From Idiomarina sp. (GTDB lineage Bacteria; Pseudomonadota; Gammaproteobacteria; Enterobacterales; Alteromonadaceae), in the NCBI GenBank assembly GCA_022565355.1, contig JAIUMU010000006.1:1-64000 (forward strand): a DNA stretch of 64,000 nucleotides, given 5' to 3'. The notes under the pieces were generated by a model that saw only the letters and a program-made list of their open reading frames with translations, did no database searches and was not told where the DNA came from. Each line of letters starts with the position of its first letter. Within the stretch, counting starts at the first letter, position 1. This document shows positions 1-64,000 of the stretch, in pieces. The translations under genes and the position numbers were made by a program.

Positions 1-910
1 GCAATCGCTGCTCTAGCAACGCAAAAATAAGCCCTTCGCGAAGCGCACCTTCTGTGGCTTCAAGGCTATCCATTTGCAGTGCTCGAAAGAGGCCGATAAG
101 AATACATAAGCCGGAAATAAAGGTTGGTTTGCGGCTGCTTCTCAATCCTGGAATATCCAGTTTTGCGATATCGGTAAACTGCATCGATTCAACAAGTAAT
201 TCTTCAAGCCAAGGTAATGTGATCAGCCCAGGCATTTTCCGGGCGAAGGCTACTTCTTGGAGTGCCTTAAAGGTTCCTGATGCACCCAGTACCACATCCC
301 AACCATGCTCACGATAAAGCGGCGCATGTTCAGCTGTAATGTTTGCCACCTCAGTAATTGCATCGCTACAGCCTTGCTCGCTAATGAGTTGATTTGGGAA
401 AAAACGGGTATTCCACGTTACACAACCAAAATCCAAACTACGTAATAGTTGCGGTTGAAAATCCTGCCCTAACGCTAGCTCGGTGCTCGCCCCGCCTATA
501 TCGATCGCTAGCAAGCGGCCATTATGGGCGGTGGTATGCGCAATACCTTGGAATATTGTAGCAGCCTCTTCTTCACCACTAATTACCCGCAAGGGGTGGC
601 CTAAGGTTTGCTGAATTTGCGTAAGAAAAGGATCGTTCGAATTGATTTTTCGCAGTGTAGCGGTGCCTACGGCAATAATATTTTCTGCTGCAATGCCTTG
701 CACTTGTTCGGCAAAAATCGCTAAGCAATTAAGGGCACGGGCACGTGCGTCTGCTGAAAGGCCACCATCGTTGGTTAAGCCACTCGCCAAACGCACTTTA
801 CGGCGTGTTTTTGATACAACTTGAATGGAACCTGCTACTACGCGAACTACCAACATATGAAAGCTATTAGAGCCTAAATCGATAGCAGCGTAGTAATCGG
901 TTGAACGCAT
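1..910 (-). CDS. gppA: Ppx/GppA exopolyphosphatase / pppGpp phosphohydrolase (3' end runs off the window)
   Basis: Manual reverse-strand translation from CAT at 908-910: MRSTDYYAAIDLGSNSFHMLVVRVVAG...AIDIGGASTELALG...GCVTWNTRFFP...; adjacent to rhlB-trxA-rho as in many gammaproteobacteria. Missing from the ORF track because it has no stop in the window. Confidence 0.93.
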   Translation of the reverse strand, partial: MRSTDYYAAIDLGSNSFHMLVVRVVAGSIQVVSKTRRKVRLASGLTNDGGLSADARARALNCLAIFAEQVQGIAAENIIAVGTATLRKINSNDPFLTQIQQTLGHPLRVISGEEEAATIFQGIAHTTAHNGRLLAIDIGGASTELALGQDFQPQLLRSLDFGCVTWNTRFFPNQLISEQGCSDAITEVANITAEHAPLYREHGWDVVLGASGTFKALQEVAFARKMPGLITLPWLEELLVESMQFTDIAKLDIPGLRSSRKPTFISGLCILIGLFRALQMDSLEATEGALREGLIFALLEQRL

Positions 911-943
911 TAGCACGGTTCCTTCATTGCGCGAGCGCGGTTG

Positions 944-2200
944 TTAGCTGCGGCGCTGGCGTGGGCCAGAACTGCGCCGATTACCGCCTTGTGGGCGGCG
1001 TTTCTGCGGAATATGTGGGCGTTTTAAATCGCTTAACAATGCCTCAGAATCATATTTAGTAACCGGAATTTCGTGCTGAATATAAGCTTCAATTGCCGGT
1101 AAGTTATACACGTATTCTTCACATGCAAAACTAATGGCTTTTCCGCTAGCGCCAGCGCGGCCAGTTCTACCAATACGGTGCACGTAATCTTCGCAATCGT
1201 CTGGTAAATCGTAGTTAAATACATGGCTAACCGCAGGAATATGTAAACCACGTGCGGCCACATCGGTAGCAACGAGAATATCGAGCTTACCTGAAGTGAA
1301 ATCTTCTAAGATTTTTAACCGTTTACGCTGGGGCACATCACCCGTGAGCAAACCAACGCGGTGTTTATCTGCTAATAACCAGTGATATACGTAACTACAG
1401 CCGTGCTTGGTGTTGCTAAACACGATGGCTTTATCGGGCCAATCTTCTTCCATTAGTGAAAGCAGTAATTTAATTTTCTCTGGCTTGGAAGGATAAAATA
1501 ATTCTTCCTCAATGCGTGCGCCGGTCATTTGCTCTGGCTCGATCTCTACGCTTGTAGGGTCGTTCATTTGCTCGTAAGCAAGCTCGCGTACGCGGAACGA
1601 AAGCGTTGCTGAGAAGAGTAAATTCAAACGCTCTTCAGCAGGAGGCATAGCCCGAAGCATGTAACGAACATCATCGATAAAACCAAGATCGTACATACGA
1701 TCGGCTTCATCAAGCACCACAACATCGATATTATTAAGTTTGTAAGCGCCTTGTTTGAAGTAATCAATCAAACGGCCACAGGTGCCAATGAGTACATCAA
1801 CACCTTCTTGTAGCTCTGCGCGCTGCGATTCATAGCCTTCACCACCGTACACTACAGCCATTTTTAGGCCACAGCTGGCGGCAATTTTTTCAGCATCGTT
1901 AGCGATCTGAACGGCAAGTTCCCGCGTAGGTGCCATAACGAGAGCGCGAGGTTGTGTTTCACCAGGTACCCGTTGCGGTTGAATCATTAAATGGTTGAAT
2001 AATGCGACGAGAAAAGCGATAGTTTTCCCGGTGCCGGTTTGTGCTTGGCCGGCCACATCTTTGCCCTGTACAGCAATAGGCAAGCTCATTGCTTGAATTG
2101 GTGTACAGTACTCATAGCCGATTTGATTGAGGGCATCTAGCACTTTAGGATGCAATCCGAGCTCGGCAAACTTGGTTTCAGTTAAATGTTTTTTACTCAT
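944..2200 (-). CDS. rhlB: DEAD-box ATP-dependent RNA helicase RhlB
   Basis: [67 protein letters not shown] and HRIGRTGR motifs; start placed at MSKKH rather than the longer ORF start at 2500. Confidence 0.95.
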
Positions 2201-2298
2201 AAGTCGCAAGTTTAACAGGTTTAGACTTGCATTAAAAAACAGAATATAATGCAATGCGTTAAAAGATACCCACGAATGCAACCAATTGGAGATGCAAC

Positions 2299-2625
2299 AT
2301 GAGTGATAATATTGTTCAGCTAAGCGACGGCAGCTTTGAAGCAGACGTACTAAACGCTGATCAACCAGTTTTGGTCGACTTCTGGGCCGAATGGTGTGGA
2401 CCATGTAAAATGATCGCGCCAATCTTAGATGAAGTGGCAGCAGAATACTCCGGTAAGCTGAAAGTTGGCAAGCTGAATGTAGATCATAACAACGAAACAC
2501 CTCCTAAATACGGTATCCGTGGTATTCCTACCCTGCTACTGTTCAAGAATGGTGAAGTAGTTGGCACTAAAGTAGGTGCAATGTCGAAAACTCAACTAGC
2601 TGAGTTCTTAAACGAACACGTTTAA
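2299..2625 (+). CDS. trxA: Thioredoxin 1
   Basis: [13 protein letters not shown] active site; 108 aa; divergent from rhlB. Confidence 0.97.
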
Positions 2626-2986
2626 GCCTGAGTAAACAAACAGTTCTGAACGCTTTTGCGCGAAAATACACAAGTATTCGCGCAGAGGCGTTTAAAAACT
2701 GGACGATTTTTAGTTTTAGTGTTAAATTTATTTCGCAGCGTTTGAGTTCCTATCTAGCTGCCGTTTGTAAACAAACCTGTTGCAAACTTGAAATCCGAAT
2801 TTTTAAATATCAATACGAGCAGATTAACCAACGCAACCTAGTCGTGAGAGCGTATCCTTTAACGCACGATTCTGAGTGCATGGTCTGAATAACCAGCGTA
2901 CTAAGGCACGTGTAAAAAGGTCGGTGTATCCGAACCTACTTAGAGCTGGTTGCCCACATCCCAAAACCTAGATAAACCTACCTACT

Positions 2987-4249
2987 ATGAATCTAACCGA
3001 ATTAAAGAATAAGCCCGTAAATGAACTGGTAAACCTCGCCGCCGAAATGGGCTTGGACAACATGGCGCGCTTGCGCAAGCAAGACATCATCTTTGCAATT
3101 TTAAAAGCACACTCGAAGAGTGGCGAAGATATTTTTGGCGATGGCGCACTCGAAATTCTGCAGGACGGCTTCGGCTTCTTACGGTCGGCAGATTCGTCTT
3201 ATTTAGCTGGGCCAGATGATATCTATGTATCACCAAGCCAAATACGCCGATTTAACTTGCGTACGGGTGATACCGTAGCCGGTAAAATTCGCCCACCGAA
3301 AGAAGGTGAGCGGTACTTTGCGTTATTGAAAATCCGTGAAGTAAACTTCGATAAGCCAGAGAACTCGCGTAATAAGATATTGTTCGAAAACTTAACTCCG
3401 TTACATGCAAATGAGCGTTTGCGCATGGAGCGTGGGAATGGTTCTACCGAAGATATTACCGCACGTATTTTGGATTTAGCCTCGCCAATTGGTAAAGGGC
3501 AACGTGGTTTGATTGTTGCACCGCCAAAGGCTGGTAAAACCCTATTATTACAGAACATTGCACAATCAATTGCGGCGAACCACCCGGATTGCGAGCTGAT
3601 GGTATTGCTGATCGACGAGCGCCCAGAAGAAGTAACCGATATGCATCGCTTGGTAAAAGGTGAAGTAATTGCTTCAACCTTTGATGAGCCGGCGAGCCGC
3701 CACGTACAAGTAGCGGAAATGGTAATCGAGAAAGCGAAGCGCCTAGTTGAGCACAAGAAAGATGTAGTGATTTTGCTGGATTCTATTACTCGTTTAGCGC
3801 GCGCTTATAACACCGTAATTCCTAGCTCAGGCAAGGTATTAACTGGTGGTGTAGATGCCAATGCACTGCATAAACCGAAGCGTTTCTTTGGTGCGGCACG
3901 GAATGTAGAAGAGGGTGGTTCTTTAACCATTATTGCAACTGCATTAATCGACACTGGCTCGAAAATGGACGAAGTAATCTACGAAGAATTTAAGGGCACC
4001 GGTAACATGGAGTTGCACTTAAATCGGAAGATAGCTGAGAAGCGGGTATTCCCAGCAATCGATTACAACCGTTCAGGTACGCGTCGTGAAGAGTTACTTA
4101 CTTCACCAGATGAACTACAAAAAATGTGGATTTTGCGGAAAATTGTGCACCCAATGGGTGAAATTGAAGCAATGGAATTCCTCATTGATAGATTATCGAT
4201 GACCAAAACTAACGATGAGTTCTTTGAATCGATGAAGCGCTCTAAGTAG
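2987..4249 (+). CDS. rho: Transcription termination factor Rho
   Basis: [25 protein letters not shown]..., [12 protein letters not shown] Walker A, full length 420 aa. Confidence 0.98.
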
Positions 4250-4263
4250 TATTTCGGAACGTT

Positions 4264-4291
4264 GAAAAAACCCGCTGCGGCGGGTTTTTTA
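4264..4291 (+). terminator. Rho-independent terminator downstream of rho
   Basis: aaaaaacccgctgcggcgggttttttaa: GC-rich hairpin plus T-tract. Confidence 0.85.
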
Positions 4292-4405
4292 ATTGTTGAG
4301 ATCCCTTTCATAGTTCGAACCGTTCTTAACTGCGCCCCCAGCATCTACATTGGCTGCGGCAAAACTGATATACTTCATTCACTCTTAACTGAATTGGCAG
4401 TACGC

Positions 4406-5878
4406 ATGAAATATCGTGATTTACGGGATTTTATTGCCCAACTTGAAGAACGCGGCGAACTAAAGCGTATCACTCAAGAAATAGACCCCTATTTGGAAAT
4501 GACCGAAATTGCCGACCGCACCTTAAAAGCGGGTGGGCCTGCGCTGTTATTTGAAAATCCGAAAGGCCATAGTATTCCTGTGTTAGCCAACTTATTTGGC
4601 ACGCCAGAGCGTGTAGCGATGGGCATGGGCCAAAACGATGTAGCTGCTTTGCGGGAAGTGGGTAAGTTACTTGCATATCTGAAGGAGCCTGAGCCTCCGG
4701 CTGGCTTTAAAGATGCGATGAGCAAGCTACCGCTGCTGAAAAAAGTGCTGAGTATGGCGCCAAAACAGTTAAAGAAAGCCCCGTGCCAAGAAGTGGTATT
4801 CAGTGGCGATGATGTAGATTTAAACCAGATTCCAATTCAACATTGCTGGCCAGGCGATGTAGCGCCATTAGTAACCTGGGGCTTAACGGTAACCAAAGGG
4901 CCGCATAAGAAGCGCCAAAATCTCGGTATTTACCGGCAGCAGCTGATTGGCAAGAATAAGTTAATTATGCGCTGGCTTAGCCACCGCGGTGGTGCGTTGG
5001 ATTTCCGTGAGTTTTGCCAACAAAACCCAGGTGAACGTTTCCCTGTAGCGGTAGCGCTAGGAGCTGATCCGGCAACTATTCTGGGTGCGGTTACCCCGGT
5101 ACCGGATACGCTTTCGGAATATGCTTTTGCTGGTTTACTGCGCGATAGTAAAACCGAAGTAGTAAAATGCGTGAGTAATGATTTACAAGTGCCGGCTCAT
5201 GCTGAGTTTGTGCTGGAAGGGTATATTGAACCGGGTGAAATGGCAGCTGAAGGGCCATATGGCGATCATACCGGTTATTACAATGAAGTAGATGAGTTTC
5301 CCGTATTTACGGTAACGCATATTACGCACCGTAAAAACCCGATTTATCACAGCACCTATACCGGGCGTCCGCCAGATGAGCCAGCAATTTTGGGGGTGGC
5401 ATTAAATGAAGTGTTTGTGCCTATTTTGCAGAAGCAATTCCCGGAAATTGTTGATTTTTATTTGCCACCGGAAGGCTGCTCGTACCGTATGGCTGTGGTA
5501 ACAATGAAGAAATCGTACCCGGGCCACGCGAAGCGAGTAATGCTTGGTGTGTGGAGCTTTTTGCGCCAGTTTATGTACACAAAATTTGTGATTGTGTGCG
5601 ATGACGATGTAAATGCACGTGATTGGAAAGATGTGATTTGGGCGATTACCACGCGTATGGATCCCGCCCGAGACACTGTAATGATTGAAAATACGCCGAT
5701 CGATTATCTTGATTTTGCTTCGCCAGTATCCGGTTTAGGCTCGAAAATGGGCTTGGATGCCACCAACAAGTGGCCTGGTGAAACAAATCGCGAGTGGGGC
5801 ACACCCATCGTAATGGATAGCGCTGTGAAAGAGCGTATCGATACCCTTTGGGATGAACTAGGAATTCTGGATTCGTAA
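4406..5878 (+). CDS. ubiD: UbiD family 3-octaprenyl-4-hydroxybenzoate carboxy-lyase
   Basis: [38 protein letters not shown]...; start set at ATG 4406 because the longer ORF begins inside the rho terminator. Confidence 0.95.
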
Positions 5879-5881
5879 CCT

Positions 5882-6592
5882 ATGCCAATTGTAAAAAGCC
5901 AAGTTCGCCGCTGTGAGGCGGTGAACGAATTTGTGTATCTCGTTGATATCGAACTACCAGAACCCATTGAGTTTATTGCAGGCCAATATTTAATGGTGGC
6001 CATGGCTGCAGATGATTTACGGCCTTTTTCGATAGCATCTAGCCCGCATGCGGGCGGCAACACCTATGTGCAATTGCATATTGGTGCTAGCCCAGATAAT
6101 CCGTATGCCTGGCAAGTTATTGAACGTATTCGTGCCGAAGGTGAGCTTACTTTGCATATCCCAGCAGGAGATGCTGGCTATCGTAGTGATAGTGAACGGC
6201 CGTTGCTGCTGGTAGCTGGCGGTACCGGTTTTTCTTATACTTGGAGCATACTGAAAGCGCATTTAGCGAGTAGCAGTAAGCGTTCACTTACGCTGTATTG
6301 GGGCGTTAGAAACGCAAACGACCTTTATATGCATCAAGAGCTGTGTCAGCTAGCAGAGCAACACGCGCATTTTACTTATATTCCGGTAATCGAAAACATG
6401 CCTACGCCAGCCATTCGCAATGGTGTTGCAGGTACACTGATCCCGGCGGTGCTAAATGGTGGTTTAGTGTTGGCGGATTATGATGTGTATATTGCTGGGC
6501 GTTTTGAAATGGTAGGCGTTGCCCGCGATGCATTTAGTAAAGCGGGCTTACCGAAAAGCCAATTGTTTGGCGATGCATTAGCCTTTATTTAA
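5882..6592 (+). CDS. fre: NAD(P)H-flavin reductase (Fre/LuxG family)
   Basis: FIAGQYLMV, LRPFSIAS, LLLVAGGTGFSYTWSILK motifs; follows ubiD. Confidence 0.88.
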   Translation: MPIVKSQVRRCEAVNEFVYLVDIELPEPIEFIAGQYLMVAMAADDLRPFSIASSPHAGGNTYVQLHIGASPDNPYAWQVIERIRAEGELTLHIPAGDAGYRSDSERPLLLVAGGTGFSYTWSILKAHLASSSKRSLTLYWGVRNANDLYMHQELCQLAEQHAHFTYIPVIENMPTPAIRNGVAGTLIPAVLNGGLVLADYDVYIAGRFEMVGVARDAFSKAGLPKSQLFGDALAFI

Positions 6593-7757
6593 AGGTTCCG
6601 TGCACTACCGCCTGGCCATCAGCAACCAGGCGTTTGCCTCGGCTCCACACCGAATCGATAGCAAGGCTATCGCGATGCATTAATACAATGTCTGCGTCGC
6701 CTTGCTCTCTTAATTGCCCTTTTTGGGTGAGGCCTAAATAGCGGGCGGCGTTAGTGCTAACCGCATGCAGCGCTGCATTAATGGGTATCGAATGCTCGGT
6801 TACTGCGCTTACAAACGCCTCATATACCGAAGCAACTCGGCCCACTTGTAAGCCCACTAAATTTCCAGCAGCATCAAAATCAGGCAGGCTGGCATTACCA
6901 TCGGAACTGATGCTGATTTGGGTTTTATCAATGCCATCGGCAAGTGCTTGCGCTAAAGCGTGTGCAGCGCTGAGCTCGCCTTGTGCCAACAGCTCTGGAG
7001 TAGTGCTGGCAGTAACATCTAGCACCATCCCTTGTTTTGCTAAATCATAACCATGCTGCAGTAGGGCAACCGAGCGGTTCATATGCGTAGGGTAAAATTG
7101 CGTGAGTGGAACAGGATATTGGCCGCACACTTGGCGCACTAAATCGAGTTGCTCAGCACCTTCACCTACGTGTAAAAATACGATGCCGCGTTTGCCAGAG
7201 AGCATCCCGCCAACTCGCGCTTCACTCGCAATGCGGGCCAGTTCATGGGCACTTGGGTGCGAGCCACGGTGATCGGCGACGGCCACTTCCCCCACACCAA
7301 TAAACTGATCGATGAGTAAAATATCATCGCGCACAGAACCTGTTACCGTGCGCACTGGCACCTCATATGAGCCGGTGTAGCAAAATATATTTAGCCCTTC
7401 ATGTTCTAAGGCATGTGCTTTGGCAAGTAAATCGGGCAAGCTGCGTGTGGTTGCATCTGTGCCTAATCCCGCTACCAACGTGGTTACCCCAAAAAGCGAA
7501 GCATCGGTTAAATTCATTGCTGGGGTGCGAGTGTGAAAGCCACCTTCACCACCGCCACCGGTAATATGTGCGAGCGGATCTACAAAGCCTGGCACCGCAT
7601 AAAAATTACTACCATCCACTACCGTGTGGGATGCGCCTTGTAATGATAACGAGATGTTTTCTGCGATGGCGGCAATGCGGCCATCGCAAATGAGGATATC
7701 GCGAGCGCCTAACGGTTCTGGCGAATAAACCTGTGAATTTTTTATCAGTGTTAACAT
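6585..7757 (-). CDS. iadA: Isoaspartyl (beta-aspartyl) dipeptidase, amidohydrolase fold
   Basis: YAVPGFVDPLAHITGGGGEGGF..., TLVAGLGTDATTRS, YTGSYEVPVRTVTGSVRDDI, GVGEVAVADHRGSHPS. Confidence 0.93.
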   Translation of the reverse strand: MLTLIKNSQVYSPEPLGARDILICDGRIAAIAENISLSLQGASHTVVDGSNFYAVPGFVDPLAHITGGGGEGGFHTRTPAMNLTDASLFGVTTLVAGLGTDATTRSLPDLLAKAHALEHEGLNIFCYTGSYEVPVRTVTGSVRDDILLIDQFIGVGEVAVADHRGSHPSAHELARIASEARVGGMLSGKRGIVFLHVGEGAEQLDLVRQVCGQYPVPLTQFYPTHMNRSVALLQHGYDLAKQGMVLDVTASTTPELLAQGELSAAHALAQALADGIDKTQISISSDGNASLPDFDAAGNLVGLQVGRVASVYEAFVSAVTEHSIPINAALHAVSTNAARYLGLTQKGQLREQGDADIVLMHRDSLAIDSVWSRGKRLVADGQAVVHGTFK

Positions 7758-7763
7758 GAATAC

Positions 7764-9272
7764 TTAATATCCTGTATAAACCGCGATTAAGATAATGGCA
7801 ATTGAAACTGCGGCCAGCAATAACTGGAACCGCCAGATCGCTTTTACCCATGAGGCCCAATCAAGCTTTACTGCGCCTAAACAGCCAATAAGTGCAGCTG
7901 AAGTGGGCACAATGATATTGGTAAGGCCATCACCGAGTTGAAACGCCAACACTGCGGTTTGCCGAGTAACACCCGCTAGATCAGAAAGTGGCGCCATAAT
8001 GGGCATGGTAAGCGCTGCTTGTCCGGAACCGGACGTCATAAAGAAGTTAAATCCGCCTTGGAACAGTAACATACTCGTAGCAGCGGTATATTCGGAAAGC
8101 CCAGAAAGGCCTACCCCGGCATAATAAAGCATGGTGTTCAGTGTTGAAGGTTCACCTGGCTCTCCGCCACCAAGGATTAAAATGATTCCTTTGGCAAAAC
8201 CAACGATTAAGGCTGCAGGTAAAAGATCTTGTGCTCCTTTTACGAATGCCGCTGACATTTCATTTGCAACCATGCGTTTGCCTGCTACTGCAATGAGGCC
8301 GATGATGATACCGATCACAAAAAATTGGCTGGCAATTTCCGGAATGTAATAGCCTCGAGCAACCACCCCCCATACCACCCACACCATGCCAATGAAGAAG
8401 GTCAGCAAAATCACCGCATCGAGTTTGCTAAACGCTGGGCGTGCAGCAACCTCTTCTGTGCTATTCGCGGCATCATTAGGGGAAACTATATCCGTGCCAC
8501 TTGAACCAGCCAATTCTGCCTGCATAAAGCTTGGTTGCACTCGTGTACGCAATGCGTAACGTAAGGTAAATACGATGCCAAGCGCGGTAAGGAGTAGCCA
8601 GACCAACATGCGGTAGCCGGCGCCAGAAAGCAGCGGCACTTCAGCAATACCTTGGGCAATGGCTACGCTAAATGGGTTCATCCAAGAGGCGGCAAAGCCG
8701 ATTTGCGTAGCAACATAGGTAACTAACACCACAGTTACTTTATCGTAGCCAAGCTTTGCCATTACCGGCATTAGCACCAAGCAAAATGCAATGGCTTCTT
8801 CGCCCATACCGAACACCGCGCCGCCCAATGAAAACACCGCGAATAACAGCACAATAAACAGCAGCTCGTAACGTTGCGTGCGCTGAATTAACGCGAGAAT
8901 ACCGCGCTCAACGCTATTGGTTTCCACAATAATGCCAAAGGCGCCGCCCACCAGTAAAATGAAGGCCATTACGCCAATTGCCGCGCCCCATTTAGAGCCC
9001 GAAACCATGCCCTCAAATGGGATATTGGCAATGCCTATACCGCCACCCTCGGCAAACCATTGCACGGATTGCTGTTCGCTAGCAGGTTGATAAGAATCGG
9101 CAATTAATACTTCACGCGTTTGCGTGCCACTGGCCGTTTCGCGCTCTACTACTTCGGTAGCAAATTGGCCAGCTGGAACAAGCCAAGCTAATGCAGCGGC
9201 CAATAATGCTACGAAGAAGAGAATCACAAAGGTGTCGGGCATCCGCCGCACACCTTGAGTTTGTTTGCTCAT
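7764..9272 (-). CDS. YfcC/C4-dicarboxylate-type membrane transporter
   Basis: Multi-TM 502 aa; FGMGEEAIAFCLVLMPVMAKLGYD, TSGSGQAALTMPIMAPLSDLAGVTRQTAVLAFQLGDG; ends 6 bp before the iadA start. Confidence 0.85.
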   Translation of the reverse strand: MSKQTQGVRRMPDTFVILFFVALLAAALAWLVPAGQFATEVVERETASGTQTREVLIADSYQPASEQQSVQWFAEGGGIGIANIPFEGMVSGSKWGAAIGVMAFILLVGGAFGIIVETNSVERGILALIQRTQRYELLFIVLLFAVFSLGGAVFGMGEEAIAFCLVLMPVMAKLGYDKVTVVLVTYVATQIGFAASWMNPFSVAIAQGIAEVPLLSGAGYRMLVWLLLTALGIVFTLRYALRTRVQPSFMQAELAGSSGTDIVSPNDAANSTEEVAARPAFSKLDAVILLTFFIGMVWVVWGVVARGYYIPEIASQFFVIGIIIGLIAVAGKRMVANEMSAAFVKGAQDLLPAALIVGFAKGIILILGGGEPGEPSTLNTMLYYAGVGLSGLSEYTAATSMLLFQGGFNFFMTSGSGQAALTMPIMAPLSDLAGVTRQTAVLAFQLGDGLTNIIVPTSAALIGCLGAVKLDWASWVKAIWRFQLLLAAVSIAIILIAVYTGY

Positions 9273-9324
9273 GATGAGTTACCTAAGCTACCGGTGAACC
9301 GATAGTACAACTGAAACCAACAGT

Positions 9325-9367
9325 GAACGCACGTAAAAATATTCCATATTGCTGTTTACGTGCGTTC
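9325..9367. repeat. 13-bp perfect inverted repeat between the TonB receptor and transporter genes
   Basis: gaacgcacgtaaa (9325-9337) ... tttacgtgcgttc (9355-9367). Confidence 0.85.
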
Positions 9368-9378
9368 ATAAGCGCTTA

Positions 9379-12147
9379 CTAGAAGCGGTAGTTTGCGCTT
9401 AAACGATAGAAACGGCCCATCGTATCGTGGTTAAAGTGGTCCACATTCGCACTGGTGCCATAAGCAAAAGGTGCTTGGCGATCAAACAGGTTTTCAATGT
9501 TAAAGCGAAGGGTAAGTTTATCGCTCACATCATAACCAACCGTAGCGTTTACTTTGGTCCAGCTTGGTACCTTGCGGTCTGCACTAATGCCTAAGCGATC
9601 TAAATCAGCTTGGCGGAAGGCTTCGATATCATCATCATAACCGCTGGTATATTGCACCCGCACATTACCGAACCAATCTTCCCGACTCCAACGTAGGGTG
9701 TTCGTAAGTACTGTGCGCGGATAGCGGAAGCTGCCAGCAAGCTGCTCCGTTTCTGCGTTTTGCGAAAGTTGCCGATCAAACTTCAACAGGTGGGTTAAAT
9801 CCACCAGCCAAGTGAATTTAGCCACGCCATCTACATCAAAATAATGCGTATAGGTGGCATCAATACCGCGAGTTTTCTGGGTGCCAAGGTTTTCTAATTG
9901 TAAATGTACATCACCAGCTAAGCGGCTCGTTACCACACCTACGCCATTCTCATCACATTCCTCAAAACCAACACCTTGGCTAATCGTTGAAGGAAGTTCA
10001 CCACAGAAGCGTAAGCTCGGATCGGTTAAGCTGCGGCGCAGCATAAACTCACCATCTACACCTACGATATTGTTGTGCTCAAACTGCCAGTAATCCATGG
10101 TGAAGGTAACATCGCGGTTCGGGCTCCAAGCAAAACCAGCACTGAATGATTCTGAATCTTCCGCATCTAGATCTTCGTTACCAAATACTTTGGTAAGAAT
10201 GTTGGTTTCTACTTGGGTTTCGCCACAGTAGTTGCCACGAAATTCATCCTTACATTCTAAGTTAAATGAGCTAAGGGTAATTTCCGCGCCTACTTGGCTA
10301 AGCGAAGGAGCTCGGAACGATTGTGCCCACGATGCTCGAGTAATCAGGTTTTCAGTGGCTTCAAAGCGAATCCCAACTTTCGGATTAAACTCGCCACCGA
10401 AATCATCATAATGATCGTAACGGCCAGCAACTTGTGCGTTTAAGCGTTCGGTAATTGGAATAAATAGCTCGGCGAATGCGGCCCATTGGCTGCGGCTCGC
10501 CTCTGCACCGGTTGAACCAAAGCCGATTACGCCAGGGGTATAGTTATTCTCAAAGGTACCGCGGGCGAGCGGATCTGGGGTATCAGAAATCTCTTCCCGT
10601 CTTGCTTCAACACCTACAGCAGCGGAAAGCGTGCCGTTTGCCATTTCATACAAATCACCCGAGGTGCGGAAATCAATACCATATAATTTCGATTGGCCAT
10701 TGCGCGGTAATTGCTCTTCGAGCAAACCTAGCACTTGTGCAGAATTGGCTGCTTGGCCGCCAAACGGGTTGTACCATAAGCCATCCGAGTTGGGTGCGCA
10801 GTTCGTAGTACCGTCGGCACACAGCTCACCAAACAATGCTGCTGAGAAACGATCGCGATTATAAATTCCCGCTACAGCACGCTGTTCCGAGCTTGATTCC
10901 GAATAGGTACCCGCGGCCTCCCAAAACCAGCTACCCCAATTGCCTTCTAAGCCAGATACCAAACGATAGCTTTCACTTTCGTTGCTAATGGTACGGCCAA
11001 CCGGGAAACGTCCCCAACCACGAATTTCGCCAAGTGGTGCTTCACCGATAGAATCCCATAAATCCAAAAATCTATCGCGCAGCTCTGCTGGCATATCTGG
11101 ATGATCGAAGGCTACATCGAAGCCACTCCAAGGTGCTGCCGTAGAGTTACTGGTGGCTTTAGTATTCGAGTACATGAATTCGTTAAACCATGTTACCGAA
11201 TCAAATTGATGGGTAATCATAAAACCGGCACCCATCGATTCGAGTGCAGTATAGGTGGGCATTACGGCGTTCTGGTTATATTCACAGTACTCACCGAAAC
11301 CACCTACTTTACTTAGCTCGCTCGGGCAGGTTGCCTCTACATAATCGTCGTCATCAAAGAAACGAGTATTCCAGCTTGGGAAAATGCCTTGTTGGCTAGG
11401 GAAGAAACTGTTGGCAGTGCGTGAGCGATCTCTATCGAATAGGGGTTTGCGATCATAGTAATCGAAGAACAAGGTAACGTTGGTATCATCAAAATTCCGG
11501 CCAGCAATGATATTTAGATTAGTTTTGCCATCATCGGAGCTTGCTTCTGAGTTGCCGTAGCTAAGATTGATTTCTGCACCCTCAAAATCACGCTTTAATA
11601 CATAGTTAATAACACCGGCAATAGCATCGGCACCGTAAGTAGCGGAAGCGCCGGTTGCAAGAATATCAACTCGCTCGATAGCAGAGAGCGGAATAGAATT
11701 GATATCCACAAAGTTTTCGAAGTTGTTGGCGAATGAGCTACCGGTAACCCGGCGGCCGTTGATTAACGTAAGGGTGGAGGAGGCGCCTAAACCCCGTAAT
11801 GATGCGGCAGCTTGGCCAACTGGTGAATCGCCTTGTAATGCGCCGCTGGAGAAGGTTGAGAAGCTGCCTTCGCCGCCGCGGGTTTGGCCAACTTCACGCA
11901 GTAATTCACTTACGGTAGTTGCTGAAGAGTTACGAATTTCCTCTTCGCCAATGGTAATTAATGGCTGCGCGCCTTCGAGATCTACCCCGCGAATTTGCGA
12001 GCCGGTAATATAAATTCGTTCAACTTGTTCGGTTTGCTCAGTGTCTTGATCGGCGTCTGTTTCGTTTGCGAAAGCACTGCCCATGGCGAGGGTAAGTGCA
12101 GAGAGAGAAAAGCCCATCATAGGCATATAAAGTTTATGGTTCTTCAT
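9379..12147 (-). CDS. TonB-dependent outer-membrane receptor
   Basis: Signal peptide MKNHKLYMPMMGFSLSALTLAMGSAFA; plug domain (IYITGSQIRG...SSASSTLTLINGRRV); C-terminal beta-strand FYRLSANYRF. Confidence 0.93.
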   Translation of the reverse strand: MKNHKLYMPMMGFSLSALTLAMGSAFANETDADQDTEQTEQVERIYITGSQIRGVDLEGAQPLITIGEEEIRNSSATTVSELLREVGQTRGGEGSFSTFSSGALQGDSPVGQAAASLRGLGASSTLTLINGRRVTGSSFANNFENFVDINSIPLSAIERVDILATGASATYGADAIAGVINYVLKRDFEGAEINLSYGNSEASSDDGKTNLNIIAGRNFDDTNVTLFFDYYDRKPLFDRDRSRTANSFFPSQQGIFPSWNTRFFDDDDYVEATCPSELSKVGGFGEYCEYNQNAVMPTYTALESMGAGFMITHQFDSVTWFNEFMYSNTKATSNSTAAPWSGFDVAFDHPDMPAELRDRFLDLWDSIGEAPLGEIRGWGRFPVGRTISNESESYRLVSGLEGNWGSWFWEAAGTYSESSSEQRAVAGIYNRDRFSAALFGELCADGTTNCAPNSDGLWYNPFGGQAANSAQVLGLLEEQLPRNGQSKLYGIDFRTSGDLYEMANGTLSAAVGVEARREEISDTPDPLARGTFENNYTPGVIGFGSTGAEASRSQWAAFAELFIPITERLNAQVAGRYDHYDDFGGEFNPKVGIRFEATENLITRASWAQSFRAPSLSQVGAEITLSSFNLECKDEFRGNYCGETQVETNILTKVFGNEDLDAEDSESFSAGFAWSPNRDVTFTMDYWQFEHNNIVGVDGEFMLRRSLTDPSLRFCGELPSTISQGVGFEECDENGVGVVTSRLAGDVHLQLENLGTQKTRGIDATYTHYFDVDGVAKFTWLVDLTHLLKFDRQLSQNAETEQLAGSFRYPRTVLTNTLRWSREDWFGNVRVQYTSGYDDDIEAFRQADLDRLGISADRKVPSWTKVNATVGYDVSDKLTLRFNIENLFDRQAPFAYGTSANVDHFNHDTMGRFYRLSANYRF

Positions 12148-12614
12148 AGAAAAAACCCCATTGATGTTGTTTTTAGCTTGCGCAAATAGGCCGGGAATTC
12201 CGGAAAATTTGCGTGATTTGAGTGCTGTGCGTAAAGGGCGATTAGCGGTGAACAAAGGTTAATTGCGCGCTAAAACAGCATGCCAAATACAATGCAAAGC
12301 AAAGATCTTGAATGTTTAAACGTGCGAGATGTGCGAGCGTTGGGCACGAACAAACCGCGGCTAACTAAAAAGCTGCCGGGTTCTTATTCGTTCCACCACT
12401 CTGAGAGGTAATAACTCTGATAGTGATAGGTTGATAATCGAAGGGCTTTTTTCAACATAGGCTGTGAAAAGCTTTCGCTATCTCCAATCGTGGGTAAGTT
12501 GACAATGCGTAAGATTTAGCATTAGTTTTTAAAGGTGTCAACAAAAGTAAAAATTTTGTTATGCGTTTTTTCCACCCTATTTTTATCCGCCAAACCTTCG
12601 TTAAGGGGCTTGTT

Positions 12615-14339
12615 ATGAGGTTGTTTTCACGCCTAGGTATATTCGTTAAATTTATGATGATTGGGAGCTTTTTACCGATTTCGGCGGGTGCTCTTGCGGC
12701 CGATAAAAGTGCATCTAGCGATCTGGAAACGCGCTGGAATTTAATGTTAGTGGGCGGTTCAATGAATACCTGTTCGAGCATGTCTGCGCGAAACTGTGTG
12801 GATGCCGATTGGATTGATTCGGCGGCAATGCGGGTGCAAACCACGGTTACATTAAGTGAGCAGCGGATAGCGGCAATGTTGGCATCGCCGGTGTGGCAAG
12901 AACATACTGAGCGGAAGCAACAAGTAACGCGAGCAATACGTGGGATTTCGCGGCATTTTAATTACAATGAGGCCTCAATCGATGATTTTAGCCGCTATTT
13001 TCGTGAGGTATATCCGAATTTATGGCGCGATCTCAGCAACACCCAATGGTTAGTTATTCGTGACCATTTGCAAACAGCAGAAAAGGCCACGGTTTCTGAA
13101 GTCAGTAATTTATCATTAAGTAAGCAACCGCAAGGGGCGGAACTGTTTGCCACTTTTGCAGCACGCGCAAAGGAAATTGCTAAAAGCACTGAGCAAGAAC
13201 CATTAATCCTGGTGGTTACGGCTTCTGGGCGTGATAGTTTCGATGCGGTGGATTTCTATTTAAGTAGTTTCCGTGAGTTTGGCGTACGTGCCCAGTGGTT
13301 GCCGATTGATGCAGCCTTTGGCCACGCGGTTGCCAACGATCAATGTGCAGCGATAGCAGAGTATCGCGCTAAATATCAGCTGGCATTTGATCGCGAGCGC
13401 GTGTATCCATGGCTAGCTGAAGCGCAGCAAAAGGCGTGTGAAACCCCAAGCAAACTGCTGGAAATGGTGGCGAACGCGCAGGGATTATTCATAAATGGCG
13501 GCGATCAATCACTAACACGCCAAGCGTTTTACCAGCCAGATGGTACGCCGAGTGCGTGGCTTCGGTTATTGCAACAACGGGTTGCTGAGGGCGCTATGGT
13601 AGCCGGTGGCACCAGTGCCGGCACAGCCATTATGCCAGCGTTGGCAATGATCAGTAACGGTACCAGCCACGCTGCACTTACAGAAGGAGCGGTGGCAATG
13701 CCACTGCCACCAGCGGTGGATTGCGAGCGCGATAACTCCTGCGCGCCAGCGGGCTCGGCGAATAGTTTAACCTATCGAGCGGAGGGAGGAATCGGCTTGT
13801 TTCCGTTTGGTTTATTAGATACTCACTTCTCTGAACGTGGCAGGCAAGCACGGTTATTGCAGTTGTTGGTAGATACTGAGCAGCACTTAGCGGTAGGCGT
13901 TGATGAAACGACGGCTCTATTGGTAGATACGCGCTCGGGTGATTTTAAGGTGCAAGGTGCGCATGGGGTGTTTATGTTAAGCCATGCTAGTGCAGAATTA
14001 GCATCAGCCGAAGGTGATAAAAAGAGCATTACCGGCCGTTTTACGTATTTACGAAATGGCAGTAGTGGCACGTTCAGTGATGATGCTAACGCATTCACGA
14101 GCCTAAACTTTAATCCGCAACCGCAGGTAGATTCCGGGGCCAGTGGTAACGGTGATTTTCTCCGTGATCGGTCTATTAGCGCAGCATTATCGAGTTGTGG
14201 TGAAGATACGCCCTGGTATCAAGATCACGACCAGCAAGTAACCGTTTTATTGGCGGGAGATCAGCAAACCCATGTTGCTCATGCTGAATTGGCTTGTGAG
14301 GTAGCGTTAGGGGTTATTCACTTTCAAGTAAGTGAATAA
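12615..14339 (+). CDS. Secreted cyanophycinase-like serine peptidase (S51 family)
   Basis: Signal peptide MRLFSRLGIFVKFMMIGSFLPISAGALAA; catalytic motif VAGGTSAGTAIMP; LFINGGDQSLTRQAFYQ; DTHFSERGRQARLLQLL. Confidence 0.85.
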   Translation: MRLFSRLGIFVKFMMIGSFLPISAGALAADKSASSDLETRWNLMLVGGSMNTCSSMSARNCVDADWIDSAAMRVQTTVTLSEQRIAAMLASPVWQEHTERKQQVTRAIRGISRHFNYNEASIDDFSRYFREVYPNLWRDLSNTQWLVIRDHLQTAEKATVSEVSNLSLSKQPQGAELFATFAARAKEIAKSTEQEPLILVVTASGRDSFDAVDFYLSSFREFGVRAQWLPIDAAFGHAVANDQCAAIAEYRAKYQLAFDRERVYPWLAEAQQKACETPSKLLEMVANAQGLFINGGDQSLTRQAFYQPDGTPSAWLRLLQQRVAEGAMVAGGTSAGTAIMPALAMISNGTSHAALTEGAVAMPLPPAVDCERDNSCAPAGSANSLTYRAEGGIGLFPFGLLDTHFSERGRQARLLQLLVDTEQHLAVGVDETTALLVDTRSGDFKVQGAHGVFMLSHASAELASAEGDKKSITGRFTYLRNGSSGTFSDDANAFTSLNFNPQPQVDSGASGNGDFLRDRSISAALSSCGEDTPWYQDHDQQVTVLLAGDQQTHVAHAELACEVALGVIHFQVSE

Positions 14340-14460
14340 CAATAGCGCTTGAGAACGTATATTTCCGGTAACAGTTGTTTGCTGGTAATTTGCCGCCGAA
14401 ATCTTGCAAACATTGCGGCTTTCGTTATACTGCCGCCGCTGCAGTGAAAAACTGACAGCA

Positions 14461-14563
14461 ATTACCAAAGGGGTGCCGCGCTTCGAAATTGGAAGCAAGG
14501 CTGAGATACAGATGTGAACTCTTTGTACCTGATCCGGTTAATACTGGCGTAGGGATTGGTAAT
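14461..14563 (+). promoter_or_regulatory. TPP (THI-box) riboswitch
   Basis: ggggtgccgcgc...aaggctgagatac...tacctgatccggttaatactggcgtagggattggtaat; 8-bp perfect P1 stem attaccaa/ttggtaat. Confidence 0.95.
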
Positions 14564-14679
14564 CAACTTTGCTACTAGTGCTATCGATAGTTGTTGTAAT
14601 TGATCATGCTAATACGCTCACCAATACGGCGCTTAACCGGATCTCATCTTTTAAAGCATTAACAAAAGAAGAGATCCTT

Positions 14680-16785
14680 ATGAAGTTTGCAAAACTTTCC
14701 ATCGCGGTTGCCGCGGCCTTATCCACAACCCTTGTTGTTCCGAGCACCAGTTTCGCTACCGAAGAGGCGATTGAACGCATTACTGTGCGTGGTGATTTCC
14801 GCAGCCGCGATATTGATGATGTTGCGGGCAGCATTTCCGTGCTGAGTGCGCACGATATTGAAAATCGCTCTGCCGCACATTTAGAAGAAGCATTAATGCT
14901 GGCGCCGAATGTAAATTTAGCTTCTGGCGCATCGCGCGCGAGCTTTTTACAAATTCGCGGTATCGGTGAGCGTAGCCAATTTGTAGATCCCATTAACCCT
15001 TCTGTGGGTTTGGTAATTGATGGCATCAATTACAGTGGCATTGGTGCTGCCGGAACCCTATTTGATATTGGCCAAGTAGAAGTATTTCGTGGGCCGCAAA
15101 GCACCCGTTTTGGTGCGGATGCTATGGCGGGTGTGGTGTATTTGCATAGTGCGGAACCTACCTACGCGCCAAGTGGCCAAGTAGAGGCAATGTGGGCGAA
15201 TTACAACTCGTATGCTGCTGGCGTGGCGTTCGGCAATCGCGTTACTGATACCTTCGCAGTGCGCGGCTCTCTATATTCCAATACCAGCGATGGGTTCACG
15301 GAAAATACCTTTCTAGAGCGCAAAGACACCCAAAATATTGATGAGCTTACCTTGCGTTTGAATGGCGTTTGGGAAGTAAGTGATGATTGGCAATTGCAGC
15401 TTACCTACCATCGCTTTGATATCGATAATGGCTACGATGCATTTAGTTTAGATCGCACGCGAGAAACCCTTTCTGATACTCCGGGCAGAGATACCTTAGA
15501 TAGCCACGCTGGCCGCATTGCGGCAACGTATTCAGGTGCAGAAAGCTTTGCTGTGCAATTGTTTGCGAGCTATTTAACGGCTGATTCAGAGTATAGCTAC
15601 GATGAAGATTGGGCTTTTGAAGGGATTCGCCCAGGTTGGGAATACAACTCGTTTGATGCGTACTTCCGTGAACGTGATCAGCTTGAGCTTGAAACCCGAG
15701 TGCTTTCGGCCGCTCCGGTAGAGTTTTTGGGCTATAGCACCGATTGGTTAGTGGGCGCTTACGTACAGCAACGCACACAAGACCTTAATCGTGAATATAC
15801 TTACTTAAGTGCACCATTTTCGAGCAGCTATGATTCTGATCGAACGGCTGCCTACGGTGAGCTACAACAGGAATTAAGCGATCGCCTACGGTTAACTTAT
15901 GGCGTGCGTTGGGAACGTTACGATAATGATTATGCCGATAGCCGCGGCATTGCTGCGAGCCCAACGGCAAGCGCTTGGGGCGGTCGTGCTAGCTTGGAAT
16001 ATAGCCTGGCGCCGCTGCAGCAAGTATACGCAACGGTAACCCGCGGCTTTAAGGCGGGTGGCGTAAATGGTGAAGCGCTCGGCCGCGTTGAAGATCGTAA
16101 TCTTGAAGATCATCGTGAGTTCTTAGAATCCCGCGCTACCTTTGCTCCGGAATACCTTACTAGCGCCGAAGTTGGCTACAAAGTATTTTTGCCTGAGCAA
16201 AGCTTGCGCTTGCATGTAAATGCTTTCTACAGCTGGCGTGATGATATGCAGGTGAATGCCTATGTAGAACGTGAAGGTGTATTTGTTACCTATACCGATA
16301 ACGCATCGGATGGTAAAAACTATGGTATTGAAGCGCAACTTGATTATGTGCCAACTGAGGCACTGCGTGTGTTCCTGAACCTAGGTTTATTACAAACGGA
16401 ATTCAATAACCTCTTGTTGCGTGATGGCACTAACCTTGCGGGCCGTGACCAAGCGCATGCACCGAATTATCAAGTAAACCTTGGCGGTGAGTGGTTGGTG
16501 CGCGAGAACTTAAGCTTGCGGGTAGAAATGGATGCGCGGGATAAGTTCTATTACTCGAACAGCCATGATATTCAATCTAGTAGCTACCAACTGTTGCACG
16601 CGCGTTTGAATTACCAAGTGCAAAACTGGGAGTTTAGCTTGTGGGCGCGGAATTTGTTGAACGAAGATTACACCACTCGTGGTTTCTTCTTCGGTAATGA
16701 CCCACGCAAAGAATATGCGCCAGAAAATTATGTGCAATATGGCGAGCCACGCCGTGTAGGTGTAACTGCTCGGTATCGTTTTTAA
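14680..16785 (+). CDS. TonB-dependent receptor, predicted thiamine/thiamine-precursor uptake
   Basis: Signal peptide MKFAKLSIAVAAALSTTLVVPSTSFA; plug and barrel features; directly downstream of the TPP riboswitch. Confidence 0.9.
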   Translation: MKFAKLSIAVAAALSTTLVVPSTSFATEEAIERITVRGDFRSRDIDDVAGSISVLSAHDIENRSAAHLEEALMLAPNVNLASGASRASFLQIRGIGERSQFVDPINPSVGLVIDGINYSGIGAAGTLFDIGQVEVFRGPQSTRFGADAMAGVVYLHSAEPTYAPSGQVEAMWANYNSYAAGVAFGNRVTDTFAVRGSLYSNTSDGFTENTFLERKDTQNIDELTLRLNGVWEVSDDWQLQLTYHRFDIDNGYDAFSLDRTRETLSDTPGRDTLDSHAGRIAATYSGAESFAVQLFASYLTADSEYSYDEDWAFEGIRPGWEYNSFDAYFRERDQLELETRVLSAAPVEFLGYSTDWLVGAYVQQRTQDLNREYTYLSAPFSSSYDSDRTAAYGELQQELSDRLRLTYGVRWERYDNDYADSRGIAASPTASAWGGRASLEYSLAPLQQVYATVTRGFKAGGVNGEALGRVEDRNLEDHREFLESRATFAPEYLTSAEVGYKVFLPEQSLRLHVNAFYSWRDDMQVNAYVEREGVFVTYTDNASDGKNYGIEAQLDYVPTEALRVFLNLGLLQTEFNNLLLRDGTNLAGRDQAHAPNYQVNLGGEWLVRENLSLRVEMDARDKFYYSNSHDIQSSSYQLLHARLNYQVQNWEFSLWARNLLNEDYTTRGFFFGNDPRKEYAPENYVQYGEPRRVGVTARYRF

Positions 16786-16926
16786 TTTGCCGTTGTATTG
16801 TTACTCGTAATTTCCAGCAGTATGGGCGAGGGCTAAGATGTGAGAGCTTAGTTCTCGCCCAATTTCTTGCCCAGTTTTTCAGCAAAGGGCCAATTTGGGG
16901 TGAAAACCTAATTCGGAGATCAGAAT

Positions 16927-17181
16927 ATGCAATTATCAGCAGAAATCAGCTTGTACCCATTAGCGGATGAATATATCGGCGTAATTAAGGATTTCGTTGA
17001 ACGTTTGGCGACATACGAAGAAATTAGCGTAAATACCAACACTATGAGCACGCAGATTTTTGGTGAGTTTCGTACCGTAATGGCGATACTAACCGAAGAG
17101 CTTGAGCGCGTGTATCAGCATGTACCTTCACAAGTGTTGGTGTGCAAATTCATTAATCGCGATCTAAACCCAAATGGATAG
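16927..17181 (+). CDS. YkoF-like thiamine/hydroxymethylpyrimidine-binding domain protein
   Basis: MQLSAEISLYPLADEYIGVIKDFVERLATYEEISVNTNTMSTQIFGEF; between the thiamine TonB receptor and a PnuC-family transporter. Confidence 0.78.
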   Translation: MQLSAEISLYPLADEYIGVIKDFVERLATYEEISVNTNTMSTQIFGEFRTVMAILTEELERVYQHVPSQVLVCKFINRDLNPNG

Positions 17182-17815
17182 TGTTTTAGAGCTACTCGCA
17201 CTTTCTTCTAATGCGGAGTTGTTGGCGGTTGCATTAGCAATCGCCTACGTAATTTTGGCGATTCGGCAAAGTTTATGGTGCTGGCCTGCAGCGGCCATTA
17301 GTGCCAGCATTTATACGGTGCTGTTTTTTACTGGCCGGCTGTACATGGAATCGGTGCTGCAAATTTTCTATGTGCTGATGGCAGGCTACGGCTATTGGAG
17401 CTGGCGCTACCGCACTGGCGCGCGTGCTTCAGCTGAACCGGGTAAGGCCTCCGCAGGCAGCGATATTCTGCAGCTACAGTGGCAATGGCACGCGAAGTGG
17501 TTTGTGATATTAAGCGTACTTAGTTTGCTTATCGGCACTGTGTTAGTGCGTTTTACTGATGCCGATATGGCTTACCTCGATACCTTTACTACGGTGTTTA
17601 GTTTCTTTGCAACCTTTCTTGTGGCTCGCAAGGTACTCGAGAACTGGTTATATTGGATTGTAATTGATGTAGTATATATAGGGTTATTTTGGGCAAAAGG
17701 GTTTCATGCTACCGCGCTACTTTTTGCCATTTATACTATTATGGCAGCCATTGGTTATTGGCGCTGGCGGCAAAGTATGCAGGAAACGCCGCAGCCTCAG
17801 GCCGGCTATAACTAG
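17174..17815 (+). CDS. pnuT: PnuC-family transporter, likely thiamine-specific (PnuT)
   Basis: QSLWCWPAAAISASIYTVLFFTGRLYMESVLQIFYVLMAGYGYWSW; riboswitch-led thiamine gene context. Confidence 0.85.
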   Translation: MDSVLELLALSSNAELLAVALAIAYVILAIRQSLWCWPAAAISASIYTVLFFTGRLYMESVLQIFYVLMAGYGYWSWRYRTGARASAEPGKASAGSDILQLQWQWHAKWFVILSVLSLLIGTVLVRFTDADMAYLDTFTTVFSFFATFLVARKVLENWLYWIVIDVVYIGLFWAKGFHATALLFAIYTIMAAIGYWRWRQSMQETPQPQAGYN

Positions 17816-17849
17816 GCTACTCATTCAATTTAACGAGGAACTATAATTT

Positions 17850-18662
17850 ATGGCATTTCCCACCTGGTGTCTGGCTGAACTGCCAGTTCATGGTGTTTGG
17901 AAAACGCGCTCAATAGGGCGCGATTTAGCGAATTCCACGTGGTGCATAGAGAATGGCGAACACACATATGTAGTGAAGCAATATGCCCATGATGAGGCTT
18001 TTGGGCGAGCCCAAGGTGATGCCGTTGCGGCAGACATTGAGCTTGCGAATAGTGGCCTTGCGCCAGCCATAATTTATAGTAACTCAGAGCAGGGTGTGGT
18101 GATTAGCGAATGGATTGCTGGTGAACCCGTTGCCGCGATTTTCGATCCCATTACCCGAGCTGAACAACTTGGTAAAGCACAAGCAGCTATCCATCAACTT
18201 ACGCCACAACTGCCGCCTTGGTCTTTATCGCAGCGAGTGCATGGCTATTGTGATGCGCTAGCGCAACTTGATCGTAAAGCAGGTGAACAGGCTCGCGAAG
18301 ATTGTGAAAGTTATCGGGATCTTTTTAGCGCTTGGAATGAAGGCCCCCGCGTTTTTTGCCACCACGATTTAAATGCCGAGCACGTATTTTTTGAACCTAC
18401 AATTCGCATCATTGATTGGGAATATGCAGGTTACGGCCATCCCGGCTTTGATGCTGCCTCCACGGTAGTAGTGAATGATTTATACGATGATGAAATTGTT
18501 GAGTTTTTAGAGGCTTATAATGCAAACGCGCGTAATGTGGTGAGCCGCGATGAACTCCGCGATTGGATTCGCTTGATTGCCTTGGTGAATCGAATTTGGT
18601 TTGCATTACAGGATGCATTAGCGCGCGAAAATCAGCCTGAAGTTAGCGCACAGCATCTTTAA
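17850..18662 (+). CDS. Aminoglycoside/choline-kinase-fold phosphotransferase, predicted thiamine kinase
   Basis: VFCHHDLNAEHVFFEPTIRIIDWEYAGYGHPGFD (HxDxxxxN and IDWE motifs); thiamine context. Confidence 0.82.
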   Translation: MAFPTWCLAELPVHGVWKTRSIGRDLANSTWCIENGEHTYVVKQYAHDEAFGRAQGDAVAADIELANSGLAPAIIYSNSEQGVVISEWIAGEPVAAIFDPITRAEQLGKAQAAIHQLTPQLPPWSLSQRVHGYCDALAQLDRKAGEQAREDCESYRDLFSAWNEGPRVFCHHDLNAEHVFFEPTIRIIDWEYAGYGHPGFDAASTVVVNDLYDDEIVEFLEAYNANARNVVSRDELRDWIRLIALVNRIWFALQDALARENQPEVSAQHL

Positions 18663-18730
18663 GAGATAGTAACTATTCGGTAACTTATTCAGTACTCAGG
18701 AGCCTGATAGCAGATCGTAAGGAGCAGTAT

Positions 18731-20077
18731 ATGGGCGAGCCCAGCAAACCTGATCTCAATGAACGGTTATATCAATATCTTGCCGAGGATGAAGATGCTC
18801 GAGTATGCAAAGATATTCCCGATTCGGCCTGCAATGAACAACCAAAAGCATTTGTGCTGCACTTATGGAGCCTTACGCTCACCAAACTCGGTGATTCATT
18901 AGTAAGTGCACGTTTAGTATTACCTTGGATGCTCTCGGTAGCTGGCGCACCAGCATTCTTTATCAGTATGTTAGTTCCCTTACGTGAATCGCTTTCTTTA
19001 TTACCGCAATTATTTGTAGCCCAACGCATGCGTGAAAAGCCAGTGCGTAAATGGTTCTGGGTAGCCGGTAGCATTGGCCAAGGTTTGGCCTTAGTGATGA
19101 TGGCGGCGGGCTTTTTATTACTCAGTGAGCAATTTGTCTGGCGCTTGTCGGCCACGGGCTTTGGCTGGTGGATCATTGGTTGGTTGTTTATTTTTAGTTT
19201 GGCACGCGGTATTTGCTCGGTAGCGAGTAAAGATGTGCTTGGCAAAACCGTCTCAAAAACCCGCCGAGGCAGGCTTACCGGGTTAGCTGCGGCCACTGCA
19301 GGCATGCTTACGCTAGCCACTGCGTTGGTAATTCTCTTTGCCCCCGAAGTGGCAGGTAGTTACGCCCTGTTTGTTTTCTTATTGCTTGGTGCCGCATTGC
19401 TCTGGTTTGCGGCAGCATTTACTTATGCCTGTATCCCGGAAGTAGCCGGCGCTACCGAAGGGGGTGGCAACGCGATCACCGAAGCGCTGAAATCCTTGGC
19501 GCTACTTTGGCAAGATAAGCAGTTTGGCAGTTTTGTTGCCACTCGTGCATTACTGGTTTCTTCAGCGTTCTCAATTCCTTACATTGTGGTACTTATTCAA
19601 CGGCAATCTGAGGGTGCTCTTACCGGGCTTGGCGGCATGCTATTAGCCAGCGGCCTGGCAGGCATGCTAGCCGGGCGCTTTTGGGGTAGGTGGTCGGATA
19701 GCGCTAGCAACCATGTAATGGCGGCCGCTGCGTTTATGGCTTCCGCAGTAATGGCATTGGCGCTACTGCTGGATTTTACGCTGCAAGATTGGCTAGGTAG
19801 TGTGGTTGTTGGCGGCGGTTTAATATTTCTTGCCGCAGTGGCGCATCATGGCGCCCGAGTGGGCCGAAAAACCTACCTTGTGGATATGGCTAGCCAAGAT
19901 AACCGTGCCCAATATACAGCAGTGAGTAACACGGTAATTGGCGTGTTACTCCTGCTGGGTATGTTGTTGGGTGTGCTCGACCAGTTCTTCGGTACGTACG
20001 CGGTGCTCGGCTTGTTGATTGTTGTTGGGGTGATTGCCGGTGTACGCGCACTCACCTTGCCGAACGTAACCGATTAA
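18731..20077 (+). CDS. MFS transporter
   Basis: Multi-TM 448 aa; [35 protein letters not shown]. Confidence 0.8.
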
Positions 20078-20994
20078 CCCTCTAAGCGGCCATCGCGAAT
20101 GTGTTTCTCGCCGCGCGCTTTCGCCAGTTGAACCTGCTTTTCGCGTTCAGCATAGCGCTCTTTCTGGCTTGGGGTGGTTTTATCGAAACAATGCGGGCAG
20201 CTTACGCCTTTTACGTATTGCTCGGATTGCATTTCTTCTTGTGTAATTGGCATACGGCAGGCATAACATTGATCGTAAGAGCCTTGCTCTAAACCGTGCT
20301 TCACCGTTACGCGTTGATCGAATACAAAGCACTCGCCATCCCACATGCTTTCTTCAGCAGGCACTTCTTCAAGGTATTTCAAAATACCACCGTGCAGGTG
20401 ATATACCTCGTTAAATCCAAGCTCTTTTAAGTATGCGGTAGATTTTTCACAGCGGATGCCACCGGTGCAAAACATGGCTACTTTTTTGTGCTTTTCTTTA
20501 TCTAAATGCTCTTTCACGTAATCAGGGAATTCGCGAAAGGTTTCCGTTTTCGGGTTTATCGCCCCTTTGAACGTACCAACGGCATACTCATAATCGTTAC
20601 GGGTATCAATCAATAGCACTTCTGGATCGCTGATAATGCGGTTCCACTCAGCAGGGGCCACATAAGTACCAACGATATTTTTCGGGTCTACCCAATCGAG
20701 GCCCATGGTAACAATTTCTTTCTTCAGCTTAACCTTGGTGCGGTAAAATGCTTGGGTTTCGCTAGGCGATTCTTTGTGTTCTAAATCAGCAAAGCGGGCA
20801 TCGCTTTTTAACCAATTAAGTACATTATCGATAGCTTGGCGGGTACCGCAAATGGTGCCATTCACGCCTTCACGAGCTAATAGAAGGGTGCCTTTCACCT
20901 CATTTTCTGCCATAACATCAAACAAGGGCTGGCGAAGATCTTCATAATCATTCAGCTCCACAAACTTGTAGAGCGCTGCACAAATATACTGCAT
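20074..20994 (-). CDS. trhO: tRNA uridine 5-oxyacetic acid/5-hydroxylation rhodanese-like protein TrhO (YceA)
   Basis: [10 protein letters not shown]..., [35 protein letters not shown]. Confidence 0.93.
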
Positions 20995-21066
20995 TGCTAT
21001 TTCCTTTCGGCTGCCTGAATCGTAAATCCAGCGCGGTTAAAATCGGCGCGAATTATAGCAGAAAGT

Positions 21067-21097
21067 AAAGAGCCACGCATAGCGTGGCTCTTTTTTT
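21067..21097 (-). terminator. Probable terminator downstream of dps
   Basis: aaagagccacgcatagcgtggctcttttttt hairpin between dps and trhO; potentially bidirectional. Confidence 0.75.
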
Positions 21098-21146
21098 GCA
21101 TGTGCATGGCATGTGAATGCGCATGTACTCATATGCGTGTGCAGAG

Positions 21147-21620
21147 TTAACCAAGGTAAGAGGTAAGCATCCAAGCCGTTTTTTCTTGCTGGGAAATATA
21201 ATCGCTCATTAAGGCACTAGTGCCCTCATCACCTAATTCCGCAGCTTCTGCGAGAATATCACGCTGCAGCTGGATTACCGCTTTGTAGCTGTGCAGAATG
21301 CTTTCAACACACTCACGGCCATCGTGAATATCTTTTTCTTCGGCAATAGCGCTTTGCTCTAAATACGCTGAATACGCGTGCCGCGGGCGTTGGCCCAAAG
21401 TTAAGATACGCTCTGCTACTTCATCAATTTTAAGTAGCAAATCATTATAAGTTTCTTCAAACTTTACGTGTAGTTCGAAAAAGCGCTCACCGCGCACATT
21501 CCAATGAAAACCACGCACGTTCATATAAAACACTTGGTAGTTGGCTAAAAGCTGATTCAATTTATCGGCCAAAGCTTTCGCGCCCTGCTGCTCTAAACCA
21601 ATTACGTTTAACTGTTGCAT
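21147..21620 (-). CDS. dps: Dps/ferritin-like DNA-binding protein
   Basis: MQQLNVIGLEQQGAKALADKLNQLLANYQVFYMNVRGFHWNVRGERFFELHVKFEETYNDLLLKIDEVAERI. Confidence 0.92.
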   Translation of the reverse strand: MQQLNVIGLEQQGAKALADKLNQLLANYQVFYMNVRGFHWNVRGERFFELHVKFEETYNDLLLKIDEVAERILTLGQRPRHAYSAYLEQSAIAEEKDIHDGRECVESILHSYKAVIQLQRDILAEAAELGDEGTSALMSDYISQQEKTAWMLTSYLG

Positions 21621-21736
21621 CGTTATACTCCTTTTGCGGATACACCGGAAATACCGGTAAAACACACTGTGTACTTAGCATAGCAGTTACACAGCTAGTT
21701 ACTAATGCTACTTATCAATCATAGCATTCGCTTTTA

Positions 21737-23527
21737 TCAATGAAGTTGCGCTGCATCAATAACCATGATGATTGGGTCATGATCAGAAGAGCGATAGGGC
21801 TCAGGCGCATAGAAATGCTCTTGCTGCCACTCCGTTTTGCCGCTTAGCGGGTACTCAAAGGCAATCGGTTCATCGGCATTAATGTGCCAATGGGCCATAC
21901 CTGTTACTGCGTCCCAAATTGATTCGTGCACTAACATATGATCGAGGCTGCCCATTTCGCCCCGAAATACGTAGGAGGCGCCATCTTTATCAAAACGCGT
22001 AGCTACATTCGGGTAACCGGCAGTTGCTAGGATGGCCAGTGGCTCTTCCATTCGATAGGCATTAAAATCGCCCATCACTACATAGTTTGTATGGTTTAAA
22101 TCTTTCGGGTTGCTGGCCAACCAATTAACCAATTCTGCGGCAGCTTCGGTGCGTAAAAGGTTCCAGCAGGCCTGGCCATCGTTCTGGTTCGCATTCACAT
22201 CATCGCGCTCGCGTGGGCAACCGCCTTTCGATTTGAAATGGTTGGCTACAATGGCTATTTCTTTGTTGCTGCCGTTAATGCGGAAATTCTGTAGCAGCGG
22301 TGGGCGGCTGCCCCAACTGAAGGCACCTTCGGTGGTCCATGATGCCGGGCCAGCAGTGCTTACGCGATCACTGCGATAAATAATAGCTTGGGTAATGGCA
22401 TCGCTACCGATACGCGGGGCATCTGCTGCCACATAGGCGAATGGTGAGCCGGATACCGCTGCATTCAAGCCGCGAGTGAGATCGGCAAGGGCGCTATTGT
22501 TATCAAAGCCATCATTTTCCATTTCCATCAAACCGTAAATATCGGCATCTAACGCCAGCATGGTGCTGATGGTTTTTGCCCGTTGGCGAGCAAACTCTTC
22601 AGGAGATTCTGCACCCCGCGGTGTAGGGAAACCACCACCTTGGCCATCACCGTTGAAGTAGTTCAGTACATTGAACGCTACCACGCGCACACCGCCTTCG
22701 GGCATTTCTGGAACGGCAGGCCGTGGGTTTGTAGCAATGAACTCTGGCTCGATTACCGGGTGAATATGATAGCTATTGCCAACGCGCACTAAAATACCTT
22801 CAATGTTACGGATGGTATCGCCACTGCGCACCGGATTATCCATACGCAAGCCGCCGGTAGGGTATGGGATATGCGCTGGATTTTCTGCCCAAGAGCCATC
22901 ATCGAGCACTAAACGCCGCGCATTATTATATGCCGAACGAACGGCTGCATCCGCACCAGGCTGCACTACTTGGGTAGGTGTATAAAGGCGTTCTGTAGCA
23001 ATATCTAAGGTACCAAAACGCGCTAATTGATAATGGCCAATTACCAACATATCTTGGCTTAATTGCACGCGATGATGGATGAGATCATCAAGTGATTCGT
23101 TGTCTGCTAGCGGCAAGGTGATGGATGCGGTTTGCACTTCACTATTGCCACAGTTGGCGATGTCGCTTACATCGCTGAGTTGCCAACCACCGTAGTAGCT
23201 GCTTACCGTACCCGTTACTTGTAACTCTTGGCCTTCTGCAATCGAAGCTAGCTCTCCGGCATCGGCTACGAAGGCAGCACCATCTTCGCCTTGAATAAAG
23301 AAGCCACCAAGTTGTTGTTCACCATGAAAAATACCCTTTACCACGCCACTTACAGCTACGTTTTGTCCTTCACTTAATTGCTGAAAAGGGGTTACGTTGC
23401 CATCACAACTGGCTGTTGTGGTGAGTTCAGAAGATTGCTCACCTGTACAGCCGGCAAGTACCGCAATGCTCAGTGTGGCCAATAACAGCTTGGGGATTAC
23501 CAAATTATTTAACAATGAAACGTTCAT
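21737..23527 (-). CDS. ExeM/NucH-family extracellular endonuclease (lipoprotein-like signal)
   Basis: LAGCTGEQ lipobox; RVVAFNVLNYFNGDGQGGGFPTPRGA; VVMGDFNAYRMEEPL; SSDHDPIIM. Confidence 0.9.
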   Translation of the reverse strand: MNVSLLNNLVIPKLLLATLSIAVLAGCTGEQSSELTTTASCDGNVTPFQQLSEGQNVAVSGVVKGIFHGEQQLGGFFIQGEDGAAFVADAGELASIAEGQELQVTGTVSSYYGGWQLSDVSDIANCGNSEVQTASITLPLADNESLDDLIHHRVQLSQDMLVIGHYQLARFGTLDIATERLYTPTQVVQPGADAAVRSAYNNARRLVLDDGSWAENPAHIPYPTGGLRMDNPVRSGDTIRNIEGILVRVGNSYHIHPVIEPEFIATNPRPAVPEMPEGGVRVVAFNVLNYFNGDGQGGGFPTPRGAESPEEFARQRAKTISTMLALDADIYGLMEMENDGFDNNSALADLTRGLNAAVSGSPFAYVAADAPRIGSDAITQAIIYRSDRVSTAGPASWTTEGAFSWGSRPPLLQNFRINGSNKEIAIVANHFKSKGGCPRERDDVNANQNDGQACWNLLRTEAAAELVNWLASNPKDLNHTNYVVMGDFNAYRMEEPLAILATAGYPNVATRFDKDGASYVFRGEMGSLDHMLVHESIWDAVTGMAHWHINADEPIAFEYPLSGKTEWQQEHFYAPEPYRSSDHDPIIMVIDAAQLH

Positions 23528-23557
23528 AGGTGTTCCTAGTTTTTTTAGTGCAAATGA

Positions 23558-24763
23558 TTATGCTGAAGGTGCAGCTACATGAGTGGCTTTTACGCGCTCA
23601 TCGGCATAACAACCGAGCACCTTCACAAAGCGGGTAATGGCTTTTAGTTCTTGCAGTGCGGCGCGCCACTGTGGGCTTTGCTCATGCACTGCTAGATCAA
23701 CATAGAATAGCTCTTCCCAAGGGTTACCAGGCATCGGCCGCGATTCCAGCTTAATTAAGTTCAATTCGTGCTGGCGCAAGGTAATCAATGCATCGGCAAG
23801 TGCGCCGGGTTGGTTGTGTGTTGCCATAATTAAGCTGGTGCGCGCTGGCAGTTGCTGTGGCACATGGCAAGGTTCCCGTTGAATTACAATAAAGCGAGTT
23901 TGGTTGCCCGGCTGATCGGCAAGGTTATTTGCAATCGCCACTAAATCGAATAAGGCACCACCACTTTGCGAACCTAATGCCGCAACGCCTGGTTCGTTGC
24001 TGGCCGCAACGAGCTCCATTGCATGCGCCGATGAGGGGCAAGAAAGAACTTTCACGTTGGTGAGGTGGCTTAAATAGCGAGAGCATTGTGCTATGGCTTG
24101 CGGGTGCCCATAAATAGTGTGTAAATCGGCCGCTTCCATACCTTTGCGAACCAAAATTTGGTGCTCTACAGACAGGTAGGTTTCCGCCACAATGTGCAAG
24201 TGGGTATGGCGCAGTAAATCGTATACTTCATTAATTGAACCCGAAGTGGAATTCTCGATCGGTAAAATACCTAAAGTGGTATTGCCATCTTCAACGGCCT
24301 TCAGCACATCATTAAAGGTTTCACAGGACATGCCCTGCATTAGGCATTGGCGTCGATTGGCGTATCCTTGTGCGGCTAAATGCGAGTAGCTACCTGCAGT
24401 GCCTAAGTGGGCAATGGAAAGTGAGCCGGTATTATTGCTTTGCTGCATCCATGCTTGTTGAGTAAGCACCGAATCTTCGATAATAATGTGGTATAGGCGG
24501 GTTAAATAGCCGGCATCAAGGCCTAGCTCGCGGCCAATGGCCATTAATTTTAGTAATAATGAGGCTTCGCGCTCAGTATCACGAACAGCCCCTTCTTGCT
24601 GTGCTTTGCTTTTAGCTACTGCAAGCACTATATCGCGGCGCTCCGCAAGGGCTTGTAGAATGCGTTGATCGATGTTTTCTATGCGTTCACGTAACTCACC
24701 AAGCCCGAGTTTACCACTCGCGTTAGAGGTTGTTTCTAATTCAGTTTTATTTGCTTTATTCAT
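23558..24763 (-). CDS. pheA: Bifunctional chorismate mutase / prephenate dehydratase
   Basis: N-terminal LRERIENIDQRILQALAERRDIVLAVAKSK; GTAGSYSHLAAQ; STSGSINEVYDLL; ESRPMPGNPWEELFYVD. Confidence 0.93.
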   Translation of the reverse strand: MNKANKTELETTSNASGKLGLGELRERIENIDQRILQALAERRDIVLAVAKSKAQQEGAVRDTEREASLLLKLMAIGRELGLDAGYLTRLYHIIIEDSVLTQQAWMQQSNNTGSLSIAHLGTAGSYSHLAAQGYANRRQCLMQGMSCETFNDVLKAVEDGNTTLGILPIENSTSGSINEVYDLLRHTHLHIVAETYLSVEHQILVRKGMEAADLHTIYGHPQAIAQCSRYLSHLTNVKVLSCPSSAHAMELVAASNEPGVAALGSQSGGALFDLVAIANNLADQPGNQTRFIVIQREPCHVPQQLPARTSLIMATHNQPGALADALITLRQHELNLIKLESRPMPGNPWEELFYVDLAVHEQSPQWRAALQELKAITRFVKVLGCYADERVKATHVAAPSA

Positions 24764-24901
24764 GCTGGCCGCGCCCTCAGCTCTACGTTTACTACACTGA
24801 ACTTCCGAAGATAGCATGAAATAAACGCAAGAGTTAGGTACAGTAGCGCAATAACCATGGCAGTTTGCTGAGATATTAAACGCACAACAACGGGGTTTCT
24901 A

Positions 24902-25582
24902 ATGCAGCCACTCATGCAACAAAAAATGCAACAAAATAGGCAACAAAAAATACAACAAAAAATACAACAACATAGTGCGGGTGGAACGCGCATTTTTCGG
25001 GGCGCGCTGGCTGCTGCAGTGGTTGTCGCCATCAGTGGCTGTTCAGCGGAACAAGCGGCACCAACGGTAGAGCCGCACGTAGCCTTTTTTAATGCGCTAC
25101 ATAGCTTATGTGGCAATGCTTATGCAGGCGAGCGTATTGTGGAACGGCCAGGGCAAGATTTACTGGAAGGTGATGAAGCGCTAACCGTGCATTTTCGTGA
25201 GTGTTCGGAAACGGAAATTAAAGCACCATTCCATATTGAGCAGCCGGCCACGAACTCTTGGGATCGTTCGCGTACCTGGATTTATACCTTAGCCGGCGAT
25301 CACCTAACCATTAACCATGATCACCGCGAACCCGATGGCTCGCATTCAGAACATACGTTTTATGGCGGCGCAACAGTAGATAGCGGTACTGCTGAGCAAC
25401 AGATGTTCATTTATACCGAACGCACAGGTGATGCTGGTGAGGTGCTGGGCTGGCGCATTGAAGTGGTGCCGGGCGAGCGCTATAGCTACGGCACTATGGC
25501 AGATGGAGAGTGGACATGGCGCATCGATTTTGATTTAAGTACAACAATTGCAGCGCCTCCTGCGCCATGGGGATTCGAGTAG
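24902..25582 (+). CDS. Putative lipoprotein of unknown function with Gln-rich N-terminal repeats
   Basis: MQPLMQQKMQQNRQQKIQQKIQQHSAGGTRIFRGALAAAVVVAISGC: repeats then hydrophobic segment with lipobox AISGC. Confidence 0.65.
   Translation: MQPLMQQKMQQNRQQKIQQKIQQHSAGGTRIFRGALAAAVVVAISGCSAEQAAPTVEPHVAFFNALHSLCGNAYAGERIVERPGQDLLEGDEALTVHFRECSETEIKAPFHIEQPATNSWDRSRTWIYTLAGDHLTINHDHREPDGSHSEHTFYGGATVDSGTAEQQMFIYTERTGDAGEVLGWRIEVVPGERYSYGTMADGEWTWRIDFDLSTTIAAPPAPWGFE
24913..24972 (+). repeat. Five imperfect 12-bp tandem repeats within the lipoprotein N-terminus
   Basis: atgcaacaaaaa / atgcaacaaaat / aggcaacaaaaa / atacaacaaaaa / atacaacaacat. Confidence 0.9.
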
Positions 25583-25687
25583 AACAGCCAATTAGGTGCG
25601 AAAATTTCGCGATCGGTGGGCGATTTGCGTTGATTTACCGAATTACATGTTTATAAATTCGCAGTAATTCGGGATAATGCGCAGCTG

Positions 25688-26353
25688 TTGCAAAATCACA
25701 GATGTAAAATAGGGCTCCTTGTGGGAAAAACAACGATTATCGCGATTGCCGGGCCTTCGGCTTCAGGCAAAAGCTTGTTCGCTTCAACGGTATACCAAGA
25801 GCTTGTAGCTGAGCTTGGTGGCGAGCGGATTTCAGTGCTTTCAGAAGATGCGTATTACCGGGACCAAAGCCATTTATCACTCGAACAACGAGTGCTAACG
25901 AACTATGATCATCCGAGTGCATTTGAGCATGAGTTATTAGCCGAACATATGAAGCAACTGCGCGATGGCGAGGCAATCGCTATGCCACAGTATTCCTATA
26001 AAGAGCATACTCGCGTGAGCACCACGATACCGGTTACCCCGGCGCGAGTGATTTTGGTGGAAGGTATTTTATTGTTATGCGATGCCAAGCTACGCGAACA
26101 GTTTGATATTTCGGTATTTATGGATACACCATTGGACATCTGTTTACTTCGCCGTATTAATCGGGATATTGAAATGCGTGGCCGTTCGCTCGCTTCAATT
26201 ACTGAGCAATATGAACATTATGTGCGCCCAGCGTTTTTCGAATTTATCGCGCCCTCAAAGCAGTTTGCTGATTTGGTGGTAACGCGAGGCGGTCAGAACG
26301 AAATTGCCATTGATATAATTAAAACTAAAATCCGGCAACTTTTAGCAGAATAA
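25688..26353 (+). CDS. udk: Uridine kinase (true start possibly GTG at 25721)
   Basis: [58 protein letters not shown]. Confidence 0.9.
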
Positions 26354-26367
26354 GAAAGGAAAACAGG

Positions 26368-27579
26368 ATGATTAGCCTCGTAGGAATGGCGGTATTGTTG
26401 TTAGTTGCGTTTGCATTCTCAACTGCCCGCAAAAGTATTCGTTGGCGCACCATTGTACTTGCTTTTGCGTTGCAAGCTGGGCTCGGTGCGTTCGTACTCT
26501 ATGTGCCTTTGGGGCAAGATTTACTTGGCGGCATTGCCTTCGGTGTTGCTAGTGTAATTGATTATGCTGGTGCCGGTATTACCTTCTTATTCGGCGATCT
26601 TGGCAGCTATTCACAGGGCTTCATTTTTGCTATTCACGTGCTTAGCGTGATCGTGTTTTTCTCTTCATTAATTGCCGTGTTGTATCACTTAGGCGTAATG
26701 ACCAAAGTAATTAACCTGATTGGTGGTGGCTTACAGAAGCTACTTGGCACCAGCCGCCCAGAATCCATGTCGGCCGCTGCCAACATTTTTGTTGGCCAAA
26801 CGGAAGCACCATTGGTAGTACGCCCCTTTATTCCGAACATGACCCGTTCAGAGCTTTTTGCCGTAATGGTTGGCGGCTTGGCATCTATTGCCGGATCAGT
26901 ATTAGCTGGCTATGCAGGTTTAGGGATTGAGCTGAAGTATCTAATTGCGGCGTGTTTTATGGCTGCGCCAGGTGCTTTATTGATGGCGAAAATCTTAGTG
27001 CCAGAAACAGAAGAGCCGAATAATGATTTAAGCCATGTGCCCACGGAAGAGCGTCGGGCAAACGTAATTGATGCGGCGGCAGCTGGTGCATCAAGCGGTA
27101 TGCAATTGGCATTGAACGTAGGTGCGATGTTATTGGCGTTTGTGGCCTTGATAGCATTGATTAACGGCATACTTGGCTTTTTAGGTGGTTTCGTTGGCCA
27201 AGAAGCGTTAACCATGCAGATGATTTTTGGTTACGTGTTCCAGCCGTTAGCATTCATTATGGGTATTCCATGGGAAGAAGCACAGATTGCTGGCAGCTTC
27301 ATTGGTCAAAAATTAGTAATTAATGAGTTTGTGGCCTACCTAGATTTCGCCAATTTTAAAGATGATATGAGCATGCAAAGCCAGGTAATCATTACCTTTA
27401 TGCTATGCGGTTTTGCAAACTTCTCATCGATCGCGATTTTACTTGGTGGCTTAGGCGGTATGGCGCCAAGCCGACGTAAAGATATCGCAACTATGGGTAT
27501 GCGCGCATTGTTAGCTGCTACACTTGCTAACTTGATGAGTGCTTGCATCGCAGGGTTCTTCTTTGCACTTGCCGCGTAA
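26368..27579 (+). CDS. nupC: Concentrative nucleoside transporter (NupC family)
   Basis: [63 protein letters not shown]. Confidence 0.93.
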
Positions 27580-27632
27580 CTTTTCGTAGTTAGCGATGTC
27601 TTAGTAAGAGCTTTGTGAATTAGGAGTATCAC

Positions 27633-28310
27633 ATGAAAAAATTAACAACATGGTTTGTTGCAGTAACGATTGGCTTAACCCTTGGGTTCGGCAAGGTTCA
27701 TGCTGAGGAAATAGATACCAGCAACCCATTCAAAATGCTTGAGCAAATTGCTGAGCGCATGACAGTGCGCATTGGCGAAGAGCGTTCTTCCATTGAGCAA
27801 AACCCAGGCTATTTGCGCGATATTATGGCGCAGGAATTACTGCCGCATTCTGATTACCAGTTTGCTGCTCGCCAAGTATTGGGCAGAAACTTTCAGCGTT
27901 TGAGCTCAGAGCAACAACAAGAGTTTATTGAAGTGTTTCGTGAGTATTTAATTACTACCTATGCTCGCGTATTTACCCAGTACGATGAAACTAAGCATAA
28001 AATTACCTTTGGCCGCCCTGGTAATTATGAAAATGAGCGCCGCGTAACCGTTCGTGCGCAGTTGGTAGAAGAAGGTGGTCGGCCACCCATCCGCTTGGAT
28101 TTCCAATTGCAGCGTCGTAATCCGCAAGCCCCTTGGATGGCGTTTGATTTAGTGGCGGAAGGTGTGAGCATGTTAAACGCTCAGCGTTCAGAAGTGGAAG
28201 CATCATTACGCCAAAATGGTATTGATGGCACTATTCAATTGCTGCGGGATCGGGCAAATCGAGAAATACGCTTAGATGAAGATTTAGATGTATCAGATTT
28301 CACCAACTAA
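27633..28310 (+). CDS. MlaC/Ttg2D-family phospholipid-binding protein
   Basis: MLEQIAERMTVRIGEERSSIEQNPGYLRDIMAQELLPHSDYQFAARQVLGRNFQRLSSEQQQEFIEVFREYLITTYARVFTQY. Confidence 0.88.
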   Translation: MKKLTTWFVAVTIGLTLGFGKVHAEEIDTSNPFKMLEQIAERMTVRIGEERSSIEQNPGYLRDIMAQELLPHSDYQFAARQVLGRNFQRLSSEQQQEFIEVFREYLITTYARVFTQYDETKHKITFGRPGNYENERRVTVRAQLVEEGGRPPIRLDFQLQRRNPQAPWMAFDLVAEGVSMLNAQRSEVEASLRQNGIDGTIQLLRDRANREIRLDEDLDVSDFTN

Positions 28311-28338
28311 GCATTGCGTGAGAATACTATAATAACTA

Positions 28339-28368
28339 CGAAAACGGTGCTCATAGCGCCGTTTTTTT
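28339..28368 (+). terminator. Rho-independent terminator
   Basis: aaaacggtgctcatagcgccgttttttta. Confidence 0.7.
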
Positions 28369-28394
28369 ATGTGCTTTATATAAGGCGTATGGTG

Positions 28395-29450
28395 CTATCC
28401 GCCGTACCACATCTCTAACTCAATACCTAAAATCCAACGTGCTTCGCGCCGTTCCATTAATTCTTCCCGAGGCCAATGCAGCCCGCCCCAAGCTTCTAAA
28501 AACAGCCATTCGCGCGCGAAGTTGCGCCGATGTATTGCGCGCACCCCCCACTCACGTAAAGGAACCTCGCGTTTGGTTTCACCCTCGTACCAAACTTCTC
28601 CTGCTACCGCTTTCTCTTCGGTGTAAACATGGTACGCGGCGAAGCTGCTGCGCCAGCGAATGCCTTCGGTGCGCTCGGCGCGGGTGCCTTCAATGGAAAA
28701 GCGATTTAACCATTCTGGGCTTGGGCTCGTTTCTAGGTCTAAACGTTGATTCACACCAAAACCATCACTCGCCCGCCAGAACAAGCTCGAGCGAGTACGA
28801 ACTTGCTTACTTTCATCGATACGATACTGATAAAGGTACTGGGCATGAGTGTACAGATCAAAACGCAGGCCACCGCGAATACCAGCACTAATGGAAAAGC
28901 GGTTTGTTTCGCCTTGGCTAGGATTAAAACCTAAGCCCACTACCCAGTCCCGATCGCCGCGATCAGAACCAATTACCGAGCCGCGCCTGCCGCTGGTGTC
29001 GCCAACTGCATAATCATCTACACTGGCGCGGCCAATGATTGCGGAAAAGCGCTCTTGAGTGTTAGGAAGAGTGAATTGGGCGCGAAAACTAGAGCGTACT
29101 TTCCAGCCATCATATTGGCTCCACTCTGGCCCTACCGTAAGGCGGCCGTGACTATCGTAGCTATCCTCGAAGCTGCGGCTATCGCCAAAGAATGTATCAA
29201 TCCAGCGGGCCGTATTATCTACAGAGGTTTCCACCCCTGATTGAAATGAATCTAGCCAAGCCAGCTCTAGCTCAGGGCTTTCTTCTTCCTCCACTTCCAC
29301 AGGCCTTGGCTTACCAAGTGCTTCTAAGGGAAGTTGTACATCTTTTTCTTGCGCCCAGCTGGTAGTGCTCACCACACCATTGGCGGTGAGCCCAATTAGG
29401 CTCGCCGCTAAAAATGTTACATTCCTTGTTATTCTGGAGTTGCTGCGCAC
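28395..29450 (-). CDS. Hypothetical secreted/outer-membrane protein
   Basis: N-terminal signal-like segment, alternating beta-strand-like pattern; intact 351-aa ORF. Confidence 0.65.
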   Translation of the reverse strand: MRSNSRITRNVTFLAASLIGLTANGVVSTTSWAQEKDVQLPLEALGKPRPVEVEEEESPELELAWLDSFQSGVETSVDNTARWIDTFFGDSRSFEDSYDSHGRLTVGPEWSQYDGWKVRSSFRAQFTLPNTQERFSAIIGRASVDDYAVGDTSGRRGSVIGSDRGDRDWVVGLGFNPSQGETNRFSISAGIRGGLRFDLYTHAQYLYQYRIDESKQVRTRSSLFWRASDGFGVNQRLDLETSPSPEWLNRFSIEGTRAERTEGIRWRSSFAAYHVYTEEKAVAGEVWYEGETKREVPLREWGVRAIHRRNFAREWLFLEAWGGLHWPREELMERREARWILGIELEMWYGG

Positions 29451-29616
29451 CGGATTTCCTCGTTCGATGTAGTGCTCTAGATTGCACTAATGTAGGCGTA
29501 AGGTCTAGATTGCGTTAATCGAATTTACCTTTTTGTAACCGAAAAAAGTTCTGGTAACCCATGATATACTGCGCAATTGATTAAATTTAAGTAACCAGAT
29601 GTATAGGGAACGTGGA

Positions 29617-30972
29617 ATGAGTAAGCATTTTGATTATTTAAGCATTGGTGCCGGAAGTGGTGGTATTGCATCGGCGAATCGTGCGGCAATTCGAGGCGCG
29701 AAAGCGGCAGTTATCGAGGCTAAAGCGGTTGGGGGCACCTGTGTGAATGTTGGCTGCGTTCCCAAAAAAGTAATGTGGTACGGCGCCCACATTGCTGAAG
29801 CAGTGAAGTATAGCGAAGCCTATGGCTTCAATTTGCAGCAGAATGGTTTTGATTGGGGCCGCTTGGTACAAAACCGTGAGGCTTATATTGAGCGTATTCA
29901 TGGCGCTTATCAGCGTGGCTTTCAAAGCAACAATGTAGAATTTATAGAGGGTTTCGCCAAGTTCGTGGGCCCGAATGAAGTAGAAGTAAATGGTGAACGG
30001 ATTACCGCCAACCACATCACCATCGCCGTAGGTGGCCGCCCTACAATTCCTCCTGTGCCAGGTGCTGAGTATGGTATTGATTCCGATGGTTTCTTTGCCT
30101 TAACCGAGCAGCCTAAAAAGGCAGTGGTAGTAGGCGCTGGCTACATTGCCGTAGAGATTGCCGGGGTGCTAAATGCGCTTGGCACGGAAACACATTTGTT
30201 GGTGCGCCAAGACCGGCCATTACGTTATTTCGATCGCGATATTATTGATACCCTGATGGGCCTTATTGAACGCCATGGGCCAACCGTACATCAGTTTTCC
30301 GAAGTAAAAATGGTAGAAAAAGACAGCCAAGGTTCACTTACCATTACTACCTTGAATAACGAGAAAATCACCGATGTAGATTGCCTTATTTGGGCAATTG
30401 GCCGAGAGCCAGCTACGGATAAAATTGGCTTAGATAAGGCTGGTGTAAAAACCGATGAGCAAGGCTTTATTCGCACTGATAAATACCAGAATACTAATGT
30501 TGCAGGTGTTTACGCCGTTGGCGATATTACCGGTGAAGCGCAACTTACCCCGGTAGCGATTAAAGCAGGGCGATTACTCGCTGAGCGATTGTTCAACAAA
30601 GATATGCCCGATGCGCACATGGATTACAGCTTAATCCCAACGATTGTATTCAGCCATCCACCCATCGGCACCTTGGGGCTTAGTGAAATGGAGGCTATTG
30701 AGCAATATGGTGAAGCTAATGTGAAGGTTTACAAATCAGGCTTTGCGGCCATGTACAATGCCATTACACCATATCGCGAACTGAGTAACTTTAAATTAAT
30801 ATGTGTAGGCGAGAACGAAAAAGTAGTGGGTCTACACGGTATTGGCGAAGGCATGGACGAAATATTACAAGGCTTTGCGGTAGCCATTAAAATGGGTGCT
30901 ACAAAAGCAGATTTCGATGCCACGGTAGCACTGCATCCAACGTCTGCAGAGGAATTTGTCACCCTTACATGA
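29617..30972 (+). CDS. gor: Glutathione-disulfide reductase
   Basis: [43 protein letters not shown] redox motif, C-terminal [13 protein letters not shown]. Confidence 0.96.
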
Positions 30973-31135
30973 TTTTGTAGAAAACCCACCCTCCCATCGT
31001 TCGTTTTAATAACTCTGGAAAGTTTTTTGAGAGGCTTGGTGATATTTTAAACTAAGCCTTTCTATTTGCATTCAATCTTCGTAAGCTTGCCTAAGCATCA
31101 GATTTATAGGCGTAAAAGCTGCGAGGGCAACGACG

Positions 31136-32485
31136 GTGGCAAAACTTGTTATATCGAACGACGTCTCGGTGGGTAGTTTCATTAGAAATGGTGAAAATGA
31201 TGTGCAATTTACTGCTGGCCGAAATATAGGGCAGCTCCCCACTCTATATGATGGAGAGGGCAGGTTTGTTGGGCCTGTTAATGCGTGGTTTGTATATCTA
31301 GTAGCTACAAAACGACTGGAAAACTTAAGCTCATACGCTCGGGCATTGAGACGATATTGGAGTTTTTTAGACAAAGAGCAACTCACTTGGAATGAGTTCC
31401 CACCTCCTAAAGCATTAAAGCCTACCTATCGGTTCCGGAATGATGACCTACTGAGAAACGCTAGGGAGGGTAAGCTAGCCTATTCAACAGCAAACACATA
31501 TATGACTCATGTCGTGCAATTTTATCTTTGGGCAGCCTACGAAGGCTACTATCGAATAACGGAGAAACATAAGCCGTTTGAGATCGAGTTTGTAACGATT
31601 AAAAATAACAGTATGTTTGCACATATGAGGCCAAAGTTTACAGTACAAACTTCTGATCTGCGAATCAGGGTTCCGCGAGATTCTACTACTCAAAAGGTCC
31701 GTGGACTTACTCCACTTGGGCAAGACGCTTTATATAACTTATCCTTTCAGCTACGTGCGGCGTCAATAGAAATACGTTTAATCTGTCTGTTGGCTATTCA
31801 ATGTGGACTTCGGCTCGAAGAAGCATCCGGGCTAACTTTAGATGCTTTAAATAACGCTATTTTGCGGGATGGCACGAGAGCTCAATATGAAATTACTATC
31901 GGGCCATCTAACGGCGTTCCCACTAAATATAATAAAACGCGAACGATTGAGGTGACTGGAGAGTTGCTAAATGAATTATTGAATTATGCTATTAGTGAAC
32001 GGCGTATAAATCGTTTAGATAAACTTAAAGAGAATTTAGCAAATTGTGCATCGACGGTTCCCATTAGCAGCTTGCATCTTTCGTTGTCTTTGAACCTGGC
32101 CAAAGTAAATTCGGAGGCAATGACAGCAGCAAGCCTCTACGAACCTATATTCATAAGCCAACGCGGTTTTCCTTATGCACCTAAGACAGTAAGTGCTAGA
32201 TTTGGAGAAATCCGTCGCTCTATAATTGAGTCTGGAACGGAGTTTGCGTACAAATTTCACGACCTCCGGTGTACCTACGCAACCTATCGACTGAACAGCT
32301 TGTTATCCGCAGGACTGGCACCAGCAGATGCATTGGCTTTACTGATGCAATGGATGGGACACAACCAAGAATCTACAACCTGGAAATATTTAAGCTACCT
32401 AAAGCGCAAAGAGGCGTTGAAGGAAAAAATATCGATGCTTGATCAAATTATGCATCACGCATTAATGGAGTCAGCATATGAATAG
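31136..32485 (+). CDS. Tyrosine recombinase/integrase, first gene of the recombinase module (GmtY-like or TnpA-like; GTG start)
   Basis: CGLRLEEASGL (catalytic R), HDLRCTYAT (HxxR), MGHNQESTTWKYLSY (H and nucleophile Y). Confidence 0.85.
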   Translation: MAKLVISNDVSVGSFIRNGENDVQFTAGRNIGQLPTLYDGEGRFVGPVNAWFVYLVATKRLENLSSYARALRRYWSFLDKEQLTWNEFPPPKALKPTYRFRNDDLLRNAREGKLAYSTANTYMTHVVQFYLWAAYEGYYRITEKHKPFEIEFVTIKNNSMFAHMRPKFTVQTSDLRIRVPRDSTTQKVRGLTPLGQDALYNLSFQLRAASIEIRLICLLAIQCGLRLEEASGLTLDALNNAILRDGTRAQYEITIGPSNGVPTKYNKTRTIEVTGELLNELLNYAISERRINRLDKLKENLANCASTVPISSLHLSLSLNLAKVNSEAMTAASLYEPIFISQRGFPYAPKTVSARFGEIRRSIIESGTEFAYKFHDLRCTYATYRLNSLLSAGLAPADALALLMQWMGHNQESTTWKYLSYLKRKEALKEKISMLDQIMHHALMESAYE

Positions 32486-34223
32486 AGATACTGAGTTGAC
32501 GAATCAGTGGGTCGAATACTTATGTATTCCCGCCTTGAATGGCGCTAATGATTTCACTCTTCTGGACTTCAACCGATTTCGCTATAAAGGAGTTCCCTCA
32601 ACGACTGAACTCAAAGGAGAGGAATTAAATTTCGAGTTAGTTAATCGTGATGATCTAGTAAAAAAAATATTTACTGCGATCAACGACCGAGAGGGGGTGG
32701 CAGTCGCTACGAAAGCGTCTATTTTTGATACAGCAAGAAAACACTTTGTTTTCTGTGACAGTCATAATCCGCCACTTCAACCACTATCAGATTCTGCTTT
32801 TTCAATACAATGTGAGCATATCTCCAAACGTCAAAGGCTAGGAGAGATAAAAGATAGTACAGAAGGGAGAATGATATCATCCTTAAATACTCTATTCAGA
32901 TGGCTAGATATCCCAACAAAACACCTTCTACCAAAAGGTGCATTTTCGAAACATACGCAGCAGGAGAATACTCGCGGTTACAGTGATAATGATTTAAAAA
33001 AAATACTTCCTTTATTACGAGGTATTTTCAAGCAGCTCAGCACACAATTTATCGAAAATCCAGAATCCCATGTGAAAGCAAAGGTTCAACAAGTGACAGG
33101 TAACTTTACTTGGAAAGGAAAGGAATATCCGGTCACTAATCTTACTAGTAAGCTTATTGCGGCAGCCACATATCTACTTAGTTACTACACTTGGTGTAAT
33201 AGCAGCGTTATTTTCAGTTTGACAAGACCATCTATGAGCAGTCATTCGCCCTCAGAAAATTGGCATCAAATGCCTGCGTTTAAACGGAGAGCATTCAAGA
33301 CGATAACCGTAGAGATCGGTGAAAATAATCGGCTGGAAGTGCCCAAGTATGCAATGAGTTTTTTCGATCAATTATTAATAGTATCTACGATTTTAGACCC
33401 AAGGCCAGATGGATTGCTATTACCCTCATTTTCATTCCGAACAAAGAAAATACAAATGATGGGATCCTCTCGACTCAACACCTTTAAAGTCGGCTGGTTA
33501 GCTAAGCACTTTCCAATGCTTGATGATAGGGGGGAGCGACTCTGGCCCGTTATTAGGCGTTTCCGAGCAACTGGTGGTGAACTAGCTCTAGCCCAAAAGG
33601 GTATTATTGAAGCAGCTATTCTTTTAGACAATACTCCAAATGTGGTGGCAACTGCATACTCCGGCGGGAACATTCATGAGAATATGCGAATGAACCAAGA
33701 TGTCAGTCTTACGCTAGAACAAGTGGCGCGAGATAGATCGGAGGTTGAAAAAGCAAAACAAAAAGTTCGAGACTCGCAAAAAATAGAAGTGTTAGCCTAC
33801 GAAGAATATATAAATCGGCTATCGCCAATTAATCGGAGTGCCCACGGAAGTTACTGCAATGATACCTCCGGTATAAAAGGAAAAAAATTCACAGCTAAGG
33901 CAATTAGTCATCAGATAATAGAGAAAGGGGAGAGTCTAGTATGTGCTGACCTTTTGAGCTGCTGGAGTTGCGAGCACCAAGTTTTAGTTGAGTCAGTCCC
34001 AGATATATGGTGCATTCTAAGTTTTCGGGATTGTCTAGAGGACTCTATCTACCTTCATGTAGATAGTAACCATTTTGCAAAAAATTTTGGCAAAGCCATT
34101 CATATAATCGATCAACGGCTGAAAATCATGAATAGCAAAATAGTGAAGAAAGCTCGTCAAAAGTTAGCCGATGACGGGCGTCATCCTCTTTGGGTAGACG
34201 CAGCTAGTGTTAATTTATATTAA
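32478..34223 (+). CDS. Divergent integrase-like protein, second gene of the recombinase module
   Basis: Overlaps the upstream recombinase by 8 bp; C-terminal RRFRATGGELALAQKGIIEAAILLDNTPNVVATAYS resembles a degenerate HxxR...H...Y segment. Confidence 0.6.
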   Translation: MNRDTELTNQWVEYLCIPALNGANDFTLLDFNRFRYKGVPSTTELKGEELNFELVNRDDLVKKIFTAINDREGVAVATKASIFDTARKHFVFCDSHNPPLQPLSDSAFSIQCEHISKRQRLGEIKDSTEGRMISSLNTLFRWLDIPTKHLLPKGAFSKHTQQENTRGYSDNDLKKILPLLRGIFKQLSTQFIENPESHVKAKVQQVTGNFTWKGKEYPVTNLTSKLIAAATYLLSYYTWCNSSVIFSLTRPSMSSHSPSENWHQMPAFKRRAFKTITVEIGENNRLEVPKYAMSFFDQLLIVSTILDPRPDGLLLPSFSFRTKKIQMMGSSRLNTFKVGWLAKHFPMLDDRGERLWPVIRRFRATGGELALAQKGIIEAAILLDNTPNVVATAYSGGNIHENMRMNQDVSLTLEQVARDRSEVEKAKQKVRDSQKIEVLAYEEYINRLSPINRSAHGSYCNDTSGIKGKKFTAKAISHQIIEKGESLVCADLLSCWSCEHQVLVESVPDIWCILSFRDCLEDSIYLHVDSNHFAKNFGKAIHIIDQRLKIMNSKIVKKARQKLADDGRHPLWVDAASVNLY

Positions 34224-34232
34224 GGGTAGGAA

Positions 34233-36359
34233 ATGCAAGCTCTCTGTCTTAGATTACCAAATGACTACCCGTCAGTTGGCGTAACCGAAGAAACGGATGT
34301 TTTATCTTTGATCGCCACTGGTCGCTTGTCTGAGTTAAGTGAAGTCCCTATATGCATCGACCAGTTTGGTGTAACTAGGAGCATTTTTGGTGAGAATCGT
34401 TGGGATTGCAGCGCCTATGCCTTCGATAAAGGCTCAGACAAAAATCAACGTGAATTTGATTTCACGTATCTTAGCGAATCCCCTGAGTTGAAGCTTCAAG
34501 CTAAACTTATAGCTTATGGCTGGTTATTCAAGCAAGGCCACTATAGCGGAGCAAAAGCAAAGCTTTCAACTTTGACTTCGCGATTTAATATAGGGTTAAA
34601 AAGGCCACTATTAACTTGCTTAAAGGGTGGTTATTCTGATTTATCGAAGATATCCGATAATGATATATGGGTTGAGCTCGAGAGTCTGATTAAAGAGCAG
34701 GAGTTGACGAAACGAACCGTTGAGCTTGTGTTCTCGGCATTGTTAGCTGTAGAGCGTTTGAATTTTTGGTTGCCGTTCAATTTTGCTTTACCAAATATAA
34801 ACTTTAAACAACGAGCAGCGAAGCTTGCTTCACAGAGCAAATTGGAATCACGTCAAACATTGGCGATTCCTCAAAGTTTGACCAACATATTATATGGTGA
34901 AGCGATTCGTTTCGTTGAGGTTGCTTGGCCATACAGAAAGAAACTAACTCAAATGCAAAGAGACTTGCAGACAAATTATGATATCGGTCGTGCTACAGTC
35001 GATTATAAAATTGCAATCGGGAAATGGAAGTGGCTGACCAATCCCGATGGAACAATAAATACTAGAAGATATGAGCAGGAAATCAATAAGGCGACACCCC
35101 AATCTCAAGAGGCGATAATTTCACAGGCCCTCTGCGGAACCAACCTCTTACCCGAAAGTGAGGTGAGCGGTTCTTGGTTCACTAGGTGGCGTTCTTTAAC
35201 GTTGTCAGCGTGTTTTGTATGTTGTGGTGCGTTTACTGGAATGAGAGTAAGTGAGCTTTTTGAATTGCGAGCGGACAGTTTCTATACTCATTCAATTAAT
35301 GGTCAAGTTTTTTATTCGTTACGAGGAGCGACACACAAGCTTGCAGCAGGGAAGAAGAACGAAGAATGGTTAGCAAGTCCGGTGGTAAAAAAAGCGATAG
35401 CTCTCGCTTTAGCGCTCACCGCCGCCTACCGAGAAGAGCTTTTCAAAATCGCGGCTCATACAGATGATAAATGGCAAGCATATACTCTCCGTCAACATGC
35501 TAGTTGCCTATGGCTGACTAAATATCGTCGTCAAAGAATGCCTGCTGTAATTTCGCGTTCCAAATGGAACGATCGCCTAAAGAATTACTCGAAAGAAGTT
35601 GGAGCAATTGTCGATAAAGCATCATTAGAAGAATGCCAATTACTGAACCCTAGGGATGGTGGCGCTATAACGGCAAAAGTTAAACTCAATGCGGAGTGGC
35701 CACTGGCGACACATCAGTTCCGTAGGACTTTCGCCTGCTTTTCAATACGAAACAGTCTCGCTCATTCAGTCGCTTTGAAGCAACAATTCAAGCACGTCAA
35801 CTTAAGGATGAGCGAATGGTATGGTAATGGTGCAATTGAATCTCGACTCAAAGATGTGCAGGTAGACACTCAGCTTGTTAACCTTTTAAATCAAATCGAG
35901 ATAGAGAATGCAACGGACAAATACCACAATTGGTTTAATGGTGATAAGCCATTGAGCGGAACCTTTGGTAAAGCAATTGTCTCGATGCGTGACGATAAGC
36001 CTGTAATTTACAGTAGTTGGGACAATTTATACCGTCTTGTCAAAGAGAAACGTCTGACTCTTCATGGAACCCTCCATAGCTACTGCAAAAATAACTATGA
36101 CTGTGATATGGATGGGGTGGTCAATCCAGCATTCTGCGTTGACTGCAAGACTGGTGGCAGTGTGATTGATTCTGAGAAAGCGATTTGGTGGCAAGAAAGA
36201 CACTCGGCACTAACCTCCTACCTTCGTAAATCTGTTGAAGTAAGTGCTGGTGAGTACGCTCATTGCATTACACAAATCAGGGCAGCCGAGCGAGTATTGT
36301 TAGATCATGATTTAGCTCACGAAACTTACGTTCACCCAATACAAGTAATCGAGATATGA
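34233..36359 (+). CDS. Large tyrosine recombinase/integrase, third gene of the recombinase module
   Basis: FTGMRVSELFELRADSF (R), ATHQFRRTFACF (HxxR), FKHVNLRMSEWYGNG (H and Y); Cys-rich CKNNYDCDMDGVVNPAFCVDCKTGG tail. Confidence 0.82.
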   Translation: MQALCLRLPNDYPSVGVTEETDVLSLIATGRLSELSEVPICIDQFGVTRSIFGENRWDCSAYAFDKGSDKNQREFDFTYLSESPELKLQAKLIAYGWLFKQGHYSGAKAKLSTLTSRFNIGLKRPLLTCLKGGYSDLSKISDNDIWVELESLIKEQELTKRTVELVFSALLAVERLNFWLPFNFALPNINFKQRAAKLASQSKLESRQTLAIPQSLTNILYGEAIRFVEVAWPYRKKLTQMQRDLQTNYDIGRATVDYKIAIGKWKWLTNPDGTINTRRYEQEINKATPQSQEAIISQALCGTNLLPESEVSGSWFTRWRSLTLSACFVCCGAFTGMRVSELFELRADSFYTHSINGQVFYSLRGATHKLAAGKKNEEWLASPVVKKAIALALALTAAYREELFKIAAHTDDKWQAYTLRQHASCLWLTKYRRQRMPAVISRSKWNDRLKNYSKEVGAIVDKASLEECQLLNPRDGGAITAKVKLNAEWPLATHQFRRTFACFSIRNSLAHSVALKQQFKHVNLRMSEWYGNGAIESRLKDVQVDTQLVNLLNQIEIENATDKYHNWFNGDKPLSGTFGKAIVSMRDDKPVIYSSWDNLYRLVKEKRLTLHGTLHSYCKNNYDCDMDGVVNPAFCVDCKTGGSVIDSEKAIWWQERHSALTSYLRKSVEVSAGEYAHCITQIRAAERVLLDHDLAHETYVHPIQVIEI

Positions 36360-36814
36360 ATAAAGAGAACACACAAGTTCGCTTGGTCATGGCCTTGCAG
36401 CGTATTTTATCCGGTAATCCAAAGCGTATCCCTAGTCATCGGAAACTTAGTATGCGCGCTGTTGAGGAGGAAGCTAATTTGGGTAATGGAAGTGGTTACC
36501 ACTACCCTGAGGTCGTCGAGAGTGTGAAAGCTGCAAAAGTCGCTTCGCAAACAAAAAGAACAGGGATAAAGCCAGCTTCTGAACTTAAACGATTACGAGA
36601 AGAAAAGAAGAAAGAAATAGAAATAAAACAAAAATACAAAAGGCAAGTTGTATTGTTGAAAGCTGAGCAGGCGCAGATGGCAGCTGAACACCATCAGTTA
36701 TCATACGCGTTGCACCAAGCGTTAAAGTCTTTAGAAGAAATGAAAAAAGAAATCGCTGAAGTTAAGCAGAATCTAGTTGAAGCTCGGAGGGAAAGTGTTC
36801 GAACGATAAAATGA
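36356..36814 (+). CDS. Small coiled-coil protein, fourth gene of the recombinase module (GmtX-like or TnpC-like)
   Basis: 4-bp ATGA overlap with the upstream recombinase; N-terminal HTH-like (KLSMRAVEEEANLGNGSGYHYPEV) and a long C-terminal coiled coil. Confidence 0.65.
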   Translation: MNKENTQVRLVMALQRILSGNPKRIPSHRKLSMRAVEEEANLGNGSGYHYPEVVESVKAAKVASQTKRTGIKPASELKRLREEKKKEIEIKQKYKRQVVLLKAEQAQMAAEHHQLSYALHQALKSLEEMKKEIAEVKQNLVEARRESVRTIK

Positions 36815-37300
36815 GACTGTAAAAAATATCTGTGTAAATGGCTAATTGCACTGTTAAATCCGATCCTGGTACATAATCTCGAACTGCGCCATGGCCGGTT
36901 TCCAGTTGCGGATAGGCATCGTCCACTTTTTCGAGGCCTGATGCAAGGCTAAGTACAACACTTTCATGACCGCTTCATCATTCGGGAACGATCGGCGGGT
37001 TTTGGTGATTTGACGCAATGACGCGTTAAGCGACTCAATCGCATTGGTAGTATAGATAGCTTTGCGTATCTCGACTGGGTAGTCAAAGAACACTCTTAAA
37101 CGCTCCTAGTTAGTCCGCCATGAGCGGCTGATGGTCGGATGCTCAGCGTCCCACTTTATAGCGAAGTCTTCCAATGCTTGCTCCGCTTCAGCCCGAGTGG
37201 CCGCACCGTAAATGAGTTTTAAGTCCGCAGCGATAGTCTTACGTTGTTTCCAGCTCACGTAGCGCAACGAGTGACGAATTTAATGCACGATACACATTCT
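36813..37300 (-). pseudogene. IS256-family transposase remnant with in-frame stops, 5'-truncated
   Basis: Reverse translation: (CIVH*)IRHSLRYVSWKQRKTIAADLKLIYGAATRAEAEQALEDFAIKWDAEHPTISRSWRTN*ERLRVFFDYPVEIRKAIYTTNAIESLNASLRQITKTRRSFPNDEAVMKVLYLALHQASKKW...; stops at 37280-37282 and 37106-37108; IS-end-like gagactgtaaaaaat at 36813. Confidence 0.85.
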
Positions 37301-37436
37301 TACCTTTCTCCTTCAAATATGAGCCAAGGTAACCTGAGATCAAGCTTATTATTACTATAAGAATGACTTGCCATAGCTCCATTCCAATTGAGCTATCAAT
37401 CATCTCTTGAATCTTTTGAAAATCATCAGGTTTCAT
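37239..37436 (-). pseudogene. Last cassette gene, small membrane protein whose 3' end is fused to the IS256 remnant
   Basis: MKPDDFQKIQEMIDSSIGMELWQVILIVIISLISGYLGSYLKEKGKNVY then sequence derived from the transposase region in another frame. Confidence 0.65.
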
Positions 37437-37450
37437 ACTGTTTCCTTGAA

Positions 37451-37510
37451 GACTAACGCCGCCATCAGCCGCGCGAGGAACGAGCGTCAGATTGAATGGC
37501 ATTGTTAGCC
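37451..37510 (-). other. Integron attC recombination site (cassette C4)
   Basis: Minus strand: GGCTAACAATGCCATTCAATC...GCGGCTGATGGCGGCGTTAGTC; R'' GGCTAAC and core GTTAGTC; overlaps the 3' end of the C4 ORF. Confidence 0.82.
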
Positions 37511-38088
37511 TCTCTCGCTAGCTCACTTTTACCACCAATAATGAAGAGCCCTAAAAGCTCATGTTTACCGATACCCTTATTGCTCTCACCAAGATCTGCT
37601 CGCATTTCACGAAATAGAGAATCTATTAGGAGCAAGCCTGACTTTGGCTCTGCTGGATTGTTATCTCCCGAGTAAGCAGACCTCCATACTCCATAGGCTT
37701 TAACAACTCCAGGACCGCCATATACCGTCACTCTCGATGTAAAGCGGAAGAAAAAGTCCTGTATATCTTTAGGGAGACCGTCATCTCCGTCTTTTCCGGA
37801 CTTTGTGTTCCTCATTGTCTCCACAACAACATCCATAAACTCATTGTATATTTCTGCCTTCTTCTCTCGGTGCGCCTCAAATGCAACCCTTTCCCTAGCT
37901 TTGCGCGCATTATAGGAAGCTATTGAGACCGAAGATATTACAGTGGCTGCACTGGCTATTATTGCTGCGCCAACTGTGGAATCGACATCCTGGAAGGCGG
38001 CAGCCAGCCAAACCACAACCAAGTAGCCTGCATACCCAAATAGACCAAGAGTGAGGAACCCAAAAATAACTGATAACACTTTCTTCAA
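37465..38088 (-). CDS. Membrane protein of unknown function (integron cassette C4)
   Basis: MKKVLSVIFGFLTLGLFGYAGYLVVVWLAAAF...; two TM segments plus cytosolic domain; bounded by attC sites; GGAG RBS upstream. Confidence 0.75.
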   Translation of the reverse strand: MKKVLSVIFGFLTLGLFGYAGYLVVVWLAAAFQDVDSTVGAAIIASAATVISSVSIASYNARKARERVAFEAHREKKAEIYNEFMDVVVETMRNTKSGKDGDDGLPKDIQDFFFRFTSRVTVYGGPGVVKAYGVWRSAYSGDNNPAEPKSGLLLIDSLFREMRADLGESNKGIGKHELLGLFIIGGKSELAREANNAIQSDARSSRG

Positions 38089-38102
38089 TGTAACTCCTCC
38101 AT

Positions 38103-38204
38103 GGCTAGCGCCCCAAGCAGGGGCAATAGCACGTAGGTTAAAGTACGGAACGAAGTCGCGGGAGCTTACGTGTTATTGTCCCGCTGACTTGGTTTGTTAG
38201 GCGC
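38103..38204 (-). other. Integron attC site (cassette C3), diverged core
   Basis: Minus strand: GCGCCTAACAAACCAAGTCAGCGGGAC...GCCCCTGCTTGGGGCGCTAGCC; complementary L arms CCAAGTCAG/CTGCTTGG; core GCTAGCC differs by one base from the expected GTTAGCC. Confidence 0.75.
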
Positions 38205-38365
38205 TACTCTTTGCCAGGAGGTATTGGGTTATTGGCAGGACTGTCGCCACCACTTAAAGGAGTGTATCCGCCGGATGCTGGAGGCCTATTCGGTGTTTCT
38301 GTTGGTTGATAACCTTTTTTGACAGGCTGATAACCGTTGTTTTGAGTTCTCTTGTTGTCTGACAT
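38204..38365 (-). CDS. 53-aa proline/glycine-rich small protein encoded with the DUF6338 gene (below the ORF-track length cutoff)
   Basis: Manual translation: MSDNKRTQNNGYQPVKKGYQPTETPNRPPASGGYTPLSGGDSPANNPIPPGKE*; starts 2 bp after the upstream stop; repeated GYQP motif. Confidence 0.75.
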   Translation of the reverse strand: MSDNKRTQNNGYQPVKKGYQPTETPNRPPASGGYTPLSGGDSPANNPIPPGKE

Positions 38366-38367
38366 AG

Positions 38368-38952
38368 TTAACTTAACTCCCTTAATTCTATGTGTGAAAT
38401 TTCACTGTTTAAAATGATAACGCCTTTAGTTTGGTTCTTCTTTCTAAGAAATGCACCATCTTCATCCAGTAGCCAAGTTTCTTCTAAGTATATTTGCTCA
38501 GGTGATGGAGCACTTGATGTAAACGATTTATTTGAATATAGACCACCAATAATACTGCCATCCTTAAGAGTTACTTTAACCCAGTATGGTTCACGTTTTT
38601 CGAAAACCCAATCCCATGGCTTTGATGTCGGATGTGGAGCATTCTTCTGGAAAAAATTTCTTGTTCTTACGAATTTCCATATGATTACCCATATAACAGG
38701 GAATAAGAACAGCACACTGAAATAGAATAAAAACGTGTAACCGATAGAAGTTACACCACTTTTTATAAAAAAGTAGATCGGAACAGAAAGAATTGAGTAA
38801 TTTATGCAGCTATAAGCAATCGCGTCGATCAACATTGCTGATGCTGGGCGAACTGTCCCCGGAAAAATTAACTGATAAGCTTTTATACTGAGAAACCCAG
38901 GTATTACGAATGCAATGAACAGTATTAGTTTGTCAGCTTCCCAGATGCTCAA
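38368..38952 (-). CDS. DUF6338-like membrane protein (integron cassette C3), TTG start
   Basis: GGAGG RBS then TTG: (M)SIWEADKLILFIAFVIPGFLSIKAYQLIFPGTVRP...; ends two bp before the 53-aa ORF. Confidence 0.78.
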   Translation of the reverse strand: MSIWEADKLILFIAFVIPGFLSIKAYQLIFPGTVRPASAMLIDAIAYSCINYSILSVPIYFFIKSGVTSIGYTFLFYFSVLFLFPVIWVIIWKFVRTRNFFQKNAPHPTSKPWDWVFEKREPYWVKVTLKDGSIIGGLYSNKSFTSSAPSPEQIYLEETWLLDEDGAFLRKKNQTKGVIILNSEISHIELRELS

Positions 38953-38964
38953 AATATCCTCCTT

Positions 38965-39048
38965 GCGCCTAACGCCCGCTGTAACAGGCGCATTTGTAGT
39001 GAGCAGCGCGAACGGAAAATACGTGCTTGTTAACGGCATTGTTAGCGC
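38965..39048 (-). other. Integron attC site (cassette C2)
   Basis: Minus strand: GCGCTAACAATGCCGTTAACAAGCACG...GCCTGTTACAGCGGGCGTTAGGCGC; canonical inverse core and GTTAGGC core. Confidence 0.88.
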
Positions 39049-40317
39049 CTAAACGGTCCATATCTTTCCTTCGAACAGAAACTTATTAATCTCAGGTGGG
39101 TTTGCCCTGACACTGGGGTGGTTGGCAAGTACCAATCTGATAGTACGAACTGCTGCATATGCATCCATGACCAATGACCGTTGTTCATGAAAGTATTTTT
39201 GATCGAATTCATCCTCTCGTACCGAGTGAGCCGGCTTCTGCCGGAGTTTGCGAACTTTTCTAAATGATGCCAGCATTTGTTCCAGCGGCTCTGGTTCTTG
39301 TGTCCGAAAATAGTAATTTACCCATTCGTCAAGTAGAACGATTGTACCTTTCCTTCTTACCTCCACCTTGCCGTCAGGTCTTTCATGATCTTCTTCTAGT
39401 TCCAACTCAGGAGTAAAGAATTTATTATTCAAGTTGTCCGACATTAATTGATCTAAAAGAAGAATAAAGGCATTAAACTCAGCTAGCGTCGGGCGCAGAA
39501 GGAAGCCAAAGTTTCTTGGATAATCGTGCTGGTAAGTGTTTCTAAAAAGTGGTGGCTTTCCCATTAACGCAGCCATCTCATTGATAACGAGCATTTCTTG
39601 ATTGAAAGCCTCGAAGATTGATATCCTTGTACCCCAATGCCCCATGCTATTCCTAAGATAATCCGGGTGGAGTTGGAAATCGCCTGACAACTCTTTAGAT
39701 TTCCATATTTTCTGATGTTCTGGGCTGAGATCAGAAAGGTAGCGTAGGAAAACAGCAACCGCTCTATTAAGATCTTTGTCATGAGCAAAGCCGAATGTTT
39801 GAAGTAGCACCTGGTCATGCTCAGCCATTAACTCTGATTCAAAGTATTCATCGGTTACTGAAATTTGGCCGTTGATGAAATCTGTTTGGTAGTAATATCT
39901 CGGGTCATTTCGATAATGCTCAAGAACAGACAATTCAAAAACACGGAAATCCAACTGCCCACCACCAAGAGCTAATTGCTCCGTATATGGTTCATCTCCG
40001 TAATCTTTCTCTTCTTTGATATTGGCGAGCGTCTCCTTTGTAGGGTACAAACAGAAGTGCTCACTAAATCCCAGAGTACCGAGAAACTCTATTTGTTGTT
40101 CTGCTGTTGTTTCTGAAAATGCTTTTATATGAGGGTTTGGATGGATATTCCCGAATACGACATCAATTTCTCGATCTGAGATGAGTTCACGAATAAGTTC
40201 CTTTGCCACGTCATTATCAATATTGAAGGCCTCTTTCAACGCATAAACGGGATATCCATTGAAATCACCTGATTCCAGATACTGTTTTGTTACTGCCTTT
40301 ATAACAGCTTGCCTCAC
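39049..40317 (-). CDS. Hypothetical protein with possible HEPN-like motif (integron cassette C2)
   Basis: 422 aa; C-terminal KVRKLRQKPAHSVREDEFD contains an R-x4-H motif; bounded by attC sites. Confidence 0.7.
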   Translation of the reverse strand: MRQAVIKAVTKQYLESGDFNGYPVYALKEAFNIDNDVAKELIRELISDREIDVVFGNIHPNPHIKAFSETTAEQQIEFLGTLGFSEHFCLYPTKETLANIKEEKDYGDEPYTEQLALGGGQLDFRVFELSVLEHYRNDPRYYYQTDFINGQISVTDEYFESELMAEHDQVLLQTFGFAHDKDLNRAVAVFLRYLSDLSPEHQKIWKSKELSGDFQLHPDYLRNSMGHWGTRISIFEAFNQEMLVINEMAALMGKPPLFRNTYQHDYPRNFGFLLRPTLAEFNAFILLLDQLMSDNLNNKFFTPELELEEDHERPDGKVEVRRKGTIVLLDEWVNYYFRTQEPEPLEQMLASFRKVRKLRQKPAHSVREDEFDQKYFHEQRSLVMDAYAAVRTIRLVLANHPSVRANPPEINKFLFEGKIWTV

Positions 40318-40333
40318 GTATTCAACCTCTTAT

Positions 40334-40409
40334 GCGCTAACGCCAAGCACAGCGGCGCGAGGGACGAGCGTCCGGCGCCGTGGGCGCGAACTGCTGCGCA
40401 TGGTTATGC
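40334..40409 (-). other. Integron attC site (cassette C1)
   Basis: Minus strand: GCATAACCATGCGCAGCAG...CGCCGCTGTGCTTGGCGTTAGCGC; core GTTAGCGC. Confidence 0.83.
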
Positions 40410-41249
40410 ATTGTCGAACCTCTTGATGCAGTCCTGAACGTATCGAAATATTGTATATACGGCATTTAGTGCTACTGTTGCTTCCGGTTCATCCAAGAGC
40501 TCATTTGCATGTGCTAAGCTTGCCCGATTACGAATAGTGGACAATGCATCGATTGAAGCCGCGAAGGATTGAAGTATTTTTGTGACATCTGACGCTCTCG
40601 GCCCATCAGGGGTGAGAGCGGAATGAGATTGGCGCAGCACCTTAAATACTCTCGATAAAGAAGCATCATTCTCTACTGGTATTGAAGCGTTGTCACAAAG
40701 TTCGAGCAGGTAGCCGTGTAGTGCTGTATGCGCTCGATCTATTGCGCTTGAAGCATCAGAATGACCAACTAATGCTTTTGCATCAGCCAGCGCTCTAGAA
40801 ACGGTAGACTCTGCTGTTCCAATCACAGGGTCGGGTGGTGAGATGTGCTCATCAGTAGCCACCAGCTGATTTTCGATAACTCTATACGGTACCGAGTGTT
40901 TCTCAAGAATATTGTTGACATATTGGTGTCCGGGAACAGCTACTTCCCAATTTTCTAGCGCCTCACATGCATCACAGAAAGCGGCGATGAATCCGGGTGC
41001 GTCGGATGCAGCTCTGTCTGCATGATATTCCAGATCTGACTCGGCCCACGATAAATTGGAGCTTTTGGCGTACTGGTCACCGCTCGCAATAGCGAAGAAC
41101 TCCTTGAATTTTTCGATAATCTGTTGGCGCCCAATAGTGCTAGATGAGGCCTTTCGAGCAAGACTAATAAAGTCTTGAACTACTCCCCCAGTTAGCGGCG
41201 TCGTCCCCCCCATGGGGAACCGTAACTCTACTGGCATTTCAATTGGCAC
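40404..41249 (-). CDS. Abortive-infection (Abi-C/HEPN-like) family protein (integron cassette C1)
   Basis: C-terminal AIDRAHTALHGYLLELCDNASIPVENDASLSRVFKVLRQ...STIRNRASLAHANELLDEPEATVALNAVYTIFRYV, matching the Abi C-terminal domain pattern with RNRxxxxH. Confidence 0.75.
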   Translation of the reverse strand: MPIEMPVELRFPMGGTTPLTGGVVQDFISLARKASSSTIGRQQIIEKFKEFFAIASGDQYAKSSNLSWAESDLEYHADRAASDAPGFIAAFCDACEALENWEVAVPGHQYVNNILEKHSVPYRVIENQLVATDEHISPPDPVIGTAESTVSRALADAKALVGHSDASSAIDRAHTALHGYLLELCDNASIPVENDASLSRVFKVLRQSHSALTPDGPRASDVTKILQSFAASIDALSTIRNRASLAHANELLDEPEATVALNAVYTIFRYVQDCIKRFDNA

Positions 41250-41271
41250 GGTAGCTCATCCTTTGGGTAAT

Positions 41272-41357
41272 GCATAACATTGTATTACTAAGCACGCCTC
41301 ATATCCTCGATACACGTGTGTGCGCGATATCAAACAAAGCGTGCATGCTCGTTAATG
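41272..41357 (-). other. Candidate attC/attI-like site at the 5' end of the cassette array
   Basis: Minus strand: CATTAACGAGCATGCACGC...GCGTGCTTAGTAATACAATGTTATGC; GCACGC/GCGTGC arms; its TTATGC end is complementary to the C1 R'' box. Confidence 0.5.
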
Positions 41358-41763
41358 TTTTTAGGAACCGTTCGAGGCTGCATCCTATCGTCTTCTTTGG
41401 TTTGTTAACGTGCACAAAAGTTTATGAAGCACAGTCAAATTCGAGCACAAAATTGATATGGATGGGCGAAAAATGAGAGAGGCTCTTCCTTGAGGAAACA
41501 TCGTGAGCGGCTTCATATGCGATTGCTGTGCAATTGCTTCGCTTGCCATTACTCCTTTGGCGCGCGCTTTACTTTAATTAAGTTACTTTATCTTTTTAAT
41601 TTGAGCAAGCGTCTGTTCGTCAACAATCTTGAGCGTGTTCTCTGAAGCTATTAAACGGTCGTTTTCTAAACACCTAGAATACATACCAATTATTCCCAAT
41701 ATCCGTATTGTTTTATGTCCAAAAATCACGTACAACAAACTATGACTAGAAAAGGTGCGTTTT

Positions 41764-42327
41764 ATGCTCATAGGTTATGCGCGTGTTAGTACTCAAGAAC
41801 AAAGTGTCGATATGCAAGTCGATGCGCTTCGAGCTGCTGGGTGCGAACAGGTATTTCAAGAGAAGATTACGGGGAAGTTTCGTGAACGACCTGAATTGTC
41901 GCAGTGTCTGCGTATGCTCCGTAAAGGTGATGTGCTAATCGTCTGGAAATTGGACCGGCTAGCTCGTTCACTGAAGAACCTTGTCGAGATTGTTCAGGAC
42001 CTTCATGATAGAGATATCGGATTTAAATCACTTACTGAATCAATAGATACAACTAGCTCGGGTGGCCGTCTTGTATTTCATATATTTGGCGCGCTTGCAG
42101 AGTTCGAGCATGATCTTATTCGAGAGCGCACCAAGGCCGGATTACAAGCAGCAAGAGCAAGAGGCAGAAAAGGTGGACGCAAACCATCAATGACCGATGC
42201 AGATATCCGAAAAGCTGCGGCTATGCTGTCCGACCCGCAAATAACAAAAACAGAGGTGGCAGCGCACTTTGGTGTTACTCGCACAACTCTGAATGCCTCT
42301 CTACAGAGAATTGGATCATCTTCCTAA
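41764..42327 (+). CDS. Serine recombinase (resolvase/invertase family)
   Basis: MLIGYARVSTQEQSVDMQVDALRAAGC...WKLDRLARSLKNLVE...GRLVFHIFGALAEFEHDLIRERTKAGLQAARARGRKGGRK, C-terminal HTH. Confidence 0.92.
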   Translation: MLIGYARVSTQEQSVDMQVDALRAAGCEQVFQEKITGKFRERPELSQCLRMLRKGDVLIVWKLDRLARSLKNLVEIVQDLHDRDIGFKSLTESIDTTSSGGRLVFHIFGALAEFEHDLIRERTKAGLQAARARGRKGGRKPSMTDADIRKAAAMLSDPQITKTEVAAHFGVTRTTLNASLQRIGSSS

Positions 42328-42369
42328 CTGACAGGAAGCGTAGAAGAAATACATAATTGGAGCCCATGG

Positions 42370-44355
42370 ATGACAAACGATAAAACGAACCACTCCCAAA
42401 CCGCAGCCTTCATCTGGTCGGTAGCTGACCTCTTACGCGGTGATTTCAAACAAAGTCAGTATGGCCGAGTGATTCTACCTTTCACTCTTTTAAGGCGCTT
42501 AGAATGTGTTCTAGAGCCCAATAAAGCTCAGGTACTAGCCGCAGCCAAAGAGCATCAAACAAAGCCTGATGCGGTTCGTGAAAAATTGTTACTTCGTGCT
42601 GCTGACCTCCAGTTCTTCAATGCGTCACCTTTAAGCTTGGCAGCATTGTCTGACACCCAAACTGCTGATGATTTAATGAGTTATGTGCAGTCATTTAGTC
42701 AGGATGCGCGAGAAATATTTGAGCACTTTCATTTTGAAGATTTCGTGCAACAGCTAAGCGCAAATAACTTGCTCTATCAGCTGGTACAGCGCTTCGCGAG
42801 CATCGATTTAAGCCCGAGCTCCATCAGTAACTTTGGTATGGGTCTTATCTTTGAAGAGCTCATTCGAAAGTTCGCTGAAAGCTCCAATGAAACGGCCGGT
42901 GAACACTTTACGCCGCGTGATATTGTGCACTTGACCACATCTCTGGTGTTGACTGGGCAAGAGAAAAGGCTAACGCCTAGCAGTATTGTCACTATCTATG
43001 ACCCCACGGCCGGAACTGGTGGATTCTTATCCGAAGGTGATGAGTACATTCAGCAAATCAGCGAAGGCGTGACGGTCTCATTGCATGGGCAAGAACTTAA
43101 CCCGGAATCTTTTGCCATTTGTAAGGCCGATATGCTGATTAAAGGGCAGGACGTCAGTAACGTCAAGCTAGGTAACACCTTGTCTGATGACCAATTGGCG
43201 TCGAACAAGTTCGATATTATGCTCTCCAATCCTCCTTTTGGTGTTGAATGGAAAAAGGTTCAGAAGCAAGTATCCGACGAACACAAGCACCGAGGATTTG
43301 ACGGTCGCTTTGGCCCAGGCCTACCGCGTGTATCCGATGGCTCGCTCTTATTCCTCCTGCACTTGGTTAGCAAAATGCGTGATGCCCGTGAAGGTGGGTC
43401 GCGTATTGGCATTATTTTGAATGGAAGCCCATTGTTTACTGGCAGTGCGGGTAGTGGTGAATCAGAAATTCGACGGTATCTCCTGCAAAACGACTTAGTT
43501 GAAGCCATTGTCGCGCTCCCCACCGATATGTTCTACAACACAGGTATCTCAACCTACATATGGGTGCTATCAAATAACAAGCCTGCGGCGCGCAAAGGCA
43601 AAGTGCAACTGATTGATGCTAGTGACCGAGCGACTAAGATGCGTAAATCACTGGGAAGTAAACGCCAGTTTGTTAGCGATATTGACCAAGATGACATTGT
43701 TCGCATGTATGGCGATTTCCAAGAATCAAAGAAAAGCAAAGTATTTCCGAACGAGGCATTTGGCTATCGTCGCATCACGGTTGAACGACCGCTTAGACTG
43801 AACTTTCAAGCAAGTAAAGAGCGAATTGCACGCATGCTGGACGAAAAAGCCATTCAGAAGCTGAGCCTGGGTGAGCAAGATAAGCTTATCGCGGCGTGTA
43901 ATGCGCTTGATGCAGATACGCTTTACAGCAACCGTAAGCAATTCCAAAAAGCTTTGAAAGCATCGTTTAGCGAACATCGGGTCACTCTAAGTGCCCCACA
44001 GCTTAAGGCGGTCATGAACGCACTCAGCGAGCGTGATTCAGAAGCTGATATCTGTGTAGACAGCAAAGGCAATCCAGAGCCAGATACAGGATTGCGTGAC
44101 TACGAAAACGTGCCGCTAATTGAATCCATTTATGAGTATTTTGAGCGCGAAGTGAAACCGCATGTACCCGATGCTTGGGTTGACGAATCCAAGCGCGATG
44201 AAAAGGATGGTGAGGTTGGTATTGTTGGCTTTGAAATTCCATTCAATCGACATTTCTATGAATTCATGCCACCAAGGCCACTGGAAGAGATTGACGCTGA
44301 TTTGCAACAATGCACCGACCGCATCAAACAGATGATTGAGGGGTTGTCGGCATGA
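42370..44355 (+). CDS. hsdM: Type I restriction-modification system methyltransferase subunit
   Basis: FTPRDIVHLTTSLVL, YDPTAGTGGFL, FDIMLSNPPFGVEWKK (NPPF). Confidence 0.95.
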   Translation: MTNDKTNHSQTAAFIWSVADLLRGDFKQSQYGRVILPFTLLRRLECVLEPNKAQVLAAAKEHQTKPDAVREKLLLRAADLQFFNASPLSLAALSDTQTADDLMSYVQSFSQDAREIFEHFHFEDFVQQLSANNLLYQLVQRFASIDLSPSSISNFGMGLIFEELIRKFAESSNETAGEHFTPRDIVHLTTSLVLTGQEKRLTPSSIVTIYDPTAGTGGFLSEGDEYIQQISEGVTVSLHGQELNPESFAICKADMLIKGQDVSNVKLGNTLSDDQLASNKFDIMLSNPPFGVEWKKVQKQVSDEHKHRGFDGRFGPGLPRVSDGSLLFLLHLVSKMRDAREGGSRIGIILNGSPLFTGSAGSGESEIRRYLLQNDLVEAIVALPTDMFYNTGISTYIWVLSNNKPAARKGKVQLIDASDRATKMRKSLGSKRQFVSDIDQDDIVRMYGDFQESKKSKVFPNEAFGYRRITVERPLRLNFQASKERIARMLDEKAIQKLSLGEQDKLIAACNALDADTLYSNRKQFQKALKASFSEHRVTLSAPQLKAVMNALSERDSEADICVDSKGNPEPDTGLRDYENVPLIESIYEYFEREVKPHVPDAWVDESKRDEKDGEVGIVGFEIPFNRHFYEFMPPRPLEEIDADLQQCTDRIKQMIEGLSA

Positions 44356-45653
44356 GTATTGCAGCCTACCCAAATCACATTGAAACTGACTCAGCTAGGT
44401 TTAAATCGATACCTAGTCATTGGAAGTTGGTGCCATGCCGAGCCATTGTCGAGGAGATAGCAGAAAGGAACTCTGATGGTAAAAATCAAAATTACCTGTC
44501 TTTAATGGCGAACGTCGGTGTAATAAGGTATGAGGACAAAGGCGACGTCGGTAACAAAAAACCTGATGATCTTGCCAAGTGTAAAGTCGTTCGGGTTGGA
44601 AACCTCGTCATAAATAGCATGAATTATGGTATCGGCTCCTACGGTCTATCAGCTTTTAACGGAGTCTGTAGTCCTGTTTACATTGTATTAAATGCGATCG
44701 AGAGTGTGTTAAACGAGAGATTTGCTTTACGGATTTTTGAGGAAAAGCAATTCCAGTCTTTTGCTCAATCCTTCGGCAATGGCATTTTAGCCCATCGAGC
44801 CGCTATAGGCTGGGATGACTTGAAAAAAATAGAAGTGCCGTTACCTCCACTTCCAGAACAAACCCAAATCGCCCGCTTCCTCGACCACGAAACCGCGAAA
44901 ATCGATGCTCTGATTGCTGAACAGAAGCGATTGATTGAGCTATTAAAGGAAATGCGCCAGGCGGTGATTTCGCATGCGGTGACCAAAGGTTTAGACCCCA
45001 ACGTACCAATGAAGGACTCAGGGGTAGAATGGCTTGGGGATGTGCCTGAACATTGGGATATTGGCCGTTTGAAGCACCTTTTGAGGATTCGCGGAGGGCA
45101 AGACTATAAAGCAGTTGAAAGCGATAATCCTGCCGATTACCCTGTGATTGGCTCAGGAGGACAGTTCACCTATGCCAAAAGCTTTCTCTATGAAGGCGAA
45201 TCAGTATTATTGGGGAGAAAGGGCACTATAGATAAACCTTTATACATCAAAGGTAAGTTTTGGACAGTGGACACAATGTTTTTCACTGAAATACTACCTA
45301 GGGCTTATGGCAAGTTCGCTTACTATTTAGCAACTACAATACCTTTCGGGCTTTACTCCACCAATACGGCTCTTCCAAGTATGAGTCAATTTGATTTAGC
45401 TAATCATAAGCTGCCAATTCCGCCCGTTTCCGAACAAGCACAAATTGCCTTATATCTCGATGAACGAATCAGAAAAATTGATGCGCTAACCAATGAAGCA
45501 ACTAAATCAATTAGATACATGAACGAACGCCGTTCCGCCCTAATCTCGGCAGCAGTGACCGGTAAAATCGACGTGCGCAACTGGCGACCACCTGCGGATG
45601 AAAGTGCCTTCCCAGCAGATGTGCGTCAGGTTGGATTGGAGGAGACGGCATGA
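44352..45653 (+). CDS. hsdS: Type I restriction-modification specificity subunit
   Basis: Two TRD modules; PLPPLPEQTQIARFLDHETAKIDALIAEQKRLIELLKE; overlaps hsdM by 4 bp. Confidence 0.95.
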   Translation: MSIAAYPNHIETDSARFKSIPSHWKLVPCRAIVEEIAERNSDGKNQNYLSLMANVGVIRYEDKGDVGNKKPDDLAKCKVVRVGNLVINSMNYGIGSYGLSAFNGVCSPVYIVLNAIESVLNERFALRIFEEKQFQSFAQSFGNGILAHRAAIGWDDLKKIEVPLPPLPEQTQIARFLDHETAKIDALIAEQKRLIELLKEMRQAVISHAVTKGLDPNVPMKDSGVEWLGDVPEHWDIGRLKHLLRIRGGQDYKAVESDNPADYPVIGSGGQFTYAKSFLYEGESVLLGRKGTIDKPLYIKGKFWTVDTMFFTEILPRAYGKFAYYLATTIPFGLYSTNTALPSMSQFDLANHKLPIPPVSEQAQIALYLDERIRKIDALTNEATKSIRYMNERRSALISAAVTGKIDVRNWRPPADESAFPADVRQVGLEETA

Positions 45654-45706
45654 TTACTTTCACATGGGTGATGAATCAACAGAATCAGGAATTGGAGCTA
45701 TAGGTC

Positions 45707-48700
45707 ATGGCAGATAGTCGCGAACGTGTATTTCAAAACGATATTATTGAAGCGTTAAGCCAACAAGGCTGGCTGGTTGGTAAAGCGTCTGAGTATGACA
45801 AGCCTCATGCACTATACCAAGAAGACCTCATTGGTTATTTTAAAGAAGCATGGCCTGAGCGCTGGGAGAAATTCTGCAAGAGCAACCCGCAAAACCCTGA
45901 AAAGGTGTTCGTTCAAAAAACCGTTCGCGAGCTCGAAAAGAAAGGCACGCTTGATGTGCTTCGTCATGGCTTCAAAGTGCCCGGTGTAAAAGTAGACCTG
46001 TGTAGCTTTAAGCCTGACCACGACATGAATCCCGATACAGAGTTAAGGTATAACGCGAATCGCCTTCGTGTTGTCGAAGAGGTCTCATACTCGCCCCACG
46101 CCCGCACTAGTGATTACAACCCGAGGCTTGATTTGGTGCTGTTTGTCAACGGCATTCCAACAGCAACCCTGGAGCTCAAAAGCGAATTCAAACAAACCGT
46201 TGAGCATGCAAAGCGACAGTACAAGAAAGACCGCCCCGTTAAAGACCCAGTGACACGCAAATCTGAGCCGCTACTTTCCTTTAAGCGAGGTGCTTTAGTG
46301 CATTTTGCGGTGAGCCAAGACGAAGTGGCAATGACCACAAAGCTGAACGGTAAGGATACATTCTTTCTTCCCTTCAACCGCGGCACAACGGACGGTGGTG
46401 CTGGAAACCCGCGTGCTGAAAACGAGAGCAGCTACGCGACTGCTTATCTGTGGGAGCAGCTGTTCCAAAAAGATGCTTGGTTAAAAGTGATTGGCCGCTT
46501 CCTGCATCTTGAGAAGAAAACAGAAGAAGATTTCTACGGCAATCGCAAAACTAAAGAAACACTTATCTTTCCTCGTTATCACCAATGGGATGTAGTAAAC
46601 CAAATCATCGAAAAGACGCGCTCAGATGGGGCAGGAAAGCGTTATCTCATTCAACATAGTGCAGGATCAGGGAAGTCCAACTCAATCGCTTGGGCTGCGC
46701 ATCAGCTCGCTCAACTTTATGATGGTGATGGTAAGAAACTATTCAGCTCGGTTATCGTGGTCACGGACAGAACGGTCCTTGATAGCCAACTGCAAGATAC
46801 AATTTATCAGTTTGAGCACGCTCAAGGCGTAGTGCGACCGATTAATCGTGATATCGGCAATCAAAGCAAGTCGGAGCAGCTTGCAGAAGCCCTTGCCGAG
46901 CAAACCCGCATTATCATTGTTACCATTCAAACCTTCCCGGCGCTTTTTGATGCTCTAGAGAAATACCCAAAGCTCGCATCAGGTCGTTACGCGGTAATAG
47001 CAGATGAAGCCCACTCATCGCAAACAGGCTCTTCAGCGACCAAACTCAAAGCGATTCTCGGTGGCGACTTCCCAGACGGCGAAGAGGTAAGCGCTGAAGA
47101 ATTATTAAGTGCAGCGGTATCAGCCCGCAAGCCAAGTGAGCAAATTAGTTACTACGCATTTACCGCAACGCCTAAAGCAAAAACACTGGAGCTCTTTGGT
47201 CGGGAGCCAGACCCATCGCTACCGCGAAGTGAATCGAATAAACCAGAGCCGTTTCACCTGTACTCAATGCGCCAAGCGATTGAAGAAGGCTTTATCATCG
47301 ATGTATTGCGTCGCTATACCACATATGCAGTAGCGTGGAAGTTAGCGCATCCGAACGCAGATGACGATGAGGTTGATTCGAAAAAAGCACGAACGACATT
47401 GGCGAAGTGGGTGCGCTTGCACCCTTACAACATCAGCCAAAAGGTCGAGGTGATTGTCGAGCATTTCCGAGAGAATGTGCGTCATCTTCTTGTTGGGCAG
47501 GCAAAGGCAATGGTGGTGACGAGTAGCCGCCAAGAGGCCGTTCGCTATCAACTAGCGATGCAGCAATATATTAAAGATAAGGGCTACCAAGACGTCCATC
47601 CATTGGTGGCGTTTTCAGGCAGCTTGCCACCAGATGATGTTATCCCTGAAGAGGTCACAGAAACGAGTAAGCTTCTAAACCCAGGGCTTAATGGTCGAGA
47701 CCATGCCAAAGCGTTTGATACCGACGAATACAACGTGATGCTGGTGGCCAATAAGTTTCAAACAGGTTTTGACCAGCCAAAACTATGTGCCATGTACGTC
47801 GATAAGAAACTACAAGGCGTGGAATGTGTGCAAACGCTCTCACGGCTTAATCGACTGTTCCCCGGCAAAGAAACGTTCATACTCGATTTTGTGAATGATA
47901 CTCAGGATATCCTCGATTCATTCTTGCCCTATTACAACAAAGCCGAGCTCACCGGCGTGTCTGATGCACAGGTCGTCTATGACTTGCAGGAGTCCCTTGA
48001 TAAAGAGCAGATATACCACTGGAACGAAGTTGAAAAGTTCGCACTGGCATTCTTTGATCCCAAAGCCGACGCCTCAAAGCTAACTTATTATTGTCAGCCC
48101 GCGCGTGAGCGTTTTAATAAACGTTACAAGTTGCTGCGTGATGAGCGAAATGATGCACGGTCCGCCAGAAAGCAAGCTGAAGCCGATGGCAACAGTGTTG
48201 GCGTTAAGCATGCTGATGCGACGCTCAAAGAAGTGGGCGAGTCGCTTGATACACTCGACTTGTTTAAGAAGAACTTGGGCAGCTTTGTGCGCGCCTATGA
48301 ATTCCTTTCTCAAATTGTATTTTTCGAGGATGCCGAGCTTGAGCAGCTGTGCGTGTTTGCTAAAAACCTGCTACCACTCCTCAGACAAGAAGCGCTGGAA
48401 GACGATGACATTGATATCTCAGAATTGGGACTATCGCACTATCGAATTACTAAGCGTAAAGAGCATGAGCTTCGCTTAGCGGAAGATGGTGAGGAATATG
48501 GTCTTGACCCAATCACAGGGCTGGGTACCGGTAAACCTATAGATCCCGAGAAAAAGCGACTCTCAGAAATCATCGAAACGCTTAACGATATTTTTGGAGC
48601 CGAAGTGAGCGACGAAGATCAGCTACACTTCGCTAACGGTATTGCCGAGCGAGTAAGACGCGATGAAGAGGTTATGGCGCAAGTGAATAGCCACTCAGCT

Positions 48701-48880
48701 AACCAAGTAATGCACGGCTTATTTCCCAAGCGTCTAACTGATTTGGTACTAGACTCAATGACAGAGCATGAGAAGCTCTCAATGGAGATATTGGAAAACG
48801 AAGGTAATCAAAAGGCGTTTGCACTACTGATTTTACGACTGCTGTCTGGACAGAACACTCCCAGCGAGTTTATGCGATAA
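45707..48880 (+). CDS. hsdR: Type I restriction enzyme R subunit
   Basis: HSAGSGKSNSIAWAAHQLAQL, ADEAHSSQTGSSATKLK, YYAFTATPKAKTLELFG; PD-(D/E)xK-type region LVLFVNGIPTATLELKS. Confidence 0.96.
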   Translation: MADSRERVFQNDIIEALSQQGWLVGKASEYDKPHALYQEDLIGYFKEAWPERWEKFCKSNPQNPEKVFVQKTVRELEKKGTLDVLRHGFKVPGVKVDLCSFKPDHDMNPDTELRYNANRLRVVEEVSYSPHARTSDYNPRLDLVLFVNGIPTATLELKSEFKQTVEHAKRQYKKDRPVKDPVTRKSEPLLSFKRGALVHFAVSQDEVAMTTKLNGKDTFFLPFNRGTTDGGAGNPRAENESSYATAYLWEQLFQKDAWLKVIGRFLHLEKKTEEDFYGNRKTKETLIFPRYHQWDVVNQIIEKTRSDGAGKRYLIQHSAGSGKSNSIAWAAHQLAQLYDGDGKKLFSSVIVVTDRTVLDSQLQDTIYQFEHAQGVVRPINRDIGNQSKSEQLAEALAEQTRIIIVTIQTFPALFDALEKYPKLASGRYAVIADEAHSSQTGSSATKLKAILGGDFPDGEEVSAEELLSAAVSARKPSEQISYYAFTATPKAKTLELFGREPDPSLPRSESNKPEPFHLYSMRQAIEEGFIIDVLRRYTTYAVAWKLAHPNADDDEVDSKKARTTLAKWVRLHPYNISQKVEVIVEHFRENVRHLLVGQAKAMVVTSSRQEAVRYQLAMQQYIKDKGYQDVHPLVAFSGSLPPDDVIPEEVTETSKLLNPGLNGRDHAKAFDTDEYNVMLVANKFQTGFDQPKLCAMYVDKKLQGVECVQTLSRLNRLFPGKETFILDFVNDTQDILDSFLPYYNKAELTGVSDAQVVYDLQESLDKEQIYHWNEVEKFALAFFDPKADASKLTYYCQPARERFNKRYKLLRDERNDARSARKQAEADGNSVGVKHADATLKEVGESLDTLDLFKKNLGSFVRAYEFLSQIVFFEDAELEQLCVFAKNLLPLLRQEALEDDDIDISELGLSHYRITKRKEHELRLAEDGEEYGLDPITGLGTGKPIDPEKKRLSEIIETLNDIFGAEVSDEDQLHFANGIAERVRRDEEVMAQVNSHSANQVMHGLFPKRLTDLVLDSMTEHEKLSMEILENEGNQKAFALLILRLLSGQNTPSEFMR

Positions 48881-48957
48881 CCTGACATTTTTAGTACGAA
48901 CTGACTGGGTACTTGTAATAATAATGCACATGTAATTTATTTTACGGATATCAAAAT

Positions 48958-49161
48958 ATGGCCCTAGCAGAGGCACAAAAACAGCTAGATGCAGAACTCA
49001 ATAGTTTCTTTATGAAAGATAAGGAAATGATGGGCGAGTGGCTTACATCACACTTGCCCGCGCTCAATGGATTACAGCCAGTGGTTCTCATGGACACAGA
49101 AGACGGTGTTAAAACGCTTCTAAAAATACTTGATGATATGAAGTATGGTGATTTGATTTAA
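48958..49161 (+). CDS. Short protein with ParS/MbcA-type (DUF2384) antitoxin toxin-binding domain
   Basis: EWLTSHLPALNGLQPVVLMDTEDGVKTLLKILDDMKYGDLI resembles the WL..PxPALxGxxPxxLLxTExGxxxVxxxLxRIEYG motif. Confidence 0.65.
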   Translation: MALAEAQKQLDAELNSFFMKDKEMMGEWLTSHLPALNGLQPVVLMDTEDGVKTLLKILDDMKYGDLI

Positions 49162-49389
49162 GTGTAATGTGCGAAAAAATAGTTAATCAAATTAGTCAGT
49201 AATAAACCCAACGGCTCCTTGAGACTATCGTTTTCAACTGTAAAATCCATCTAGGCATACTAATGCCTTACCAATCGAGTAATAACAGTGTTACCAAGAT
49301 AAAACTCATCGATGGAATGACTCTAGTTCTATGAGTGAACATCTATACGCGCTATTTATTGAGCGAATCTTAACTTCGCCGATTACTTG

Positions 49390-49665
49390 TTAGTGATACC
49401 CCATAGTTTGTTGGGCTTCATCTAGATAAGTGAAAATCAGGTCTGTTGCGGTAGCACTTAAGGGCTCGTCTTCATCGAAGTGGCTTTGCGCTTCCTTAAG
49501 CATTAAATGGGTATCTGGATGAGCGGCGAGGAAATCTTGTATCGCCGTAATATCGATGTTCTTGGGTATCATTCGGCCAATGGCTACTTCGCCGTTGCTC
49601 CACAGTTGAAAATGGTCTCGAATGTATTCGAGGCTAAAAACTTCTTTAAATAAATCCTTATTCAT
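49390..49665 (-). CDS. Hypothetical 91-aa protein
   Basis: Intact ORF with upstream ggag RBS: MNKDLFKEVFSLEYIRDHFQLWSNGEVAIG... Confidence 0.5.
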   Translation of the reverse strand: MNKDLFKEVFSLEYIRDHFQLWSNGEVAIGRMIPKNIDITAIQDFLAAHPDTHLMLKEAQSHFDEDEPLSATATDLIFTYLDEAQQTMGYH

Positions 49666-49948
49666 GTTGCTCTCCTTACGTTATTTCTAGTCTTTAGTTT
49701 GTTCATTTTAGTTTTGATGCGCTATAAATATTACCGCTATTTGGAGCTATGCAAAAGATGATGCATTGGTGTCGAGATTTGGGCGTTTAACGTGTGCCGT
49801 TTTCAATTAGCCCCGCAATCCACCCATCGACTTCCGGTTTTGCCCAAACCTCTGCGATTCAGTAAGAGGATATTATGGTGAAACCCGCTATCGAAAGTAT
49901 CAGATAACACTTCGCTCAATCAGTTCATACAGAAGCGCTTAGGACACT

Positions 49949-51319
49949 TTAGAATATTGAAAACACTTCATGTCGAAATTGACCATCTAGCCTGAAGAGC
50001 AGCGGGGCTAATTCTTGAGAAGTCCCGGGCATTGAGTCATCGATATCCGGAAACTCGATTTCCAATTCACTCTCCGTTGATTTTGCAGACTCTACGTCAT
50101 TGTCAGGACAAGTGTCTTCCAGATTAATATTGATTTGAGTTCTGATATCCATACTCTCTATTAATTTGCACTTGTGATCAGGTATGTCAACTTGAATTCG
50201 CTCTGCAAACGAAAGTAGTTGAGACTCAGCAAAAGTATACAACCAGCCACTTTTGTTATCGACTGCAGGGATTGTACGAAGAACACGGCCTAAAACTTGC
50301 CGGAAAAACAATTCTGTTTTTATCGTACTAAGATGAACGCAAAGCCGCAAACGTGGTATGTCAGTGCCCTCAGAAACCATTGAAATGCTCACAATCCATT
50401 GCGTGTTATCTTCTCGAAATCGTTCGATTATTCTATCTGGATTGAGTTCTTGATAGGTTACCAATACTGCCGTTTGTTGATATTGCTGCCTGAGTAATTT
50501 GATGATTCGTTGCGCGTGCCCTATGGATTTGGCAACGACTAGGCCTCCTGCATCGGGATGAAACATCCTTACAGAGGCGAGTTTAGAAACAGCTTGTTTC
50601 AGTATGTGATTCAAAGCCTCAGTATTGTCCAATAAGTCAGCATATCGAATATCAGAATTTTCAAGTGCGTCAGAGATAGAGCAATAGCTTTCACTCTCTA
50701 CTCGCAGGCAACTATTATCAAATAAACGAATTTCGGGCGCGCGGCAAACTCCATCACGTACTGCTTGAGCTAGCCCATACGTGTAATCACATGCTACTCG
50801 CCAATCAGGTTCGATATAGCGTGCGAGCGTAATCGGTGCGTTATCACTCCGCCATGGCGTTCCTGTCATGGATAGAATAAAAGAAGCTTTGTCTTTAAGC
50901 TTTGTCAGAATCTCTCTACCCCAAGAATTTGCCAGCGCTTCAACGGATCCGCCTGCATGATGTATTTCATCAAAAACTAATAGGACCCGATGATTACTGA
51001 GAATCTGCCAATTTTTCGAGTTATTCATGGCCAGGAACTGATACGTATACACCGCACCCACATCGCCGATAAAGCCATCCATGCCACGCCCAAGAATACT
51101 AGAGAAAGTTTCAGCTATTGCCTTGGTTACTGTTTTGGATGGCGCAAAACAAATAACATGATCTATCTGGCCATTATCTAGCAAGGTTTTTGCTAGAAAT
51201 GCCGCCATAACTGTTTTACCAGCTCCCGGAGTCGCCAGAGCAAGATAGTTCTTTTGCCCTAAAGAAAAAGCTGTTTTAGCTGATTTAACGCAATCCAGTT
51301 GCCATGAGCGGAGCTTCAT
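49949..51319 (-). CDS. Superfamily II DEAD/DEAH helicase
   Basis: LATPGAGKTVMAAFLA (motif I), LVFDEIHHAGGS (motif II), LSMTGTPWRSDN (motif III), FFRQVLGRVLRT (motif VI). Confidence 0.88.
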   Translation of the reverse strand: MKLRSWQLDCVKSAKTAFSLGQKNYLALATPGAGKTVMAAFLAKTLLDNGQIDHVICFAPSKTVTKAIAETFSSILGRGMDGFIGDVGAVYTYQFLAMNNSKNWQILSNHRVLLVFDEIHHAGGSVEALANSWGREILTKLKDKASFILSMTGTPWRSDNAPITLARYIEPDWRVACDYTYGLAQAVRDGVCRAPEIRLFDNSCLRVESESYCSISDALENSDIRYADLLDNTEALNHILKQAVSKLASVRMFHPDAGGLVVAKSIGHAQRIIKLLRQQYQQTAVLVTYQELNPDRIIERFREDNTQWIVSISMVSEGTDIPRLRLCVHLSTIKTELFFRQVLGRVLRTIPAVDNKSGWLYTFAESQLLSFAERIQVDIPDHKCKLIESMDIRTQININLEDTCPDNDVESAKSTESELEIEFPDIDDSMPGTSQELAPLLFRLDGQFRHEVFSIF

Positions 51320-51831
51320 GAGCCAAGTTCTTGTATGGCACTTTCTAATGCCGTTACTCTTCCTTGTAGCCTTACCGCTCTCTCTTTAGCTCCCTGATAA
51401 CTATTTTGTAGTATTGGGGTTAGTTGAGGAAATTGATGAGATAACTCTTGGTACTCCTTTACCTCTGCACTGTGCGCGGCTAGCTCACTACTATAATCAG
51501 AGAGTTTTTGCATTAAAGTGCGTTTAATCTCGGGCATTGCTGTTTCAGTTTTCATGCCATCGTTGGATGCAGGTTGGGCGGCAAGCCCTAGCTTTTGGCA
51601 ACCCAGTGGCGTAATCGCATAAAGATTCTTACGGTTATTTTTTTCGTTAACGTGGCATTCCAAGTATCCGTCTTGCTTAAGGCCCCAAATATATTTGTAT
51701 ACGTTTGAGTGCAGTTGCTTATGCGTCATAGAAGGGTATGAGCTCTTACAAATTTCTCTCACCTCATTCACATCAAATTTCCGGTCAGAAATACTACAAA
51801 TTGCTTCAATTACTATTTTGCGAAAAGACAC
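51316..51831 (-). CDS. Winged-helix plus coiled-coil protein, operonic with the SF2 helicase
   Basis: N-terminal wHTH-like segment (MTHKQLHSNVYKYIWGLKQDGYLECHVNEKNNRKNLYAITPLGCQKLG), C-terminal coiled coil; 4-bp overlap with the helicase gene. Confidence 0.7.
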   Translation of the reverse strand: MSFRKIVIEAICSISDRKFDVNEVREICKSSYPSMTHKQLHSNVYKYIWGLKQDGYLECHVNEKNNRKNLYAITPLGCQKLGLAAQPASNDGMKTETAMPEIKRTLMQKLSDYSSELAAHSAEVKEYQELSHQFPQLTPILQNSYQGAKERAVRLQGRVTALESAIQELGS

Positions 51832-51944
51832 TTATGACTGTCTCCATTTGAGGGGTTACGTCAATACTTAGGAATCCTAAGTATATAGGATGTTTTATTC
51901 GGGTGACAATCAAATCATCATAAATCAAACAAGATGAAGAAAAA

Positions 51945-52265
51945 TTGCACATCGAGCACCCATTTCCTCAACGCCTCCGACATGCTAGGCTCGCGGTCAA
52001 ATTGAGCCAGCGAGAACTTGGTATAAAAATCGGGCTAGATGCAAGCTCCGCAAGCAGCAGGATGAATCATTATGAGAAAGGTCGACATGTGCCGGATTAC
52101 TCGCTTGCTTGCAAGATTGCGAATGTTCTCAAGGTTCCTGTAGCCTACTTTTATTGTGACCAAGAGACAGACGCGCTGAGACTTTTAAAACTCGCGAAAC
52201 TTGATCAGAATGGGCTCACTTTAATAGATGAGATACTGGAACGCTCTACCCCTAAATCTTCTTGA
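51945..52265 (+). CDS. XRE-family HTH transcriptional regulator (TTG start likely)
   Basis: FPQRLRHARLAVKLSQRELGIKIGLDASSASSRMNHYEKGRHVPDYSLACKIANVLKVPVAYFY. Confidence 0.85.
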   Translation: MHIEHPFPQRLRHARLAVKLSQRELGIKIGLDASSASSRMNHYEKGRHVPDYSLACKIANVLKVPVAYFYCDQETDALRLLKLAKLDQNGLTLIDEILERSTPKSS

Positions 52266-52661
52266 TAGCGCTGAGACGTTTGGTTTGCTAGTTGTAAGAG
52301 CTATTCAAGCATCAAGTGAACTACCTTCTCTTAATCAAACCCATTCGTATTAAATTCTTATTCTCAATACATAGCACTTGCTAAAATTGCCTTTGGACTT
52401 TCGGTAACGGAAACTGAAGAGTAAGCGCACTAATTCTTGAAATATATTTGTGTTTTCGTGCTGCGGATGTAACATTAATTTTTCTGGAAAAAATGCAGCG
52501 TTTTCTGTTTGTAGCCTGCAAAATCTCAAAAGAATTAGCGTTTTCTGGAAAGTGCCCGTAATGCACCAATTATGGCGGTTCCCAGAGATTATCAAGAGTC
52601 AACGTGTGGGGGTAACTAAGTACCTTACGGTAATCGCCCAAGCAAATATCTCGTAGCTTCC

Positions 52662-52686
52662 ATAGGGCGCGTAGCTCGCGCCCTAT
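52662..52686. repeat. Perfect 10-bp-arm hairpin at the right island margin
   Basis: atagggcgcg tagct cgcgccctat. Confidence 0.85.
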
Positions 52687-52738
52687 GATTTCACTTCCCA
52701 TGTATCATTCTACAAGTATATAATCGCGAAACTTCAAC

Positions 52739-52756
52739 GCTTACCGGCCGGTAAGC
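52739..52756. repeat. 18-bp perfect palindrome
   Basis: gcttaccggccggtaagc. Confidence 0.9.
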
Positions 52757-52839
52757 CGCTTGATGGTCAATGTGGTGCATTAAATGTTGCTCCGTATGGG
52801 CTCACCTAGAGCCTTAGTTGGGTGTTGAGTACAAATTCC

Positions 52840-53187
52840 ATGAGTTTAGTGAATCCTTGTGTATCTTGTGGCGCATGTTGCGCTACCTTTCGGGTATCGT
52901 TTTATTGGGCAGAGGGAGATGATTCTGCGGGTGGCTACGTGCCCAATGAGCTTACCGAGCAAATAACGCCATATCATCGTTGTATGCAGGGAACCAATGC
53001 ACGCGCGCCGCGATGCGTAGCATTACAGGGTGAGATAGGCGGTAACATCAGTTGTAGTATTTACGAAAATAGGCCAAGCCCTTGTCGAGAATTTGCTATC
53101 AGCGTTGCTGGGTCTAATCCCGCTTGCGATAAAGCGCGCGCTAAATATGGTTTAGCAGCCTTGATAACTATTCAAGAAGTGGCTTAA
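52840..53187 (+). CDS. YkgJ-family cysteine-cluster protein
   Basis: [25 protein letters not shown]...[14 protein letters not shown]. Confidence 0.88.
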
Positions 53188-53277
53188 TTAGGTTATTGTG
53201 TAAGGTATCTATTTGCGTAACAATTAAGCAACAATAACAATAATAAAGCCTTTTAACGAACAACAGGAATCTCGATT

Positions 53278-54378
53278 ATGAAACTTATGCTTCGTGCGTT
53301 ACTAGTAGCATCGCTAACACTGCCCGTTATGCTTGCGCCGCCAACTGCGGGTGCATTTATGCAGAATCAAGCCAATGAAGCACAAAATTTCACTAATGGC
53401 TTAGCGTTAATTCAGAATGAGCAACATGCTGAGGCATTTGATGTATTTGCAACCTTATTGCCCTTGGGCAGTGGTGATGCGGCATACCTGATGGGCATGA
53501 TGAAAATTGAAGAGCTGGGCGTAGATTATGATCCAGTAGGTTCGTTAGCTTTATTGAAAGCGGCGCATGAATGGGGTGCAAGAAGCGCGGCAGACGTTAT
53601 TGCCCAAATTGAGCCTCATTTATCCGCGGAAGAGTTAGCGCAAGCAGAACAACAGAGCGCGCAATATCTGGACGCACTGCAGATTTCGTTCCGAAATGAG
53701 CGCTTTGCAGGTGAGGCTATCAGCCGAGAAGCAACCCGAAGAGCACAACCAGAGTTTCCTGAGCGGCATATTCACGAAGGTAATCACGGTTGGATGGATT
53801 TAATTCTAGGAATCGATTCGCGGGGCCGCATTATGGCGGCGCAGCCACTGAATAATGCCGATCGAGGGCATGTTCGTGCATTTAATCAAGTAGCTCCGCG
53901 CTGGCGTTTTGAGCCAAACGATTCCGTTACCATTCAAACCCTGCGCTTTAACTACACGATTGAACCGCAAAATGAAGAAGAACTGATTGCAGACATCCAG
54001 CAAGGCTTCAATAATTCGCTGCAGCTTGCCAATGCTGGTGTTACTGAGCAGCAAATGCGCTTAGGCGGTTTAACCCAATATTGGTTGGAGCACGAACCTG
54101 AAGCTGCAGATCGCCTTCCTACCGCGCAGTACTGGTATGAACGTGCTGCCCGCAACGGCAATGTATTAGCCCAGCGCTACCTAGCAATTAACGAAGCACA
54201 TGTAGAATGGGCGGAGTATTTAATTGCAAAAGGTGATTTAGATGTAATGGTGTGGCATGGTATGCGGCTTGTAACTGAAACTGATGATGCCGAACAACAA
54301 GCGCGTGGCAAAAAACTTATTGATGATGCTGGCCGAGCTGGCCATCAAGTAGCGCGGGATTTCTTACGGCACATCTAA
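53278..54378 (+). CDS. Hypothetical secreted protein with Sel1/TPR-like and TonB-C-like regions
   Basis: Signal peptide MKLMLRALLVASLTLPVMLAPPTAGA; AAYLMGMMKIEELGVDYDPVGSLALLKAAHEWGARSAADVI; WYERAARNGNVLAQRYLA. Confidence 0.6.
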   Translation: MKLMLRALLVASLTLPVMLAPPTAGAFMQNQANEAQNFTNGLALIQNEQHAEAFDVFATLLPLGSGDAAYLMGMMKIEELGVDYDPVGSLALLKAAHEWGARSAADVIAQIEPHLSAEELAQAEQQSAQYLDALQISFRNERFAGEAISREATRRAQPEFPERHIHEGNHGWMDLILGIDSRGRIMAAQPLNNADRGHVRAFNQVAPRWRFEPNDSVTIQTLRFNYTIEPQNEEELIADIQQGFNNSLQLANAGVTEQQMRLGGLTQYWLEHEPEAADRLPTAQYWYERAARNGNVLAQRYLAINEAHVEWAEYLIAKGDLDVMVWHGMRLVTETDDAEQQARGKKLIDDAGRAGHQVARDFLRHI

Positions 54379-54398
54379 ATTCGATCATGGAGTAGTAA

Positions 54399-55163
54399 AT
54401 GAAGTACATGAAGCGAACTGCGCTAGCAATTTTTTTAGGTTTAGGGCTGCAAAGCGCAGTGGCTGAAGAGTTACCTGGCCCGATTCAAATGTTAGCCGAT
54501 CAGGGCTTAACCATAGTAGGTAAGTTTGCCGCTCCAGGCGGTTTGCAAGGCTATGCTGCAGAGTTTCAAGGGCGTGCCATATCGCTTTATTTAACGGCAG
54601 ATGGCGAGCATGTAATGATCGGTAACTTGGTGAATTCAGCTGGCGATGATATCGCCGCAGAACCATTGTACGAATTGGTTACCGGCCCTTCATTAGAGAA
54701 TGCTTGGACACAGTTTGAAAGAGCTACATTACTGCAAGATGGTAATCCTGATGCGCCACGTATTATTTACACCATGACAGACCCGAACTGCCCTTACTGC
54801 CATCGTTTACGTGAAGCTGCAGAGCCTTGGGTAGCCGCGGGTAAAGTGCAGTTACGCCATTTAATGGTGGGCATTATTCGCGAAGAAAGCCCTACGCAGG
54901 CGGCCGCAATTATGGGCTCACCGGATCCTGCCGCCGCGTTAGCGGAGCATGTTTCGCGCCGCAACCGCGGTGGTATTGAAGCGATACCGCGTTTTGTAAG
55001 AATTGGCGAGCCGATTATCCGTGAAAACCACCGCATTATGCGTGAGCTGAACTTAAGTGCAACGCCTGTTACTTACTTTCGCGATGAAAATAACCACGTA
55101 CAAATGATTCGTGGCATGCCGCGGCCAGAACAATTCGAAGCGATTTTTGGCCCAAGGCCTTAA
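54399..55163 (+). CDS. dsbG: Thiol:disulfide interchange protein DsbG/DsbC-like
   Basis: TMTDPNCPYCHRLREAAEPWVAAGKVQLRHLMVGII; CPYC motif. Confidence 0.85.
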   Translation: MKYMKRTALAIFLGLGLQSAVAEELPGPIQMLADQGLTIVGKFAAPGGLQGYAAEFQGRAISLYLTADGEHVMIGNLVNSAGDDIAAEPLYELVTGPSLENAWTQFERATLLQDGNPDAPRIIYTMTDPNCPYCHRLREAAEPWVAAGKVQLRHLMVGIIREESPTQAAAIMGSPDPAAALAEHVSRRNRGGIEAIPRFVRIGEPIIRENHRIMRELNLSATPVTYFRDENNHVQMIRGMPRPEQFEAIFGPRP

Positions 55164-55675
55164 GGCTTAGATTTTTGGATTTGCTGGTGAATACTATTCA
55201 GCTGCAGCAATGCAGCTGAGCCATACCAAAGTTTATATTCTAGTTCAAAAACGCCAGCTTGAATGGCGGGGTCTAATCCCGCTAATTCTTGTGCATCTTC
55301 AATACTTGATACATTAAATAAATAGATGCCGCGCTCGGCACCACCATCGATAAAGGGTCCGGCCATTAATAATGAACCAGCTTCCGCCAGTTCATTAATG
55401 GTTTCCATGTGTTGGCGCTGTAACCGAGCGCGTTCAGTTTGGCTTAGTTCTTGCGCTGGACCGGTTCTAAGTATTGCCAAAACATAAACCCGCATTCCAT
55501 ACTGATCTGCGCCAAATTCAGCTGCCAAAGATGGATTATAGCTATTTATTTCCGCTCGGCTTTGTTGCTCACCAGTATATATATCGTTGTTGATAGGCTC
55601 ATCCGCAGGGGTTTGTGCGCATGCAGCTATTACAAGCGTTGAAGCGGCTAGTAAGGCAAGTTTAGAACACCGCAT
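55160..55675 (-). CDS. YciI-like domain lipoprotein
   Basis: [21 protein letters not shown] lipobox; [38 protein letters not shown]. Confidence 0.75.
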
Positions 55676-56378
55676 TATGGTACACCTGTTGAACATCATC
55701 GCAATCTTCTAGCATGGTTAGCAGGCGCTCCATCATAGGTAAATCGTCTGCTGGAATTTCCATTGATGTTTGCGGAACAAATTGAATTTCATCTACTGCA
55801 AACTCGATGTTCGGAAATGCATCTAGCAAGGCCTGCTTGGTTTTTGCGTACTCGGTGTGCGGTGCAAACACGGTAATATTGCCGTTTTCACACTCTACAT
55901 CAGTAACATCTACGTCTGCTTCCATAAGTGCTTCGAGCACGCTATCTTCATCATCGCCTGCAAAACCAAAAATAGCGCAGTGATCAAACATGTGAGAAAC
56001 CGAACCTGGGGCACCAAGCTTCGCTTTACTCTTGGTAAAGCAGTTTCGTACATCACCAATGGTGCGGTTAGCGTTATCAGTAAGGCACTCAACAATCACC
56101 ATACAGTTACCGGGGCCAAACCCTTCGTACCGGGCCGGAACATAATCTTCACCACCAACGCCACTTGCTTTCTCCAGTGCATTGGCAATTACGTGGGCAG
56201 GCACTTGATCTTTGCGAGCGCGATCAATGAGCCCGCGCAGTGATAAATTAGCATCCGGATCGGTACCGCCAGATTTCGCAACTACATAGATTTCTCGGCC
56301 ATACTTGCTATACACCTTACTTTTGGCAGTGGCTGTTTTAGCAATGGATTCTTTTCGGTTTTGATAGGCGCGGCCCAT
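55662..56378 (-). CDS. YebC/PmpR-family protein (YeeN-type paralogue)
   Basis: [51 protein letters not shown]...; [28 protein letters not shown]. Confidence 0.9.
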
Positions 56379-56459
56379 AACATACTTCCGTTTAAGTTGG
56401 TTGAGTGCGGCTGCATGCGGCCGCATTCAATAAATAATTGGCAAAAGATGCGCTGAATT

Positions 56460-57752
56460 CTACCGCTGTGCTTGCAACTGCTCAAGCACTTCGGGCGACA
56501 CACTTTTTAAATGTAGATCGCGTTGCGGGTACGGAATCGTAATTCCGTGTTCTTTGAAGGTTTTCCAGATCGCCATGCGGATGGCGGAACGTACATTTTC
56601 AAAACCATTTTCTGGATCGGAAATCCAAAAGCGAAGCTCCAAAGTGATGCCGCTATCAGCAAACTCCATGAGCCAAGCATTCGGTTCTGGAGTTTTTAAC
56701 ACTCGCTCTGAGGCAAATGCGCATGGTTTCATAAGCTCAATGGCTTTTTCTGGATCGCTATCATAGCTAATATCCACACTTACGCTAATGCGAACGTCTC
56801 GATCAGAATAACTCCAGTTAATTACATCAGACGTAATAAGATTTTCATTTGGAATCAGCGTATCAACACCGGAACGATTGCGCAGTACTATGTAGCGGGC
56901 CTTTAATTCTTGCACCCAACCAAACTCATTGCCGATGGTTACTACATCGCCGGGCTTGATAGAGCGATCCATAATCACAATAAAGCCGCTAATAAAATTT
57001 GCGGCAATCCGTTGCAGGCCGAAACCTAAACCAACCCCCAACGCACCGCCGAACACTGCAAATGTGGATAAATCAAAGCCTACGGAACTCAATACGATAA
57101 CAACGGCAACAGTAACCACCGCAAACTTAATGAATTTAATGAGCCCAACACGAGTGCTAGCATTTAGCGCTTTCGTTTCTGCTAAGCGTGATTCAATTAG
57201 GTGGGTAATCCAACCTGAAATCGTAAGAGCGATCAGAATAAGTACTAACAGCTTCAAACCAGAAAGTAGTGAGAGCCGGAAATCGCCAATATTCGCACCA
57301 ACAGAATCAAGAGCAGCCATCGCTTGCGGTAACACCCCAAGTAAATGCATGCCAACGATTACCCAAATCGTTGCCGCAATGAAGCTTTCCGAGGCCTTCA
57401 GTAAAGGGCCGCCTTTAATGCTTTTACGCAGGAAATAAACGATAAATCGAATTGCTGCAAATGAGAAAAGCAATGCTACGGCAACATCAAGAATTGGCGT
57501 GCCTTGCCAACTTGCCAAAGCAACTTGGCCGAGCCATACCACAAGAAGCATACTCATTGGCCATGCTAGGCGCTCTATGGAACGAATAGCGAACTGCCGC
57601 AAACCTTTACTTTGGCTGCCGCTATCACCGAGTTTTTGGATTAACCGCCGGCGGGTAATCATGCCTACCAATACTGCAACTAATAACACCGCCCACTCGG
57701 GTAGTGTTTGCATACTGAACACTTGTTGCAAGGTAGATAAAACGAATTCCAT
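56460..57752 (-). CDS. MscS-family mechanosensitive ion channel
   Basis: FGGALGVGLGFGLQRIAANFISGFIVIMDRSIKPGDVVTIGNEFGWVQELKARYIVLRNRSGVDTLIPNENLI. Confidence 0.93.
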   Translation of the reverse strand: MEFVLSTLQQVFSMQTLPEWAVLLVAVLVGMITRRRLIQKLGDSGSQSKGLRQFAIRSIERLAWPMSMLLVVWLGQVALASWQGTPILDVAVALLFSFAAIRFIVYFLRKSIKGGPLLKASESFIAATIWVIVGMHLLGVLPQAMAALDSVGANIGDFRLSLLSGLKLLVLILIALTISGWITHLIESRLAETKALNASTRVGLIKFIKFAVVTVAVVIVLSSVGFDLSTFAVFGGALGVGLGFGLQRIAANFISGFIVIMDRSIKPGDVVTIGNEFGWVQELKARYIVLRNRSGVDTLIPNENLITSDVINWSYSDRDVRISVSVDISYDSDPEKAIELMKPCAFASERVLKTPEPNAWLMEFADSGITLELRFWISDPENGFENVRSAIRMAIWKTFKEHGITIPYPQRDLHLKSVSPEVLEQLQAQR

Positions 57753-57995
57753 TATGGAATAGCTCCTGTTGAAAACAACATCTATACAAGAATGTGTTGG
57801 GATTGTTTCGCCTAATGCATTAATAATGTACTAAATCTTTCTACAGTGCCAGAGCTCAAATCGCTAGATGAAAAGTAGCAAGCAGAGATTATTAAGAGGT
57901 ATTTTTGAGTGTTTTCTGGATATTTAATCGCCAATTTGGTAACAATGCGGTAATATACAACTCAGTAATGCTAGCCCAAAACGAGAATAAAAAAG

Positions 57996-60137
57996 TTGCT
58001 TCAATGTAAAGCTTCTACACCGATATTTGGCGTTCAATTAACAAGCGCTACCAAAAAATCTTTACCGAATGTGCTTGTTCGCGCGTTCGCTTGTTTCCTA
58101 TTCGCTCTGTTTGCTATCAAGTTTTTCGCCTTTCCTGCCAATGCCTTTGCGGATTCAAATATTACCGAACCAGCGTTAGAGCTACGCTTAGATGTGTATC
58201 TAAGCATGGATGATAAAGAAGCAGCCACTGCCGAGTTAACCGATATACTTGCTAGCATCAATCCTGATGAGCATCCCTCTACTTATGTGCGTGCACGCAC
58301 CTATCAAGCATTTGAACGTGCAGAGCAGGGTAACATTGAGGGGGCTATTGCGATTGTTGCGGGCATGAACGAATTTATTGAACGGCATCCTCATCCCGAT
58401 GTGGTATCGGAAGTGCAGGCGAATTTAGTAGCGCTGCATTGGTTCAACCGTGAAACTGCCAATGCATTAATTATTGCCGAGCAATTAATTGAATCGCTAG
58501 AGAATGCTAACAATCCGCGTATTCGTTACTACGCTAATAGCGTTATGGTGGGCATTTTTCGAGCCAACAGCCAATATGAACGGGCTTTGGAACGTGGTGT
58601 TGCGGCGCTTGAAGCGCTCTCAGAAACCAATGATGATCGCACGGAACTGCGGCGCATATCGTTAACGCGCGATATTGTAACCATTCATGCCGATTTAAGA
58701 AATTACGATGAAGCACTGGCCATGGTGAAGCGCAACGTTGCCGACGCGATTCGTATTGAATTGAATGACAGTATTCCGGGTTTGTTGCTGCAGCAAGGTT
58801 ATGTTGAGGCACAAATGGATTTGCAAGAAGATTCTATTGTTACCCATCACCGTGCTATTGAGTGGAGTAACCGGTTAGGCAATGAAGGTGTTGCGCTGAT
58901 TAGTATGAACAATATTGGCAGCACCTATATTCAAATGGAGCGTTACGATGAAGCGCAGGTAATTTTGCGCGAAGCACTTAGCTATCTCGATGTTGAGGGT
59001 GAAACGCAAGACCCAATGGCCTATTTGCTGCATTTTAACCTTGGTTACATAGATGTGTTTCAAGGTGAAACCGAGCGTGGCATTGAGCTTGTGGAAGCGA
59101 GCTACGCACAGTTAATAGAAGCCTACTCGCCTTCGGAGAAAGCAGATTTACTTGATTACTTGGCGCGCGCTTATGCGCGAGCAGGGCTCTACCAACAGCA
59201 AGCGGAAGCATTAATCGAACAGCGTGATTTACGCGCAGAAATATTCCGTAGCGACCGCGAACAAAGCCTTGCTGAACTACAAACCCGTTATGAAGCACAA
59301 GATCAAATGCAACAAATACAGTTACTTGAACAGCGCAATGCGTTACAAGAACGGGTAATTGAGAACAAAAGATTACAAACTCAGATCTTTATTCTTTTCG
59401 GGATTGTAGTGATATTTGGTTTGATACTTGTGGTGATTATGTATCGCGCTGCGCGCAAAGCGAATTCGAAACTTAAAGTAGCGAACAAGCAGTTAGAGTT
59501 CCACTCACTGCGCGACCCACTCACTGCATTGCTGAATCGGCGTGCGATTCAAGAAAAAATGGCCAAGCGTTCTCCTACCGAGCGCAGAGCAACAAACAAT
59601 GCATATCCTGATGCGTTAATTTTGCTAGACGTAGATTACTTTAAGCGGATTAACGATAACTTAGGCCATGCAGCCGGCGATGCGGTGTTGAAAGTGCTGA
59701 GTGAACGGTTGTTACGTGCATCTCGCGCTACCGATATGGTAGTGCGTTGGGGTGGCGAAGAATTCCTTATTTTCTTAAATAATATGGATCCGGAAAAACT
59801 GCCAGAGCTTACCGAACGGGTGTTAACCATTATTGCCGAAACACCAATTGAGTTTGAAGGGCAAATCATTCCAGTATCGGCTACAGCTGGCTTTATTAGC
59901 CTACCCTTTGCAGATGTTAGTGAAACTGAATTGAATTGGGAAAAGGCCTTACAGATTGCCGATATGGCACTCTATATTGGCAAAGTACATGGCCGTAACC
60001 GAGCCTATGGCATTACCGGCTTAAAAGCCCCATTCGCTGAAGTGAAACAATATTTAGATAACGATTTAGCCGAAGCCATTGAACGCGATTTAGTTGAGTA
60101 TGTGCTCATTGAAGGGCCAAAAATAGAGCGGCAGTAA
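57996..60137 (+). CDS. TPR-repeat diguanylate cyclase (GGDEF; start uncertain)
   Basis: TPR-like N-terminus, TM segment ILFGIVVIFGLILVVIMY, catalytic VRWGGEEFLIFLNN. Confidence 0.9.
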   Translation: MLQCKASTPIFGVQLTSATKKSLPNVLVRAFACFLFALFAIKFFAFPANAFADSNITEPALELRLDVYLSMDDKEAATAELTDILASINPDEHPSTYVRARTYQAFERAEQGNIEGAIAIVAGMNEFIERHPHPDVVSEVQANLVALHWFNRETANALIIAEQLIESLENANNPRIRYYANSVMVGIFRANSQYERALERGVAALEALSETNDDRTELRRISLTRDIVTIHADLRNYDEALAMVKRNVADAIRIELNDSIPGLLLQQGYVEAQMDLQEDSIVTHHRAIEWSNRLGNEGVALISMNNIGSTYIQMERYDEAQVILREALSYLDVEGETQDPMAYLLHFNLGYIDVFQGETERGIELVEASYAQLIEAYSPSEKADLLDYLARAYARAGLYQQQAEALIEQRDLRAEIFRSDREQSLAELQTRYEAQDQMQQIQLLEQRNALQERVIENKRLQTQIFILFGIVVIFGLILVVIMYRAARKANSKLKVANKQLEFHSLRDPLTALLNRRAIQEKMAKRSPTERRATNNAYPDALILLDVDYFKRINDNLGHAAGDAVLKVLSERLLRASRATDMVVRWGGEEFLIFLNNMDPEKLPELTERVLTIIAETPIEFEGQIIPVSATAGFISLPFADVSETELNWEKALQIADMALYIGKVHGRNRAYGITGLKAPFAEVKQYLDNDLAEAIERDLVEYVLIEGPKIERQ

Positions 60138-60159
60138 CCGTTGTAGAGAGTAATGAATA

Positions 60160-60192
60160 GTAAAAGGCCGAACATGATGTTCGGCCTTTTTC
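60160..60192. terminator. Bidirectional terminator between convergent genes
   Basis: taaaaggccgaacatgatgttcggcctttttcg. Confidence 0.85.
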
Positions 60193-60243
60193 GTTATGTT
60201 GCACTAACCTAATGCAGCACTGAGCATTGCCAGTTTGCAGCGG

Positions 60244-62538
60244 TTACTGAGGATTTACTGGTACGGTATCCCAGAAAAACTCGGTCATCATCGTGCGTAA
60301 GTGCAAGCTAGTGCCTTCACCCTCACGAATACCATGAGTACGGTTCGGATAAGACATAAAGCGGAACTGCTTCTGATGCTTAATTAACTCATCTTGTAAG
60401 CGCTCACTACCTTGGTAATGTACGTTATCATCGGCAGTGCCATGCACTAACAGTAAGCTACCTTGTAGGTTAGCCGCATGGGTAACCGCCGAGGTTTCTT
60501 CGTAGCTTTCAGCAGCTTCTGGCAATAATCCTGAATAGCGTTCTTGATAAATCGTATCGTACAGGCGTAAATCTGGCACTGGTGCCAAGGCTATGCCCGA
60601 ATGAAATTTATCTGGATGGCGAAATAGTGCATTCAAGGTTTGCGAACCACCACCGCTGTGCCCCCACATGCCTACCCGATCGCCATCAATCCAACTCCAA
60701 CGCGCAAGCATTGCATCAAGCGCATCCGCCTGATCTTGTACGGTGATAATGCCAAGCTGCATATAAATCGAATGGCGCCACTCCTGCCCTCGTGGTGAGC
60801 GTGTGCCGCGGTTATCGATGGAAACCACTACATAGCCCAACTGGGTCATGTAATCGTGCCATAGGTGTGTTTGCCCCAACCAACGATCGGCAACAGTTTG
60901 GCCCCACGGCTCGCCGTAAATGTACATAATCAATGGGTATTTTTGCGTTGCATCGAAGTTCGCAGGGCGCTTAATGTAGCCATCAAGCATAAGGCCATCG
61001 CGCGCCGGTACCTGGAAGAATTCCACATCAGCAGTAAGCTTTTCTGCCAATACTGCTTTCAGCTCGGTATTCATTTCCAGCTCGTTAATTACACTGTGAT
61101 CAGGTAAACGTATCATCCGTGTTTCGGTAGGTACACCCATGCGGGTAACAGTGTGTAAGGCAAATCGACCATCCCGAGATACGGTATAGCCATGATAGCC
61201 AGGCCAATCTTGCGGGGTAATGCGCTCTGCTGGGCTGGTGCCATTTAGATTAACCCGATACAAATAACGTTGTAGCGGATTCTCTGGTGAGGCAATAAAC
61301 CAGGCATAACCATTTCCTTGCTCATCAGCAACAATCTCTAGCATTTGCCAAATATCGTATTCGCCCGATGTAAGTGGCGTTAGCCCATCGCCATCGCGAT
61401 CATAACGATATAAGTGCCGGTAACCAGAACGTTCGCTCTGCCACAGAAAGCTTTGGCCGTTACGGAAAAAGCGCACATCATCTACTTGCTCAACCCAAGC
61501 GTTGCTTTGCTCGGTAATCAGTGATGTTGCATTGCCCGTAGCGCGTTCGGCTAACCAAAACTGCATATTGTTTTGCGCTCGGTTCATGTGTTGAACCATC
61601 AGCTCATCACTATTGCCAGCCCATTCCATGCGCACAATATAATGCTGGCGCGGATCGCCGGGTAGTTTTACCCAAGTAGTATCACCACCCGTTGCAGCAA
61701 TAGTACCCACCCGAAGTTCGGAATTGGTTTCACCTACTTTTGGATAAGGGAACTTAGTAAGCGTTGGGTAGAGTTCACTTACGTTATCAATCATGGTGAA
61801 CATCGGCACGCCACTCGTATCGAGCTGCCAGTAGGCAATGTATTCGCCATTTGGAGACCAACGAAAGCCATCGCGTAGCGAAAACTCTTCTTCATTCACC
61901 CAATCGAATGTGCCATTAATGATGGTGCTGCTGCCATCGTGAGTAAGCTGAGTAATATCCATGCTATCGAGGTTTTGCACATAGATGTTGTTTTGCATTA
62001 CATAAGCAACACGCGAACCTGCAGGATCAAATTTAGCAAACTGCAGGGTAGATTCGGGGAAATCGGCACCAAGTTGCACAAGGCGGCCAGAATGCAGATC
62101 TAACACCCAGTAATCGCCCAAGGTGTGAGTACGCCATGAACGTTTCGTATTGGTGAAAATGAGCAACTGCTGGCCATCTTCAGACCATTCGTAGTTGGCA
62201 ATACGCAACGGCTCTTCTGCACCTTCAGGCTGCAGTTGGGCGGCATATACTAATACGGTGCGTTCTTCGGTTTCTGGATGATAGCGAACAATATCGCGGC
62301 CGCCATTATCGGCAGCTTCTAACGTAGTGTAGCCAGAACCATCGGCAAGCCAACGCGTGGTTGGAAAGCTTTTTGCGCTAAACGTATTACTCGCGTAAAT
62401 ATCTGCCAGTGAAAACGTAGTATCTGCCGGCATGGGGCTGTTTTGCCCGCGCGGCATTGGCGTTTCTGGGGCGCTCGCGCAAGCGCTTAAAAATAGCGCA
62501 GCACTAGCGGCCAGCGCCAAGTGTTGGAAAGTTTTCAT
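60244..62538 (-). CDS. Dipeptidyl peptidase IV-like S9 family peptidase
   Basis: MKTFQHLALAASAALFLSACAS lipobox; GMWGHSGGGSQTLNALF (GxSxG-type), DDNVHYQGSERL, HGIREGEG. Confidence 0.92.
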   Translation of the reverse strand: MKTFQHLALAASAALFLSACASAPETPMPRGQNSPMPADTTFSLADIYASNTFSAKSFPTTRWLADGSGYTTLEAADNGGRDIVRYHPETEERTVLVYAAQLQPEGAEEPLRIANYEWSEDGQQLLIFTNTKRSWRTHTLGDYWVLDLHSGRLVQLGADFPESTLQFAKFDPAGSRVAYVMQNNIYVQNLDSMDITQLTHDGSSTIINGTFDWVNEEEFSLRDGFRWSPNGEYIAYWQLDTSGVPMFTMIDNVSELYPTLTKFPYPKVGETNSELRVGTIAATGGDTTWVKLPGDPRQHYIVRMEWAGNSDELMVQHMNRAQNNMQFWLAERATGNATSLITEQSNAWVEQVDDVRFFRNGQSFLWQSERSGYRHLYRYDRDGDGLTPLTSGEYDIWQMLEIVADEQGNGYAWFIASPENPLQRYLYRVNLNGTSPAERITPQDWPGYHGYTVSRDGRFALHTVTRMGVPTETRMIRLPDHSVINELEMNTELKAVLAEKLTADVEFFQVPARDGLMLDGYIKRPANFDATQKYPLIMYIYGEPWGQTVADRWLGQTHLWHDYMTQLGYVVVSIDNRGTRSPRGQEWRHSIYMQLGIITVQDQADALDAMLARWSWIDGDRVGMWGHSGGGSQTLNALFRHPDKFHSGIALAPVPDLRLYDTIYQERYSGLLPEAAESYEETSAVTHAANLQGSLLLVHGTADDNVHYQGSERLQDELIKHQKQFRFMSYPNRTHGIREGEGTSLHLRTMMTEFFWDTVPVNPQ

Positions 62539-62778
62539 GATAGTGTCCATTCTTAGTTTATAAGTATTGTTATTCATTTGTGATTGTAGCGGCTTTTGCA
62601 TATGAATAAACCTTATTCGAACGAACGAAAGCGGCATTTTAACTTGAACTCTTTGCTGCTGGCGCGAGTATTACCTATAGCAGCATGAGTGTTATGTAAC
62701 TCTAGCGCTTACCGCCCTTGAAATTGGCGGCTGCAGGCCTCATTTATTAGCTAAAGCATTAATCGCAAGGATATCTGC

Positions 62779-64000
62779 ATGAGCGTTTCAACCACAGTAA
62801 CCCCAAGTAACACTACCGCGAGCAATCCACTATTAGGTGAGTTTACCCACCCGCCGTTTCATGCCATTCGGCCAGAGCATGTGCGCCCAGCTGTAGAAGC
62901 TGGCATTGCTGAGTGTAAGCAAGTAATCAATGAGATCGCCACAAAAGCAGAGGGTGCGGCTGCGGAATTAACTTGGGCTTCGGTAGTAGCCCCGTTAGAG
63001 CAAGCAGATGATCAACTTTCGAAGATCTGGTCGCCGGTATCGCACCTGAACTCGGTAATGAGCGATGATGCCCTGCGTGAGGCACATGATGGTTGTTTAG
63101 AAATGCTTTCCGAGTACTCAACCTGGGTAGGCCAGCACGAAGGTTTGTTTAAGGCTTATCAACAACTGCGTGATAGACCCGAATTTAATGAACTTAGCAT
63201 CCCCCAGCAACGCGTAATTACCGATACCATCCGCGATTTCGAGCTTTCTGGTGTTGGCTTACCAGCAGCAACGAAAAAACGATATGGCGATATTCAAAAC
63301 CGTTTATCCCAGCTTGGTTCGCAATTCAGCAACAATGTACTTGATGCTACTAATCACTGGTTTGCTCATGTAACTGCAGCCGAGCAGTTGGCAGGGCTGC
63401 CGGAAAGCGCGGTGGCAGCGGCAAAAGAACTAGCCGAAGAAAAAGAATTGAGCGGTTGGGTGTTTACTCTTGATATCCCGAGCTATTTACCGGTGATGAT
63501 GTACGCCGATAGTGGCGAGTTGCGCAAGCAAATGTATCAAGCTTATGTAACCCGAGCTTCAGAGCAGGGCCCAGATGCCGGTAAGTTTGATAATAGTGCG
63601 TTGATTAAAGAAACACTGGCGTTACGCCATGAATTAGCAGAGCTATTAGGCTTTAAGAGTTTCGCTGAAATGTCGTTAGCCACGAAAATGGCGGAAAGCC
63701 CCGAGCAAGTAGTGGGCTTTTTAGAAGATTTAGCACAGCGATCATTGCCACAAGCACAAGCCGAGTTTGCTGAAATTGCTGAATTTGCCGCCAACACGCA
63801 TGGCGTGGGCGAGCTAAATGCCTGGGATATCCCATACTATGCGGAAAAGCTGAAACAGCAGGCCTTTGAAATTTCTGATGAGCAGTTACGGCCGTATTTC
63901 CCTGAACAAAATGTGGTGCAGGGGTTATTTACCGTGGCGGAGCGTTTGTTTGGTATCCGTATTGAAGAAGCACAAGCCGAAACCTGGCACGAACACGTGC
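62779..64000 (+). CDS. prlC: Oligopeptidase A (M3 family), 3' end beyond the window
   Basis: Manual translation: MSVSTTVTPSNTTASNPLLGEFTHPPFHAIRPEHVRPAVEAGIAECKQVINEIA...; open to the window end. Confidence 0.9.
   Translation, partial: MSVSTTVTPSNTTASNPLLGEFTHPPFHAIRPEHVRPAVEAGIAECKQVINEIATKAEGAAAELTWASVVAPLEQADDQLSKIWSPVSHLNSVMSDDALREAHDGCLEMLSEYSTWVGQHEGLFKAYQQLRDRPEFNELSIPQQRVITDTIRDFELSGVGLPAATKKRYGDIQNRLSQLGSQFSNNVLDATNHWFAHVTAAEQLAGLPESAVAAAKELAEEKELSGWVFTLDIPSYLPVMMYADSGELRKQMYQAYVTRASEQGPDAGKFDNSALIKETLALRHELAELLGFKSFAEMSLATKMAESPEQVVGFLEDLAQRSLPQAQAEFAEIAEFAANTHGVGELNAWDIPYYAEKLKQQAFEISDEQLRPYFPEQNVVQGLFTVAERLFGIRIEEAQAETWHEHV

Follow-up and report, generated by a model that had tools for sequence, protein, structure and literature searches.

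A cassette array without a neighbouring integrase gene, headed by a predicted promoter, a conserved leader and an attI-like site that recur across Aliidiomarina

The DNA analysed here, a 64,000-nucleotide stretch of an Idiomarina sp. contig that we call the window, holds an island between sthA and yebC, genes that lie 24.7 kb apart here vs 1.1–1.2 kb in genomes G014 and G002; this bears out the sequence-only reading, which had placed a cassette array inside an island. The plus strand of the island carries a four-gene recombinase operon (31136–36814; 449, 581, 708 and 152 aa), of which gene 1 matches Phage_integrase (4.1e-8) and gene 3 matches it below cut-off, the latter having full-length relatives on plasmids that are up to 61% identical. 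By size, order and Pfam pattern the operon resembles intA-tfp-intB-srap of SE (strand-biased circularizing integrative) elements, in which an integrase is likewise followed by a large protein without Pfam family, a long integrase and a small protein and which occur in Alteromonadales (PMC9345347, PMC10214605). SE elements end with the repeats C and C′, whereas such termini were not found here: a comparison of 30975–31140 with 41600–55300 for the 19-bp imperfect inverted repeats gave no repeat above shuffled level. A Gamma-mobile-trio (GMT) identity of the operon was considered and rejected: NCBIfam returned no match for the four operon proteins, and models of the GMT proteins (GmtX, GmtY, GmtZ) are possibly not part of it. 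Also on the plus strand, a serine resolvase gene (41755–42327; Resolvase 1e-46) lies upstream of and divergent from the array unit described below, and type I restriction-modification genes hsdM, hsdS and hsdR (42370–48880) form island cargo. We know of no earlier description of island cargo that combines type I restriction-modification with an integron platform.

On the minus strand lie four complete cassettes and a truncated fifth. Cassette C1 (40341–41277) encodes a 281-aa Abi_C protein (ORF 40404–41249; Pfam 4.6e-13) that also has a weak AbiJ match (2.2e-5). Cassette C2 (38973–40340) encodes a 422-aa protein (ORF 39049–40317) without Pfam family, a homologue of which, 42% identical and annotated as an AAA family ATPase, occurs on an Agrobacterium plasmid. 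Two ORFs make up cassette C3 (38109–38972), one for a DUF6338 protein (Pfam 7.8e-35; listed as 38368–39039, with a probable start near 38952) and one of 53 aa at 38204–38365, and cassette C4 (37457–38108) encodes a 207-aa protein of no family (ORF 37465–38088). The fifth cassette (37283–37456) starts with G|TTAGTC after the attC of C4 and is broken at about 37283, the exact junction being approximate, by a fragment of a Mutator/IS256-type transposase gene on the same strand (36811–37283), a 3′ part with an internal stop (Transposase_mut 4.8e-15 and 4.3e-5, in two pieces). Copies of this fragment in G016 and G018 are 81–92% identical, several of them at contig ends.

The cassette boundaries were assessed with an attC covariance model (R1) built from 29 sites, all from integrase-linked arrays of relatives and none from the window, and run with cmsearch unfiltered over the whole 64 kb. 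It took the place of an earlier heuristic finder, dropped because it required R′/R″ pairing, which array sites need not have. The four attC-like sites named in the sequence-only reading are the four top matches of R1 (15.1–53.5 bits), all on the minus strand: the attC of C3 at 38103–38204 (matched over 38103–38202; 53.5 bits, E 1.6e-11), that of C4 at 37451–37510 (41.8 bits, E 2e-8), that of C2 at 38967–39047 (21.5 bits, E 0.004) and that of C1 at 40335–40409 (15.1 bits, E 0.22). The fifth-best match, at 19465–19541, reaches only 9.2 bits. These foldable sites with conserved R″/R′ separate genes of the same orientation, and the first bases of each cassette are complementary to its own R″ box. 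By script and by direct reading, the start of C1, GTTATGCATT, and its end, AATGCATAAC, are exactly complementary over 10 bp, and exact pairing extends over 8 bp in C2 and 9 bp in C3, three cassettes that the sequence-only reading had also given as exact matches; C4 pairs at 6/7 positions (GCTAGCC vs GTTAGCC), with the single substitution already reported. The matched end-to-start assignment ranks second among the 120 possible assignments, so ends of this kind do not simply pair with any start. The attC between C3 and C4 is, in addition, closely similar to one that a relative carries in an intI-linked array (L029:2164–2263).

Could these sites be repeats that arose by chance, or members of an attC-like repeat family unrelated to integrons? 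The attC of C1 taken singly would allow this, being not significant by score and supported by its position and by cassette logic. However, the top four matches of an independent model fall together on one strand, the ends pair exactly with their own starts, an attI site stands at the array head, and the genus holds 245 attC matches, including arrays at intI. The present results refute this explanation, to which we assign practically no probability.

A search with TIGR02249 found no intI on the window contig, in keeping with the earlier remark that no IntI-type integrase is visible in the window. Genome-wide, the only recognisable intI is a remnant on another contig (contig C4, not to be confused with the cassette), and ten leader-bearing genomes showed no intI above the XerC/D background. 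Genome G003 has two broken intI copies. With four attC and no integron integrase in the neighbourhood, the array is a CALIN as defined in the literature (two or more attC, no intI nearby; PMC9024848), in agreement with its first description as CALIN-like, and it differs from a complete integron in having no intI in cis.

The array had been drawn up to position 41357; what lies there is an attI-like site and not part of a cassette. The site (41275–41356, minus strand) adjoins C1, with the crossover at G(41278)|TT(41277), and matches with 70.9 bits an HMM built from platform attI sites, the window copy included. The same HMM also matches attI cores that flank intI in relatives (GCATGCTTAGTATTCAAATG|TT), to which the window site is homologous, so that an attI site stands beside the first cassette as in a complete integron. 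A further attC was considered for the upper boundary of C1 and rejected in favour of attI after comparison with the intI-linked sites. Upstream lie a −35 box TTGCTC (41603–41608), conserved among leaders and with a sharp left edge, and, 17 bp away, a −10 box TAACTT (41580–41585), both on the minus strand. The pattern TTGNNN-17-TANNNT occurs at the same place in 38/38 leaders with enough upstream sequence and in 1/304 control segments; a generic sigma-70 promoter scan gave no call at TTGCTC-17-TAACTT. The TTGNNN-17-TANNNT pattern also precedes 15 attI crossovers at intI loci, by 149–174 nt, and stands 179–185 or 259–313 nt ahead of the crossover at attI sites without intI; from the −10 box to the crossover the window has 302 nt, and other platforms of its group 259–313 nt. 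This strong comparative evidence supports the prediction of a sigma-70-type, Pc-like promoter.

Between promoter and attI lies a conserved leader of about 107 nt (41459–41565, minus strand; model R2, 95.9 bits, E about 1e-24). As R2 was built partly from the window copy and seeded with sequences similar to the window, leader conservation is not an independent discovery, whereas the association with attC is. The leader is probably a structured 5′ RNA: across 41 sequences its predicted pairs show 23 double changes vs 7.2 in shuffles (0/500), in an alignment that was itself fitted to the model, and covariation rose above shuffles only with 41 sequences, not being significant on the first 15. Several other identities were rejected. 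Rfam 15 gave no match at gathering threshold within the window and, with E values up to 1 admitted, none where the leader lies in six further leader loci, which speaks against a known riboswitch; no terminator call and no conserved T run were found for a rho-independent terminator; and, against a leader that belongs to intI integrons, the best leader score at intI loci is 10.2 bits, the intI-linked attI sites of the genus being without leader. A start-like ATG/TTG follows GGA in the leader, and the frame varies, judged by eye, from about 5 to >40 codons between loci, which makes a conserved protein improbable; the leader may still encode a short peptide. Alternatively, the leader might act as DNA, perhaps as a place where IntI or accessory proteins bind, or as the terminus of a mobile unit by which the platform spreads; such a role would be compatible with the platform reading set out below. 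Its fixed distance to attI, its sharp left border and the need for some mechanism of dispersal to 26 sites fit such an element, but its place exactly 3′ of the conserved promoter and the excess of paired double changes make it rather unlikely.

The promoter-leader-attI unit heads intI-less arrays in 17/19 genus genomes, at 26 distinct sites. By our sequence search the leader is genus-restricted: beyond these 17 it was found in one close neighbour (G111) and was absent from the other 130 of the 148 genomes searched, two genus genomes among them. One genome, G016, has 24 attC matches yet neither leader nor intI. An attC lies within 3 kb downstream of the leader on the same strand at 32/40 loci and on the opposite strand at 0/40, where the attC density (245 matches in 19 genomes) would predict about 0.7% of positions by chance. 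No attC was detectable downstream of 8/40 leaders, so some platforms may be empty, decayed or something else. Downstream of gcvP, six genomes carry a leader platform with differing first cassettes, and translated comparison over 3.5 kb detects no similarity among them; since platforms at the same position differ in first cassette between species, they have swapped cassettes, which could have happened before intI genes were lost. With the package recurring across the genus, a single genome can hold several docking sites that have no integrase gene beside them.

Did each platform once have its own intI beside attI and lose it independently, which would make the array an ordinary CALIN? CALINs are commonly taken for integrons in decay (PMC9024848), the other integron of this genome has a broken intI, and G003 has its two broken copies. 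However, conservation stops exactly at the −35 box at 26 different sites (mean information 0.007 bits upstream), and a co-directional gene often ends within about 100–200 bp upstream, whereas separate deletions would be expected to stop at differing points and to spare a few intI remnants; moreover, the leader is missing from the intI-linked attI sites of the genus. We therefore regard separate degradation as quite unlikely.

We consider it probable that the minus strand of 37283–41608 is an integrase-less attI platform of a dispersed kind, equipped with a promoter, which took up its cassettes in trans while an IntI was available and is probably frozen today. The constitutive-type promoter (41580–41608) would drive a transcript that begins with the structured leader and passes attI into the four complete cassettes and the truncated fifth. 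Because no integrase gene belongs to the platform unit, a trans-acting IntI would have inserted the cassettes at attI. If the promoter acts as Pc, expression would be highest for C1, which lies next to attI and carries a putative abortive-infection gene that may serve in defence. As the only recognisable intI of the genome is a remnant, the array is probably frozen now. More tentatively, and with some doubt on our part, one IntI flanked by two outward-facing attI might serve such dispersed platforms as a distributed integron, in which the leader RNA would regulate the docked cassette and platforms would also travel inside integrative islands.

CALINs are mostly viewed as debris. If our reading is true, the recurrence of a promoter-leader-attI unit that lacks intI would imply that the place of cassette capture and the integrase gene can lie apart in a genome, much as CRISPR arrays can lie far from the cas genes. 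The platform would give a direct test of trans loading, the leader is a candidate for a new class of integron leader RNA, and the window platform, as island cargo, suggests how an array could be moved together with the promoter and docking site that belong to it. Like a CALIN, the array has two or more attC with cassettes and no neighbouring intI; CALINs are described as open to mobilization in trans when a functional IntI is present (PMC12444791). They are defined without attI or promoter (PMC9024848), whereas in the arrays here a conserved attI, a Pc-like promoter and a leader recur together. Outside class 1, attI sites escape detection by IntegronFinder (PMC9024848), and these sites, ignored by standard tools, are needed to tell platforms from debris. 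Sedentary chromosomal integrons, such as that downstream of ilvD in Xanthomonas (PMC12444791), similarly place chromosomal arrays at a preferred locus, a part that the region downstream of gcvP plays in many species of the genus, but here intI is lacking in cis and several attI platforms per genome lie in unrelated places. Finally, for class 1 integrons an aminoglycoside riboswitch in the attI1 leader was proposed (PMC7588185) and disputed (PMC9410878); it too would be an RNA element between Pc and the first cassette gene, whereas the leader described here, compared via Rfam only and without a match, stays conserved from species to species whatever the cassettes that follow it.

We find that the integron cassette array proposed by the sequence-only reading is real and, as far as reading sequence permits, correctly described. 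Four attC sites had been placed between minus-strand genes at 37239-41357, and the same four are the top-scoring matches, all on the minus strand, in an unfiltered search of the whole window with an attC covariance model built on 29 attC sites that lie in intI-linked regions of relatives, the window sequence being excluded from the build (53.5, 41.8, 21.5 and 15.1 bits; next best 9.2). The lowest, attC1 of the first cassette (C1) at 15.1 bits, is alone without significance. Each cassette start pairs with its own end, exactly over 10, 8 and 9 bp in C1, C2 and C3, and in C4 with the single substitution noted earlier. One attC of the window is very like an intI-linked attC from a different genus, and a Mutator/IS256-type transposase fragment interrupts a fifth cassette. 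The analysis adds to the earlier reading in that the array is one of a class of integrase-less platforms, consisting of attI, promoter and conserved leader, that extends across the genus; for these platforms and their leader we found no prior description in the open-access literature, subscription papers being outside the scope.

The sequence CATTAACGAGCATGCACGC...GGCGTGCTTAGTAATACAATG|TTATGC, 5' of C1 (attI-like site 41275-41356, crossover 41278/41277), matches the attI region of the genus's intI-bearing integrons. A profile from platform attI sites finds intI-adjacent attI cores in several genomes, with individually weak scores at exact positions, and such cores were also located by pattern. 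Because both the C1-upstream sequence and the profile match intI-linked attI, we conclude that the window array has retained attI despite the missing intI.

When window positions 36800-41800 were used as a DNA query against the genus, a block 5' of attI was recovered from intI-less genomes alongside attC and IS matches. Alignment of the loci shows this leader (41459-41565 in the window) to be conserved over about 107 nt; it was modelled as R2. It is present in one to six copies per genome in 17 of the 19 genus genomes searched, and is confined to the genus and one close neighbour among 148 relatives; a GTDB-wide pattern scan returned Aliidiomarina records, one Idiomarina sp. MAG and nothing else. 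No match was obtained in Rfam or in a pattern scan of IMG/VR. Across 41 aligned copies the predicted pairs contain 23 double-change cells versus 7.2 in shuffles, and the covariation score is 0.124 versus 0.090 (0/500 shuffles as high for either), but since the alignment was fitted to the model and kinship among the sequences inflates both figures, the predicted fold is likely, not proven.

An attC lies within 3 kb downstream of the leader on the same strand in 32 of 40 loci and on the opposite strand in none of the 40, whereas chance would give such a placement at about 0.7% of positions (245 attC matches, 19 genomes). The leader is separated from the attI-like crossover by 135-184 nt in a strong group and by about 66-70 nt in a weaker one. 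On its 5' side, TTGNNN-17 nt-TANNNT is found in 38/38 testable loci versus 1/304 control segments, the spacer being exactly 17 in all 38 in a search that permitted 16-18. Mean information is 0.007 bits per position 5' of the -35 box and increases at the box (26 sites, one locus each); because conservation sets in there, the promoter is the start of the platform unit. The same form stands 149-174 nt 5' of 15 attI crossovers at intI loci, so that it is probably the Pc of the genus, and strong-group platforms have an extra leader of about 110-130 nt.

How did the cassettes arrive? The leader platform lies downstream of gcvP in six genomes, with a different first cassette in every one and no translated similarity detected between the arrays over 3.5 kb, while related cassettes sit in platforms at differing sites; platforms have thus exchanged cassettes. 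In ten leader-bearing genomes intI is absent above the score level reached by XerC/D, and in the window's own genome the one intI, a stop-containing remnant, sits on contig C4 about 2 kb 3' of gcvP. The simplest account would be insertion by IntI acting in trans, since lost from this genome. Independent decay of local intI genes at each platform fits less well, the sharp left edge of the unit being less compatible with it.

The favoured integron locus of the genus seems to lie 3' of gcvP: many other genomes carry leader platforms or attC arrays there, and in the own genome this stretch (G000:C4:137192-142681) holds the intI remnant. One genome of the 19-genome set, G016, has 24 attC matches with neither intI nor leader detected. 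In seven of nine intI loci of the genus, an outward-facing attI core with its own promoter lies on both flanks of intI (extracted loci L168, G014:C4:736000-754000, at 7019-8531; L049, 5877-7355; L166, 5455-6990; L167, 1323-2833; L170, 453-1964; L172, 8035-9363; and L173, own genome C4, 5687-6799). AttC arrays diverge on both sides in six of these seven, making them bidirectional integrons, of which we found no account in the open-access literature. The own genome also holds another intI-less array (G000:C2:420355-426315; L090 5356-12358), 3' of a dihydrolipoamide dehydrogenase-like gene and headed by an attI (L090:14177) and a TTG-17-TA promoter without the R2 leader.

Among the cassettes, a defence role is plausible for C1 alone, whose product contains an Abi_C domain and weakly matches AbiJ. 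C3 encodes a DUF6338 protein and, directly 3' in the same cassette, a proline- and glycine-rich 53-aa ORF (38204-38365); the two are possibly a conserved pair. The family search assigned no family to the products of C2 and C4. Elsewhere in the window, an ordinary TPP riboswitch lies at 14459-14572 on the plus strand.

Finally, the island carrying the array separates sthA from yebC by 24.7 kb, versus 1.1-1.2 kb in the relatives G014 and G002, and its cargo includes resolvase and type I restriction-modification genes. The ends of an element resembling SE, the strand-biased circularizing integrative elements, were looked for at the island and not found. At its left end lies a recombinase operon (31136-36814) of four genes encoding 449, 581, 708 and 152 aa; the third protein has full-length relatives on plasmids, with relatives on 353 plasmid records, chiefly from Enterobacter, Pseudomonas, Escherichia and Vibrio. 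The gene order of this operon fits that published for SE elements (PMC9345347, PMC10214605).
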